From assembly GCA_903929765.1 (NCBI GenBank), contig CAIYVX010000050.1, positions 1-49,492 of the forward strand: a stretch of DNA of 49,492 nt, read 5' to 3'. The notes under the pieces are model-generated. The model worked only from the letters and a program-made list of their open reading frames with translations. It did no database searches and was not told the DNA's origin. The number at the start of each line of letters is the position of its first letter. Positions within the stretch are counted from its first letter, which is position 1. A program made the translations under genes and the position numbers. The DNA is from an uncultured Planctomycetia bacterium. GTDB lineage: Bacteria; Planctomycetota; Phycisphaerae; FEN-1346; JAACEH01. Shown piece after piece: positions 1-49,492 of this stretch.

Positions 1-23
1 CCACGCCGCCGTCACTTCTTGCG

Positions 24-2222
24 TTATTTCTTTGCGCCGGCTTCTTTGAGAAGCTGAATTATCTGCGTATGGCCTTGCTCTTGTGCCTTGCTCAGAGGTG
101 TATATTCAGTCCAATTGATGGTCACCTTGACATTGATGTCGGCCTTGGCATCCAGAAGCAGTTTGACGATATCTGTACAGCCTTGCTGCGTCGCAATGAA
201 CAAGGCGGTTACCCCCTCCGTTGTCTTCGCATTGACATCGGGGCCTTTTGCAAGGAGGAGCTTGGCAACATCGGTGTGCCCGTTCTGCGACGCCATGTGC
301 AAGGCGGTTATCCCATTCGTTGTCTTCGCATCCACATCGGCGCCCCCTTCAACCAGAAGCTTGACTACCTCTGTGAAACCATTCTGTGACGCGCGAAGCA
401 GGGGTGTGACACCGTTGGTCTTCTTCGCATTGACGTCCGCGCCTCTTTCAAGAAGAAGTTTGACAATCGCGGTGTGGCCGTTCTCCGCCGCGATCAACAA
501 ACCGGCATCGCCATTCCTCGATTTCGCATTGACATCAGCGCCGCCTGACAGTGAGGTCTGAGCAGCCTGCGCATTGCCATCCTTCGCTGCTTGAAGCAAC
601 TGCTCGTCCATCTCTGTCCTGACCTTAGCCGCTGCCTGTGCCGCCTCGAAAAGCTTCTGATCCTCTACCTCCAGTACTCCCCATACTTCCTCGGTAGATA
701 CATCCTCCCGCAAATCGGCCCCCTCCTTGTAATACGCCCCAGCTGCGACTAAACCGGGTGCAATCCCCAAGTCTTTGGTTACGACCACTCGCATATAATT
801 CGCGTCCACTTGGACAACGCGCGCATCACCGGCGTATGAGTTGTCCTCGACGCCAACGATCTTCTGATTGAGGGGGTTAATTCTCCTTTTATACACCTTC
901 ACGAACACCTGGTTCATGGCAGGCGCAAGCGCTTTGATTTTTGTTATGAGTGCTGCCGCGACGCCTTGTTTGCTAAACGAGATGGTGTATTGCGTGTGTG
1001 ATGGGCTCACACCAAGATAGATTGCGATGAACCCTTCATCTCTGCCGTTGACGAGGACGCAAGATGAGTCGGGCGCTAGAAGAACCCTTGACCCGTTCCC
1101 AATGTACTTGGCGTATCCCCCCGCGATGTCTGAGACCATGATGTTGTTGTTAGTATCTGTATAGATTCTGTATTGGCCCTGTTTCAGTTTTTTGTATACC
1201 ATGTCACGCCACTTCGCGACCTCTCTTTCATGGGCAATCTTACCCGCCGGGTTACCTGGCCACTGACGAAAGGTCTGAGTCGTCAGTTTGTCGAGGTCTA
1301 CCTCACAACCGTCGACGTAGCCTCGTCCCTCCGCTTCGTTGCGCCACCCTTCCCTTATGACTATCAACCACACTTTGTTTGGTTCTGGCCAGACAACTCT
1401 AGCGACCGAATAGAATGACGGCGTCATCTCGACCCCGCGGGCCTCGAGGTTAGGTGTCACCTTCAGGTCCCGGAGCGTAATTACCTGTCTTGTAACCAAG
1501 TCCACCATCCGTGCACCTTGAGCTTCAAGGAAAACAATGATTCGATTAGCGTCGGGCGACCAGCCGGTAAGCGCGTATTCGTTGTTGCTAACGTTTAGGT
1601 CGTGGGTTGACTTCACTTCGCGACTGGCCAAATCGCATATCACTAATTCTTTTGCTTCTCCTCGTGTCGCAGAGTTCTTGGGTCTCACGTAAGCAAACTT
1701 TGACCCATCAGGCGAGAACGAAAGGGAAGCTAGATCACCCGCCTTGTCTACAGGGAATGCCTTCCAAACACCGATTTGACTTGCCGGGGATGTGTAGAAG
1801 TCGGCGGGCGCGACCCAGCGGAAGGGCGGAACTCCGAGCGCAGGCGGGACCGCGGGTCTCTCTGGGGCCGCCCCTGGGGTCGCCGGCGGGAGCGCCTGCT
1901 GGAGGCCAGGCGGCAAGGATTCACGGATAGACTGGTTTGCTTTTTCCAGAGCCTTACCCGTTCGTTGCGCGGCCAAGGCGAATCCAAGCACAGGGGGCAC
2001 GATGAGCGTGACTAACAAGAGAACCATGCCCGTGACGATGCGACGTTGGGCCATTCCGACGATGCTGAGGATCAATGCGGCGATCAACAGTGGCCCATAA
2101 ATAAAGAATACCCACATGGAAATGTACATCACAATCAGGCCGAGAATGAAACAGAGCCATCCGCCAATGATTGCGCCTTGCTTTACATTGGTCTTGATTT
2201 CCGGGGTGGGGGCTTGAGTCAT
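24..2222 (-). CDS. Membrane-anchored beta-propeller / ankyrin-repeat protein
   Basis: About 732 residues. The ATG at 2222 is chosen because GGAG lies 7 bases upstream; a GTG 20 codons earlier has no clear ribosome site. Three hydrophobic segments lie at roughly residues 17-39, 41-58 and 62-84. A Pro/Ala-rich linker follows, then a TolB/WD40-like propeller region (about 150-420) with SFSPDGSKFAY and GWSPDANRI blades. The C-terminus (about 545-730) has five ankyrin repeats of the form GADVNAK...GHTAIVKLLLE. Topology suggests a membrane-tethered protein-interaction scaffold; no catalytic motif is visible. It lies on the presumed mobile segment left of tRNA-Pro. The domain reading is firm, the role unknown. 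Confidence 0.85.
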   Translation of the reverse strand: MTQAPTPEIKTNVKQGAIIGGWLCFILGLIVMYISMWVFFIYGPLLIAALILSIVGMAQRRIVTGMVLLLVTLIVPPVLGFALAAQRTGKALEKANQSIRESLPPGLQQALPPATPGAAPERPAVPPALGVPPFRWVAPADFYTSPASQIGVWKAFPVDKAGDLASLSFSPDGSKFAYVRPKNSATRGEAKELVICDLASREVKSTHDLNVSNNEYALTGWSPDANRIIVFLEAQGARMVDLVTRQVITLRDLKVTPNLEARGVEMTPSFYSVARVVWPEPNKVWLIVIREGWRNEAEGRGYVDGCEVDLDKLTTQTFRQWPGNPAGKIAHEREVAKWRDMVYKKLKQGQYRIYTDTNNNIMVSDIAGGYAKYIGNGSRVLLAPDSSCVLVNGRDEGFIAIYLGVSPSHTQYTISFSKQGVAAALITKIKALAPAMNQVFVKVYKRRINPLNQKIVGVEDNSYAGDARVVQVDANYMRVVVTKDLGIAPGLVAAGAYYKEGADLREDVSTEEVWGVLEVEDQKLFEAAQAAAKVRTEMDEQLLQAAKDGNAQAAQTSLSGGADVNAKSRNGDAGLLIAAENGHTAIVKLLLERGADVNAKKTNGVTPLLRASQNGFTEVVKLLVEGGADVDAKTTNGITALHMASQNGHTDVAKLLLAKGPDVNAKTTEGVTALFIATQQGCTDIVKLLLDAKADINVKVTINWTEYTPLSKAQEQGHTQIIQLLKEAGAKK

Positions 2223-2282
2223 GAGATCGCTCCAATTGTTTGAAGGGCTCTTTGCAGAACCACCAAAGTACAGCGGAATCAC

Positions 2283-2546
2283 TCGCCGTGATCGCTTCGG
2301 AATGGTTTGTAGATTATAACACCCCGGCTCAACCTGTCAACTGCCTCTGTCTCTCCAGCTGATCGGCGAGTACACGCTGGAACTGCGAAACGAGCAGGCC
2401 CACGGGCTGATTCGCGGGTTGCAGACGGCCTAAGTGGCAACGGGGTGGCATGGTCCACGCTTGCGTGGCCATGCAGATGGTCGTTGCTCATGGTCACGCT
2501 TCGCGTGAGCCATGCCACCCGCCGTTTCTCTTGAATAGAACAGCGT
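2283..2546. other. Intergenic stretch with possible coding remnant
   Basis: No intact gene is visible. On the plus strand, 2356-2433 reads as an open tail of about 25 codons ending in TAA (LIGEYTLELRNEQ then AHGLIRGLQTA). It has no start and no recognisable family, and could be the decayed end of a lost gene. The rest is the palindromic repeat listed separately. Confidence 0.3.
2442..2520. repeat. Nested palindromic GGGTGGCATGG repeat
   Basis: Outer 11-bp arms GGGTGGCATGG (2443-2453) and CCATGCCACCC (2510-2520) are perfect inverse complements. Inside lie two smaller hairpins, CCACGCTTGCGTGG (2455-2468) and TCACGCTTCGCGTGA (2494-2508). A related half-copy starts near 33553. This looks like a REP-type intergenic element. 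Confidence 0.75.
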
Positions 2547-2828
2547 CTATCCCCGTTTATTTTGCTCATCTGGCGGAGTAGGTTTAGCAGCGGCCGCGCC
2601 TTGGATTCCATCGCGGACCCCAGCGGTTATGACCTCCTTAGTTCGTTGGAACTGTGCTTGAAAGAGCCAGACCATGCCCCATATAAAAGACGGAACCGCT
2701 AATATAATCATTGGTATGCCAAGACAGGCACCGATGACAGTACTGATAAGCAGCACTCCAATCAAGCCGCAAAATACAGCTCCGAACACAAGGATGAGTC
2801 CCCACGTGAGTTTTTTGCTCGTGGTCAT
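2547..2828 (-). CDS. Small two-segment membrane protein (paralogue 1)
   Basis: 93 residues from the ATG at 2828, which has GGAG 8 bases upstream; a longer in-frame start lacks a good site. The protein starts MTTSKKLTWG and has two hydrophobic stretches (about 8-30 and 34-55). A short amphipathic stretch (KEVITAGVRDGIQ) and a polar Pro-rich tail follow. It is clearly paralogous to the next gene upstream (2992-3255), which shares the TSxKLTWG start, the xGxPMIIxxxP segment and the EIITAGVxxGIQ motif. Family and function are not recognised. Confidence 0.75.
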   Translation of the reverse strand: MTTSKKLTWGLILVFGAVFCGLIGVLLISTVIGACLGIPMIILAVPSFIWGMVWLFQAQFQRTKEVITAGVRDGIQGAAAAKPTPPDEQNKRG

Positions 2829-2991
2829 TTCGCACACTCCATAAGAGAGTACCTCCCAGGACAAACAAAGTCGTCAATGCCGCCAAAGGAGTATTTCGAG
2901 AATAATGCCTCCGGAGGCGAACTTCGCGCGTGGCGCCATGACTCTCACCTGATGACCGCCTCGCCGCCCCGGATTCGCGACCGTCATTCTT

Positions 2992-3255
2992 CTAGTTGCT
3001 TGGCTTCTTCGGTGGCAACTCTTGTTTTCGCGATGCCGCCTGGATTCCCTGTTGAACGCCAGCGGTGATAATCTCTTGTGCTTTTTGCGACTTGCCTTTG
3101 AAAATTAGGATGATGCCCACAATCACCACGGGCAAGCCAATAATGATCATCGGAACACCAATGCACACGGCCGAGAGGGGGATTCCTGCTATGACCAAAA
3201 GCATACCCCCAAAGGTGCAAATATAACCCCAAGTAAGCTTCGTGGTTGAAGTCAT
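2992..3255 (-). CDS. Small two-segment membrane protein (paralogue 2)
   Basis: 87 residues from the ATG at 3255, preceded by AGGAAAGGAAAG. It starts MTSTTKLTWG, with hydrophobic segments at about 9-30 and 33-53, followed by KAQEIITAGVQQGIQAA and a basic/Pro-rich tail. Together with the downstream paralogue it forms a tandem duplicate separated by about 160 bases. The short soluble tail probably faces the cytoplasm by the positive-inside rule. Function unknown. Confidence 0.75.
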   Translation of the reverse strand: MTSTTKLTWGYICTFGGMLLVIAGIPLSAVCIGVPMIIIGLPVVIVGIILIFKGKSQKAQEIITAGVQQGIQAASRKQELPPKKPSN

Positions 3256-3305
3256 TTTCTTTCCTTTCCTAGTTGCTGGATTTGTACCCGTTAACGGCCT
3301 CTTGA

Positions 3306-3326
3306 TAATGGGGCCTGTCCCCATTA
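3306..3326. repeat. Short perfect inverted repeat
   Basis: TAATGGGG (3306-3313) and CCCCATTA (3319-3326) are separated by CCTGT. It lies 5' of the small membrane protein gene. It could be a small REP-like hairpin or an operator; nothing decides between them. Confidence 0.5.
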
Positions 3327-3333
3327 CCAGTAA

Positions 3334-3651
3334 CTATCTCTGTAATCCGACATTTCCCATTTGGCTTTCCCGGCACCACGGCCGGACTCTCCAGATACCA
3401 ATATAACACAGCCACACCACAAAAAGCAAGCTCGTCTGGCCCGAGGCCCCCGCGATCCGCTCCGAAAACAGCCCAGAAGCCGTGTTCACGAGCGTCCAAA
3501 GCGCCTTTCGAGGCCCATGGGCGCAGCAGGACACCGCAGAACTGTCCAGAGGCCGCAGGTTGACCGTTCGTCGCCGCGTCACGACGGCGCTGCCGTCGCA
3601 GGCCGGGCGAGCGAGGCTGTCGGTGAACGTGTCGGCGATGGGGAATTCCAT
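3334..3651 (-). pseudogene. Decayed start of a helicase-like gene (probable)
   Basis: An open frame begins at ATG 3651, five bases after the methyltransferase fragment's stop. Its first residues, MEFPIADTFTDSLAR, look like the start of UvrD/REP-type helicase proteins that I recall beginning this way. The next dozen codons keep only weak resemblance, and the rest (to 3334) is unlike any protein I know and rich in Cys, Ser and Arg. I read it as the frame-disrupted 5' remnant of a gene that followed the methyltransferase. The helicase assignment is from memory of the N-terminal pattern and is tentative. Confidence 0.35.
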
Positions 3652-3655
3652 GACG

Positions 3656-4873
3656 TTAGACCTTGAAGACCTTCATTACCTCGTCGCCCAGGTGGTTAAT
3701 CACCTTCACGGCGATCCGGCCCTTCTTCGGTTTGGCGAACGGGCGCGACGTGTCGCTGTGCAGGGTGGCCCAGGCTTCGGGGTTGATCTCGGCCTTCAGC
3801 GTCGTCTTGAGGGCGCTGTAGGGGTCGTTGGCACCGAGGAAGTAGGCGTGGCGGACGAAGAAACTTTCCTCATTGTAGTCGGTGTCGATGAACCAACAGG
3901 CAATGCCATCGGCGCCGTCACTGACGACTTCGCCCGTCTGCGGCTTGAAAACGTCCACGCCGTTGACCTTCACTCGCAGCTTGCCGTCCTTCTCGGTAAT
4001 CAAGTCGATGTCCGGCTCGCCGAAGATAACAAAGAGGTTGCCCTTGCCGGTGTTCTTCAGGTCTTCAGCCATGTGCAAGTCGGCGTTCATGCGGGCCTTG
4101 AGCACGGGGATGCGGCCCAGATTGTTGAACTCCGTGGTGTGCGCCTCGTAGTTGAAGGCACAGGCGATCAGCACGTCAAACGCGGCATCTCCCGCTTCGC
4201 GGGCGGCAACAACGAGGTCGGCCCGCTGCACGGTGCCGAACTCCGGCCCGATGAAGATGGCGGCGCGTTTCTCGGTCTTGCCTTCCAGGTAACGGCCTTC
4301 AGCGCAAACCAGATCACCGGGCCAGGGCGCGAGGGTGGTGAAGGTGATCCGGTCCTCCCGGTGCGCCTGCTGCATGCCGGCGATCTTGAGGTTGTCCAGG
4401 ATCATCTGGGCGAAATCCTTACTCTCGCCATAGCCGAGCTTCGACTTCGCCAGATTGTCGATCAATTCGTCGTTCTCGTCCACGCCCAGCATCCGGTGCG
4501 GACTTAGGCTCTCGACCGTGAAGGGACCGGCTACGCGAACCTTCTTTTTGTCGTCATAGGGCTTGTGATAGAGACGCTCGAACTCGGCCTTGGCAGCGAT
4601 GGACTTGTCGATCTCCTGCTGCCGGGCGATGCGGGCCTCCCACCAATCGGCGTGGAGCTTCTTCGCTTTATCCGACCATTTGGCATCGGCCTCGCGCGGA
4701 ATTTCCCACTCCGGCCAGGTCTTCTTGAGCGCGGCGTTCAGCTTCTCGCGCAACGACTCCAGCGTCGCCTGCCACTGGTCCCAGATAACATCGATCTCCG
4801 CGTTGTTAGCGATGGATTTGAGCGTGATGTGCGGTACACCGTCGAGAAGGCCCTCGGCCGCATTCGTAGCCAT
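3656..4873 (-). CDS. C-terminal fragment of a large site-specific DNA methyltransferase (headless)
   Basis: 405 residues. The sequence matches the distal part of the roughly 900-1000-residue Type III-like adenine DNA methyltransferases, including the C-terminal block FFVRHAYFLGAN...AWATLHSDTSRPFAKP...IAVKVINHLGDEVMKV. It starts inside a region (VPHITLKSIANN) that is internal in those enzymes. No SAM-binding FxGxG or catalytic DPPY motif is present, so it should be inactive as a methylase. The 5' portion has been lost next to the recombinase gene. No strong ribosome site precedes ATG 4873. Likely a pseudogene left by deletion or element insertion. Confidence 0.65.
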   Translation of the reverse strand: MATNAAEGLLDGVPHITLKSIANNAEIDVIWDQWQATLESLREKLNAALKKTWPEWEIPREADAKWSDKAKKLHADWWEARIARQQEIDKSIAAKAEFERLYHKPYDDKKKVRVAGPFTVESLSPHRMLGVDENDELIDNLAKSKLGYGESKDFAQMILDNLKIAGMQQAHREDRITFTTLAPWPGDLVCAEGRYLEGKTEKRAAIFIGPEFGTVQRADLVVAAREAGDAAFDVLIACAFNYEAHTTEFNNLGRIPVLKARMNADLHMAEDLKNTGKGNLFVIFGEPDIDLITEKDGKLRVKVNGVDVFKPQTGEVVSDGADGIACWFIDTDYNEESFFVRHAYFLGANDPYSALKTTLKAEINPEAWATLHSDTSRPFAKPKKGRIAVKVINHLGDEVMKVFKV

Positions 4874-4926
4874 TTTGAGGAGCGTGGATTGGGTGCCGAG
4901 GTGCTGTCATGACTGTGGCCGCATGC

Positions 4927-4962
4927 CCGCCGAGGCGAGTTCAAAGAAACTCGCCTCGGCGG
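4927..4962. repeat. Perfect 15-bp hairpin between divergent genes
   Basis: CCGCCGAGGCGAGTT (4927-4941) and AACTCGCCTCGGCGG (4948-4962) flank a six-base loop CAAAGA. It sits between the truncated methyltransferase (leftward) and the recombinase operon (rightward). No T-run follows on either strand, so a simple intrinsic terminator is unlikely. It may be an operator, a recombination site or a transposon scar. Confidence 0.7.
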
Positions 4963-5007
4963 CCGGAAGGGACTGGATTATCTTTGAACCCTGAGCCACA
5001 GTGTGAC

Positions 5008-5192
5008 GTGGGCGGCGCGACGCAACCGCTGTCCCTGCGGTGGGTTACGGAGGACCTGATCGCCTACACGCAACGGGTGTGGGCAAAAGAACTGGGGCGC
5101 GAGGTGTCCCGCGAGGAGGCCATCGAGATGCTCGTCAACGTCAAACTGATGGCCGAGGCTTTTTATCTGGCAGAACAGGAAGGAGACGCAGA

Positions 5193-5196
<4 letters not shown>
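5008..5196 (+). CDS. Small protein preceding the serine recombinase
   Basis: About 62 residues if the GTG at 5008 is used; the start is uncertain, as no ATG or strong ribosome site is seen. The sequence is helical and acidic (LRWVTEDLIAYTQRVW then AKELGREVSREEAIEML). Its stop overlaps the recombinase start as ATGA (5193-5196), so the two are translationally coupled. Short acidic genes are often found directly before large serine recombinases. This one could be an accessory or directionality factor, but that is only positional inference. Confidence 0.6.
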
Positions 5197-6760
<1,564 letters not shown>

Positions 6761-6826
6761 ATGGCGTTTTGATACTGTCACAATATACCCGCTACCGGCC
6801 AAACCGACAAGCCCGTAACCGACCAC

Positions 6827-7930
6827 TCAGCGCCGCCCTTGCCCGCGCAGGGCCTGGAGCCAGCGGAGGCGCGGGGCGAAGTCCATGGCCTTGCTCCGGC
6901 AGAATTCGTGGCAACAATAACAGGAGATGCACTTCGCCGGATCAATCTTCGGATAAGGGTCCATCCTGATCGCCCTGACCGGACACTGCTTACCGCAAGC
7001 GCCGCAACGGATGCAGAGCCGGCGGTTGGCGCGCGGCTGGCTGACGTAGATGCGGCTCAGCCAACTGATCAGACGATTGGTGAAGGCCAGTCCTAGCGGC
7101 GGACGGCGGAAACCGGTAATCGGCTCGGCCCGGCCGACGGTCTCAATCCGCGCGAGGTCCGCCACGCCCAGGCCGCGCCCCTGGGCCTCCATCAGATGAG
7201 CAATGGCCCCCGGCTTGAAGCCCATCATCCGCCCCGCGCAGGCGTCCAGGGCCACGGCGTCGCGCGAGGCCAGCAGCCGCCCGACAAACCGCGGCCGCCC
7301 GCCCGACGGTCCCTGGCCTTCCATGGCGTAAACCGCGTCCATGATCGACAGGTCCGGCGGTCGGAGGGCAAAGACGTCGACGATGGCCCGGGCGAAGTCA
7401 GCCGCCGCTGGGTTGCAGGCGTGGAGTTGGGTCTTGGCGGCGCCGATGACGTAGCCGAAGGTGTTCTTGACCGCGCCGGTCAAGCCGGTGGCGACGTGCG
7501 TCTTCATCTTCGGCAGGCTGATGACAAAGTCGGCTTCGAGGATGGTCCGCGAAATGGGTAGTTCGACGATTCGCGCCGTAGCGCCGCGGACCGCTTGCGG
7601 CGCGTCGGCGATGTTGCGATAGCAGTCGTCGGCCGCCTCGATGATCCCCGCAACTCGGGCGGCGTGTTCGGTCGAGCCGTAGGAGGTCATACCGGGATTG
7701 TCGCCGACGACGATTTCGGCGGCCTGACGCCGGCGGCAGGCCTCGACCGCCGCCGCCACCAGGGCCGGATGCGTGGTGACGTGTTCCTCGGGCCGGCACG
7801 GGCCGAGGATGTTGGGCTTGATGAAGACGCGCCGCCCGGCCAGCGGCGGGGCGAGTTCCTGGAAGGCCCGCTCCACCAGCGGGGCCACGGCCTCGTAATC
7901 GAGACATTCGTAGATCAGAACTTTGGTCAT
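6827..7930 (-). CDS. DUF362 family protein with two C-terminal [4Fe-4S] motifs
   Basis: 367 residues, starting at the ATG (7930) that overlaps the upstream stop as ATGA. The DUF362 body includes VFIKPNILGPCRPEEHVTTH, VVGDNPGM and SLPKMKTHVATGLTGAVKN. The C-terminus carries two ferredoxin-type clusters, CIRCGACGKQCP and CISCYCCHEFC (about 315-355), so it should bind two [4Fe-4S] clusters and pass electrons. DUF362 enzymes are poorly characterised. Being last in the ketosynthase/GH3 operon, it may carry out a late redox step on the product. No signal peptide, so cytoplasmic. Confidence 0.88.
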   Translation of the reverse strand: MTKVLIYECLDYEAVAPLVERAFQELAPPLAGRRVFIKPNILGPCRPEEHVTTHPALVAAAVEACRRRQAAEIVVGDNPGMTSYGSTEHAARVAGIIEAADDCYRNIADAPQAVRGATARIVELPISRTILEADFVISLPKMKTHVATGLTGAVKNTFGYVIGAAKTQLHACNPAAADFARAIVDVFALRPPDLSIMDAVYAMEGQGPSGGRPRFVGRLLASRDAVALDACAGRMMGFKPGAIAHLMEAQGRGLGVADLARIETVGRAEPITGFRRPPLGLAFTNRLISWLSRIYVSQPRANRRLCIRCGACGKQCPVRAIRMDPYPKIDPAKCISCYCCHEFCRSKAMDFAPRLRWLQALRGQGRR

Positions 7931-8973
7931 GGGGATTTCAAGGCAAAATAACCGTGGCCCACTAGATTGAAGACGCGCTCCTCGACGATCTGGAAACCGG
8001 CCTCGCGGAACAACTGCCGCCACAGGTCGGCCTCGCCGATCCGCTGGTTCGTCAGGTCATGGAACAGGTGGTGTTCGAGGAAGGCCGTGGGACGTTTCCG
8101 CAGGGCCTCGTGCGGCTGGTTGCAGAACTCGCCGATGACAAAGAGGGCCTGGGGAAACTGCTGCCGCAACTTGGCCAGGGCCGCGACGATTTCCGCCGTC
8201 CCATTCCACAGATATTCATGGAACGTATCGACCGCTGTGACGCAATCGACCTCCGGCCCGCCGCCGGCGGCCTGGGTGCCGAGGTTCCGCAGGTCGGCCT
8301 CCTCGACCCGCAGCCGCGAGGCCAGCGGGCTGCGGGCCAGCACGTCGCGGGCATAGGCGACCATTTTCGGATCGAGGTCGATGCCGATTCCGGTCAGGTC
8401 CGCCACTTTCTCGCACAGGAAAAACAGGAAGGCCAGGTCGCCGCAACCCAGGTCGAGCACGCGGCGGCACTTGTGCCGGGCGATGATGTCGGCCATGACC
8501 GGATAGGGCAGGTCGCGGCAGAGCATCCCGGAGCCGCGGCCGACGTATTCGATCCGCCGGGCCACGTCGGGGCCGTATTTTTTCCGCCCGGCCAGCAGGT
8601 CGTTGAGGTTCGTGAAGAGCGGCTCGTAGGCGTAGGTCAGTTCAAACAGCCCGCGCGTTTCTTCGATGAAATGGCGGCCGCGCTGGGCCAGGCGAACCTG
8701 CCCGGCCTCGAAGCGGACCAGCGAAATCCCGTCGAGATAATCCAGCAGGCTCGTGAGGACGTGGCGGTCGAGGCTCTTCTCTTTCGCGAACTCTTCGACG
8801 TCCACGGTTTCCTGTTCGATCATCCGGTCGGCCAGGCCGCAGGACATGAGCGCCCACAGGGCGTTGGTGGCCACATAGCCGCGGACGAAGGGTTGAGCCT
8901 CGTCGTAGCGCTGCTTCATCCGGATGGCCCGGGAAAAACCGAGGATTCGAAACAGGTCGGCAATTTCGCCCAT
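7927..8973 (-). CDS. SAM-dependent (O-)methyltransferase-like protein
   Basis: 348 residues from the ATG at 8973, which has GGAG nine bases upstream; an ATG five codons earlier lacks a site. The N-terminal third looks like the winged-helix dimerisation domain of polyketide and phenolic O-methyltransferases (ATNALWALMSCGLADRMI). The Rossmann domain carries motif I VLDLGCGDLAFLFFLCEK (about 172-190), followed by GIGIDLDPKMVAYAR and an acidic residue set around DTFHEY. It probably methylates a hydroxyl or carboxyl of the locus product; the substrate is unknown. It overlaps the DUF362 gene by four bases. Confidence 0.8.
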   Translation of the reverse strand: MGEIADLFRILGFSRAIRMKQRYDEAQPFVRGYVATNALWALMSCGLADRMIEQETVDVEEFAKEKSLDRHVLTSLLDYLDGISLVRFEAGQVRLAQRGRHFIEETRGLFELTYAYEPLFTNLNDLLAGRKKYGPDVARRIEYVGRGSGMLCRDLPYPVMADIIARHKCRRVLDLGCGDLAFLFFLCEKVADLTGIGIDLDPKMVAYARDVLARSPLASRLRVEEADLRNLGTQAAGGGPEVDCVTAVDTFHEYLWNGTAEIVAALAKLRQQFPQALFVIGEFCNQPHEALRKRPTAFLEHHLFHDLTNQRIGEADLWRQLFREAGFQIVEERVFNLVGHGYFALKSP

Positions 8974-9002
8974 GAGGCGATACTCCATTTTTCAACAAGC
9001 TA

Positions 9003-9755
9003 CTACACCGGCTCGGCCCGGATGATCCGCTCGGAAAACTCCGCCACCACACGGTGCCCCGGCGGCACGCGCAGAAACCGCTCGTCGTCCCAGCGGCCGT
9101 CCAGCCAGTCCTGCAACAGGTCGAGGTTGCCGTGAAGCCGCAGGAACTCCCAGCCCTTTTCCAGGCAGATCTCGGTCACTTGCCGGTCGAGATTCAGGTG
9201 TTTGACGAAATCAAAGTCGATCAGCGTCCCGTGGGTGTAATGCTGCTCCCACTTGCCCATAAACTCAACCAGATATTTCGCGTTATCCTCGCCGTACTTT
9301 TCGACCAGCTTCTGGTATTCCTGCATCTTCCGCCAGGTGTCGCCCAGGCCGCTGTTGGCCATCATATCCACGCGGTCGCCCTTGCGGTCGCGGTGTTCGA
9401 GCCAGCCGCTGGAATAATAAAACGTTCCCGGATGGGCCTCGAACTCCTGGGCGTAGCGCTCCTTGCTGCCCAGCAGAAAAGTGATGCAATCGTGGGCCCG
9501 CGGAATAATCAGTTCCCGCCCGCGAGCCTGGAGGCCGACAATGCCGTTGTTGCACAGGCCGTAACCCAGCAAAATCGCGTCAAACTTCTCCGTATCGACC
9601 GCGTCGATCACCTTCTGAAGTTCGACCCGCATCTGGTCGCTGTTGTCGTGCAGTCCCTGGGTGAGAAACTCCACCGTGACCAGGTTCAGGGCCTGGGCGG
9701 CGCAGTGATAAATTTCCCGGGCCGCGATTTCACAGGCGATCACTTTGAGGTTCAC
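9003..9755 (-). CDS. DUF1638 domain protein
   Basis: 250 residues from the GTG at 9755, which overlaps the GH3 stop as GTGA; longer in-frame starts lie inside the GH3 gene and are not credible. DUF1638 features: LKVIACEIAAREI at the start, LLGYGLCNNGIVGL, LIIPRAHDCITFLLGSKERY and GTFYYSSGWLEHRD. The family often occurs near corrinoid or methyl-transfer genes, but its biochemistry is unsettled. Here it sits tightly between a GH3 synthetase and a methyltransferase, which suggests a role in making or handling the same product. Cytoplasmic. Confidence 0.85.
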   Translation of the reverse strand: MNLKVIACEIAAREIYHCAAQALNLVTVEFLTQGLHDNSDQMRVELQKVIDAVDTEKFDAILLGYGLCNNGIVGLQARGRELIIPRAHDCITFLLGSKERYAQEFEAHPGTFYYSSGWLEHRDRKGDRVDMMANSGLGDTWRKMQEYQKLVEKYGEDNAKYLVEFMGKWEQHYTHGTLIDFDFVKHLNLDRQVTEICLEKGWEFLRLHGNLDLLQDWLDGRWDDERFLRVPPGHRVVAEFSERIIRAEPV

Positions 9756-11458
9756 GGCTTTTTCACGCCTTTCCGCACGTCGGGGAACCGCTTCTCGAAC
9801 TCCAGGTCGTTGGCGAGGAACTTGTGCTTGTATTGTTCGATGCCGCGCCGCCGGGCCGCCACAATTTCCAGATCGTAGGCCGTCCAGGCGCCGCGGGCCG
9901 CCAGTCGCACCTGCACCGGGGCCAGCCGTCCGGTATCGCGCTTGCTGCGGTACTCGATATTCTCGTGGCACAGGGCCGAGTCGACCGCGGCCGCCAGCGA
10001 GGCCAGGCCGTCGCCCCCGGCCAGGGCCGCTTCTTCGACGATCAGCGAATAGAACGGCGCCGTCTCCGACCAGGTCGGCGCCAGGCAATACGACCCCAGG
10101 GCCAGGCCCGTCTGCTCCAGCGCCGCATTGACCGCTTCCACGGCCTGGTGCTCCGACAGCTTTTCGCCGGTCAGACTCGAATAATGGGCCCCCTTGTTCA
10201 GGAAGGCCACCAGCGGCGAACCTTCCAGGAAACCGTCCACCCGGACCACGTCGCCCATATTGTAGCGGTACAGTCCCGCCGAAGAGGTCAGCAGGAGGAA
10301 GTATTCGCGGCCGGCCTCTAGTTCGTGGGCCAGCAGCGGCTCACCGCCCAGGGCTTGTCCGTCGCGCGCCGGGAGAAACTCGAAGAAACTCGATTCCAGA
10401 TCGAGCACCCCGGCCGACCCGTCATTGGAGAGGGGAATGGTCATGCGGCCCTCGCTGGCGATGAGGCCGATGTCGCGGACGGCCGCACCGCCGAAATAGC
10501 GCGGGAACTCCCGCAAATAAAGGCTCAGCGTCCCGCCCTTCCAGCAGCCGATGAGCGGCAACTGCCACGCGGTTTTGGGATAGAGATGTCCTTCGCGGGC
10601 GACGGCCTGGTCCAGTTCGCGGGCTCGCTCCGGCTCGGGCCGCAGGCGGCCTTCGACCTCGCGCCGCACTTCCGCCGGCAGATCCAGATCGCCCGAGAGC
10701 GTGCCGTCGGCCAGGTCGCGCAGCAGATCGGCCTTGCGCTCGTCCATGGCCCGGGCCAGGCCCAGGAGCGTGCTGGGATTGGGCGCCAGCGGCACCGTAA
10801 CCCGGTGGGCCAGGGCCAGCCGCGCCGCGACGTAATATTTGCTCTGAATATCTTTGATATGTGCCACGCACGAGGGCACGGCGTAGAGGTTCTTCGCTCC
10901 GGGGCGCTGCACTTGGGCCGTCAGGCCGGACGTGGCCCCGCACGGCAGGCCGCAGGGCGCCCGCTCGTCGTCCCAGGCCGAGTGGAATTGGAGAACTCTC
11001 ATCCGGCCCCCGCTGGCGATGTAGTGCGACCGGACGGCCTGGATGCCCCAAAGCATCCACCCCGCCCGGTACTCGGTCAGAAACGGTTCGGGCACCGGGA
11101 TGTATTTCGGCTGGCTCGTCGTGCCGCTGGTCATGGCGAACATGTGGACGCGCTGGCCGCGACCGAACATGGCGGCGAAGTCGCCCTGGCGGACCCGCGC
11201 GATGTAGGGGGCGTAGTCTTCGTAGCTGGTCACCGGCAGCCGGGAGCGGAAATCCGCCACGGAGCGGATCGCGGCGAAACCGTGGTCGCGCCCGAAGGCC
11301 GAATCCTGGTTGCGGCGAATCTTTTCCAGCAACGTCCGCTCCTGAACGCGGCGCTGGTCGCGCAGGCTGCGATTGAAGCGGGCCAGGTTGCGGCGGGCTT
11401 CCCAGGCGAAGGCCCGGATCAAGAGCGGCTGGAGCAGTCGGGAGAGGCTAGGCGGCAT
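9752..11458 (-). CDS. GH3-family acyl-adenylate/amide synthetase
   Basis: 568 residues, full length for the family. The ATP-binding motif MTSGTTSQPKYIPV lies near residue 110. ASEGRM, LYRYNMGDVVRV and the C-terminal KHKFLANDLEFEKR region are also GH3-type. Characterised GH3 enzymes (plant auxin and jasmonate conjugases) adenylate a carboxylate and join it to an amine or amino acid. Bacterial members are little studied. In this operon the obvious acid donor would be the product of the adjacent ketosynthase/ACP system. The start overlaps the hydrolase stop by 11 bases, and GGAGG precedes it. Confidence 0.9.
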   Translation of the reverse strand: MPPSLSRLLQPLLIRAFAWEARRNLARFNRSLRDQRRVQERTLLEKIRRNQDSAFGRDHGFAAIRSVADFRSRLPVTSYEDYAPYIARVRQGDFAAMFGRGQRVHMFAMTSGTTSQPKYIPVPEPFLTEYRAGWMLWGIQAVRSHYIASGGRMRVLQFHSAWDDERAPCGLPCGATSGLTAQVQRPGAKNLYAVPSCVAHIKDIQSKYYVAARLALAHRVTVPLAPNPSTLLGLARAMDERKADLLRDLADGTLSGDLDLPAEVRREVEGRLRPEPERARELDQAVAREGHLYPKTAWQLPLIGCWKGGTLSLYLREFPRYFGGAAVRDIGLIASEGRMTIPLSNDGSAGVLDLESSFFEFLPARDGQALGGEPLLAHELEAGREYFLLLTSSAGLYRYNMGDVVRVDGFLEGSPLVAFLNKGAHYSSLTGEKLSEHQAVEAVNAALEQTGLALGSYCLAPTWSETAPFYSLIVEEAALAGGDGLASLAAAVDSALCHENIEYRSKRDTGRLAPVQVRLAARGAWTAYDLEIVAARRRGIEQYKHKFLANDLEFEKRFPDVRKGVKKP

Positions 11459-12494
11459 GGGGCGCCCCCTCCACGACGGCCTGTGGCATGTTCTTATCGA
11501 GGAAAGAGCACGTTTGCCGGCGATACTCCTCCGGGGCGAGGGCGGCGGCCTGATTGTGCCGCGCCCCCGGCACTTGCCACAGTTGCTTCGCCCCCGGCTT
11601 GACGCGGTACAGCTCGGTCCGCTGGGCCGGGCGGACGTAGGCGTCGTCCTGGCCGTAGATGAACAGGGTGGGCACGTCGGCCAGGCGGGTCAGGGCCTTG
11701 CGGACCAGCGGATAGCGAACGCGGGCGGTCAATTCGGCATAGAGAATGGTCAAGGCCCGCAAGGTGGCCCAGGCCGCCGGCGGATGGGCCGGATTGGCGA
11801 CGTGACTGGAGGCGAAGATGATGGCCCAGCGGCGCATCAGATCTTCCACCATCAGGTCGGTCGAGAAGACGCCGTCGAGGACCAAAGCCCGAATGCGCCG
11901 CTGCTGGAGCGCCGCCAGCACCGCGGCGCAGGCCCCGCGGCTGACGCCGATGACGGCCACCGGGTGATCGTCGCGGCCGGCGAGCGACTCGACGTAGGCC
12001 ACGGCGGCCAGGAGATCGTCCACCTCGTGGTTGGTCACCCAGTGCGAGGGATGATAGTGTCCGCGATTGGAGCTTTCGCCGTGGCCCCGGAAATCGAAGG
12101 TGAAAATCCGGAAGCCCAGTTCGGCCAGTCCTCCGACGTGCCGGGCGGCCAGATCGCGCTGGCCGGCAAATTCGTGGGCGAAGATGACCGTGCCGCGAAC
12201 GGGAACTCCCGCCGGCGGCTCGGCCAGGGCGCCCATCAGGCTGGTGCCGTCGCGGCTGGGAAACTGGAGAACCTCGCCCGCGAACTTGCCCGTGCCCAAG
12301 TCCGGCGAAGTCGGCATTTTCGTGTCGAGGAACAACCGCAGAGAGATGCGCAGGTAACGCGAGAAGACGATCAGCCCGACGACCAGGATGACGGCGACGA
12401 CGGCCAGAACGACCCAGAGCCAGGGAAAGCCGGAGGCCTCCGGTTCATCGGCCAGCATCAAAAAAGGCCAGGCTGTCCACCCGCCAGCGCCCAT
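11448..12494 (-). CDS. Membrane-anchored alpha/beta hydrolase
   Basis: 348 residues from the ATG at 12494; the GTG immediately before is equally possible, and AGGAG lies just upstream of both. One hydrophobic segment (about 23-45, WLWVVLAVVAVILVVGLIVF) is followed by an alpha/beta hydrolase fold. That fold has an oxyanion region FAHEFAG, nucleophile elbow GVSRG (Ser), acid YGQDD and a likely catalytic His in GARHNQAA. This suits a thioesterase- or esterase-type enzyme that frees or transfers the acyl chain from the ACP, but nothing proves the substrate. Confidence 0.82.
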   Translation of the reverse strand: MGAGGWTAWPFLMLADEPEASGFPWLWVVLAVVAVILVVGLIVFSRYLRISLRLFLDTKMPTSPDLGTGKFAGEVLQFPSRDGTSLMGALAEPPAGVPVRGTVIFAHEFAGQRDLAARHVGGLAELGFRIFTFDFRGHGESSNRGHYHPSHWVTNHEVDDLLAAVAYVESLAGRDDHPVAVIGVSRGACAAVLAALQQRRIRALVLDGVFSTDLMVEDLMRRWAIIFASSHVANPAHPPAAWATLRALTILYAELTARVRYPLVRKALTRLADVPTLFIYGQDDAYVRPAQRTELYRVKPGAKQLWQVPGARHNQAAALAPEEYRRQTCSFLDKNMPQAVVEGAPHAA

Positions 12495-12516
12495 CACGGT
12501 CCGATCTCCTTTGAGC

Positions 12517-13806
12517 CTACGGCGCGTAACGCCGGACAATCACCGCGTCGTTCTGGCCGCCGAAGCCGAAGGATTCCGACAGGCAAACCTCGACCTTAGC
12601 CGCCCGGGCGACGTTGGGCACATAGTCGAGATCGAGGCCTTCGTCGGGATCCTCATAGTTGATCGTCGGCGGGAGCATCTGGTCGCGCATCGCCAGCACG
12701 CAGGTGATCAGTTCCGAGGCTCCGGCCGCCGCGATCAGGTGTCCGAGGCTGCTCTTGACGCTGGAGACGGGAATCTGATAGGCCCGCGGCCCGAAAAACT
12801 TTTTCAGGCTCAGTGTCTCGATCTTGTCGTTCTCCGTCGTACTCGTACCGTGGGCGCTGACGTAATCGATGGCCTCGCGCGGCAGGCCGGCGTCGCGCAC
12901 CGCCGCTTCCAGACAGGCCAGCGGACCGCGGCCTTCCGGGTGGATGTCCGTCATGCGATAGGCGTCCGCCGACGAGCCGTAACCGACGACCTCGGCATGA
13001 ATCCGCGCCCCGCGGGTCAGGGCGTGGTCAAGCGTTTCCAGGATCAGCAGACTGCCGCCCTCGCCCATGACGAACCCGCTGCGCTTCTTGTCGAACGGGC
13101 AACTGGCTTTTTCGGGATGGTCGCGCGGCTCGGTGGCGATGGCCGTCAGAAGGTTGAAGCCCATGACGCCGAAGGGCTGAATCATCGAATGTGCGCCGCC
13201 GGTGAACATGACGTCGGCGTCGCCGCGCCGCAAGATCATCATCGCTTCCCCGATGGCCTGGGTGCTGGCGGCGCAAGCCGTCAGCGAGTTGGCGTTGGGG
13301 CCGAAGGCCTGGTAGAGGCGGGCCAGATGCGTCGCTGCCCGGCCTGGTTCCTGTTCCAGTTCGTTAATCGGATCGTACTGAATGGCCCCCTCGCGGCAGT
13401 AAGTCGCCGTGTCCACCTGGCCGTCTTTGCAGGCCGCGCCGATGCTCCGTGTGAAGGCGTCAAAATCCGCCGGACCTTCGCCGCTGGCAAAATAGACGCC
13501 GAAGCGTTCCGGGGCCACCTGTCCGAGCCGCAGGCCGCTATCGGCAAAAGCCATCTTCGCCGCCGCGACGGTGAAGTGGACATTGCAGCCGGAGCGGGCG
13601 AATTCTTCGGGGTGATCCGTATAGTCAGCCAACTCGAACGGTGGCACCTGGGCCGAAAAGGTGGTCGGATAGGCCGAGGCGTCGAACTTGCGAGTGCGCG
13701 AAACGCCGCTCCGGCCGGCCAGGATGCCCTGCCAGTTTTCTTCCACCGTCAGGCCCAGCGGTGCGACCATGCCCAGGCCGGTGATCACGACGCGGTTTCG
13801 AGTCAT
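12517..13806 (-). CDS. Beta-ketoacyl-ACP synthase (KS-alpha, FabF-like)
   Basis: 429 residues. The complete catalytic set is visible: Cys178 in LTACAAS, His319 in SAHGTST, and Lys351/His356 in SVKSSLGHL. The C-terminal SFGFGG loop is also present. It condenses an acyl starter with malonyl-ACP. It lies directly downstream of a catalytically degenerate ketosynthase (13968-15290), giving a KS-alpha/KS-beta arrangement as in type II polyketide and aryl-polyene systems. It is distinct from the housekeeping FabF at 39291-40529, so it is probably pathway-specific. Confidence 0.92.
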   Translation of the reverse strand: MTRNRVVITGLGMVAPLGLTVEENWQGILAGRSGVSRTRKFDASAYPTTFSAQVPPFELADYTDHPEEFARSGCNVHFTVAAAKMAFADSGLRLGQVAPERFGVYFASGEGPADFDAFTRSIGAACKDGQVDTATYCREGAIQYDPINELEQEPGRAATHLARLYQAFGPNANSLTACAASTQAIGEAMMILRRGDADVMFTGGAHSMIQPFGVMGFNLLTAIATEPRDHPEKASCPFDKKRSGFVMGEGGSLLILETLDHALTRGARIHAEVVGYGSSADAYRMTDIHPEGRGPLACLEAAVRDAGLPREAIDYVSAHGTSTTENDKIETLSLKKFFGPRAYQIPVSSVKSSLGHLIAAAGASELITCVLAMRDQMLPPTINYEDPDEGLDLDYVPNVARAAKVEVCLSESFGFGGQNDAVIVRRYAP

Positions 13807-13829
13807 AACAGCAGGCTCCAGAACAGCAG

Positions 13830-13871
13830 GCTTAAGGCTTAAGGCTTAAGGCTTAAGGCTTAAGGCTTAAG
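13830..13871. repeat. Six tandem GCTTAAG heptamers
   Basis: GCTTAAG is repeated exactly six times, head to tail, in the gap between the KS-like genes. Each unit contains the palindrome CTTAAG. A second, shorter array of the same heptamer lies at 15302-15329, on the other side of the KS-beta gene. Confidence 0.9.
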
Positions 13872-13967
13872 ACTTCAGAAACAACAAACAGCAACGCCAA
13901 GCGGAATAAGACATTTTACTATGGCGGCTGCAAACGGCGCATCCGCCCTACATAACGGCAAAGGCGG

Positions 13968-15290
13968 CTAGGTATTTCGCACGATCAGGGCGGCGGTCTG
14001 GCCCGAAATGGCCGCCGACAGCACGAGCACCGTTCTCACCTGGCGCTGGAGCGTCTGGCCGCGCACGGCGTTGATCGGGCAACGCTGATCGAGTTCTTCG
14101 CAGTTGCGAATCGGCGGCACGCGACCGGCGGCGATCATGCGGCAAGCCAGGGCCGCGCCCACGATGCCCTGGGCCGCCCCGATGTTGCCCATGCCGCCGG
14201 AGAACGCCGTTACCGGAACGTCGCCCAGGGTCTCGCGGATGGCCGTGGCCTCGGCGATGTCCTGGCCGAGGGTGCCCGAGCCTTGGGCGGCGACGACGTC
14301 GATGTCGGCGGGCTTGAGGTTGGCGTCGCGCAGCGCCGCACGAATCGCCAGGCGGATGGCCTGGCCGGAAGTTTCTGAAACGTTGGCTGTCGTGGCGGCG
14401 CAACTGGAGCCGAAGCCCGCGACCATCGCCAGCGGCTTATGCCCGCGCCCGGCGGCGTGGTCAACCGTTTCCATAATCAGGGCGGCCGAACCTTCCGCGC
14501 AGGCGTAACCGTCGCGGCAGACATCGAAGGGCCGGTGGGCCGCTTCGGGCCGGTCGTGGAAATGGGTCGTCGCGTTGCCCAGCAGATGGTGCCGCAGGAG
14601 CAGACTGGGATGAACCTTGCTCTCGGCCGCGCCGGCCAGCATCATGTCGGCCGTGCCGCGCGCCAGGTGGCGGAACGCTTCGCCCGCCGCCAGCAGCCCC
14701 GAGGCGTCGTTGCAGGTGATGGTGTTGGAGGGCCCCTGACAATCCCAGATGATGCCGACGTGGCAGGCCAGCATGTTCGGCAGGTACTTCAGCAGCCAGA
14801 GCGGAAAGGCCAGCGGAATGCCGTCGTGACCCCACTTGGTCATGTCGATCGAACCGTCCGGGCGGCGGGCGGCCATGATTGTGGCGGCCAACTCCGGCAA
14901 CTCGATCGGGATGAACCCGGCCCCGTAAAGGATGCCGAAGCGGGCATGGTTGAGGCCCGGAAGAATCGGCTCCGTGGCTGCGTCGCCCAGCGTCAGACCA
15001 GCTTCGGCCACGGCCCGGCCGACGGCCCCGACCGCCAGTTGAATGTCGCGGCACATGACCTTGGTGTTCTTGCGAAAATATTTGATCTGGTCCTTGCGCA
15101 TGCCGACGGAGAGGTCGGTCCCGGTTGGGAGGCGGCCGACCACGCGCGAGGCGCAGGCCGAAGTGTCGAACCCGGCCTCAAGGCCCGTGGCGGAACCGCC
15201 GGCGCACAGCGCGGCGAAGTTCGCGTCGGTTGTGTCCCCCAGCGGCGTCAGGGCCGAGGTGCCGGAGATGACCACCTGTCGTTCTTGCAC
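13968..15290 (-). CDS. Chain-length-factor-like ketosynthase (KS-beta), catalytic residues lost
   Basis: 440 residues with the overall thiolase/KS fold pattern. The nucleophile region reads TITCNDASG, so the Cys is one place early and Asn194 (or Asp195) occupies the catalytic position. The first His is replaced by Gln336 in AAQGSGT, and the Lys/His motif reads SGGMGNIGAAQG with Asn369 in place of His. Loss of all three sites is typical of chain-length factors that pair with an active KS. Its partner is probably the next gene (12517-13806). It likely helps set the chain length of the locus product. Confidence 0.85.
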   Translation of the reverse strand: MQERQVVISGTSALTPLGDTTDANFAALCAGGSATGLEAGFDTSACASRVVGRLPTGTDLSVGMRKDQIKYFRKNTKVMCRDIQLAVGAVGRAVAEAGLTLGDAATEPILPGLNHARFGILYGAGFIPIELPELAATIMAARRPDGSIDMTKWGHDGIPLAFPLWLLKYLPNMLACHVGIIWDCQGPSNTITCNDASGLLAAGEAFRHLARGTADMMLAGAAESKVHPSLLLRHHLLGNATTHFHDRPEAAHRPFDVCRDGYACAEGSAALIMETVDHAAGRGHKPLAMVAGFGSSCAATTANVSETSGQAIRLAIRAALRDANLKPADIDVVAAQGSGTLGQDIAEATAIRETLGDVPVTAFSGGMGNIGAAQGIVGAALACRMIAAGRVPPIRNCEELDQRCPINAVRGQTLQRQVRTVLVLSAAISGQTAALIVRNT

Positions 15291-15301
15291 GATTACTCCA
15301 G

Positions 15302-15329
15302 GCTTAAGGCTTAAGACCTAAGGCTTAAG
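15302..15329. repeat. GCTTAAG heptamer array, second copy
   Basis: Four units: three exact GCTTAAG and one ACCTAAG (15316-15322). They lie just upstream of the KS-beta gene on the minus strand, in the dehydratase/KS-beta gap. A further CTTAAGGCTT lies at the end of the dehydratase gene near 15372. Confidence 0.85.
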
Positions 15330-15372
15330 GAACGGCAGGGCAGAGACAAGCTCTGCCCCTACGAAAAAAATC

Positions 15373-15864
15373 TTAAGGCTTGGCGGCGAAGGCCGTCCGC
15401 AAGGTTCTCATGCGCAACAGCCTGACGAAGTCCGGCGAGAAGACGAAGTTTTCCTCGCCGAACGTTTCCCCGGCCATGTTCTGGTCCAGGTGTACGAACA
15501 TCATTTCGATCTCGGCCACCAAATCTTCCCCGCAGGTGATTGTGCCGCGCACCGAGGCGCCTTCGGGCTTGATCTGGTCGATGACCTCGACGTTGTAAAC
15601 GATCTGGTCGCCGGGAATCGCCTGGCGGTGGAATTTGGCCCGGCCGATCTTGGCCAGGATGACTTTTTCGCGGAAATCCGTGGCCTCGCCGACCAGCACG
15701 CCGCCGGTCTGCGCGAAACCCTCGATCATCAGGCTGGCCGGATGGGTCGGATAGCCGGGAAAATGGTCATGGACATGCTCTTCGGCCAGCGAGACATTTT
15801 TCAGGCCCCGGGCGCTTTTGCCGGGCTGGAAATCGAGGAAGCGATCAACCCAGAACCATCTCAT
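15373..15864 (-). CDS. FabZ-like 3-hydroxyacyl-ACP dehydratase (1)
   Basis: 163 residues, hot-dog fold pattern. The catalytic His lies in VHDHFPGYPTHP and the catalytic Glu in LMIEGFAQ, matching the His/Glu pair of FabZ. It dehydrates 3-hydroxyacyl-ACP to enoyl-ACP in the cytoplasm. It is somewhat longer than FabZ (about 150), with a C-terminal helical extension. It is paired with a second dehydratase across the ACP gene, which points to repeated formation of double bonds, possibly a polyene, or to different chain-length preferences. Confidence 0.85.
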   Translation of the reverse strand: MRWFWVDRFLDFQPGKSARGLKNVSLAEEHVHDHFPGYPTHPASLMIEGFAQTGGVLVGEATDFREKVILAKIGRAKFHRQAIPGDQIVYNVEVIDQIKPEGASVRGTITCGEDLVAEIEMMFVHLDQNMAGETFGEENFVFSPDFVRLLRMRTLRTAFAAKP

Positions 15865-15887
15865 CCGTCAAACCCTCATCAAAGACA

Positions 15888-15938
15888 GAAACCCAAGAGG
15901 CGACCGGGAATCACGGGGACGCCGACGCCTTGGGTTTC
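15888..15938. other. Stem-loop in ACP/dehydratase gap
   Basis: GAAACCCAAGAGGCG (15888-15902) pairs, with one bulged A, to CGCCTTGGGTTTC (15926-15938). It lies between the dehydratase start and the ACP stop. No T-run is seen, so it could be an mRNA-stability or attenuation structure. Confidence 0.4.
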
Positions 15939-15987
15939 GGGTGTACCGCCGCCGGCCGCGCCGAGCGACCGCCGGTCCAACTGCGTT

Positions 15988-16392
15988 TCAGGCCGTCGTA
16001 CCGGACGAATTCAGCTTGGCCTCGATGTACTTGCAGATCATCCCGACCGTGACCAGATTGGGAACCTTCTGAATGTCCGGATCCTTCTCGAATTCGGTCA
16101 TGTTCGCGTAGGGCATGCGTTTCTTCAGTTCCTCAAGGCCGACCGGGGTCAGCTTGCCGGCCTGGACGAATCGCTCGTCGGTGAACATGTTGTCGGGCAC
16201 CAGGTCGCCGCGCGGAATCTTGAGGCTGAATTCTTTTTCCAGGCGGAACCCGATGTCGAGATAGTCGATCGATTCGGCCCCCAGGTCCGGTCCCAGCGTG
16301 GCTTCCGCCGTAACCTGATCCTCATCAACGCCCAGCGCGCCAACCAGCGCCTCGCGCACCTTCGCAAAAATCTCTTCGGAACTCAATGCCAT
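15988..16392 (-). CDS. Extended acyl carrier protein (pathway ACP)
   Basis: 134 residues against about 78 for a normal ACP. The phosphopantetheine attachment site is Ser41 in LGAESIDYLD. Helix I (EEIFAKVREALVGALG) and helix II (FRLEKEFSLKIPRGDL) are standard. Between helix II and the final helix (LVTVGMICKYIEAKL) lies an insertion of about 40 residues rich in Pro, Lys and Asp. It should carry the growing chain for the flanking KS, CLF and dehydratases. No dedicated phosphopantetheinyl transferase is in the window. It is clearly distinct from the housekeeping acpP at 40620. Confidence 0.88.
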   Translation of the reverse strand: MALSSEEIFAKVREALVGALGVDEDQVTAEATLGPDLGAESIDYLDIGFRLEKEFSLKIPRGDLVPDNMFTDERFVQAGKLTPVGLEELKKRMPYANMTEFEKDPDIQKVPNLVTVGMICKYIEAKLNSSGTTA

Positions 16393-16422
16393 GACGGTAA
16401 CCTCCAGTTCACTATTGTCCTG

Positions 16423-16902
16423 TCACCCATTAACCTTAGCGGCTATGACGTTCCACCGCTGTCGCAGTGCCGCAACGATGGCCCGGTCGGTCTCGGCCTG
16501 GGCCGGGTCGGTGTCGGCAAGGTTGAAGGCCCGCAGCGTGAATCGGCCCTGCACCGTGACCTGCTCCTCGACCTGTCCGACGCCTTTGAAACTCCAAAGC
16601 CCCGGTTCCTGCTTGAGACATTCCACCGTGATCCGCATCGACGTTCCGGGCTTGAAAAACGCCCCGTACTTGACGTTGCGGGCCTCGTCGAGGACGACCA
16701 CGCTCTGAGCAAAATCGGTCGTCGCCCGGTGCAGCCAGGCCGCCGCCTGAATCAGGGCCTCGATCATCAGCACCCCCGGCGAAACAGGATACGCCGGAAA
16801 ATGGTCCTGAAGATACTCCTCGGCCAGCGTCAGGTTTTTCAGGGCCACGAGCCGCTTACCGCGCTCCAACTCGAGTACCCGGTCTGTCAGGTAAAACTTC
16901 AT
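16423..16902 (-). CDS. FabZ-like 3-hydroxyacyl-ACP dehydratase (2)
   Basis: 159 residues from the ATG at 16902, with AGGAT just upstream; the N-terminus MKFYLTDRV aligns with MRWFWVDRF of the first dehydratase. Catalytic His in LQDHFPAYPVSPG and Glu in LMIEALIQ are present. The two dehydratases share the LxNLTLAEEYLxDHFPxYP region and are paralogues bracketing the ACP. Role as for dehydratase 1; division of labour unknown. A longer in-frame start (17031) exists but has no ribosome site. Confidence 0.85.
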   Translation of the reverse strand: MKFYLTDRVLELERGKRLVALKNLTLAEEYLQDHFPAYPVSPGVLMIEALIQAAAWLHRATTDFAQSVVVLDEARNVKYGAFFKPGTSMRITVECLKQEPGLWSFKGVGQVEEQVTVQGRFTLRAFNLADTDPAQAETDRAIVAALRQRWNVIAAKVNG

Positions 16903-17052
16903 GCCGATCCTATCGCGGCTCATTTTAGCAACCGCGCCGCCGATTGCCAGAGTTTTTCCGGGCACGGTCCGTCCGTTGCCTCCGGCCACTCCAGAGACAG
17001 GAAAAGTAGCAAACCGGGACAAAGTTTGCAAGGTAAAAAGGGCCGGCGCCGG

Positions 17053-17997
17053 TCAGGATCCCCGGTGATCGATAATGTCACGAACGACATACCGTGGCCG
17101 CTGCTTGATTTCCGCGTACATGTGGCCCAAATACTGGGCCAGAATGCTGAAACAGACCAGTTGCACCGACCCCAGGATCATACTGATTATCAGCAGCGTC
17201 GTGAACCCGGAGGGAGCGTCGCCTTTGACAAAGTACAGGGCCAGATAATAGGCCGCTCCGGCCAACGTCGCCGCAACGCTCAGCAGGGCCAGCACGGAGA
17301 TGTATTCCAGCGGCTTGCTGCTGAAGGAAAAAACCGCCAGCAAAGCCCAGCGGATGTTGCCGACGAAGGAGTTGGTCGTGCGGCCGTCAAAGCGCGGCAA
17401 ACGCACATAGTTCACGCCGGTATGGCGAAAGCCCGTGTAGGCCCGCAGGCCGCGCAGGAAGACCATCCGCTCGGGAAAATCCGCCAGCAGACAATCGACA
17501 ACCTTGCGGTCCATCAGGCCGAAGTCTCCGGCGTCCACCGGCACGTTGATATCCGACAGCCGGCGAAACAGGCGATAAAAGGCCTTGTAGGCGACCTGCC
17601 GGAACAACGTTTCCTTGCGCTTGACGCGCACGCCGTAAACAATGTCGTAGCCGGCCAGCCATTGCTCGACCAGTTGCGGAATGACGTTCGGCGGATCCTG
17701 CAAATCGCCGTCCATCAGCACGACGGCGTCGCCGCGTGAGATTTTCATGCCCGACAGAAAAGCGTTCTGGCTGCCGAAGTTCCGCGTGTGGTTGACCACC
17801 ACCAGGCGGGGATCCTGGGCCGCCAGTTCGGCCAGGATTTCTCCGGCGTTGTCGGGCGAGGCATCATTGACATAAATAATTTCGTAGTTTTCGGTCAGCG
17901 TCGGCAGAATCTCGGTCAGTTGGCGGTAGAACTCCCGCACCGAACCGGCGTCCCGATAGCAGGCGATGATGATCGAGAGCCGTTTGGTCGTCTTCAT
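17053..17997 (-). CDS. Membrane GT2 glycosyltransferase (polyprenyl-phosphate type)
   Basis: 314 residues. The cytoplasmic GT-A domain has SIIIACYRDAG, VNDASPDN, the metal-binding VLMDGDLQDPP, and DAGDFGLMDRKVV. Two C-terminal transmembrane segments follow (about 229-255 and 265-290). This is the layout of dolichol/undecaprenyl-phosphate sugar transferases (DPM1, ArnC, GtrB-like). It probably loads a sugar onto a lipid phosphate at the inner face of the membrane, for use by the polytopic membrane proteins of the locus. Its start overlaps the transketolase stop (ATGA). Confidence 0.88.
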   Translation of the reverse strand: MKTTKRLSIIIACYRDAGSVREFYRQLTEILPTLTENYEIIYVNDASPDNAGEILAELAAQDPRLVVVNHTRNFGSQNAFLSGMKISRGDAVVLMDGDLQDPPNVIPQLVEQWLAGYDIVYGVRVKRKETLFRQVAYKAFYRLFRRLSDINVPVDAGDFGLMDRKVVDCLLADFPERMVFLRGLRAYTGFRHTGVNYVRLPRFDGRTTNSFVGNIRWALLAVFSFSSKPLEYISVLALLSVAATLAGAAYYLALYFVKGDAPSGFTTLLIISMILGSVQLVCFSILAQYLGHMYAEIKQRPRYVVRDIIDHRGS

Positions 17998-18920
17998 GGC
18001 TTCAGCCCCAGCTTTTGCGTCACCGTCTTGACGATCCCCGCCGCATCAATGCCGACCAGGTGCCAGAGATAGGCCTGCGAGCCGGCCTCGTGCAAATACT
18101 GGTCCGGGGCCGTGATCTGCGTCAGCAGGGGCCGCTCCGGACAGGCAGCCATTTCCGCCCCCAGAGCCTCGCCCAGCCCGCCGCAGGGCAGATGTTCCTC
18201 GATGACAAAACAATGGCTGACCCGCGCTTCGCGCAGGAAAGCCGTCAACCCAGCCACCGGCTTGACCGTGTGCGCCCCGATGACCCACGGCCGCAGACCT
18301 TGCCCGGCCAGTTGGTCCGCCGCCTTCAGGGCTTCGCCGGCAATCGGGCCGCAGGCCACCAGGGCCACCTCCTGGCCCTCGCGCAGCACCCGCGGCTCGC
18401 CGAGCACGGCCGGCCGGGCCTGCTGCGTCAGCGTCGGCTCCTTGTTCCGCCCCAGCCGCAGATAGACCGGGCCGTTCAAGGCGAACGCCTGAGCGAGCAA
18501 TTGCTGTGTTTCCGGCGAATCGCAGGGACAGAGTACCGTCATCCCGGCCAAGGCTCGCATCAGGGCCACGTCGTCCACGCCGTGGTGCGTCGAGCCGTTG
18601 GGGCCGTAAGCATATCCGCCGCCCACGCCGACCATCAGCACCGGCAAATTCATGTTGCAGACGTCATCGCGAATCTGCTCCAGGCACCGCGCCGTCACAA
18701 ACGGCACAATCGAGTAGACCACCGGCCGCAGTCCGGCCAGAGCCATTCCCGCCGCCGTGGTGACCATGTTCGCTTCGCTGACGCCCATGTTCAGGAAACG
18801 TCCCGGACACTGCGCTGCAAAACCGTCAAAAAGTTTGTAGCCCAGGTCGGCCGTCAGGAACACAATGCGCTTGTCCTGGGCCCCCAGACGAGTCAATTCC
18901 TGCACAAAGGCGTCTCTCAT
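17994..18920 (-). CDS. Transketolase-like C-terminal subunit
   Basis: 308 residues: pyrimidine-binding (about 1-165) and C-terminal domains of transketolase/DXS-like enzymes. Visible features are VFLTADLGYKLFDGFAAQ, NMGVSEANMVTTAAG with the conserved Glu that activates thiamine, and THHGVDDVALMRA. It overlaps the N-terminal subunit gene by ATGA, so the two should form one thiamine-diphosphate enzyme transferring a two-carbon ketol unit. Split transketolases in sugar loci are usually tied to unusual or branched sugars; the substrate here is not known. Confidence 0.87.
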   Translation of the reverse strand: MRDAFVQELTRLGAQDKRIVFLTADLGYKLFDGFAAQCPGRFLNMGVSEANMVTTAAGMALAGLRPVVYSIVPFVTARCLEQIRDDVCNMNLPVLMVGVGGGYAYGPNGSTHHGVDDVALMRALAGMTVLCPCDSPETQQLLAQAFALNGPVYLRLGRNKEPTLTQQARPAVLGEPRVLREGQEVALVACGPIAGEALKAADQLAGQGLRPWVIGAHTVKPVAGLTAFLREARVSHCFVIEEHLPCGGLGEALGAEMAACPERPLLTQITAPDQYLHEAGSQAYLWHLVGIDAAGIVKTVTQKLGLKP

Positions 18921-19732
18921 GAGCCACCTTCCAGTTCCGCCAGCCCGCGCCGCAAATCATCCGGCGAAAGCGGTCGATAGTGCCACTCCAGATTATTCTC
19001 CATGAACGAGACGCCCTTGCCCTTGACGGTATGGGCCACCACGGCGCGCGGCCGGCCGTCGCTTGGCGCCGTCAGAGCCTCAAGCAACTGGCCGAAATCA
19101 TGCCCGTCAATTTCCCGCGTGTCCCAGCCGAAGGCCCGCCACTTGTCCGCCAGCGGCTCCAACTGGGTAATCTCGGTACTCTTGCCGGTGGCCTGAAGTT
19201 TGTTGAAATCGATGATGGCCGTCAGGTGGCCCAGGTCGTGTTTCGGGGCCCACAGCGCCGCTTCCCAGACCGAGCCTTCGTTGCACTCGCCGTCGCTGAG
19301 GACCACAAAGACGCGGTAATCCACCCCCATGAGCCGCGCCGCCTTGGCCAGACCGACGCCCAGTCCCAGGCCGTGCCCCAGCGAACCGGTCGTGGCTTCG
19401 ATGCCCGGCGGCTGGCAACGCGACGGATGCTCGGCCAGCATCGAACCGTCGGCGGCATACGAATTCAGGCAGGAAACCTCCAGGTACCCGCACTCGGCCA
19501 GGCAGGCGTACAGGGCTGCGCTGGCGTGGCCCTTGCTCAGGATGATCCGGTCGCGGTCCGGCGCGTCGGTCCGGGCGGGGCTGACGCGGGCCACTTCCGT
19601 GTAGAGCGCCGTCAGAATATCGACGCACGACAGGGCGCAGGCAATGTGCGGCGCTCGCGCCGCCTCCGACATCGTCAGAATGCGCCGGCGGATGGACCGG
19701 GCCCGGCTAATCAACAATTCATAATTCGCCAT
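18917..19732 (-). CDS. Transketolase-like N-terminal subunit
   Basis: 271 residues. Thiamine-diphosphate binding region VVLSDGECNEGSVWEA...IIDFNKLQ, plus ILSKGHASAALYA, SLGHGLGLGVGLA and HTVKGKGVSFMEN. With the gene that overlaps it downstream it makes a complete two-subunit transketolase. It follows the methyltransferase by 25 bases and is part of the sugar block. Confidence 0.9.
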   Translation of the reverse strand: MANYELLISRARSIRRRILTMSEAARAPHIACALSCVDILTALYTEVARVSPARTDAPDRDRIILSKGHASAALYACLAECGYLEVSCLNSYAADGSMLAEHPSRCQPPGIEATTGSLGHGLGLGVGLAKAARLMGVDYRVFVVLSDGECNEGSVWEAALWAPKHDLGHLTAIIDFNKLQATGKSTEITQLEPLADKWRAFGWDTREIDGHDFGQLLEALTAPSDGRPRAVVAHTVKGKGVSFMENNLEWHYRPLSPDDLRRGLAELEGGS

Positions 19733-19757
19733 GATCGCCTGGCTCTCTCAAAAACGC

Positions 19758-20663
19758 CTAACTCGGCTTGCGGGCAATGATGCACTGGTTGCCAAAACAG
19801 ACGCTCAGCGGCACCCGGCCCAGCCCGAGTCCGTCCATCATTCCCCGCATCATGCCCTTCAGGCCCTGAGGCAGTGGCGCCAAATGCGCCCAATAATCGG
19901 CGGGGTAACGATCCCAGACCCGAAATACGTCTTCGACCGCAAAGCCGTTCTTCTCAAACAGCTTGCGAATGGTTTGCTGATCGTACAAGACGACGTGTTC
20001 GATGTCGAGCATCGGACAGCGCCGCCCCAGGAGCCGCGCCGGCCAGGAGCGAATGTCGTGGCAGATCCAGTACATCACCCCGCCCGGCGCGAGCATCCGA
20101 TAAGCCATTTGCAGCACTTCGTTGGGCTGCACCAGATGGTCCAGCACCTGAAACCCGCAGACCAGCGAAAAGCTGTTCGCCGGAAAAGTCTCCTCTTTCA
20201 GATACCCCAGCACGATCTCCGGCCGGATTTCCGCCGGGGCCTTGGCCATGGCGTCTTCGCTCGGCTCGACTCCGCGAACCATCTGGAACCCCGCCGCGTG
20301 CAACGCCTTGAGGAAAAAGCCGTGCCCGCAGCCGATCTCCAGTGCCCCGCGCCGGTCCGCCAGAACCGGCAAGACCCGACTCTTCAGATACCGGGCATAA
20401 GTGGCCCCGGTATAATCCGCCAGCGACTCATAGGTGACTTTGCTGCCACGATACAGATTGAGGATGGTGTCTTCGTCCAGGATCGGATCGGCCCGCAGAC
20501 AGCCGGTGCGGCGGTTGCGCACCATGCGATAATGCAACCGGTCCGGCATCCGCCGGGCCGAAAACACGGCCGTGTCCACCTGCGCGGGGTCCCAGTTGGC
20601 CGGGAACACTTCCACGTCGGCGTCATCGGTGCCATCGAGCGGACATTTGGTGTGGACCAGCAT
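19758..20663 (-). CDS. Class I SAM methyltransferase (sugar/glycan context)
   Basis: 301 residues from the ATG within a TGATG overlap with the epimerase stop; longer frames upstream run antisense to nothing useful. An N-terminal region (KCPLDGTDDADV then RLHYRMVRNRRTGC) precedes a Rossmann domain with LEIGCGHGFFLKALHAAG (about 112-130), VEPSEDAM and FQVLDHLVQP. C- or O-methylation of a nucleotide sugar or glycan end is plausible from the neighbours. Confidence 0.8.
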   Translation of the reverse strand: MLVHTKCPLDGTDDADVEVFPANWDPAQVDTAVFSARRMPDRLHYRMVRNRRTGCLRADPILDEDTILNLYRGSKVTYESLADYTGATYARYLKSRVLPVLADRRGALEIGCGHGFFLKALHAAGFQMVRGVEPSEDAMAKAPAEIRPEIVLGYLKEETFPANSFSLVCGFQVLDHLVQPNEVLQMAYRMLAPGGVMYWICHDIRSWPARLLGRRCPMLDIEHVVLYDQQTIRKLFEKNGFAVEDVFRVWDRYPADYWAHLAPLPQGLKGMMRGMMDGLGLGRVPLSVCFGNQCIIARKPS

Positions 20664-21661
20664 CACTTCCCCTTGGACGGGCGATAAAGTCCGTGGTGTT
20701 CGCGGAACCACGACAGTGTCCGCGACAACCCTTCTTCCAGCGTGACCCGCGGGGCGCTGCCCAAAACGCGCCGCAATTTGCTGATGTCCGCCAGCCACGT
20801 CTGCGTATCCCAGGTCCGGGCCGTCAGGGTGCCCCACTTGGTGCGGATGGCCGCCCCGTTGACCTTGCCCAGCGTGGCCACCAGTTGCTGCAAGTCCGTT
20901 TGCAGCCCCGTCCCGACGTTGATCACCTCGCCGTTGATGGCCTTGAGCTTCTCCGTCTCCAGATACGCGTCAACAATATCATCAATATATATGAAATCCC
21001 GCACGGTCCGCGGCGAAACCATCTCGATCGGCGCATCGTCCAGCGCCGCCAGCATCAGCCGCGGAATGAGCCGCGTCGGCTCCTCATACGGGCCGTACAC
21101 GCTGAACGGCCGGATGGTCACAATCGTCCCGCCGCCGGTGCGTCCGACGTGCTGGCACAGCAACGACTGGGCCACTTTGGCCACGGCGTAAAAACTGTTC
21201 GGATCGGGCATGTCCGTCTCGCGCATGGCGAACTGCTTCACGCCGTACTCGGACGAACTGCCCGTGTTGACCAGCAATTCGTAGTCCACCCGCTGGGAGG
21301 CCCGCACCAGGTTCCACAGGCCCAGGACGTTGACCAGCAGAATCTTTTCGGCGTCCTGCTGATAGTGATAGGCCCCGTGTGTCGCCAGGTGGTAAACCAC
21401 CTTCGGTCGCACCTGGCCCACGATGCGCTCGACCGCCGGGGCGTCCGTCAAGTCCGCCCGGTGGACGTGCAGCTTGCTCGCAATATCCGCCAGCCGCCAG
21501 GTGACCGAGGAGGACTTGACCAGGATGTGGACTTCCTCGCCGCGCTGCACCAGCCGGCGGCACAGGTTGGCCCCGATGAACCCCGCCGCCCCCGTGACCA
21601 GAAAGCGGCGCCGGTTCGACTTCCGCAGCTTCTTAACCGGCCGCGTTTTCGTTCCCGGCAT
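20663..21661 (-). CDS. NAD(P)-dependent nucleotide-sugar epimerase/dehydratase
   Basis: 332 residues, extended SDR family. Cofactor motif LVTGAAGFIGANL (about 21-33), catalytic TGSSSEYG and YAVAK, and RPFSVYGP. It acts on a nucleoside-diphosphate sugar in the cytoplasm; the precise reaction (epimerisation, 4,6-dehydration or reduction) cannot be read. A basic N-terminal leader of about 18 residues precedes the fold. It sits 29 bases after the membrane protein gene. Confidence 0.87.
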   Translation of the reverse strand: MPGTKTRPVKKLRKSNRRRFLVTGAAGFIGANLCRRLVQRGEEVHILVKSSSVTWRLADIASKLHVHRADLTDAPAVERIVGQVRPKVVYHLATHGAYHYQQDAEKILLVNVLGLWNLVRASQRVDYELLVNTGSSSEYGVKQFAMRETDMPDPNSFYAVAKVAQSLLCQHVGRTGGGTIVTIRPFSVYGPYEEPTRLIPRLMLAALDDAPIEMVSPRTVRDFIYIDDIVDAYLETEKLKAINGEVINVGTGLQTDLQQLVATLGKVNGAAIRTKWGTLTARTWDTQTWLADISKLRRVLGSAPRVTLEEGLSRTLSWFREHHGLYRPSKGK

Positions 21662-21690
21662 GATCTCTCCTTCAAAACTTCCGTCGCGTG

Positions 21691-23493
21691 TTATTTGATG
21701 TCCATGGCCATGCCGCCACCCGTGTTCAGGAGAGCCTGGCGGTCGTTGGTCAGAACTTTCAAGCTTACCTCGTGCCGTCCGGGCGCCACCACCTTAGCCG
21801 GCAGGAGGCGCTGGAAGCCGCAGTGCAGCAACCCCTCGTTTTGCAGTCTCGTTGCCACCTCGGGACGTGGCGCGCCATAGTAGAGCGGATATTCCTTGCC
21901 GTCAAGCACCAGGTAGACGCCCCCGGCCAGATCGCCATGCACAGAATCGACCGCCCAGCCGGTGACGGAATAAGCCTTATGGTCATCAATCTCCTGGAAG
22001 CCGTCGATTTTGAACTGCGTGGGGTCGCTCAACCTGGGCAGAGTGTCACTCAAGGGCGCGTACTTCTCGGCTATTCCGCCTTTGGCGAAAACATTGTCGC
22101 CCTGACGCTTCAGAAAGGCCGCCTTGGAACGTAATGAGTCAAGGTAGCCAGGATTATAAACCTCGTCCGGCTGGTCTTCGATGGTCGACACCACGAAGGC
22201 CAGATATTGACGCACCTCTCGACCGCGGCTTCCGGATAGATATCCGGCTACGTCGCCCAGGCCGACGACGAGCAACAATAGTCCGATCAGGACGCCCTGG
22301 AACCGCCAAAGCCGACTGGCGGGATGTTCCCTGGCCAGCGAAATGAGAATAACGTAGGTCGCCGCCACCAGGGAAATCGCAAATGTCGAGTAGCGCGACG
22401 ACAGGGCCTGGTGGACGCCCAGACCTGATCGACCGATGGTTATGGACAAGATGGTCAGCAGAGAATAAACCATCGTCGCCAGCCAGAACGAGTAGCGGTG
22501 CCATTGCCGGCGCCTGATCACCAAAGCAACCGCGAGCGCCGCCAGGAGCAGGATCTCCGCCCCCAGCACGAGAGCCGCCAGCACGGGCATCCGGCTATGG
22601 CTGCCGGAGCCGCCGACCAGGGCGCCGCCGACGGAGGCCAACAGGTAGGCCGGCGAAAAAATGAATCCCGGATGATGGGCGGGTTTGACATAACCGTGAA
22701 AATACGTCAACCAGACGCCGCAGCCGATCACCATCCAGGCGAGGGAGAGGGCGATCTTGAGACGCCGATTGATGGCCAGCAGGAAAATTTGCACCAACCC
22801 GGCCGGCCAGGCCAGCAGCCCCTGAGCGCAAGAGAAAGAGGCTACGACCGCCAGGGCCAGGGCGCCGGCCAGCGGCGCCAACCAATTTCTGTCCCGGACC
22901 AGACGCAGGCAAAAGAAAACGGCGATCGAGGCGGCCTGGACCATGACGAAAACAATCAGCAGGCCCAGGAGCAGAGTTTCGGCCTGCTTCCAACTCATCG
23001 TCAGGAAGGCCGCCGGCGCCAGGAGCCACAGGGCGGATCGTCCGGGGAAGTCCTTGACGTACACATAGATGTACATTGCCAGAACCGCCGCGAGCAGCAG
23101 CACTGAACAGTACATTTCGACAATTGTATTATATTTAGTCGCCAGTCCCAGGCCGAGCACGGTCAATTCCGGAAAGAACGTCCGATGCTCGTTGTGCAAC
23201 GACCAGAGATCGGAGAAGGTCAGCGTGCCCGCCGCCTGATGCTCAAAGAGGAAGAGCCGGTCCCACTCATCCCCGCTAATCACGTTGACGCCGAACAGCC
23301 AGACATAGACAAAACCCAGGGCCACGGCCAGAAAAATCGGGATCCAGGCCGCGCGAGACCGCCCGTGTGGCGAGGGCAGCGCGGAAGAAAGGTTTACTCT
23401 TCGGTGGGCGGTCTCGCCGACACCGGTCTCGGCGGGACCGGGCTTCGCGCCGGCCGGTTCGCAGTTGGGCTGGGGAGCGGACTCTGGGGACAT
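21691..23493 (-). CDS. Polytopic membrane protein, EHRxFFP family (paralogue A)
   Basis: 600 residues; GGAGG precedes the ATG. A Pro-rich cytoplasmic start leads to about ten hydrophobic segments (about 48-430). The first loop carries an acidic motif (ISGDEWD) and HNEHRTFFPE, shared by two more copies at 28563-30377 and 30526-32325. The soluble C-terminal region (about 470-600) holds GWAVD...GGVYLVLDGKEYP...GFQRLLPA...LTNDRQALL, a probable beta-sandwich. An acidic motif in the first outer loop of a many-segment protein fits a GT-C type glycosyltransferase using lipid-linked sugars, but this is inference. Confidence 0.82.
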   Translation of the reverse strand: MSPESAPQPNCEPAGAKPGPAETGVGETAHRRVNLSSALPSPHGRSRAAWIPIFLAVALGFVYVWLFGVNVISGDEWDRLFLFEHQAAGTLTFSDLWSLHNEHRTFFPELTVLGLGLATKYNTIVEMYCSVLLLAAVLAMYIYVYVKDFPGRSALWLLAPAAFLTMSWKQAETLLLGLLIVFVMVQAASIAVFFCLRLVRDRNWLAPLAGALALAVVASFSCAQGLLAWPAGLVQIFLLAINRRLKIALSLAWMVIGCGVWLTYFHGYVKPAHHPGFIFSPAYLLASVGGALVGGSGSHSRMPVLAALVLGAEILLLAALAVALVIRRRQWHRYSFWLATMVYSLLTILSITIGRSGLGVHQALSSRYSTFAISLVAATYVILISLAREHPASRLWRFQGVLIGLLLLVVGLGDVAGYLSGSRGREVRQYLAFVVSTIEDQPDEVYNPGYLDSLRSKAAFLKRQGDNVFAKGGIAEKYAPLSDTLPRLSDPTQFKIDGFQEIDDHKAYSVTGWAVDSVHGDLAGGVYLVLDGKEYPLYYGAPRPEVATRLQNEGLLHCGFQRLLPAKVVAPGRHEVSLKVLTNDRQALLNTGGGMAMDIK

Positions 23494-23510
23494 AAGGAAG
23501 TCTTTCCTCC

Positions 23511-23602
23511 CTACTTGATATCCACACTATAACTCGGAACAGCCAGAAGGGCCTGGCGGTCTTTGGTCAGAATTCTCAAGCTTACCTCGGGCTCGGGCTG
23601 CC
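23511..23602 (-). pseudogene. Leftover tail of a fourth EHRxFFP-family gene
   Basis: Reading down from about 23588 gives EVSLRILTKDRQALLAVPSY then SVDIK and a TAG stop (23511-23513). This matches the last 25-27 residues of paralogue B (KILTDDRQALWTVPSFSVDIK, split here only for reference) and of paralogue A. It is fused directly after the stop of the epimerase gene and directly before paralogue A. The rest of the gene is gone, so it is a deletion scar. Confidence 0.85.
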
Positions 23603-23603
23603 T

Positions 23604-24593
23604 CTATCCTCGCGGCACGAGCTTCTCACGAACGTAGCGGATCGTATCGTCGAGAATGAAGTCGATTTCGTATTTGGGCTTCCAGCCGAGGAGCCGGCCG
23701 GCCTTTTCTGACCGCCCCACCCGGAATTGCACGTCATCTTTGGGCGCCGGCAGGTTCTTGAACCCCGGCCAGGGCAGGGCGGGGTTGACCCGCTGCCAGA
23801 TCATCGTGGCCAGGTCGGCGACCGAGAATGTCGCGTTGCCGCAAATGTTCAGGTCATCATTTCTGATGTTTTTCCGCAGCACCAGCGACAGGGCCTCGGC
23901 CACGTCGCGGGCGTGCGTGAACGTCCGCACCTGGCTTCCCTCACCGAGAATCTCGAACGGCGACTGCTTGATTAAGGCCTTGTAAACGAAATCGGGAATG
24001 ACATGAGCCATCCCAAAGGCCGCCTCGCCGGAACTCTTGACCTCGGGCAATTCCCCGCTACCCACCGCGTTGAACGGCCGGATGATCAGGTACTTCAGCC
24101 CGAATTCCTGCGCCGCCCCGCGGGTGATAAATTCTCCGAACAGCTTCTGCATCCCGTAATTCGTCAGCGGCACGGGCTGCGTCAGGGCATCCTCCTCCGT
24201 CACCGGGCGCTGCACCCGTTCGTAAACCATCGACGAGGAAAAATAGACGAACGTCGCCTCCGGGCACGCGGCCAGCGTCGAATCAATTGCGCTGGTCACG
24301 ATTTCCGTGTTGTCGCGCGAAATCTGGTAGGGAATCTTGTGGAAGTAGGCGATGCCGCCGATCAGCGCCGCCAGGCAGACCACCACGTCGTAGCCCGCAT
24401 AGTCGCGCGGGTAGAGACAACGAACGTCCTTCCAGATCAGCCGGAAATTTTTGTGCTTGTAGAAATCGTGTTCCACGTAACCGTACTTGGAAAAATTATC
24501 CACGCAAGTCAGTTCGTGGCCGTCCTCGAGGAACTGCCGCGCCAGGTACGAGCCGATGAATCCGCAACCGCCGAGAGAAAGTATTTTGGCCAC
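23604..24593 (-). CDS. NAD-dependent nucleotide-sugar epimerase
   Basis: 329 residues, extended SDR. GGCGFIGSYLARQF at the start binds NAD; FSSSMVYE and YGMQK are the catalytic elements; RPFNAVGSGE follows. It resembles the UDP-sugar/GDP-sugar epimerases found with polysaccharide genes. It is 48 bases from the GT2 gene upstream, and the remnant membrane-gene tail directly abuts its end. Confidence 0.87.
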   Translation of the reverse strand: MAKILSLGGCGFIGSYLARQFLEDGHELTCVDNFSKYGYVEHDFYKHKNFRLIWKDVRCLYPRDYAGYDVVVCLAALIGGIAYFHKIPYQISRDNTEIVTSAIDSTLAACPEATFVYFSSSMVYERVQRPVTEEDALTQPVPLTNYGMQKLFGEFITRGAAQEFGLKYLIIRPFNAVGSGELPEVKSSGEAAFGMAHVIPDFVYKALIKQSPFEILGEGSQVRTFTHARDVAEALSLVLRKNIRNDDLNICGNATFSVADLATMIWQRVNPALPWPGFKNLPAPKDDVQFRVGRSEKAGRLLGWKPKYEIDFILDDTIRYVREKLVPRG

Positions 24594-24641
24594 GACGGAA
24601 TCTCCTTTAGAAAACGGTTGGGCCGGAACCGACCCCCGCGC

Positions 24642-25367
24642 CTACTTGCGCCGGCTGCCACACCACCGGCTTTTCATGGCGTAAAAGTACCACTTCAGAT
24701 AAAAGGGCAGCCATTTCCACAATCGAAACCGCGACGTGCCGGCGGTCCGGTCCGTCCAGGTCGAGGGCACCTCCGAAATCCGTCCCCCGGCGGCGAAGGT
24801 CTTGACCACGATTTCCATCCCGATCTCGAACCCGCCGGTGCTTTCGATGGTCAGGCGGTCGAGCAGATCCTTCCGGTACATCTTGAAACTGTTGGTCACG
24901 TCATGGGTCGGGATCCCGGCCAGGTAATGGAGCGAGACGCCCGCCAGACGCGACAGCGTGCGCTTCAGCAGCGGGCCCCCGAACTGCCGCCCGCTGCGCA
25001 TGTAGCGCGAGCCGCAGACCACATCGTCCCCCTGGCGGAACTTTTCGAGCATCGGCGGCACGGCCGAAAGATCGTCGGCCAGGTCGGCCATGCAGACCAG
25101 AACCGCCGGGCCGTGGGCTTCCTTGAAGCCGGTGCGAATGGCGTTCAAGGCCCCGCGCCCCAGCGTGTTGCGGACCAGACGTACGGGAAAAGAGTATTTT
25201 TTTTCCAGATCCCGGACCACCGGCAGCGTGTTGTCTTCCTCGAAGTCGTAGACCAGCAGGGCTTCGTTGACCGCCGGGCCGATGTGTGTCTGGATCTGGT
25301 CAAACAGGCGGCGAATGTTCTCGCCCTCGTTGTAGACCGGAATGACCAGCGACAGGTCCGCGCTCAT
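24642..25367 (-). CDS. Family 2 glycosyltransferase
   Basis: 241 residues from the ATG at 25367, which overlaps the dehydrogenase stop as ATGA; the longer open frame lies inside the dehydrogenase gene. The GT-A domain has LSLVIPVYNEGENI, YDFEEDNT, GRGALNAIRTGF and CMADLADD (in place of the usual DADL/DGDL), then TNSFKMYRKDLL and FEIGMEIVVK. No C-terminal membrane pair, but a hydrophobic/aromatic end (LWKWLPFYLKWYFYAMK). Dolichyl-phosphate-sugar-synthase-like; donor and acceptor unknown. Confidence 0.85.
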   Translation of the reverse strand: MSADLSLVIPVYNEGENIRRLFDQIQTHIGPAVNEALLVYDFEEDNTLPVVRDLEKKYSFPVRLVRNTLGRGALNAIRTGFKEAHGPAVLVCMADLADDLSAVPPMLEKFRQGDDVVCGSRYMRSGRQFGGPLLKRTLSRLAGVSLHYLAGIPTHDVTNSFKMYRKDLLDRLTIESTGGFEIGMEIVVKTFAAGGRISEVPSTWTDRTAGTSRFRLWKWLPFYLKWYFYAMKSRWCGSRRK

Positions 25368-26551
25368 ATCTGGCAGCCTTTGCCGAAAATGTTCCAGACA
25401 TCGACCACCACCTTGCCCTCGATCTGCAACTGGCGGTATTCCTTGTGCGGCGTCCCGACGATGATGATGTCCGACCGGCGGATCAACTCTTCGGTCGAAA
25501 CGAAGGACGGATCCTTGATGTACACGTCGCAGCAAAGGACGTGGGCCGTCTCGAACGCCAGGATTTTGCGGAGCTTGTAGGCCAGCGAGTCGCGCGGATC
25601 GTCCACGTCGGCCTTGAAGGCCATGCCCAGGATGCCCACCGTTTTGTGCTGGAGATCGTGCTGTTTGCGCAGCCGGTTCACGATGTAGTGCGGCAGACCC
25701 TCGTTCACGAGCAGCGACGCATGGCCGAGGAAAAAGGTGTGGTTATTGTAGGCCGAAAGTTGGATCGTGTCCTTGTACAGGCACGGTCCGGCGGCGAAGC
25801 CCGGGGCGGGCAGGTCGGCCGCCCGCGGATATTTGTGCTTGATGGCGTGGAGAATTTTATAGAAATCCAGCCCGGCGTCGTTGGCCACCGTGAAAAACTG
25901 GTTGGCGATGGCGAACTTGATGTAGCGGTAAACGTTGGTGAAGAGCTTGGCCATTTCGGCCTCAAGCGGCTCCAGCCGCACGATCTCCGGATTGAGAATG
26001 CTGAAGAGCTTGGCGGCCCGCTCCGCCGCCGCCGGCGTGGCCCCCGAAACGATGTGCGGCAAAGTCACCAGTTCCCGCAGGGCGTAGCCCTCGGCGATCC
26101 GCTCGGGACAGAAGGCGATGTCGACCTTGTGCCCGCGCTCGCTGAGAAAATCCTGGAGCCGCCGTGTCGTGCCCGGATAGACCGTGCTGCGCAGAATGAT
26201 CAGTTGTCCGTCGCGCAAGCGGCGCTCGTAGGCCTGAAAGACCTGAAGCAGGGCCTCAAACTCCGGGCTGAGGTGGGCGTCCACCGGTGTCCCCGTGATC
26301 AGGATGACCGTGTCCGCCGCACTGATGGTTTCGTCCGAATCGGAGCAGACCAGCGTGCCGTCGGCCAGCACTTTCTTCAGCGTGTCGGCGGCGTCGTACT
26401 CGACGAAGGGGAGCCGGCCTTCGCGGACCGTTTTCAGCGCCGACTGCGAAATGTCGAAGGCGCATACCTTCAGACCCTTCGCGGCGAAAGCCATGGAGAG
26501 GGGCAAGCCGACGTGGCCCAGGCCGCCCACGACACAGATGTCAAAGTGCAT
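25364..26551 (-). CDS. UDP-glucose/UDP-ManNAc-type nucleotide-sugar dehydrogenase
   Basis: 395 residues from the ATG at 26551 (GGAGGATCG upstream). The N-terminal NAD domain has VVGGLGHVGLP (about 7-17). The central domain has KLFTNVYRYIKFAIANQ, and the catalytic Cys lies in GPCLYKDT, where the family normally has GGxCFPKD. The C-terminal domain has VGILGMAFKADVDDPRDS. It oxidises a UDP- or GDP-sugar twice to the uronic acid. First gene of the sugar-precursor block in transcription order. Confidence 0.87.
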   Translation of the reverse strand: MHFDICVVGGLGHVGLPLSMAFAAKGLKVCAFDISQSALKTVREGRLPFVEYDAADTLKKVLADGTLVCSDSDETISAADTVILITGTPVDAHLSPEFEALLQVFQAYERRLRDGQLIILRSTVYPGTTRRLQDFLSERGHKVDIAFCPERIAEGYALRELVTLPHIVSGATPAAAERAAKLFSILNPEIVRLEPLEAEMAKLFTNVYRYIKFAIANQFFTVANDAGLDFYKILHAIKHKYPRAADLPAPGFAAGPCLYKDTIQLSAYNNHTFFLGHASLLVNEGLPHYIVNRLRKQHDLQHKTVGILGMAFKADVDDPRDSLAYKLRKILAFETAHVLCCDVYIKDPSFVSTEELIRRSDIIIVGTPHKEYRQLQIEGKVVVDVWNIFGKGCQI

Positions 26552-26680
26552 TTCGATCCTCCGGTGTTTGGAGAAAACGACCGTCGTCGGCGCGGACCAA
26601 GACCTGCGCACCGCATAGACGGGCTATCTTACAGGCTACAGGTTTAGGTATGAAACAAAAAAAACTGCCGACCGGACTAT

Positions 26681-28579
26681 CTAGCGAAGTTCAACCCAGG
26701 TCAGGGTCACCGCTTTGGCGAACAGGGTTTCGTCGGCCTTGAACCTGATCTCGCGAACCGGACAGGCCCGGCCGGTTACAAAAAACTCCTGGGCCTGGGA
26801 CGGCAGCCACGGCAGGTCGCTGACCAGGAACCCGCCGGCCAGGTTGCGCCAGACCGTGCGAAACTGCCGCGACTCGCCCGTCTCATACGTTACCATGATG
26901 TCGGGCGGCTTGACCTTGTACAGCGTCTCAGCCAATTTTCCGACCGCAGAAAGTTGCAACCGGGCCTGTAACTCCACTCGTCCCGGAAACCGGCCGCTCA
27001 CCTGGATCGCCTGGCCCAACGGTATGTTTTCTTGTTTCAAAACGACCGCCTGTTCCCATCGCGGGTGCGGCCGGCGCTGCAGCAGGAACAGATCCTCGTG
27101 CGACTCCACGAGATCGTAATGCCGTACGATCTCCAGCCAGGTTTGCGGATCGACCAGGCACGGGTGTTCGTCATCAATGGCGTCATGCCGATAGAGAATG
27201 AAGTCTGGCGCGTTCGGCCCCTGATAAAACTCTGCCCCGCGAAAGTCCAGAATCGGAGCGTAGGCAGAATATGACTGAAGTACCAGCCGGGGTCTCCAGT
27301 TGAGATGGTTGACGTAGACCAGCCAAATATCCGACGGGTAGACATCCACCGGCTGCTGGCCGATCAGTTGCCGCCAGGCCTCCGGCATTTGCGGCACGGG
27401 CCCATTGAAATCGCCCGCGACGACGTATGGGGACGTCACCCGCGGCGGAAAGGCGGCCACCGCCTGGCTGGCCCGCTCGAGGAGCGCTGGCGGCGGGTAA
27501 TGGTGGGCCAAACGACAGCACCCGAAGATGGTCAGCGCCAGGGCCAGCCGAAACAACCACCGGTCGATGTTTTGCGGAGTCAGACAAAGTGCCAGGCCCA
27601 AGAGGGTCGACCAAAGAACGCAGCCGATGAGAAAATGGGGCGTATCAGAGCGAACCACCGCGGCTTTGAAGGCGAAGAAGAGCGGAATGGCCAGCAGCAC
27701 GGAGGCCACCGCCCCGGGGTGCCGTCGATAACAGCGCCACGCCACCAACAACACGAAGCCGACCATGACCACGGCCAAACAGAGTTCTTGGTGATGATCT
27801 GCCGCGAGAGACATGGCGCTCGAGTAGTCTGCGGCGATCAACCAGGAATAATACAGGTGTGCAGGCAGCAAACTCAGAGGGTTTCCACTGAGCCGAAAGA
27901 GCAGCAGAACCAAAGCAATATAAAGCCCCGCCAGGGCCGCCAGCCGCAGGGCCAGAGTCCCGCGCCGCGGCATCGCCAGCATCGCCACGCCCCAGGCCGC
28001 CAACAGGATGGCGTTACCCAGCCCGGCGTTAAACTTGCCCAGCAGGGAGAAGGCCGCAACGAAAATCGCCGGAATCGCCCACCGCAACTGCCGCCGGTGA
28101 TAGCTCAGCACCAGGTACGCCGCGACCATCAGGGGGAGGCAATTAGTGAACAAACTTAAGCTCACCGCAGGCCAAGAACAGCCCACCAGCACGATGTCCA
28201 GCCGGTTCTCCAACTGCCTCAGCACCAGCCCGAGTGCTCCCAGGAAAAGAAATTCCAGTAAGACCAGCCCCACCACGGCCGGAGCGAGGTTCGTGCCGAC
28301 ATCCATGGGGTAGAATACAAATCCCAACGGCCCGTAGGTCCAGGCCACGTCTCGTCCGAACTCCAGATGGTTGGCGGAAGCCAGATTCAAACCCAGGATC
28401 CAACTGCCATCAATGGACTGATTACCCGTGCCTTTGAAGGAGGGAAACGTCATCACCAGGCAGAGCAACAACATGGCGGCGCGCCACCACCAAAGCCCCC
28501 GGGGCGCATTCGTGGGCTTGCTGCTGGCGACACGGAATTCAGAGGACACCACGTTTCCCACGCTATTTGATGTCCACAC
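26681..28579 (-). CDS. Polytopic membrane protein (different family), possible GT-C type
   Basis: Up to 632 residues. The start is uncertain: GTG at 28579 overlaps the upstream gene's last codons, and GTGs near 28550 are equally possible. About ten hydrophobic segments (about 30-400) include a loop with GSWILGLNLASANHLEFGRD then WTYGPLGFVFYP. A soluble C-terminal half (about 420-632) contains predicted beta structure. It is not a copy of the EHRxFFP genes, but it is embedded among them and shares the membrane-plus-C-terminal-beta layout. A transferase or flippase role is guesswork. Confidence 0.75.
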   Translation of the reverse strand: MWTSNSVGNVVSSEFRVASSKPTNAPRGLWWWRAAMLLLCLVMTFPSFKGTGNQSIDGSWILGLNLASANHLEFGRDVAWTYGPLGFVFYPMDVGTNLAPAVVGLVLLEFLFLGALGLVLRQLENRLDIVLVGCSWPAVSLSLFTNCLPLMVAAYLVLSYHRRQLRWAIPAIFVAAFSLLGKFNAGLGNAILLAAWGVAMLAMPRRGTLALRLAALAGLYIALVLLLFRLSGNPLSLLPAHLYYSWLIAADYSSAMSLAADHHQELCLAVVMVGFVLLVAWRCYRRHPGAVASVLLAIPLFFAFKAAVVRSDTPHFLIGCVLWSTLLGLALCLTPQNIDRWLFRLALALTIFGCCRLAHHYPPPALLERASQAVAAFPPRVTSPYVVAGDFNGPVPQMPEAWRQLIGQQPVDVYPSDIWLVYVNHLNWRPRLVLQSYSAYAPILDFRGAEFYQGPNAPDFILYRHDAIDDEHPCLVDPQTWLEIVRHYDLVESHEDLFLLQRRPHPRWEQAVVLKQENIPLGQAIQVSGRFPGRVELQARLQLSAVGKLAETLYKVKPPDIMVTYETGESRQFRTVWRNLAGGFLVSDLPWLPSQAQEFFVTGRACPVREIRFKADETLFAKAVTLTWVELR

Positions 28580-30377
28580 TAAAACTGGGAACAGTCCAGA
28601 GAGCCTGGCGGTCGTCGGTCAAAATCTTAAAACCCACCTGGTGCCGCCCAGGCGTCAAGTCCTTGGCCGGCAGGAGGCGCTGAAAGCCGCAGTGCAGCAA
28701 CCCCTCGTTTTGCAGTCCCTTGGCCACATCGGGGCGCGGCACGCCGTAATAGACCGGATACTCCCTGCCGTCAAGCACCAGAAAAACGCCCCCCGCCGGG
28801 GCCTGGTGGAGCGCGTCGATGGCCCACCCGCTGACGGCATACCCGGCCCCTTTGTCGAGGGCCTTGAAGCCGTCCAGGTTGTACTTCGTTGTCTCCGAAA
28901 GCGTCGGCAAGGCCGGATTGAGCGGCGCATAACGCTCGCTGTCGCCGCCCGGAGCAAAGAGGCCATAGTGCTGCTTCTTGAGGAAGGCCACGCCGCGGCG
29001 CACCCCCTCCGGCGAGGCGTTGACGAAAACCCGCATTGATTCCTCCGGCTGGTCGTCGAGGGTGCTCATGACGAAGGCCTCGTAGTTGCGCATCTCGTAG
29101 CTCTGTCGTCCTTGTTCCGGCATTTGGACGCCGGGCGAGCATTCCGCCATATCGGACTGAAAGACACACAGGGCAATGATCCCGACCAGAAAGCCGGCCA
29201 GGCCCCAGAGCCTCGGACTCACTCTTTCCTGGGCCTGTAATACCAGCAGAGCATAGACCCCAACGACCAGCGGACTGGCCATGGTGGCGTAACGCGTGGG
29301 CATGCCCCAGACAATCCCGAAGCCCCCGCGCCCCACCGTCAGCATTGCCGCCGTCAGCAGCGAGAAGAGGCAGGCGGCCAGCCAGAACGAGTACCGGCCC
29401 CACTGCCGCCGGACCACGACCAGTCCCACCGCCAGCGCCGCCAGTAGCAGGAACAGTCCGCCCAGCAATTTGGCCGGATATTCGTCCTGCACCACGGCGC
29501 AGCCCACCGCGGCCAGAAAGAAGCTCCAGGAAAAAGTGTAATCGGGGTGGTAGTCCGGTTTGATATAACCGTGGAAATAAAGCAACAACTCCGCCGCTCC
29601 GAAAGCGGCCCAGAAAAACAGCAACCCGAATTTCAATCGTCGCGACAGCGGCAGGAGCAGCAGTTGCAGCAGGCCGACCGGCCAGACCAGCAGGCCCTGA
29701 GCCGAGGAAAAGACGGCCACCGTGGCCGCACCCGCGGCCGCCGCCAGCGGCGCACGCCACCGGTCCGGGCCGATCAGATGCAGAAAAAAGAAGGCCCCGA
29801 GGGAGGCCACGACCACCAGGACGAAGGTCACCTGGAAACCCCAGAGCAGGTTGTCGCTCTGTCGCCAACTGGTCATCAGCAGGGCGATCGGCACCGCCAG
29901 CCACAGCGCCGCACGCGCCGGGCACGCCTTGACGAAAACATAAACGAACAGGGCCAGCGCGACCGCCAGCAGCAGCACCGAGACGTACATGTTTAGAACA
30001 AGATTCCCATGGCTCAGCAGCCCCAGGCCGAGCATGATGAGTTGGGGAAAGAAAATCCGATGTTCGCTGTGCTGGGTCCAGAGTTCGGAAAAGGTCAGCG
30101 TGCCCTCGGCCTGGTGCTGCAGCACCGGAAGAGAACCCTCCCATTCATCGCACCACGGCACGTTCACGCCGAACAGCCCGACGTAGAAGAAGCCCAGGCC
30201 CACAGCCAGAAGCAGCGGAATCCAGGCGGCCTGGAACATAGCGCGCTGTGCCCACCCGCCGGTCAGGAGACCTCCCGGGGGGCTGAGCGGCGACCCCGCC
30301 GCGGCCGCCGGGGGCCGGCTGCCTTTTTCTCTGATCCGCTCGGAAGCACGTTGGTGGGAAGACTTTTGGGACGCCAT
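28563..30377 (-). CDS. Polytopic membrane protein, EHRxFFP family (paralogue B)
   Basis: 604 residues from an ATG after AGGAAGG. Same layout as paralogue A: an N-terminal soluble leader starting MASQKSSHQ, an outer-loop PWCDEWEGS motif, HSEHRIFFPQL, YFHGYIKPDYHPDY, and a C-terminal beta domain with GWAID...GGVFLVLDGREYPVYYG...LTDDRQALW. Residues D/E in the first loop and the EHR motif are kept in all copies, suggesting function. Its flanking DNA is duplicated (see 30384-30464). Confidence 0.83.
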   Translation of the reverse strand: MASQKSSHQRASERIREKGSRPPAAAAGSPLSPPGGLLTGGWAQRAMFQAAWIPLLLAVGLGFFYVGLFGVNVPWCDEWEGSLPVLQHQAEGTLTFSELWTQHSEHRIFFPQLIMLGLGLLSHGNLVLNMYVSVLLLAVALALFVYVFVKACPARAALWLAVPIALLMTSWRQSDNLLWGFQVTFVLVVVASLGAFFFLHLIGPDRWRAPLAAAAGAATVAVFSSAQGLLVWPVGLLQLLLLPLSRRLKFGLLFFWAAFGAAELLLYFHGYIKPDYHPDYTFSWSFFLAAVGCAVVQDEYPAKLLGGLFLLLAALAVGLVVVRRQWGRYSFWLAACLFSLLTAAMLTVGRGGFGIVWGMPTRYATMASPLVVGVYALLVLQAQERVSPRLWGLAGFLVGIIALCVFQSDMAECSPGVQMPEQGRQSYEMRNYEAFVMSTLDDQPEESMRVFVNASPEGVRRGVAFLKKQHYGLFAPGGDSERYAPLNPALPTLSETTKYNLDGFKALDKGAGYAVSGWAIDALHQAPAGGVFLVLDGREYPVYYGVPRPDVAKGLQNEGLLHCGFQRLLPAKDLTPGRHQVGFKILTDDRQALWTVPSFSVDIK

Positions 30378-30383
30378 ATAGAC

Positions 30384-30464
30384 CCTTCCTCAGACCCACG
30401 AACTGAAATTCAGCCCCATCATTTCATTTTCCAGGGCGATCTGGCCGAGCAACTCAATTCCGGC
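30384..30464 (-). pseudogene. Aminotransferase 3'-end remnant (duplication scar)
   Basis: This gap sequence aligns base for base with 32332-32414: CCTTCCTCAGACCC, then GAACTGAAA, CAGCCCC, TCATTTCAT and GGGCGATCTGGC are all conserved. In the second copy these bases are the end of the intact aminotransferase and its spacer. Here the TGA stop (30419-30421) and the last Met-Lys codons survive, but a one-base insertion shifts the rest and homology ends at about 30464. It marks the edge of the segment duplicated together with the membrane gene. Confidence 0.8.
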
Positions 30465-30525
30465 AAAACCGTAATATCTATTCTTCCAGTTGCTTCAAGT
30501 GTTTCATAAAATGCCGTAATATAAA

Positions 30526-32325
30526 TCATTTGACATCAATATCAAAGCCGTTGGGCATGTTCAACAGGGCCTGGCGGTCGTGGGTCAGGATCTTGAGGCC
30601 CAGCCGGTGGCGACCGGGCGGCAGGAGCCTGGGCGGCAGCAGCCGCTGGAAACCGCAGTGTTCCAGGCTCGGGTCGTGAAATTTATCGGCGATGTCGGGC
30701 CGGGGCAATTCGCAGAAGACGGGATAGTCCTGTCCGTCGACCACCAGGTAAACTCCCCCCGCCGGGGCCTGGTGCAGCGAGTCGACGGCCCAGCCGCTCA
30801 CCGCATAGCCGGCGTTGCCCTCGAGCTGGCTGACGCCGTCGATGTGGAAGTCGGTGGTCTGGGGCAGCGTGGGCAGTGCCGGGTCGAGGGGGGCATAGCG
30901 GTCGCCGTCGCTGCCGGGAGCATAGACGCTCCAGTGGTGTTCCTTCAGGAAGGCGGCGCCGTTACGCACATAATCGTGGTTGGTATTGACGAAGGCCTGC
31001 ATGGCCGCCTCGGGCTGGGTGTCGAGGGTGCGGAGGATATACACCTGGTACCGGTAAAGGTCGTTGAGGCCCTGGCCCTTATGATATTCACCGACCTCGG
31101 ACTGGTAAAAGCAGAGGGCGACCACGCCGAGCAGAACTCCGACGACCCACCACAGGGCGCCGCTCGCTCGTTCCTGGGCCTGGGAGACCAGGATGACGTA
31201 GGTGGCGATGATCAGGGGGATGACCAGTGTGGCATAGTGCGGGGGGACGCCCGTGGGGGGAACGCCCCAACCGCCGCGAACCACGGTTGCCGAGGCCGAA
31301 CACAGCAGCGAGAAGGCCATGACCCCCAGCCAGAAGAGGTAACGACCCCACTGCCGCCGGACCGCGACCAGGCCCACGGCGACCGCCGCTAGCAACAGTA
31401 GTAGTCCTCCGACCAACTGGCCCGTGTTTTCGTCCTGGACCACGGAGGAACCTAGCAACACCAGAAAAAAGTGCGGAGAGTAGCACAAGGGCGGGTTGGT
31501 GGCCGGCCGGACCTGGCCGTGGTAGAAGTAGAGAAACCAGGCGACCACCCCGAGCGCCGTCCAGGCCAGGGTCAGGTTGATCTTCAGGCGCCGCGAAACC
31601 GGCAGGAACACCAGTTGCAGCAGGCCGATCGGCCAGGTAAACAGGCCCGCGGAGAACGAGAAGGACGCCACGAAGCCCGCGACCGCGGCGGCGGCAAAGG
31701 GCCACAGCCGGCGGCGGTCCGTGATAAAACACAGGAAGAAGATGGTGGCGATAGCGCTTACATAGCCCATGACGACGCCGAGACAATTAGCCCAGAACAG
31801 GGTCTCGCTCTGTCGCCAACTGGTCATGAGCAGGGCGACCGGCGCCATGAGCCACAAGGCGGCTCGCGAAGGAAAGCTTCGGGTAAAGACGTAAATGTAT
31901 ATGGACAAGGCGACCAACAGAAGTGATACCTGAAAGTATATGTAAAATAATACGTTGACAGGGTCGAGCAGGTCGAAGCCGAGCATGGCCAGATACGGAA
32001 AAAAGATCCGATGCTCGGCATTGCCTTTCCAGAGTTCGGAAAAGGTCAACGTGCCGGCGATGTAGTGCTGATAAAGCTCCACGGCGGTCGTCCAATCTTC
32101 CGCCCAGGGAATGTTGACGCCGAACAGCCACGTGTACAGAAAACCCAGCGCCGCCGCCGGAATCAGCACCAGCCAGGCGGAATGGTAAACCACGCGCGGC
32201 GACCGCAGCACGGCCGGAAATCCCTCCGGGCGGCTGGTCAGCGCCCCGGCGGCGCCCGTTCTAGGCCGACCGCCTTGTTCGCCGGTCTGCTCAAAATTTG
32301 ATTGGTGGGAAGACTTGGGCGACAC
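30526..32325 (-). CDS. Polytopic membrane protein, EHRxFFP family (paralogue C)
   Basis: 599 residues from a GTG at 32325 (AGGAAGGA upstream); the N-terminus MSPKSSHQ matches paralogue B. It keeps PWAEDWTTA, NAEHRIFFPYL and a variant YFYHGQVRP, and the C-terminal domain GWAVD...GGVYLVVDGQDYP...LTHDRQALL. About ten hydrophobic segments. Likely the copy nearest the ancestral arrangement, because the intact aminotransferase lies directly before it. Confidence 0.83.
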   Translation of the reverse strand: MSPKSSHQSNFEQTGEQGGRPRTGAAGALTSRPEGFPAVLRSPRVVYHSAWLVLIPAAALGFLYTWLFGVNIPWAEDWTTAVELYQHYIAGTLTFSELWKGNAEHRIFFPYLAMLGFDLLDPVNVLFYIYFQVSLLLVALSIYIYVFTRSFPSRAALWLMAPVALLMTSWRQSETLFWANCLGVVMGYVSAIATIFFLCFITDRRRLWPFAAAAVAGFVASFSFSAGLFTWPIGLLQLVFLPVSRRLKINLTLAWTALGVVAWFLYFYHGQVRPATNPPLCYSPHFFLVLLGSSVVQDENTGQLVGGLLLLLAAVAVGLVAVRRQWGRYLFWLGVMAFSLLCSASATVVRGGWGVPPTGVPPHYATLVIPLIIATYVILVSQAQERASGALWWVVGVLLGVVALCFYQSEVGEYHKGQGLNDLYRYQVYILRTLDTQPEAAMQAFVNTNHDYVRNGAAFLKEHHWSVYAPGSDGDRYAPLDPALPTLPQTTDFHIDGVSQLEGNAGYAVSGWAVDSLHQAPAGGVYLVVDGQDYPVFCELPRPDIADKFHDPSLEHCGFQRLLPPRLLPPGRHRLGLKILTHDRQALLNMPNGFDIDVK

Positions 32326-32368
32326 CGGATAATCCTTCCTCAGACCCGTGAACTGAAAACCAGCCCCG

Positions 32369-33478
32369 TCATTTCATCTCCCGGGCGATCTGGCAAAGAA
32401 TCTCGGTCCCGCGGCTCAGGGCCTCGCGGCTGGCGGCATAGCTGATCCGAAAATGCGTGGCCCGCTCCGAGAAGACGTTCCCGGGGATGATCAGCACCGA
32501 CCGCCGGATCGCCTCGGCCACGAATTCCTCCGCCCGCCCGCCGGGGGCCTTCGGGAAAATATAAAACGCCCCGCCCGGCTTCTGCACCTCGAAATCCCCC
32601 CGCAGCGCGTCGTAAATCATGTCGCGACGCCCCCGGAAATCGTCCTGCGCCGCCGTCATGTCCGTGTCCAGCGCCGCCAGGCCGGCCCACTGCACCATGC
32701 TCGGCGCGCAAACAAAACTGTATTGTTGCAGCATGGTCATGGCCTGGATGACTTCGCCCGGTCCCGCCGCCCAGCCCAGCCGCCACCCCGTCATGCCCCA
32801 GGTCTTGCTGAAACCCTTCAGCAGCACCGTCTTCTCGTACCGTCCGAAGGCCGAACAATAGGGCCTGTCGTAGCAGAAGCCGTCGTAAATCTCGTCGGTC
32901 AGGACCAAGAGGTCGTGCCGCGCCGCCAGGGCCAGCAACTCGTCGATCTCGTCCGCCGAGAGCACCGTGCCCGTCGGGTTTGCCGGACTGTTCAAGAGCA
33001 GGACGCGAGTCCGCGACGTGATGTGCGGCGCCAGCCGCGCCGCCGTCAGCCGAAAGTCGGGATAGGTGTCCACAAACACCGGCCGGCCGCCCACCAGGTT
33101 GGTCAGGTGTTTGTACATAACAAAATAAGGATCGGCGATCAGGACTTCGTCGCCGGGGTTGACCGTCGCCATCAGCGCCAGCAGCAGCCCGCCCGAGACG
33201 CCGCTGGTGACCAGCACGGCCGGGTCCGCGACGCCGAATTGCTCGGTCAACTGCGCCGCCAGCTTCTGCCGCAGTTCGGGGATGCCCTGAGTCTGGGTGT
33301 ACTGGTTGCGCCCGCCTCCGATGGCCGCAATGGCGGCGTCCTTGACCGCCTGCGGCACGTCGTAGTCCGGTTGTCCGATGGACAGGTTTATGGGGTTCTT
33401 CATCTTCGCCGCCAGGTCGAAGACCTTGCGGATGCCCGAGGCGTCGATGAGTTTCATGCGGTCGGCGACGAGGGACAT
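32369..33478 (-). CDS. Class I/II PLP-dependent aminotransferase
   Basis: 369 residues from the ATG at 33478 (GGAGG upstream). Fold-type I pattern: INLSIGQPDYDVPQ, QYTQTQGIPELR, LLNSPANPTGTVLS, the PLP lysine in GFSKTWGMTGWRLGW, and a C-terminal RISYAAS. It resembles aspartate/aromatic aminotransferases; the exact substrate cannot be read. It is the 5'-most gene of the long minus-strand run and may supply an amine for the sugar block or for GH3 conjugation, or may simply be a neighbour. Confidence 0.88.
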   Translation of the reverse strand: MSLVADRMKLIDASGIRKVFDLAAKMKNPINLSIGQPDYDVPQAVKDAAIAAIGGGRNQYTQTQGIPELRQKLAAQLTEQFGVADPAVLVTSGVSGGLLLALMATVNPGDEVLIADPYFVMYKHLTNLVGGRPVFVDTYPDFRLTAARLAPHITSRTRVLLLNSPANPTGTVLSADEIDELLALAARHDLLVLTDEIYDGFCYDRPYCSAFGRYEKTVLLKGFSKTWGMTGWRLGWAAGPGEVIQAMTMLQQYSFVCAPSMVQWAGLAALDTDMTAAQDDFRGRRDMIYDALRGDFEVQKPGGAFYIFPKAPGGRAEEFVAEAIRRSVLIIPGNVFSERATHFRISYAASREALSRGTEILCQIAREMK

Positions 33479-33549
33479 GAAAAGAGTCCTCCGGGGCAGA
33501 GCAGACAATGTTCCGGTTGTTGTTTCTGTTTAAGACACACCCTTGCCGC

Positions 33550-33582
33550 CGGGTGGCATGGTCCGGCGCAAGACGGGCCATG
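33550..33582. repeat. Partial GGGTGGCATGG repeat
   Basis: GGGTGGCATGGTCCGGCGCAAG followed by ...GGGCCATG, a shortened relative of the element at 2442-2520. It lies upstream of the aminotransferase. Confidence 0.55.
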
Positions 33583-33620
33583 AATAAAGAACGCACGACC
33601 GGAGTTTACTTCTGTTTCTC

Positions 33621-33648
33621 CGCCCCTCTCCATTGCAGGAGAGGGGCG
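33621..33648. repeat. 11-bp stem hairpin
   Basis: CGCCCCTCTCC (33621-33631) and GGAGAGGGGCG (33638-33648) flank ATTGCA. It lies just after the small basic protein gene and may end its transcript, although no U-run follows on the minus strand. Confidence 0.6.
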
Positions 33649-33684
33649 AGTGAGGGTGAATCGGTTTCACCCAACCCAGCGGGC

Positions 33685-33990
33685 TTACTTGCCCTTGGCC
33701 GCCGGTTTGGCTGCCGGCTTCGCGGCCGGCTTGGCCGCCTCGGCTGCCGGAGCCGCCGCTGCGCCCGCGGCTGGAACCGCACCTTCCGCCGCCACGCCCT
33801 CGGCCGCCTTCTCCACCTTTTCCTTCTTCACGATGACCTTGCGGTTGGCCACCTTCGGCAGGCCCAGAATCGACTGGCCTTCCTGAAAGCGGTCGATCTC
33901 CGACAGCGCGGCGATCCGCTCGTCGCGGGTCAGCACGTTGCGGTGGCGGGCCAAGGCGTTACGCGGTTTCAATCCCTTATCCATCGACAT
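33685..33990 (-). CDS. PVC-group small basic protein
   Basis: 101 residues; AGGAG lies 10 bases before the ATG. The first about 60 residues (SMDKGLKPRNALARHRNVLTR, shown in part, then DERIAAL and LGLPKVANRKVIVKK) match the conserved small basic protein of Chlamydiae, Verrucomicrobia and Planctomycetes. The tail is an Ala/Pro/Lys low-complexity stretch with AAKPAAKPAAK. Function is unknown in the family; the charge suggests binding to RNA, ribosome or DNA. It follows the SPOR-type gene by 12 bases, so the two are likely cotranscribed. Confidence 0.85.
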   Translation of the reverse strand: MSMDKGLKPRNALARHRNVLTRDERIAALSEIDRFQEGQSILGLPKVANRKVIVKKEKVEKAAEGVAAEGAVPAAGAAAAPAAEAAKPAAKPAAKPAAKGK

Positions 33991-34002
33991 AACTTACGAC
34001 TC

Positions 34003-34713
34003 CTATCTGTTTCCCGTCTGTTTCCTGGTCGCATACGCCGACCCATAACCCAATGCCCTGATCTTCTTCAACGCCTCCACCGTCTCCTCGCCGTCGGCCG
34101 TAGCGAAAGTGGCGGCAGTAAATATGAAACTCCGTGTCCCCTGATGCTCCACGACCGTCTCAAACCCGGCCGTCGCCAGCTTGCGACGCTCTTTTTCTAT
34201 CTCGTCGTGGTTCCGCGCCGGGGCCGAAAACACCTGGATCCGAAACGCGCCGCCGGTGGCACTCCCGATGATCGGCCGTTCGCCCGTCGACGGCAGCACT
34301 CCGCCGTGATGGCCTTCCGGCGGGGGAACCGTCTCGGCCGGTGCTTCAGGTACGGTCGCAACTCCCGGAACCGGCAACTCCGCCACGCGCACTTCCACCG
34401 GCGGTCTGGTCTCGATCACGACATTCGGCTTCTCGCGCGCCGCCGACCAGCTTTCATAGCGGTTCAGCAGCGTTTTGCCGCCCCAGGCCAGCCCGAAGGC
34501 GACCGCGACCAGGACCACCACCTTCACTACACTCCGCCCGGTTTCGCCTCGGGCGACTCGTCCGCCGGCGTCGCCAAAGACATCGGCGACTCGCGGCCCG
34601 CTGGGCGTCTTGGCCGGCGGCGGCCTGAGTACCACGGGCGTCGCTGGTCGCGGCGGCGGGTTCTTTGACGCCTGCATCGCCTCAAAGAGGCCCTTTGCTC
34701 GATACTCGGCCAT
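34003..34713 (-). CDS. Single-pass SPOR-like domain protein
   Basis: 236 residues; GAGGAT precedes the ATG. A Pro-rich cytoplasmic N-terminus (about 1-58), one transmembrane segment (about 61-80, VVKVVVLVAVAFGLAWGG), a Pro/Val-rich periplasmic linker, and a C-terminal domain (about 155-236) starting AFRIQVFSAPARNHDEIEKE and continuing TAGFETVV, the pattern of SPOR domains that bind denuded peptidoglycan. Likely a cell-envelope protein. Confidence 0.75.
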   Translation of the reverse strand: MAEYRAKGLFEAMQASKNPPPRPATPVVLRPPPAKTPSGPRVADVFGDAGGRVARGETGRSVVKVVVLVAVAFGLAWGGKTLLNRYESWSAAREKPNVVIETRPPVEVRVAELPVPGVATVPEAPAETVPPPEGHHGGVLPSTGERPIIGSATGGAFRIQVFSAPARNHDEIEKERRKLATAGFETVVEHQGTRSFIFTAATFATADGEETVEALKKIRALGYGSAYATRKQTGNR

Positions 34714-34980
34714 GAAGGCATCCTCAGCGCGGTTCGCCGGACAACGCGATTACCTCACCCGCGCAGGCCACACATCATACCCGCCAGCCGCTGAATAATC
34801 AACGGTTTATTGCGGTTAGGCCATTTGCTCGCTTTGGCCGGCCCGCTCCGCCATCTTGACGCCGACGCCGCAACGGCTATGATGTCGGGGCAGGGCGGGT
34901 TAGTTTGTCCCGGTCCAGGTAATAAGGCAATTCTCCAGGAGAGGCGGTCCGGGAAAAGGGGCCGCCCCCAGTCGTTTAAT

Positions 34981-37900
34981 ATGGCCACTACTGAACTATC
35001 ACCCACCGGCATCATGCCCGACGGCTCCCAGCAGTTGGACATCAACGGCCGCCCCATCTCCCCGCGCCGCCGGCGCTGGGGCATGAACGTCAACATTCTT
35101 TGCTGCGCCCTGGGCACCTTTTGGGCCGTCAGTTTCTGGCCCGGCTCGGCCCTCTTTTCCATGTTCATGCAGGATCGCCTCGGGGCCACCACCACCCAGA
35201 TCGGTTTTTTCTCGGCCATTGCCGGCCTCGGCATGATGTTCCAGTTCCTCGGCGTCTTCATCTTTGACCGCACCCGCACCAGAAAAGTCGCCTGGGTCAC
35301 CATGGTTCTTTCCTACCGCTTCGTGACCATCGCCGGCGCCGCCTTCGCCATTTACGCTCACATGTATGGCTCCAGCTCCACCCTGATCTGGGCCATGCTG
35401 GCTGTCCTGGGGGCCTCCTTCTCGGTCGCCACCATGGCCTCCAACGCCTGGTGGACCTGGATCGCCGACCTCGCTCCGGATTCCGTGCGCGGGCAGTTCC
35501 TCGGCCGCCGCCAGATTGCCGCGGCGATTTCCACCCTGATCGGCCAGTCGCCGGTCCTGCTCCTGGGCAAGTACGGCAAGGACGCCGCCGGAAACTACAC
35601 CGACGCCGCCGACTGGATTTTCATCTCCATTTTCGTCCTCTGCACCCTTAGCGGCATGTTGGACATCATCTTCCACGCCTTCATTCCCGAACCGGCCCGC
35701 CAGGACCGCCCGGAAAAGGTTTCGTTCCGCGACACCAGCCGCAACTTCCTCGAACCCCTGCAAAACCGCAACTTCCGCCGCTTCATCGTCGCCCAGGCCC
35801 TCAACGCCCTCTCGATGATGTTCTGGGCCCCCTTCGTCTGGCCCTATCTCATCGACAAGACTACTATTAATTGCGGTTACAATCTTTACTTTGTGGCCAA
35901 CGTCGTCTCCACCCTGGTCACGCTGGTCAGTTCGCGCTACTGGGGCCTCCTGATCGACCGCTACGGGGCCAAACCCATCGTCGCCCTCACCTCCCTCGCC
36001 GGCCTCTCCGCCGTCTACCTCCTCTTCATCAACCACGATAACGCCTTCGCCCTGATCGTGGCCTTGAGCGTCCTGGGCGGTTTCCTCTGGGGCGGCAACA
36101 ACCTCGCCGGCGCCCAGTTGATGCTCTCCCTCTCCCCGCAGAAAAACCGCAACGCCTACGTCGCCACCTACGCCTCGCTCTGCGGCCTGACCCTCTTCGT
36201 CGGACCCTGGCTGGCCGGTTGGTTCGGCGAGCAGACTAAACTCTACCTCGCCCACCTCGACTACCAGTGGGTCCTCACGCCCACCGGCACCGTCGTCACC
36301 TACATGCAGGTCCTGGCCGTGATCGCCGTGGTCATGCGGATTTTCTTTTTGCCGCTCCTCTTGCGCGTCAAGGAAGGCGACGAAAAGCCCATCGGTCTCG
36401 TCCTGGCCACCCTCGTCAGCACCAGCCAGTTCCGCACCCTCTACGCCATGAGGATGATCGCCGGACGCGACACCTCCAAAAAACTCTCCGTCCTGCGCGG
36501 ACTGGAGTCTCCGACCGACCGCCTCGCCGTCGAAGACCTGATCCGCCAGGTTCACGACGCCGACCCCCGCGTCCGCCACGAAGCCGCCATGGCCCTCGGC
36601 CGCGTCGGCGGGCCCGAGGCCGTGGCGACCCTGACCGCCATGCTCAACGACCCCCAGGGCGACCTCCGCGCCGAGGCCGCCGCTGCCCTCGGCCTCACCG
36701 CCGACTCCGCCGCCGTCGCGCCGCTCCTGGCCAGGATCGACGATCCCGACGTCGCCGTCCGCGAACAGGTCGCCGGCGCTCTCGGCGAACTGCAGGCCCC
36801 CGAAGCCGCCGAACCACTGGTCGCCCTCCTCAAACGCGACGAATCGCCCGCCGTCTTCGGCCGCGCCGCCCAGGCCCTGGCCCGCCTCGGCGTCATCGAC
36901 GCCATCTGGGACATCGTCCCGCGCATGCACCGCACCGCCAACCTCGGCCTCCGGCGCGAACTGGCCACCGCCATCGGCAACGTCCTGGGCAGCCCCGGAC
37001 AGTTCTATGTCCTGCTCAACGACGAGTTGCGCCGCCCCGGCCGCCGCGCCGCCGCACTGGCCCGCACCATCTCCCGGCGTCTGCTCTGCCGGGCCGGAAC
37101 TCTGGCCAAAACCGGCCAGACCAACGAAGGTCAGCACCTCAAGACCGCCGCCAAGGCCATCAGGCAAGCCGGCCGGGACGCCACCGCCGGTCGTCACGGC
37201 GAAGCCCTCGACCTGATGCAACGCGGCGTGCTGGAAATCCTGTCCGGTCTCTACGACTTCGCCGGACCCGACGAACTCGCCGAGGAATTTGCCCTGAGCC
37301 GCTCCAGCCGCCTGGGCGCCGGTCTCTGGATGCTCCAGAACGCCGGCGAATATGCCCGCGGCCCGCAACCGGAACCAGAAATGGTCCGCCTCGACGCCCT
37401 GCTCGGCCTCTACGCCATTGGCGAATTCATCGAACGCTCGCCGGTGCTCAAGGGCCGCACCTGGCCGCTGGCCGACCGCGTCCGGGCCTGGTTCCGACCC
37501 CGCCCCGGCCGGGCGCGACAGAGGGTCCTCACCGAATTGCGACGCATCGAACGGGAAAACGCTTTCACCAATTGGGCCTCGCGCCCGAAAACGGCAGCGC
37601 GGCTGGTGGCCCTCCTCGACGACGCCGAACCCGCCGTCCGCCGCGAGGCCGCCCTGGCCCTCGGCCGTTTCGGCGGCGACCTGGCCGTCGAAACACTCCT
37701 GGCCCGCCTCGACGATCCCGACTGCGACCTTCAGGCCGAGGTCGTCATGGCTCTCGGTCTGACCGGCGACGCCCGGGCTGCCGACCCGCTCCTGGCCAAG
37801 CTGGCCAGCCCCAACGAAATTATCCGCGAATATGCCGCCCACGCCCTCGGCGAACTCGGGCGCCCCGAAGTCGCCCAGGCCCTCATGGAACTCGTCCGCC

Positions 37901-38514
37901 GCGACCCTTCGCCCAACGTCTTCGGTCGCGGGGCTTTAGCCCTGGCCCGCCTCGGCGCCCTGGAGGCCGTCTGGGAAATCATGCCGCGCATGCACCAGAG
38001 TCACGATGTCGGCCTGCGCCGCCAATTGGCCATGGCCGTGGGCAACCTCATCGGCCGCCCCGGAGAGTTCTACGACCTCTTGAACGAGGAGATTCACAAA
38101 CCGGGCAGCCGCGTCGTCGAAATCGCCCGTCAGACCGCCACGGTCCTGCGCCGCAAGGCCAAACGCAGCCAGGCCGGGCCGCAGGCCGACCAGGCGCCGC
38201 ACCTGTTGATTTCCGCCCAACAAGGCGAACTCGCCGCCGAGGAGTTTGAGTTCCAACGCTATGACTTGGCCCTGGAACAGCAGGTCACGGCCACCCTGGA
38301 AATGCTCCGGGCGCTATATAACCTGAAGAGTTCGCAAGCCGTCGCCGTGGAATGGGTACTCGAACGCAATCGCGAACTCGGCCTCGGCCTCTGGTGGCTC
38401 GAAAAGGCCCTCGACCAGGCCCGCCAGCGCCGCAGCAGTCCCGAAACGCTACACCTGGACACCCTCCTGGGTTTCCATTTCCTCCACTCGTTTGCGCGAG
38501 CGTTGGAGAAGTGA
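34981..38514 (+). CDS. MFS-like transporter fused to duplicated HEAT-repeat region
   Basis: 1177 residues from the ATG at 34981; ribosome site weak. Residues about 30-480 form a 12-segment major-facilitator pattern (FDRTRTRKVAWV loop, LAGWFGEQT). A long soluble part follows with PBS-lyase/HEAT repeats of the ADPRVRHEAAMALGRVGG type. It consists of two homologous halves (about 500-830 and 870-1177). Each half holds HEAT repeats, then a block RRELATAIGN.. GQFYVLLNDE / RRQLAMAVGN..GEFYDLLNEE, then a helical block GLWMLQN.. / GLWWLEK... The transported substrate is unknown; the cytoplasmic HEAT region presumably binds a partner. Only non-recombinase gene on the plus strand. Confidence 0.88.
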   Translation: MATTELSPTGIMPDGSQQLDINGRPISPRRRRWGMNVNILCCALGTFWAVSFWPGSALFSMFMQDRLGATTTQIGFFSAIAGLGMMFQFLGVFIFDRTRTRKVAWVTMVLSYRFVTIAGAAFAIYAHMYGSSSTLIWAMLAVLGASFSVATMASNAWWTWIADLAPDSVRGQFLGRRQIAAAISTLIGQSPVLLLGKYGKDAAGNYTDAADWIFISIFVLCTLSGMLDIIFHAFIPEPARQDRPEKVSFRDTSRNFLEPLQNRNFRRFIVAQALNALSMMFWAPFVWPYLIDKTTINCGYNLYFVANVVSTLVTLVSSRYWGLLIDRYGAKPIVALTSLAGLSAVYLLFINHDNAFALIVALSVLGGFLWGGNNLAGAQLMLSLSPQKNRNAYVATYASLCGLTLFVGPWLAGWFGEQTKLYLAHLDYQWVLTPTGTVVTYMQVLAVIAVVMRIFFLPLLLRVKEGDEKPIGLVLATLVSTSQFRTLYAMRMIAGRDTSKKLSVLRGLESPTDRLAVEDLIRQVHDADPRVRHEAAMALGRVGGPEAVATLTAMLNDPQGDLRAEAAAALGLTADSAAVAPLLARIDDPDVAVREQVAGALGELQAPEAAEPLVALLKRDESPAVFGRAAQALARLGVIDAIWDIVPRMHRTANLGLRRELATAIGNVLGSPGQFYVLLNDELRRPGRRAAALARTISRRLLCRAGTLAKTGQTNEGQHLKTAAKAIRQAGRDATAGRHGEALDLMQRGVLEILSGLYDFAGPDELAEEFALSRSSRLGAGLWMLQNAGEYARGPQPEPEMVRLDALLGLYAIGEFIERSPVLKGRTWPLADRVRAWFRPRPGRARQRVLTELRRIERENAFTNWASRPKTAARLVALLDDAEPAVRREAALALGRFGGDLAVETLLARLDDPDCDLQAEVVMALGLTGDARAADPLLAKLASPNEIIREYAAHALGELGRPEVAQALMELVRRDPSPNVFGRGALALARLGALEAVWEIMPRMHQSHDVGLRRQLAMAVGNLIGRPGEFYDLLNEEIHKPGSRVVEIARQTATVLRRKAKRSQAGPQADQAPHLLISAQQGELAAEEFEFQRYDLALEQQVTATLEMLRALYNLKSSQAVAVEWVLERNRELGLGLWWLEKALDQARQRRSSPETLHLDTLLGFHFLHSFARALEK

Positions 38515-38591
38515 TGTTTCCGGGTTCCGTTGCTGTTTCGTCCCATACCATTGACGCCATGTTCTCGCCAGGAAATCACCGGACGGAATCT

Positions 38592-38633
38592 GACTTCATG
38601 ATTGGATATTGAGTGTTGGTTATTGGATATTCG
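38592..38633. repeat. TATCCAAT-type dispersed repeat, copy 1
   Basis: ACTTCATGATTGGATATTGAG followed by TGTTGGTTATTGGATATTCG. The same sequence in both orientations makes the large palindrome upstream of fabD (42781-42890). It lies just after the MFS-HEAT gene. Confidence 0.75.
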
Positions 38634-38681
38634 TTGTTTTTTTGCGGGGAAATACGCGAAAAATGCCGGCATTGAACGGCT

Positions 38682-39182
38682 CTACCCCAAACTGCGAATC
38701 GTCTCTTCTCTCGGCAGAATCTGATCGATCCGCAGGCCGAACTTCTCGCCGACTTTGACTGCGATGCCGCGGCCGATCGACTGGTTGTTGACCAGAAGTT
38801 CCAGCGGTTGTTCGGCGCTCTTGGCAAACTCGATGATGCTGCCCGGCGAAACATCGATGATTTCGCCCAGCGGCAGACGCTTGTCGGCCAGCTTGACGAT
38901 CACCGGGACGGAGACCCTGAGAATGCGGCGGATCTCGGGCGAAAGCTCCGGCCCGAGTTGAAACGGCAACTCGCCGCCCATGGGCGCCTCCAACTCGGCC
39001 AGCGCCGGGGCAGGGGCCTCAAATTCCGGTGGCGCTTCGGCGGCCGCTTCAACCGGCGCTGCTTCGGCGGGCGCAACTTCAGTCGCCGCAACTTCCGTCG
39101 CGACTTCCTCGGGCGCAGCCTCAGCGACCACCGGCGTTTCGCCGCTCGTCACGCTGCTCTGTACGGTTTGTTCTTCAGCCAT
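38682..39182 (-). CDS. fliN: FliN/SpoA-family (flagellar switch or secretion C-ring) protein
   Basis: 166 residues. An Ala/Glu/Pro-rich leader (about 1-70) precedes a SpoA domain: ILRVSVPVIVKLADKRLPLG, ...DVSPGSIIEF, ...LLVNNQSIGRGIAV, ...GEKFGLRI. This is the FliN fold, which builds the cytoplasmic switch ring of the flagellar motor; homologues serve type III secretion. No other flagellar gene is in the window; it is isolated between the MFS-HEAT gene and fabF, so the gene symbol is by homology only. Confidence 0.8.
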   Translation of the reverse strand: MAEEQTVQSSVTSGETPVVAEAAPEEVATEVAATEVAPAEAAPVEAAAEAPPEFEAPAPALAELEAPMGGELPFQLGPELSPEIRRILRVSVPVIVKLADKRLPLGEIIDVSPGSIIEFAKSAEQPLELLVNNQSIGRGIAVKVGEKFGLRIDQILPREETIRSLG

Positions 39183-39290
39183 GGCCTTCCTACATTATCT
39201 CCGGCCGTTCCGCGTGGCGGAACAGTCCGATAATCTCACCTCTCTTATATCGGGTGGAAGTCGGCTCAGGCTACAGGATTTATTGTGCGA

Positions 39291-40529
39291 TTAAACCCGC
39301 CGGACCAAAATGCAGGCGTTGTGCCCGCCAAAGCCGAAGGAGTTGCTCATCGCCACGTCGATCTTCCGCTGCTGCGGCACCTTCGGCACGAAGTTCAGGT
39401 CGAACCCTTCTTCCGGGTGGTCGAGATTCAACGTGGCGTGGGCCACCTGATCCTTCATGCACATCAGCGTGGCCACCAGTTCCACCGCCCCCGAGCCGCC
39501 CAGGAGGTGGCCGATGGAGCTCTTGGTGCTGGAGATGGCCAGCCGCGAAGCCTGCGGGCCGAAAACGGTCTTGATCGCTTTGACTTCCGACACGTCGCCC
39601 AGCGAGGTGCTGGTGCCGTGGGCGTTGATGTAATCCACCGCCTCGACCGGCAGACCCGCGTCGCGCAGGGCATCCTGCATGGCGTGCGCCGCTCCGGCCC
39701 CGTCGGCGTCGGGCGCCGTGATGTGCGATCCGTCGGCCGAGAGGCCGTACCCGGCGACCTCGGCGTAGATGGTCGCCCCGCGCGCCCGGGCGTGCTCGAA
39801 TTCTTCCAGAACCAGAACGGCGGCGCCTTCGCCCATGACGAAACCGTCGCGGTCTCGGTCGAACGGCCGGCTGGCCCGTTGCGGCTCGTTGTTGCGCGTC
39901 GAGAGGGCCTTCATCGCGCAGAATCCCGCCACGCCCAGCCGTGTCACCGCCGCTTCCGAACCCCCGGTGATCATTACCTCGGCCTCGCCGCGGCGGATGA
40001 CCTCCAAGGCGTCGCCCATCGCGTTGGTCGCGCTGGCACACGCCGACGCCACGCCCCAATTCGGCCCCTTCAGACCCCAGCGAATCGAGACCAGACCAGA
40101 CGCCGCATTGATCATCAGCTTCGGCACAAAAAACGCCGAGACACGGTCCGGGCCTTTGGTGAGAAGACGCTCGAACTGCGACTCGATCTCATGCAACCCG
40201 CCGATCCCGGAGCCGATGACCACCCCGGTGCGGTACGGGTCGCCCGTGGTGAAATCCAGGCCCGAGTCGGCGACGGCCTGACTCGCCGCCGCCAGAGCAA
40301 ACTGGGCGAAGCGATCGATCCGTTTGATCTCGCGACCGTCGATGTACTTGGCCGGATCGAACGTGACTACCTCGCCGGCGATCCGCGCCTCGTACCCCGT
40401 GGCGTCGAACTGACGTATAGGTCCGATGCCGCTCTCCCCGGCCAGGAGGCGGCGCCAGAACTCAGGAACGGTTTCTCCCAGCGAGGAAATGACGCCCAGG
40501 CCGGTGATGACGACTCGACGATCTGTCAT
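39291..40529 (-). CDS. fabF: Beta-ketoacyl-ACP synthase II
   Basis: 412 residues, standard FabF length. Cys164 in SACASAT, His304 in NAHGTST and His341 in STKSSIGHL are all present, and NSFGFGGHN closes the active site. Last gene of the rpmF-to-fabF fatty-acid operon, 90 bases after acpP. This is the housekeeping elongation enzyme, to be contrasted with the pathway KS at 12517. Confidence 0.95.
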   Translation of the reverse strand: MTDRRVVITGLGVISSLGETVPEFWRRLLAGESGIGPIRQFDATGYEARIAGEVVTFDPAKYIDGREIKRIDRFAQFALAAASQAVADSGLDFTTGDPYRTGVVIGSGIGGLHEIESQFERLLTKGPDRVSAFFVPKLMINAASGLVSIRWGLKGPNWGVASACASATNAMGDALEVIRRGEAEVMITGGSEAAVTRLGVAGFCAMKALSTRNNEPQRASRPFDRDRDGFVMGEGAAVLVLEEFEHARARGATIYAEVAGYGLSADGSHITAPDADGAGAAHAMQDALRDAGLPVEAVDYINAHGTSTSLGDVSEVKAIKTVFGPQASRLAISSTKSSIGHLLGGSGAVELVATLMCMKDQVAHATLNLDHPEEGFDLNFVPKVPQQRKIDVAMSNSFGFGGHNACILVRRV

Positions 40530-40576
40530 CTGCTTGAACTACTCCTAACGGAATAGGCTTAAGTCAAAGGGTAGGG

Positions 40577-40592
40577 CGGGTCAGCAGACCCG
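40577..40592. repeat. Short hairpin between acpP and fabF
   Basis: CGGGTC and GACCCG around loop AGCA. A GGCTTAAG heptamer-like piece lies at 40552-40559, echoing the arrays near the KS genes. Confidence 0.45.
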
Positions 40593-40619
40593 ACCGCTAA
40601 GGCCGAAAAATCGCCGAGA

Positions 40620-40862
40620 CTACTTCGCCGTGCCGTGCTGATTAATGTAGTCCATGGCCTGGCCGACGGTCTGAATCTTCTCGGCGTCCTCGTCCGAGAT
40701 CGAAATGTCGAACTCGTCCTCAAGCTCCATGACCAGTTCGACCGTGTCGAGCGAGTCCGCTCCCAGGTCGTTGACGAACGACGTTTCCTTGGTGATCTGG
40801 GCCTTGTCCACGCCCATCTGCTCGGCTACGATATTGATGACCCGTTCTTCGATTGACGCCAC
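40620..40862 (-). CDS. acpP: Acyl carrier protein
   Basis: 80 residues from a GTG at 40862 with GGAGG eight bases upstream; earlier in-frame ATG codons would add an untypical leader. Ser37 in [10 protein letters not shown] carries phosphopantetheine. The acidic helices ([34 protein letters not shown]) match standard bacterial ACP. It carries acyl chains for the surrounding fab enzymes. Confidence 0.95.
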
Positions 40863-40944
40863 TTTACCATCCTCCATTTGTGTCCTTAGCTGTCCAGTTT
40901 CCAGGAGCCGCGAACCCATCGGGGCCCGGCGCTCCCCACCTTTA

Positions 40945-41691
40945 TCACATCACCATGCCGCCGTCAACGGCTATGGTCTGGCCGGTTATGTAGGCCGAGT
41001 CGTCGTCGGCAAAAAAGGCCACGGCCTGGGCCACGTCTTCCGGCTGGCCCGCCCGCTTCAGCGGAATCGTCTGCATGAATTTTTCTTTCACTTCCGCCGG
41101 CAGCACCGCCGTCATGTCCGTCTCGATGAAGCCCGGCGCCACCGCGTTGGCCGTCACGTTCCGCCCGGCCAGTTCCCGGGCCACCGTCTTGGTCAGGCCC
41201 AGCACGCCCGACTTCGAGGCCGCGTAATTCGCCTGGCCGGGGTTGCCGACCAGACCGGAAACGCTGGCAATGTTGACGATCCGCCCCCGACGCGACCGAA
41301 TCATGTACCGCGCCGCCACCTTGCACATCAGGAACGTGCCCTTCAAGTTCACGTTGATCACCGCGTCCCAGGCGCTCACTTCCATCCGCAGCAGCAAATC
41401 GTCGCGGGTAATCCCGGCGTTGTTCACCAGGATATCGATGCCCCCGAAGTCCGTGTTGACCTGATCGACCACCCGCTCCACGTCCTGCTCGTTGGTCACG
41501 TCGAGCTTGTAGCCTTTGGCCAGCGGCGCGCCCGCCGCCGTGCATTCCTCGACCACCTTGGCCATTTTTTCCGGGTCGAGGACGTCCAGCAGAACGATCT
41601 TCGCCCCGCCGGCGGCCAGCTTCAACGCGATGGCCCGACCGATGCCACGACCTCCGCCGGTGATCAGGGCTACTCGATTTTTCACGCCCAT
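40945..41691 (-). CDS. fabG: 3-oxoacyl-ACP reductase
   Basis: 248 residues, classical SDR. NADPH motif TGGGRGIG (11-18), NNAG (90-93), and catalytic Ser143, Tyr156 and Lys160 (NYAASK); C-terminal [13 protein letters not shown]. It reduces 3-oxoacyl-ACP. It is the only recognised ketoreductase of this type in the window and could also serve the ketosynthase cluster. Confidence 0.95.
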
Positions 41692-41722
41692 ACGCCGCTC
41701 CTTGTTACTTCTTCTTTTGAAG

Positions 41723-41741
41723 CCCCCAGCACTGCTGGGGG
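41723..41741. repeat. 8-bp GC-rich hairpin between fabD and fabG
   Basis: CCCCCAGC and GCTGGGGG flank ACT. It lies upstream of fabG on the minus strand. No U-run; may be a processing or REP-type element. Confidence 0.6.
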
Positions 41742-41768
41742 ACGCCGTTTCTTCTTTTGCCGTTGCTG

Positions 41769-41805
41769 TTAATTTTTAATTTTGCATTTTTAATTTTTAA
41801 TTTTT
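41769..41805. repeat. AT-rich TTAATTTT tandem stretch
   Basis: About 37 bases of near-pure A/T with repeated TTAATTTT/ATTTTTAA units, in otherwise GC-rich DNA, directly downstream of fabD and before fabG. Possible promoter-like or repeat-derived segment. Confidence 0.6.
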
Positions 41806-41809
41806 CGCT

Positions 41810-42733
41810 TCACCCCGTCGCACTCGCCGCATCATTCACATTCGTCACCTCAGCGCGCCGCTCAATCTTCTTCATCAGCCCCTTGAGCACCCGACCGGGC
41901 CCGATTTCATAAAACGCATCGTAACCGTCCGCTAACAGACGTTCCATACATTTCTGCCAGAGCACCGCTCCGGTCAACTGCCGCACCAGCAACCCGCGAA
42001 TCTCGGCCGCCCCGGCGTGATATTCCGCCGTCACATTGGCCACCACCGGCAGAGCGAGCGCCGCCAGGCTCACCTTCTCCAGCTCCGCCCGCAGCCCCTC
42101 GGCCGCCGGCGCCATCAGGGCCGAGTGAAAAGCTCCGGCCACTTTCAACTCCACCGCCCGACCGCCCGCCGCCTCGGCCAGCTTCAGCACTTCGCCGCAA
42201 GCCGCCTTCGTCCCCGAAACCACGATCTGTCCGGGGCAGTTGTAGTTAGCGGGCGAGATTGTACCGAGCGACGAAGCGGACTGGCAAATGTTTTTTACCT
42301 GACCTTCGTCCAGCCCCATGATGCTGACCATGCTCGAAGGCGTGGCCGTCGCCGCCGCTTGCATCAATTCGCCGCGCCGCCGCGTCAGCCGGACCCCGTC
42401 CTCAAACGTCAAGGCTCCCGCCGCCCACAGCGCCGTATATTCCCCGAGGCTCAGTCCCGCAGCCGCCTGCGGCTGAAAGTGCCGCCCCGGGCCGACCTGC
42501 CGAAACACCTCCGCCAGGGCCACCGACGTCACGAAGATCGCCGGCTGGCTCACGTCGGTCGCGTTCAGGGCCTCTTCCGGCCCCTCGAAACAAATCTTCG
42601 ACAGGCCAAACCCCAGAATCCGGTCGGCCTGCTCGAAAATCTCGCGGGCCAGCGGCTGGGCGGCACAGAGATCGCGACCCATGCCCACGACCTGGGCCCC
42701 CTGGCCGGGAAAAAGATACGCGATTTTTGGCAC
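41810..42733 (-). CDS. fabD: Malonyl-CoA:ACP transacylase
   Basis: 307 residues from a GTG at 42733 with CAGGAG upstream; the longer frame runs through the TATCCAAT repeat and is not protein-like. Features: YLFPGQGAQ at the start, nucleophile Ser95 in GLSLGEY, and catalytic His203 in GAFHSALM. It loads malonyl units onto ACP. It probably serves both the primary pathway and the upstream KS cluster. Confidence 0.93.
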   Translation of the reverse strand: MPKIAYLFPGQGAQVVGMGRDLCAAQPLAREIFEQADRILGFGLSKICFEGPEEALNATDVSQPAIFVTSVALAEVFRQVGPGRHFQPQAAAGLSLGEYTALWAAGALTFEDGVRLTRRRGELMQAAATATPSSMVSIMGLDEGQVKNICQSASSLGTISPANYNCPGQIVVSGTKAACGEVLKLAEAAGGRAVELKVAGAFHSALMAPAAEGLRAELEKVSLAALALPVVANVTAEYHAGAAEIRGLLVRQLTGAVLWQKCMERLLADGYDAFYEIGPGRVLKGLMKKIERRAEVTNVNDAASATG

Positions 42734-42782
42734 GGGTGAAGCTCCTGTATCCTCAATGCGGCTTGCAGCTTTAAAACAGCGA

Positions 42783-42889
42783 ATATCCAATATCCAACAC
42801 TCAATATCCAATCATGAAGGAAAGAAAAAGGCAAAAACCGGAGTCCGTACTTCATGATTGGTTATTGGATATTGGGTGTTGGATATTGG
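42783..42889. repeat. Large inverted pair of TATCCAAT repeats
   Basis: Left arm (about 42783-42818) reads ATATCCAATATCCAACACTC, ending ...CCAATCATGAA. Right arm (about 42851-42889) is its inverse with a seven-base insertion, TTCATGATTGGTTATTGG and so on. The arms enclose about 32 bases. A single copy lies at 38592-38633. It fills most of the gap between fabH and fabD. Confidence 0.8.
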
Positions 42890-42914
42890 CTGTCTCCGCT
42901 AACCACCCAAGAAC

Positions 42915-43907
42915 CTAAAACTTCACAACCGCGCTCGCCCAGCTCAACCCGCCTCCAAACGCCACCAGAATCACCGCATCTCCCGCCCGAATTCGCCCTT
43001 CCTCCCGGGCCTGGGCCAACGCCATCGGCACGCTGGCCGCGCTGGTATTGCCATACTTCTGAATATTCACCATGATCTTCTCCGGCGGGAACCCCAGCCG
43101 ACCCACCGCCGAGTCGATGATCCGCGTGTTCACCTGGTGCGGCACCACCATGGCCACGTCGTCCACCGTCAGGTGGCAGGCCGCCATGGCTTCCTGAACC
43201 AGCGCCTGCATCTTCTCCACCGCGAACCGGAAGACCTCGCGGCCGTGAATGACCATCTTGTTTTCCTGCGCTTCGAGTCCTGCCGCCGTGACCTGATTTC
43301 GCGTCCCGCCCGCCGGCGTGATCATCAACTCCGCCCCCACGCCGTCGATCCCCAGTTGGCAATAGATGATGCCCTGGTCCGGCTCCGCGCGACCTTCCAG
43401 CACCACCGCTCCGGCCCCGTCGCCGAACAGGATGCAACTGGCCCGGTCCTGATAATTGGTGATGCGGCTGAGCGTTTCCGCCCCGATCACCAGCGCCCGC
43501 CGCGCAATCCCCGACATGATCGCCCCGCGGCCCATCGCCAAGCCATAGACGAACCCCGAGCACGCCGCCTCCAGGTCGAACCCGCCGCACTTCGGTATGC
43601 CCAGCTTGTGCTGCACCAGCGCCGCCGTGGCCGGAAAAATGTAGTCGGGGGTAATGGTGGAAACAATCACCAGGTCGATGTCGGCCGGCGTCAGCTTCGC
43701 ATCGGCCAGCGCCGCCCGCGCCGCCGCAACCGCCAGGTCGCTCGTGAATTCGCCCTCGGCCGCGATGTGCCGTTCCTTGATCCCCGTGCGCGAAGTGATC
43801 CACTCGTCGTTGGTCTCGACGATCTTGGAAAAATCCTCGTTGGTCATGACGCGGGCGGGGACATAGCGGCCCGTGCCGACCACTTTCACGCTCTGAATCG
43901 ATTTCAC
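42915..43907 (-). CDS. fabH: Beta-ketoacyl-ACP synthase III
   Basis: 330 residues from a GTG at 43907 overlapping the plsX stop (ACGTGA); the longer frame upstream lies inside plsX. Catalytic Cys116 (AACSG), His257 (PHQVN) and Asn287 (YGNTSAAS) are present. It starts fatty-acid synthesis by condensing acetyl-CoA with malonyl-ACP. Confidence 0.95.
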   Translation of the reverse strand: MKSIQSVKVVGTGRYVPARVMTNEDFSKIVETNDEWITSRTGIKERHIAAEGEFTSDLAVAAARAALADAKLTPADIDLVIVSTITPDYIFPATAALVQHKLGIPKCGGFDLEAACSGFVYGLAMGRGAIMSGIARRALVIGAETLSRITNYQDRASCILFGDGAGAVVLEGRAEPDQGIIYCQLGIDGVGAELMITPAGGTRNQVTAAGLEAQENKMVIHGREVFRFAVEKMQALVQEAMAACHLTVDDVAMVVPHQVNTRIIDSAVGRLGFPPEKIMVNIQKYGNTSAASVPMALAQAREEGRIRAGDAVILVAFGGGLSWASAVVKF

Positions 43908-44908
43908 GTGCGGACTTCTCCTGCCGGGGCCAGGGCCGCTTCGATCGCTTCGTTGGCGCCCTGGCGTGCGAATTGAGAGGCGGCCTTGAGGGCGTTGCGA
44001 ATGGCCCGGGCCTTCGACGAACCGTGGGCAATGATGCAGATCCCGTCGATACCCAGCAGCGGCGCGCCGCCATAGGTTGAGTAATCGTGCCGCTGCCAGA
44101 TCTTCTGGATAATTGGTTTCAACTTCGCCGACAGCGACGGATCCGCCTCGGCCACTTCCTGACCCAGCATCTGGAACACGCCCTCGGCCATGGCCTCGAC
44201 CACCTTCAACAGGACGTTCCCCACAAAGCCGTCGCAGATAATCACGTCGAACTTCCCGCTGAAAACGTCCCGCCCTTCGGCGTTGCCGCAGAAGTTGATC
44301 GGAGCCTTCTTCAGCAGGTCGCTCGTCTCGCGGACCAGCGTGTTGCCTTTGCCCTCTTCCTCGCCGATGGAGAGCAGTCCGACGCGCGGCTCTTTGATGC
44401 CCAGAACGAGTTGCGAATAAACCGACGCCATCACGCCGTAAGTCGTCAACTGGGCCGGTTTGCAATCAATGTTCGCCCCCACGTCGATGATCACCACCGG
44501 ACCGTGAATCGTCGGCACGACCACCGAAATCCCCGGGCGCCGCACGCCGCGCAGCGGCCGCGCCCCCATCTGCGCCGCCGCCACCATCGCCCCGGTGTTG
44601 CCCGCCGAGACCACCGCGTCGGCCTTGCCTTCGGTCATCAGCTTGACCATGCGCCGCAACGACGAATCCGGCTTGCGCCGCAGGGCATCGACCGGACTTT
44701 CGTCCATCCCGATCCATTGCGGCGCGTGTTCGATGTGAATTCTCTTAAAGGGGCCGCCGAGCTTGGCCAGTTCGGCCGCCACAACGTCCTGAGGCCCGAC
44801 GAGGATGATTTCATCCTCCGGGGGCAGGCTTTCGAGGGCCTCGACCGCCCCTTTGACGATTTCGACGGGCGCGTGATCGCCGCCCATCGCATCGAGTGCC
44901 GTCCGCAT
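43904..44908 (-). CDS. plsX: Phosphate acyltransferase PlsX
   Basis: 334 residues, usual family length. ALDAMGGDHAP opens the protein; GVRRPGISVV, DVGANIDCKP, CDGFVGNVLLK and GAPLLGIDGICIIAHG are family landmarks. It makes acyl-phosphate from acyl-ACP for phospholipid synthesis. It is four bases from rpmF and overlaps fabH, the common bacterial order. Confidence 0.95.
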   Translation of the reverse strand: MRTALDAMGGDHAPVEIVKGAVEALESLPPEDEIILVGPQDVVAAELAKLGGPFKRIHIEHAPQWIGMDESPVDALRRKPDSSLRRMVKLMTEGKADAVVSAGNTGAMVAAAQMGARPLRGVRRPGISVVVPTIHGPVVIIDVGANIDCKPAQLTTYGVMASVYSQLVLGIKEPRVGLLSIGEEEGKGNTLVRETSDLLKKAPINFCGNAEGRDVFSGKFDVIICDGFVGNVLLKVVEAMAEGVFQMLGQEVAEADPSLSAKLKPIIQKIWQRHDYSTYGGAPLLGIDGICIIAHGSSKARAIRNALKAASQFARQGANEAIEAALAPAGEVRT

Positions 44909-44911
44909 GAC

Positions 44912-45094
44912 TTACTTTTCCTCAGCCGTCACGACCACCTGTCGTCCCTGGTACCACCCGCAATTCCCGCACACCCGGTGGGGCAGCGTAACGTGGTTGC
45001 AATGCTTGCAGACCACCGTGACGGCCGGCGTCAGGAACTGATGAGCCCGACGGCGGCGCTTGCGACCTTTGCTGACTCTTCGTTTCGGTAACAT
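44912..45094 (-). CDS. rpmF: Ribosomal protein bL32
   Basis: 60 residues from the ATG at 45094. MLPKRRVSKGRKRRRRAH, then a zinc ribbon CKHCN...VCGNC with the usual spacing. Part of the large ribosomal subunit. It leads the rpmF-plsX-fabH operon. Confidence 0.95.
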   Translation of the reverse strand: MLPKRRVSKGRKRRRRAHQFLTPAVTVVCKHCNHVTLPHRVCGNCGWYQGRQVVVTAEEK

Positions 45095-45162
45095 GGCTTC
45101 CCGTCCAATTTTCTTCGCCCCGCCTGGGGGCCGCGCCCTCGCGGCGCGCACAATAAGCAAGA

Positions 45163-45182
45163 AGAGGGCACCTTAGCCCTCT
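45163..45182. other. Hairpin in rpmF leader
   Basis: AGAGGGC (45163-45169) and GCCCTCT (45176-45182) around ACCTTA, about 70 bases upstream of rpmF on the minus strand. Possibly part of the 5' leader of the operon. Confidence 0.45.
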
Positions 45183-45221
45183 CAATAGACCAGCCATAGT
45201 AGCGGGCTGTTAGCGGATGGT

Positions 45222-45250
45222 CAAGAAAAAAGAGGGTTAGCTAATCCCCG
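45222..45250 (-). terminator. Probable intrinsic terminator of the dockerin-protein gene
   Basis: On the minus strand GGGGATTAGCTAACCC (short stem with one bulged base) is followed by TCTTTTTTCTT. It lies about 65 bases after the stop of the large repeat protein. It would separate that gene from rpmF. Confidence 0.5.
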
Positions 45251-45314
45251 GAGGGCGATTTCCATTATGTAAGGTGTCAGGATGGTTTTCATTGACTCTC
45301 GTTTAGCCGCCAAC

Positions 45315-48300
45315 TTAAGGGATGACCGTGCCGCCGATGCCGTAGGTAACGATGACCTTGTCCGCCGACTGCACCGTCCCGTTGCCGTCCACGTCCAGGG
45401 CCGTAGGATCGACCCCGTCCGGCCAGTAGCTCGTCCCGCCGGCGATCTTCTGCGTGATCCAGGCCTTGTCCGCCGCCTGCACCGTCCCGTTGCCGTCCAC
45501 GTCGCCCAGAATCCGCAAATTGACCACCCAGGTCGTCACCGCCGGATATTGCGAACCGGACTGGTCGCCGACCACGGTTACCGTCACCGTGTACTGGCCG
45601 TTCGTCGGACCGGCCACGGCCTTGTTCTCGGCGCTGTTCACCAACCCGCCGCCCAGGACCGGGCCGCCGATCAGGTATAAAGTACCGGTTGACCCGGCCG
45701 CGAAGGTAAACCCGGTCGTCGGCGTGATCGATCCGATGTTGTTGCCGCCGCTGAAGTAGATGTAGGTCGAACTCGGAATCAGGCCCAGGTAGGTGCCCGA
45801 CGGTGTCGGCGAAACCGCCACCGTCGCCGTGTAGGTGTTGTTCCCCCACGTATCCCCAGTCACGCTGGTCGTCATGGCCAGGTAATGACGGTTGCTCGTC
45901 GTGATCGCCGTGTTCTGATAGACCCAGTTCGACGAAGTCCACAACGTGAAGCTTATGGGCGGGGGCGGAAAGTTGGCTGCAAGTGTCACGTTGCCCTGGA
46001 CCGCCAGTGAGTCACTGCCGGTGTTCGCGGAGACCATGCCGCCGGAAACCGTCCAACCGCCGAAGAGGTAGCCAGCGCCGGGCGAGGCCGAGATGGACAC
46101 CGTGTCGCCGTAATGGTAGATCGCCTGGCTCGGCGAAACCGTCACTGTGCCGCTGGCCGACTGGTTGACCGTGATCGTGTACGGCGCAAGAGAATAAGAG
46201 GCGGTCACCGTCAGGTTCATGTCCGAGACCGATCCCATGTCCGGGATGGTCAGGAAGGTCGTCGAAGAGAAGGAATTATTCACCGAGGAGGAATAGTCGT
46301 TGTTATTGACATCGACGACCGTCCAGTTGACAAAGGAGTTGCTGCCGTACGGTGTGGCGACCAGGGAAATTGTTTGGCCGATGGTTCCGGTCGCGGTCGG
46401 CGAGCCATTGATCGTCACGATGCCTGCGCCGGTCGGGCTGTTCGACCCCGTCACTGTGGAAACAATCTCAGTGAAGTCGGCGGTCAGGGTAAAGTCGTCG
46501 TAGACGTGCAGATTGGCCGAGAAGGACAGGGAGTCGGAGATGTAACTGGCCGCGGAGTTCTGTAGGGACCAGAAACAGAATGACCAGCCGTCGTTGTTCC
46601 AGGCCGTGATGGAGGTGGTATCGCCGGTTTGGTACGGACCGTAGTTGCCCAGGACGATCGTGCCGCCGAATAAAGGATTAACCACCAAGCCGGAATAAGT
46701 GATCACATTGAAGTTGGCGTTGAGGATGGTATTGCCACGGCCGTTGATCTGGACTGTGGTCGAGAGAGACGACAGGTTGGCCGGATCGAAATTCACGTTG
46801 GAGTCAAAAGACCAGCCAGAGAAAGTGAAGCCGGCGGAAGGGGTAGCCTGGACCGAAATAATGTCGCCATAGTAGTGCGGACAGTTGCTAGGCGAAAAGG
46901 TCATCGTCCCGCCCCCATAAAGTACACATGGCGTCACAGTGTAATACGTTGGAACGAAGCTAGCCGAAACGATTGTGTTTGCGGTAACAATCATGAATGT
47001 AGGAGTAGATTCTGAACCGACGGAGCCGTTGCTCACCGACCAACTCCAGAATTGACTGCCAGTACAGGCCGAGGCGGATAACATCACAACTTCATCGAGG
47101 GTATAGAAAGCTTTGCTCGGGGAAACTGAGACCGATCCGCCTACGGTCTGGTTTACCGTTAACGTGTAACTCGACGAAGGCGAAGTTGAGCCAAAAGAAG
47201 AACAGACAGCTACTGATGTATAACCGCCGGCAGCAATAAAAATCACATTTGAAAGAGCATCAGTGCCGTTCTGGTCCAAGACTGGATATGCCGAAGCAGT
47301 CCAGTCTGAGGTGTTTGCAACTGCTCCACCATCGCCTAACTCGCCAAAGCTATCTTTGCCCCATGCCCAGACCGTACCGCTTTCGGTCAGAGCCAGGGCA
47401 TGGGAAAATCCTGCAGCCAGGCCGGTGATAATTGTAGACCTACTTAAGTCCAGCCCGCTAAAACTCAAGCTCGACATTTCCTTTGCCATTGGGCAAGGAT
47501 TTCTATTTTCGTCATAATAACCACATTCCCCGTAGTAGTTGTCACCCCAGGAGAAAACTGTGCCGCTGTCAGTCAAAGCCAGCGAGAAATAACCTCCGGC
47601 AGAAATTTCGATGACCCCGCGGAGGGGAATATGATTTCCAGAACTATCATAAGTCAAAACTTGGACCGGGGATGCCGAAAATGGTTCATTAAGATTGTCG
47701 CCAAGTTGTCCGTAATAATTATCCCCCCATGCCCAGACCGTACCGTCCTCGGTCAGGATCAAAGCATGGTTAAAGCCGGCGGAAATGGCGAAGACATTTG
47801 AAAAGGTGTTTCCAAGGCTATCCGTTACGAAGAAGGGAGATAAGGAATTTGAAAATCCGGCAAGGGTTCCCCATTGCTTGACCATGCTCGAACTCAGAAG
47901 GGCAAGCGAAAGATTCCCTCCGGCGGCAATGGCCACGACATTGTTCAAATTAGGGATAATAGAAGCTGTCGGGCTATAAGCCATATAAAAACCGCCATTG
48001 CCATCGCCTAATTGACCGTATTCGTCATGGCCCCAGGACCAAACTGTGCCATTGGTTGAAAGGGCCAATGAGTGATCGATTCCGGCTGCAACTTCTCTGA
48101 CTCCGGAAACTCCTGATACAGGAAAGTACTGGTAAGAATCGGGTCCGCTGAATCCGTTTCCCAACTGACCGAAATCATTCATGCCGCCGGCCGTAACCGT
48201 TCCATCAGAAATCAGTCTCAGATCATGAGCGCCACCGACGGCCATTGAAGTAACGTTATAGAATGGTACAAAAGAGTTCATCTGGAACTGCCATTTGTTA

Positions 48301-49382
48301 TTTGTAAGCCTATCCCAGGCCCACACCGACCCATCAGTTTTGTCTACAATGTATCCGTAACCGTAATCGCCAAGCCCGGCGACCTCGTCAAGTCGGTTAA
48401 CGCCCCAGAGTTCTCCTCCACTGGTCGTGGCTTGAATCGAACTGGGATTTCCGCCGACATTCCAATACCAAGCCGTTGTATATCCAAGACTGTCAGTTGT
48501 CACAGCCATGCAGGCGCCATCATTCGTGTAAATTGACAGAACCGTATCAGATCCCCAGGAAGAAGTAAATGAGACAAGAGAAGCTTTGGCGTTGACAAGG
48601 TCGAGTTCCCATAATTGTCCTGAAACAGTAACAGCATAAGCTGCCCTCTCGTCGCATGAATATGCAGTAATTCCGGATAATTCTTGATTTCCATTCATAA
48701 TCTTATGCAAGCTCTGCTGGCCGTCTAGGCAAGTGATTAGTGAAGAATCCGACATGGCAAACAACCAATGGGATCCACCGGGTCTCGATGTTGCAACTAC
48801 CTTTACGTTAAAAGGAACGTTAATATTCGTTAGAGAATCTCGTAGCCAGGATAAAGATGACGAATATCCAAGATCAGGGAAATATTGCCAAACTGTCCCG
48901 TCGCTTCTTGTCATAACGCAAACTGCATCAGTATATTCTCCACACCAAGCATTGATAACACCACCCAGAAAGTTTTCGGCATGATCGGGTAGAGGGCCTT
49001 GTAAACCAACTAAAGAATTACCTAGAAACCAGGCATGACCATAAGTGTCCCATGCGCAAAAAAAGCCATCGTCCTCACTTACACCCAGGATTTGTGACAG
49101 TCCAGGAAAAATGTTGCCGGCAATCATGCTAGTACCATTCGACAGATCTTGTTTCCATTGACAAACAAGACCGTTCGGCAATACGGCCAAGGTCAAAGCA
49201 GAATCTCCTCTAATCATTGTAGGAATAACCGGTACGACACATGAACCAGATACGGGCAACATTGAATAATATTCAGACCCCCAATATAATGGTTGGCCTG
49301 AAGTTGGCTGGACCGCCAACGATTCATTTCTTACCATAAGCGATGTGCAGGCGGCAAAGCAACTTTTTTTCTGTAAATTCAT
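45315..49382 (-). CDS. RCC1-propeller / InlB-repeat / dockerin protein
   Basis: 1355 residues. An N-terminal region (about 20-360) of divergent propeller-like repeats leads into clear RCC1 repeats (about 365-735), e.g. HSLALSTNGTVWSWGHDEYG and HALILTEDGTVWAWGDNYYG. About five InlB-type B-repeats follow (about 738-1130; YTLTVNQTVGGSVSVSPS, YHYGDTVSISASPGAGYLF), then a beta domain (about 1142-1285), then a type I dockerin (about 1290-1352) with two DVDGNGTVQxADK calcium loops. It looks like an exported adhesin or surface protein docking to a cohesin. The first ATG after an in-frame stop is used; no convincing signal peptide is visible. The N-terminal half is AT-richer than the rest. Confidence 0.88.
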   Translation of the reverse strand: MNLQKKSCFAACTSLMVRNESLAVQPTSGQPLYWGSEYYSMLPVSGSCVVPVIPTMIRGDSALTLAVLPNGLVCQWKQDLSNGTSMIAGNIFPGLSQILGVSEDDGFFCAWDTYGHAWFLGNSLVGLQGPLPDHAENFLGGVINAWCGEYTDAVCVMTRSDGTVWQYFPDLGYSSSLSWLRDSLTNINVPFNVKVVATSRPGGSHWLFAMSDSSLITCLDGQQSLHKIMNGNQELSGITAYSCDERAAYAVTVSGQLWELDLVNAKASLVSFTSSWGSDTVLSIYTNDGACMAVTTDSLGYTTAWYWNVGGNPSSIQATTSGGELWGVNRLDEVAGLGDYGYGYIVDKTDGSVWAWDRLTNNKWQFQMNSFVPFYNVTSMAVGGAHDLRLISDGTVTAGGMNDFGQLGNGFSGPDSYQYFPVSGVSGVREVAAGIDHSLALSTNGTVWSWGHDEYGQLGDGNGGFYMAYSPTASIIPNLNNVVAIAAGGNLSLALLSSSMVKQWGTLAGFSNSLSPFFVTDSLGNTFSNVFAISAGFNHALILTEDGTVWAWGDNYYGQLGDNLNEPFSASPVQVLTYDSSGNHIPLRGVIEISAGGYFSLALTDSGTVFSWGDNYYGECGYYDENRNPCPMAKEMSSLSFSGLDLSRSTIITGLAAGFSHALALTESGTVWAWGKDSFGELGDGGAVANTSDWTASAYPVLDQNGTDALSNVIFIAAGGYTSVAVCSSFGSTSPSSSYTLTVNQTVGGSVSVSPSKAFYTLDEVVMLSASACTGSQFWSWSVSNGSVGSESTPTFMIVTANTIVSASFVPTYYTVTPCVLYGGGTMTFSPSNCPHYYGDIISVQATPSAGFTFSGWSFDSNVNFDPANLSSLSTTVQINGRGNTILNANFNVITYSGLVVNPLFGGTIVLGNYGPYQTGDTTSITAWNNDGWSFCFWSLQNSAASYISDSLSFSANLHVYDDFTLTADFTEIVSTVTGSNSPTGAGIVTINGSPTATGTIGQTISLVATPYGSNSFVNWTVVDVNNNDYSSSVNNSFSSTTFLTIPDMGSVSDMNLTVTASYSLAPYTITVNQSASGTVTVSPSQAIYHYGDTVSISASPGAGYLFGGWTVSGGMVSANTGSDSLAVQGNVTLAANFPPPPISFTLWTSSNWVYQNTAITTSNRHYLAMTTSVTGDTWGNNTYTATVAVSPTPSGTYLGLIPSSTYIYFSGGNNIGSITPTTGFTFAAGSTGTLYLIGGPVLGGGLVNSAENKAVAGPTNGQYTVTVTVVGDQSGSQYPAVTTWVVNLRILGDVDGNGTVQAADKAWITQKIAGGTSYWPDGVDPTALDVDGNGTVQSADKVIVTYGIGGTVIP

Positions 49383-49409
49383 TTCCGGTCCGTCTCTCGT
49401 AACAGTGGC

Positions 49410-49492
49410 TTAGGCGTTCTCCGATTCTGTTATGGTCAGATAAACTTTTCCCGTTTCCCATTCTTCGCTTTGTTCCATCAGCACGGCGGTCA
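49410..49492 (-). CDS. C-terminal end of a probable IS256-type transposase (partial)
   Basis: The last 27 codons before a TAA stop (49410-49412) read TAVLMEQSEEWETG then KVYLTITESENA. The xAVLxExxEEWxTGxxYL pattern is like the C-terminus of IS256-family transposases. The gene runs off the window edge, so the rest is unseen. No terminal inverted repeat could be judged. Confidence 0.45.
   Translation of the reverse strand, partial: TAVLMEQSEEWETGKVYLTITESENA

Follow-up and report, generated by a model that had tools for sequence, protein, structure and literature searches.

What would ten adjacent genes make that join a condensing system of the type II kind to an amide synthetase, and do all ten belong to one pathway? 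This question is raised by a locus in a 49,492-nucleotide stretch of DNA (the window) from an uncultured planctomycete of the class Phycisphaerae. The genes form a run on the minus strand, from 16902 to 6827, and domain searches confirmed that they are adjacent, intact, and of the predicted families. Their identities, motifs, and conserved order are read from the sequence itself and suggest a pathway for an amide-linked lipid, in which an acyl chain made by a ketosynthase and its inactive partner (KS/CLF) would be joined by a GH3-family enzyme to an amino acid. We assign this reading a probability of about 45%.

The repeated four-base overlaps of the original prediction hold for two junctions, GH3/DUF1638 and methyltransferase (MT)/DUF362, and not as a general pattern, the overlap between the alpha/beta hydrolase (ABH) and GH3 being of 11 bases and the five upstream genes being spaced 30-161 bases apart. 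On the downstream side, a tRNA-Pro (6683-6760) closes the run. Upstream, same-strand genes go on (a glycosyltransferase and transketolase halves), and thus this edge of the locus was set by synteny.

The KS/CLF core and its conservation

The five upstream genes, all on the minus strand, encode a first FabZ-like dehydratase (DH1, 159 aa, 16423..16902; Pfam FabA-like, 9e-17; NCBIfam FabZ, 1.7e-27, below the cut-off), a long ACP with a conserved extra segment (134 aa, 15988..16392; PP-binding, 2.1e-07), a second FabZ-like dehydratase (DH2, 163 aa, 15373..15864; Pfam FabA-like, 1.4e-16, and core synteny), the CLF, a dead ketosynthase-like subunit (440 aa, 13968..15290; ketoacyl-synt domains), and an intact FabF-like KS (429 aa, 12517..13806; TIGR03150, 440 bits). 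Domains and motifs thus agree with the predicted composition. The KS keeps Cys/His/His, where the adjacent CLF has D/Q/N. Across loci, C/H/H is found in 89/89 KS homologues, and the Cys is absent from all 90 CLF homologues (Glu in 73, Asp in 16, Ala in 1), which group as one clade. The ACP carries a DSL-type serine (GAESID); GAES(I/F)D and the insert motif are conserved in 22 aligned sequences, as is the position of this separate ACP within the core, in the same operon as KS/CLF. Both dehydratases of the window keep the FabZ His and Glu; in certain other families, Gln stands in place of the DH1 Glu.

Gene-neighbor clustering, in which a codon score was used to set aside antisense ORFs in high-GC DNA, shows nested layers rather than a single ten-gene unit. 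The first layer, DH-ACP-DH-CLF-KS in that order with DH1 as the first core gene in relatives, extends across the class Phycisphaerae and is also found in Isosphaeraceae and Gemmatales. In the second, ABH and GH3 follow KS in many lineages (19/80 named loci), directly so in Isosphaeraceae, Gemmatales, and several Phycisphaerae families. The third places MT alongside GH3 in three families, and the fourth, DUF1638 together with the DUF362 protein, is found at the locus in the host order only. As judged from this distribution, part of the ten-gene set was added later and is seen in that order only. Two candidates were set aside during this comparison: a possible downstream partner in Phycisphaerae looks like a seryl-tRNA synthetase, and a Kuenenia-labelled locus, considered as ladderane evidence, has a neighborhood that looks like a Phycisphaerae contig.

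The breadth of the first layer bears on one of the strongest alternatives, namely that the core is a specialised housekeeping fatty-acid synthase supplying the envelope lipids in general with chains that are very long, unsaturated, or hydroxylated, ABH-GH3 being just one of several consumers or a neighbor. A CLF-type match occurs in 61/61 relatives from the class, among them genomes of about 2 Mb and many without a linked GH3, and in many loci the core merely adjoins serS. Nonetheless, the placement of ABH-GH3 behind KS is seen in two or more classes, a recurrence that chance does not account for, and we regard the housekeeping reading as possible but rather unlikely.

The hydrolase and the GH3 enzyme

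Domain and motif evidence upholds both calls. The ABH (349 aa, 11448..12497, minus strand; Abhydrolase_1, 1.3e-17) keeps Ser-Asp-His, with GxSRGA, D, and H motifs conserved across homologues, and its N-terminus has a hydrophobic stretch that, read directly from the sequence, is probably membrane-spanning. The GH3 protein (568 aa, 9752..11458, minus strand; GH3 domains, 1.2e-64), the sole GH3 match in the genome, keeps the three nucleotide motifs (TSGTT, SEG, and RY..GD) of an acyl-acid amido synthetase.

A related enzyme, OlsH, uses ATP to couple free fatty acid to ornithine, giving N-acyl ornithine with neither ACP nor CoA involved, its partner OlsI being an alpha/beta hydrolase (PMC12493201). 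The GH3 of the locus is related to OlsH but distinct from it, as judged by 26% identity and a score of 112 bits on the NCBIfam OlsH model, against a cut-off of 620 bits; the KS-linked GH3 of Singulisphaera reaches 87 bits. Moreover, true OlsH (974-988 bits) is present in Singulisphaera GP187, Paludisphaera soli, and Aquisphaera insulae, and in the same three genomes a KS-linked GH3, matched in pieces of 35-54 bits, lies elsewhere. No similarity was detectable between ABH and OlsI, and the ABH-family profile recovers no OlsI. Orthology of GH3/ABH to OlsH/OlsI was therefore rejected.

Genes added in the host order and its relatives

The MT (353 aa, 7927..8988, minus strand) had been called an O-methyltransferase, an identity rejected by its matches to TIGR04543 (2-ketoarginine methyltransferase; 1.8e-41; 142 bits, below the cut-off of 425) and to the MppJ structure in the PDB (8.6e-14 over most of the protein). 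By sequence, it belongs with the metal-dependent alpha-keto-acid C-methyltransferases such as MppJ and SgvM: both metal-ligand His align and are invariant in 10 homologues, and an N-terminal helical domain is followed by a C-terminal Rossmann domain, as in that type. In SgvM, the metal ligands are H244 and H296 (PMC10502145). The MT occurs in 10/61 genomes, and in all 10 adjoins GH3 or sits within about 1 kb of it. It shows no similarity to OlsG.

A class I aminotransferase is a candidate distant member. In a relative of the same order (L038), such an enzyme lies directly upstream of DH1, and an aminotransferase is found upstream of DH1 in several relatives, so far as seen in GH3-bearing genomes only; in L052, of family f100, aminotransferase-DH1-ACP-DH2-CLF-KS-ABH-GH3-MT are contiguous. 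The window counterpart (32369..33508, minus strand; 64% identity to the L038 enzyme) sits 15 kb from the cluster.

The last gene encodes a DUF362 protein (367 aa, 6827..7930, minus strand; PF04015, 4.9e-51) with the two predicted Fe-S clusters, seen as two CxxCxxCxxxC [4Fe-4S] ferredoxin motifs. It models as the fold of LarA, the nickel-pincer racemase: all 19 Foldseek matches at E<=0.001 are LarA-type, including 4nar, an unnamed Thermotoga protein, for a model of pLDDT 73.9 with a poor C-terminus. H145, K155, and H170 align tentatively with LarA H174, K184, and H200, and LarA H108 is not kept (hhalign E 0.018, with few sequences). Also, DUF362 and the DUF2088 of LarA share one Pfam clan, CL0471 (PMC11770544). 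LarC, which helps make the nickel-pincer cofactor, is present in 8/8 host-order genomes, but it lacks specificity, as almost every relative tested has it.

Whether the added genes normally occur without KS, which would speak against the predicted system, has a different answer for each. Close DUF362 orthologues are found in the host order only, confined to this locus type and accompanied by GH3 in every case; in genome G295, this DUF362/GH3 module is on a different contig from KS. GH3 is found both near KS and away from it (away in roughly half of those class genomes that have GH3). DUF1638 (250 aa, 9003..9755, minus strand; PF07796, 1.8e-39) normally occurs without KS genes and tracks a B12 reactivator, and its predicted place in the pathway was not sustained. 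RACo_C_ter is present in 40/41 DUF1638 carriers against 0/14 class genomes without DUF1638, and elsewhere the gene often adjoins RACo; in Phaeobacter, it shows co-fitness with a RamA-like protein (PMC5764234). Since it tracks a RamA/RACo-like reactivator and is the genome's single copy, DUF1638 may be a B12-related passenger, and its membership in the pathway is doubtful. It has five invariant residues (C8, H36, C68, D89, and C90), and its confident model (pLDDT 88.8) matched no PDB fold at E<=0.001, so no mechanism follows from the fold.

These associations, together with the order-specific presence of DUF1638 and DUF362 at the locus, would fit a corrinoid (B12) accessory module, with or without MT, unrelated to the lipid genes and rearranged into their neighborhood. 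On the other hand, the MT is by family no corrinoid enzyme and accompanies GH3 in f100 (L052 and L058) with DUF1638 not nearby, therefore belonging with GH3; moreover, GH3/DUF1638 and MT/DUF362 share the four-base overlaps noted above, and gene order is kept in the genomes of the order. A separate module is thus also rather unlikely.

A proposed pathway

In the proposed pathway for an amide-linked lipid, each enzymatic step is inferred, as are the amino acid and the acyl chain. A presumably heterodimeric KS/CLF, together with its dedicated long ACP and the two dehydratases, would build a specific acyl chain, with MCAT, ketoreductase, and perhaps enoyl reductase supplied by the regular FAS-II machinery. 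The ABH, probably anchored in the membrane, would free the acyl group from ACP as a free acid, or alternatively act later as an O-acyltransferase, and GH3 would adenylate the acid and form an amide with the amino group of the amino acid. Because the KS/CLF, ACP, dehydratase, ABH, and GH3 genes are conserved together, the predicted joining of an acyl chain to an amine through adenylation is the best reading. It is supported by the collinear core in the named loci and the class, by ABH-GH3 directly following KS in several lineages, and by the acylation of ornithine by OlsH with OlsI (PMC12493201). Against it, the core in many GH3-less genomes implies other uses for its chain, GH3 lies away from KS as often as described, and the kinship to OlsH and OlsI is distant for GH3 and undetectable for ABH.

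In the host order, the MT would C-methylate an alpha-keto acid, as its family does via two conserved metal-binding His, hydroxy and keto acid may be interconverted by the DUF362/Fe-S protein with its LarA-like fold, and the aminotransferase would turn the methylated keto acid into the amino acid used by GH3, which is possibly beta-methylated. The adjacency of MT to GH3 and the aminotransferase upstream of DH1 in relatives support such a headgroup, and the LarA matches and LarC in all eight order genomes support the DUF362 step; the distance of the aminotransferase in the window weakens its role, as the missing H108 and the wide occurrence of LarC weaken that of DUF362. The full version, in which the DUF362 protein and the MT would supply a beta-methylated alpha-keto acid, the aminotransferase would convert it to a beta-branched amino acid, and GH3 would link this to the KS/CLF-made chain, giving a new amino-lipid class with a LarA fold acting in redox rather than as a racemase, is speculative and, in our judgment, improbable.

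Less probable still is a polyene or aryl-polyene-like product of a highly reducing type II PKS, along the lines of the polyene-like chain originally suggested. KS, CLF, ACP, and two dehydratases resemble the aryl-polyene and ishigamide enzyme sets, but ketoreductase, ammonia-lyase, and starter acyltransferase genes are absent among the ten, and the best PDB matches of the CLF are FabF, with no special closeness to characterised CLFs. Equally remote is a divergent ornithine-lipid pathway of OlsH/OlsI orthologues, to which the same two protein families adjacent in planctomycetes (PMC12493201) would point, given the three genomes with OlsH and KS-linked GH3 apart and an ABH without similarity to OlsI.

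Comparison with known systems

As predicted, no characterised cluster of this make-up was found in the literature; a search for GH3 with KS/CLF or ACP returned nothing relevant, and no laboratory study of any cluster member was found. The locus points to a lipid or natural-product pathway that is spread widely through Planctomycetota and to which no product was found assigned; it pairs GH3 amide synthetases with type II synthases of the KS/CLF kind, two known enzyme classes whose combination was not found described. Culturable genera are among those with the putative pathway, and in one of them, Singulisphaera, gene removal is published (PMC12493201). Moreover, the locus yields specific biochemical predictions for DUF362, a domain to which no function is assigned, and a strong phylogenetic profile ties DUF1638 to RamA/RACo-like B12 reactivation outside alphaproteobacteria.

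Among related enzymes, the MT matches MppJ, SgvM, and MrsA at near full length with both metal-ligand His, although at low identity, and the DUF362 protein resembles LarA in its modeled fold and, by a tentative alignment, at the His, NPN-binding Lys, and Ni-ligand His positions, but lacks the first catalytic His and carries two ferredoxin motifs.

With type II KS-CLF systems, the locus shares a KS, a dead KS-like partner, and an ACP; however, the long ACP, paired FabZ-like dehydratases, and linked GH3 set it apart. The Cys position is occupied here by Glu/Asp, whereas classical CLFs usually have Gln. An uncharacterised, mainly non-actinobacterial CLF clade lists Planctomycetes among its phyla (PMC10132072). 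Aryl-polyene and ishigamide PKSs have KS:CLF, ACP, and two dehydratase-type enzymes, ishigamide being a polyene amide, but no in-cluster ketoreductase or starter enzymes and no specific sequence affinity were found here. ApeO-ApeC is described as a KS-CLF (PMC8358021).

The small type II clusters for coronafacoyl compounds and cispentacin also contain a discrete ACP, a FabZ-like enzyme, and KS/CLF; matches to AmcB/E/F are weak, all far below cut-offs. The adenylating ligase that couples coronafacic acid to an amino acid is CfaL; the ligase here is GH3. Finally, OlsH/OlsI/OlsG of Singulisphaera acidiphila (PMC12493201) is likewise a planctomycete system that has a GH3 amide synthetase beside an alpha/beta hydrolase and includes a methyltransferase. 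The window locus adds KS/CLF, ACP, and dehydratases, its ABH is not OlsI and its MT is unlike OlsG, and both loci coexist in Singulisphaera.

Organization of the gene cluster

The ten open reading frames are intact on the minus strand (window 16902-6827) of a genome of 3.83 Mb in 116 contigs, and are transcribed in the order DH1, long ACP, DH2, CLF, KS, ABH, GH3, DUF1638, MT, and a DUF362 protein with two ferredoxin motifs; tRNA-Pro comes after the run. Here DH1 and DH2 are FabZ-like dehydratases, KS is a ketosynthase, CLF its Cys-less KS-like partner, ABH an alpha/beta hydrolase, GH3 an acyl-acid amido synthetase, and MT a SAM methyltransferase. The gaps from DH1 through ABH are 30, 123, 82, 161, and 19 bases. 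Of the repeated four-base overlaps in the original prediction, those of GH3/DUF1638 and MT/DUF362 stand, the ABH/GH3 overlap being of 11 bases and DUF1638 and MT being spaced by 14. Overlaps thus appear only from ABH onward, with gaps of 19-161 bases before it, which confines tight coupling to the downstream half. Also, TTAAGCC 7-base tandem repeats occupy part of both intergenic gaps flanking the CLF gene (13828-13875 and 15300-15330); the 14-base double unit is absent from the rest of the window and from all 100 shuffles.

A second acyl-chain system

The active-site residues are Cys/His/His in the KS and Asp/Gln/Asn at the same positions of the CLF, as expected for the predicted pair of an intact KS and a catalytically dead partner. 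Among the collected loci, Cys/His/His is kept in 89/89 KS sequences and Cys is absent from 90/90 CLFs, most having Glu at that position; these 90 CLFs form one clade (support 1.0). The nearest named relative found, by CLF, is a Phycisphaerae MAG (JAAYDY010000019.1, 59% identity), so the window probably comes from a phycisphaeral planctomycete. Since an ordinary FAS-II operon (PlsX, FabD, FabG, FabF, and a probable ACP; window 39291-44908) is also present, some 25 kb away, the KS/CLF genes constitute a second acyl-chain system. In the DH1 homologues of five loci (L047, L050, L051, L052, and L063), the FabZ catalytic Glu is replaced by Gln, with a Glu four residues later, a possible change of activity.

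Nested conservation of the cluster

A CLF-type match is present in 61/61 relatives, the weaker ones merging with the FabF background. The core, DH1-ACP-DH2-CLF-KS, keeps its gene order in all but one (L072) of the examined relatives, and in almost every one of the 80 named loci with long enough contigs. Beyond the class, strong CLF-type matches are restricted to some families, and 49/294 genomes of the phylum, class members included, match at E<=1e-50. The chief rival explanation, less probable than the amide-lipid reading below, takes the core for a specialised fatty-acid synthase of general use, GH3 being one of its consumers. In 19 of the 80 named loci, KS, ABH, and GH3 succeed one another on one strand; among these are Singulisphaera GP187 (L095), Paludisphaera soli (L139), Aquisphaera insulae (L144), and Gemmatales or Gemmataceae (L100, L129). 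By hand count, GH3 is strongly matched in about 30 genomes of the class sample, and about 16 of these have it on the KS contig within roughly 10 kb of KS; in one genome (G295), the GH3 module and KS are on different contigs.

MT orthologues occur in 10/61 genomes (eight of the order and two of family f100), adjoining GH3 or within about 1 kb of it in all ten. DUF1638 is single-copy and between GH3 and MT in 8/8 order genomes, and is sited elsewhere, away from GH3/MT, in the f100 genomes; close DUF362 orthologues are confined to these eight genomes, where their neighbours are always MT and GH3. These different spreads indicate that the layers of the cluster differ in age.

A DUF1571 protein follows GH3 at L139 (15777-17195) and ten other loci, mostly Isosphaeraceae-type. 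A record labelled Candidatus Kuenenia (L143, CAMDDF010000019.1) has a core of the Phycisphaerae type next to a serS-like gene, an arrangement shared with Sedimentisphaerales contigs, and is probably a misbinned contig.

Methyltransferase and aminotransferase

The O-methyltransferase originally predicted is better described otherwise. The best family for MT (METHYLTRANSFERASE) is 2-ketoarginine methyltransferase (TIGR04543, 1.8e-41, under cut-off), and among solved structures it is matched best, along almost its full length, by MppJ and 2-ketoarginine methyltransferase. In SgvM, the metal ligands are H244 and H296, with a presumed role in enolising the alpha-keto acid (PMC10502145); two MT histidines align to the corresponding MppJ positions and are invariant in 10/10 homologues. 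Taken together, MT is predicted from sequence to be an alpha-keto-acid C-methyltransferase rather than an O-methyltransferase.

A class I aminotransferase lies upstream of DH1 in several relatives of the order and of families f97, f100, and f101, and at L137, as far as seen always in GH3-bearing genomes; by locus, the association is modest (Fisher p 0.02, kinship uncorrected). A 64% identical homologue (window 32369-33508), whose best named matches, e.g. GntC, are under cut-off, is parted from the cluster by a glycan-type gene block. Within this block are three related proteins of about 600 residues (21691-23493, 28563-30377, and 30526-32325), the first without a Pfam match at 1e-5.

DUF1638 and DUF362 proteins

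RACo_C_ter, of the B12 reactivator type, occurs in 40/41 DUF1638 carriers versus 0/14 class genomes without DUF1638, and elsewhere in Planctomycetota the two are often near neighbours, with several near-adjacent pairs. Fitness data couple DUF1638 with a RamA-like B12 reactivator (PMC5764234; also PMC12478193), and the co-occurrence carries this link past alphaproteobacteria. Because the window copy is the only one in the genome, an ordinary B12 role is enough to account for it. Several Cys, His, and Asp residues are invariant in the family, which suggests a cofactor or metal site; a fold search gave no match.

The AlphaFold2 model of the DUF362 protein is good over most of residues 1-270 and poor in the ferredoxin tail. 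At E<=0.001 it has 19 PDB matches, every one of them LarA-type or LarA-like (LarA being a nickel-pincer racemase), and DUF362 and LarA's DUF2088 already share a Pfam clan (PMC11770544). In a profile alignment of weak E-value (0.018), H145, K155, and H170 fall on LarA H174, K184, and H200, LarA H108 being unmatched; moreover, LarC is present in 8/8 order genomes, yet also in most other relatives tested. For these reasons, LarA-type cofactor use is put forward as a hypothesis.

Comparison with known systems

The best-supported reading, at a probability of roughly 45%, is an amide-lipid pathway supplied by a dedicated KS/CLF system. GH3 keeps all three nucleotide motifs, and its sole NCBIfam match is OlsH (112 bits, cut-off 620). 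OlsH (Sinac_1599) uses ATP to join free fatty acid to ornithine, giving N-acyl ornithine, and its partner is an alpha/beta hydrolase, OlsI (PMC12493201). In three Isosphaeraceae, a true OlsH (974-988 bits) is encoded at a different site from the KS-linked GH3, and the two types differ, with an identity of about 23-26%. ABH has a catalytic triad and a hydrophobic N-terminal stretch, with no detectable similarity to OlsI. Because OlsH takes free acids, ACP and GH3 would be linked most simply if ABH acted as a thioesterase, freeing the acyl chain from ACP for GH3. Our comparison covers the open-access literature, and such a cluster may be described elsewhere. Since planctomycete CLFs were earlier catalogued without characterisation (PMC10132072) and GH3 amino-lipid synthesis is known, the cluster would be a new variation on known themes.
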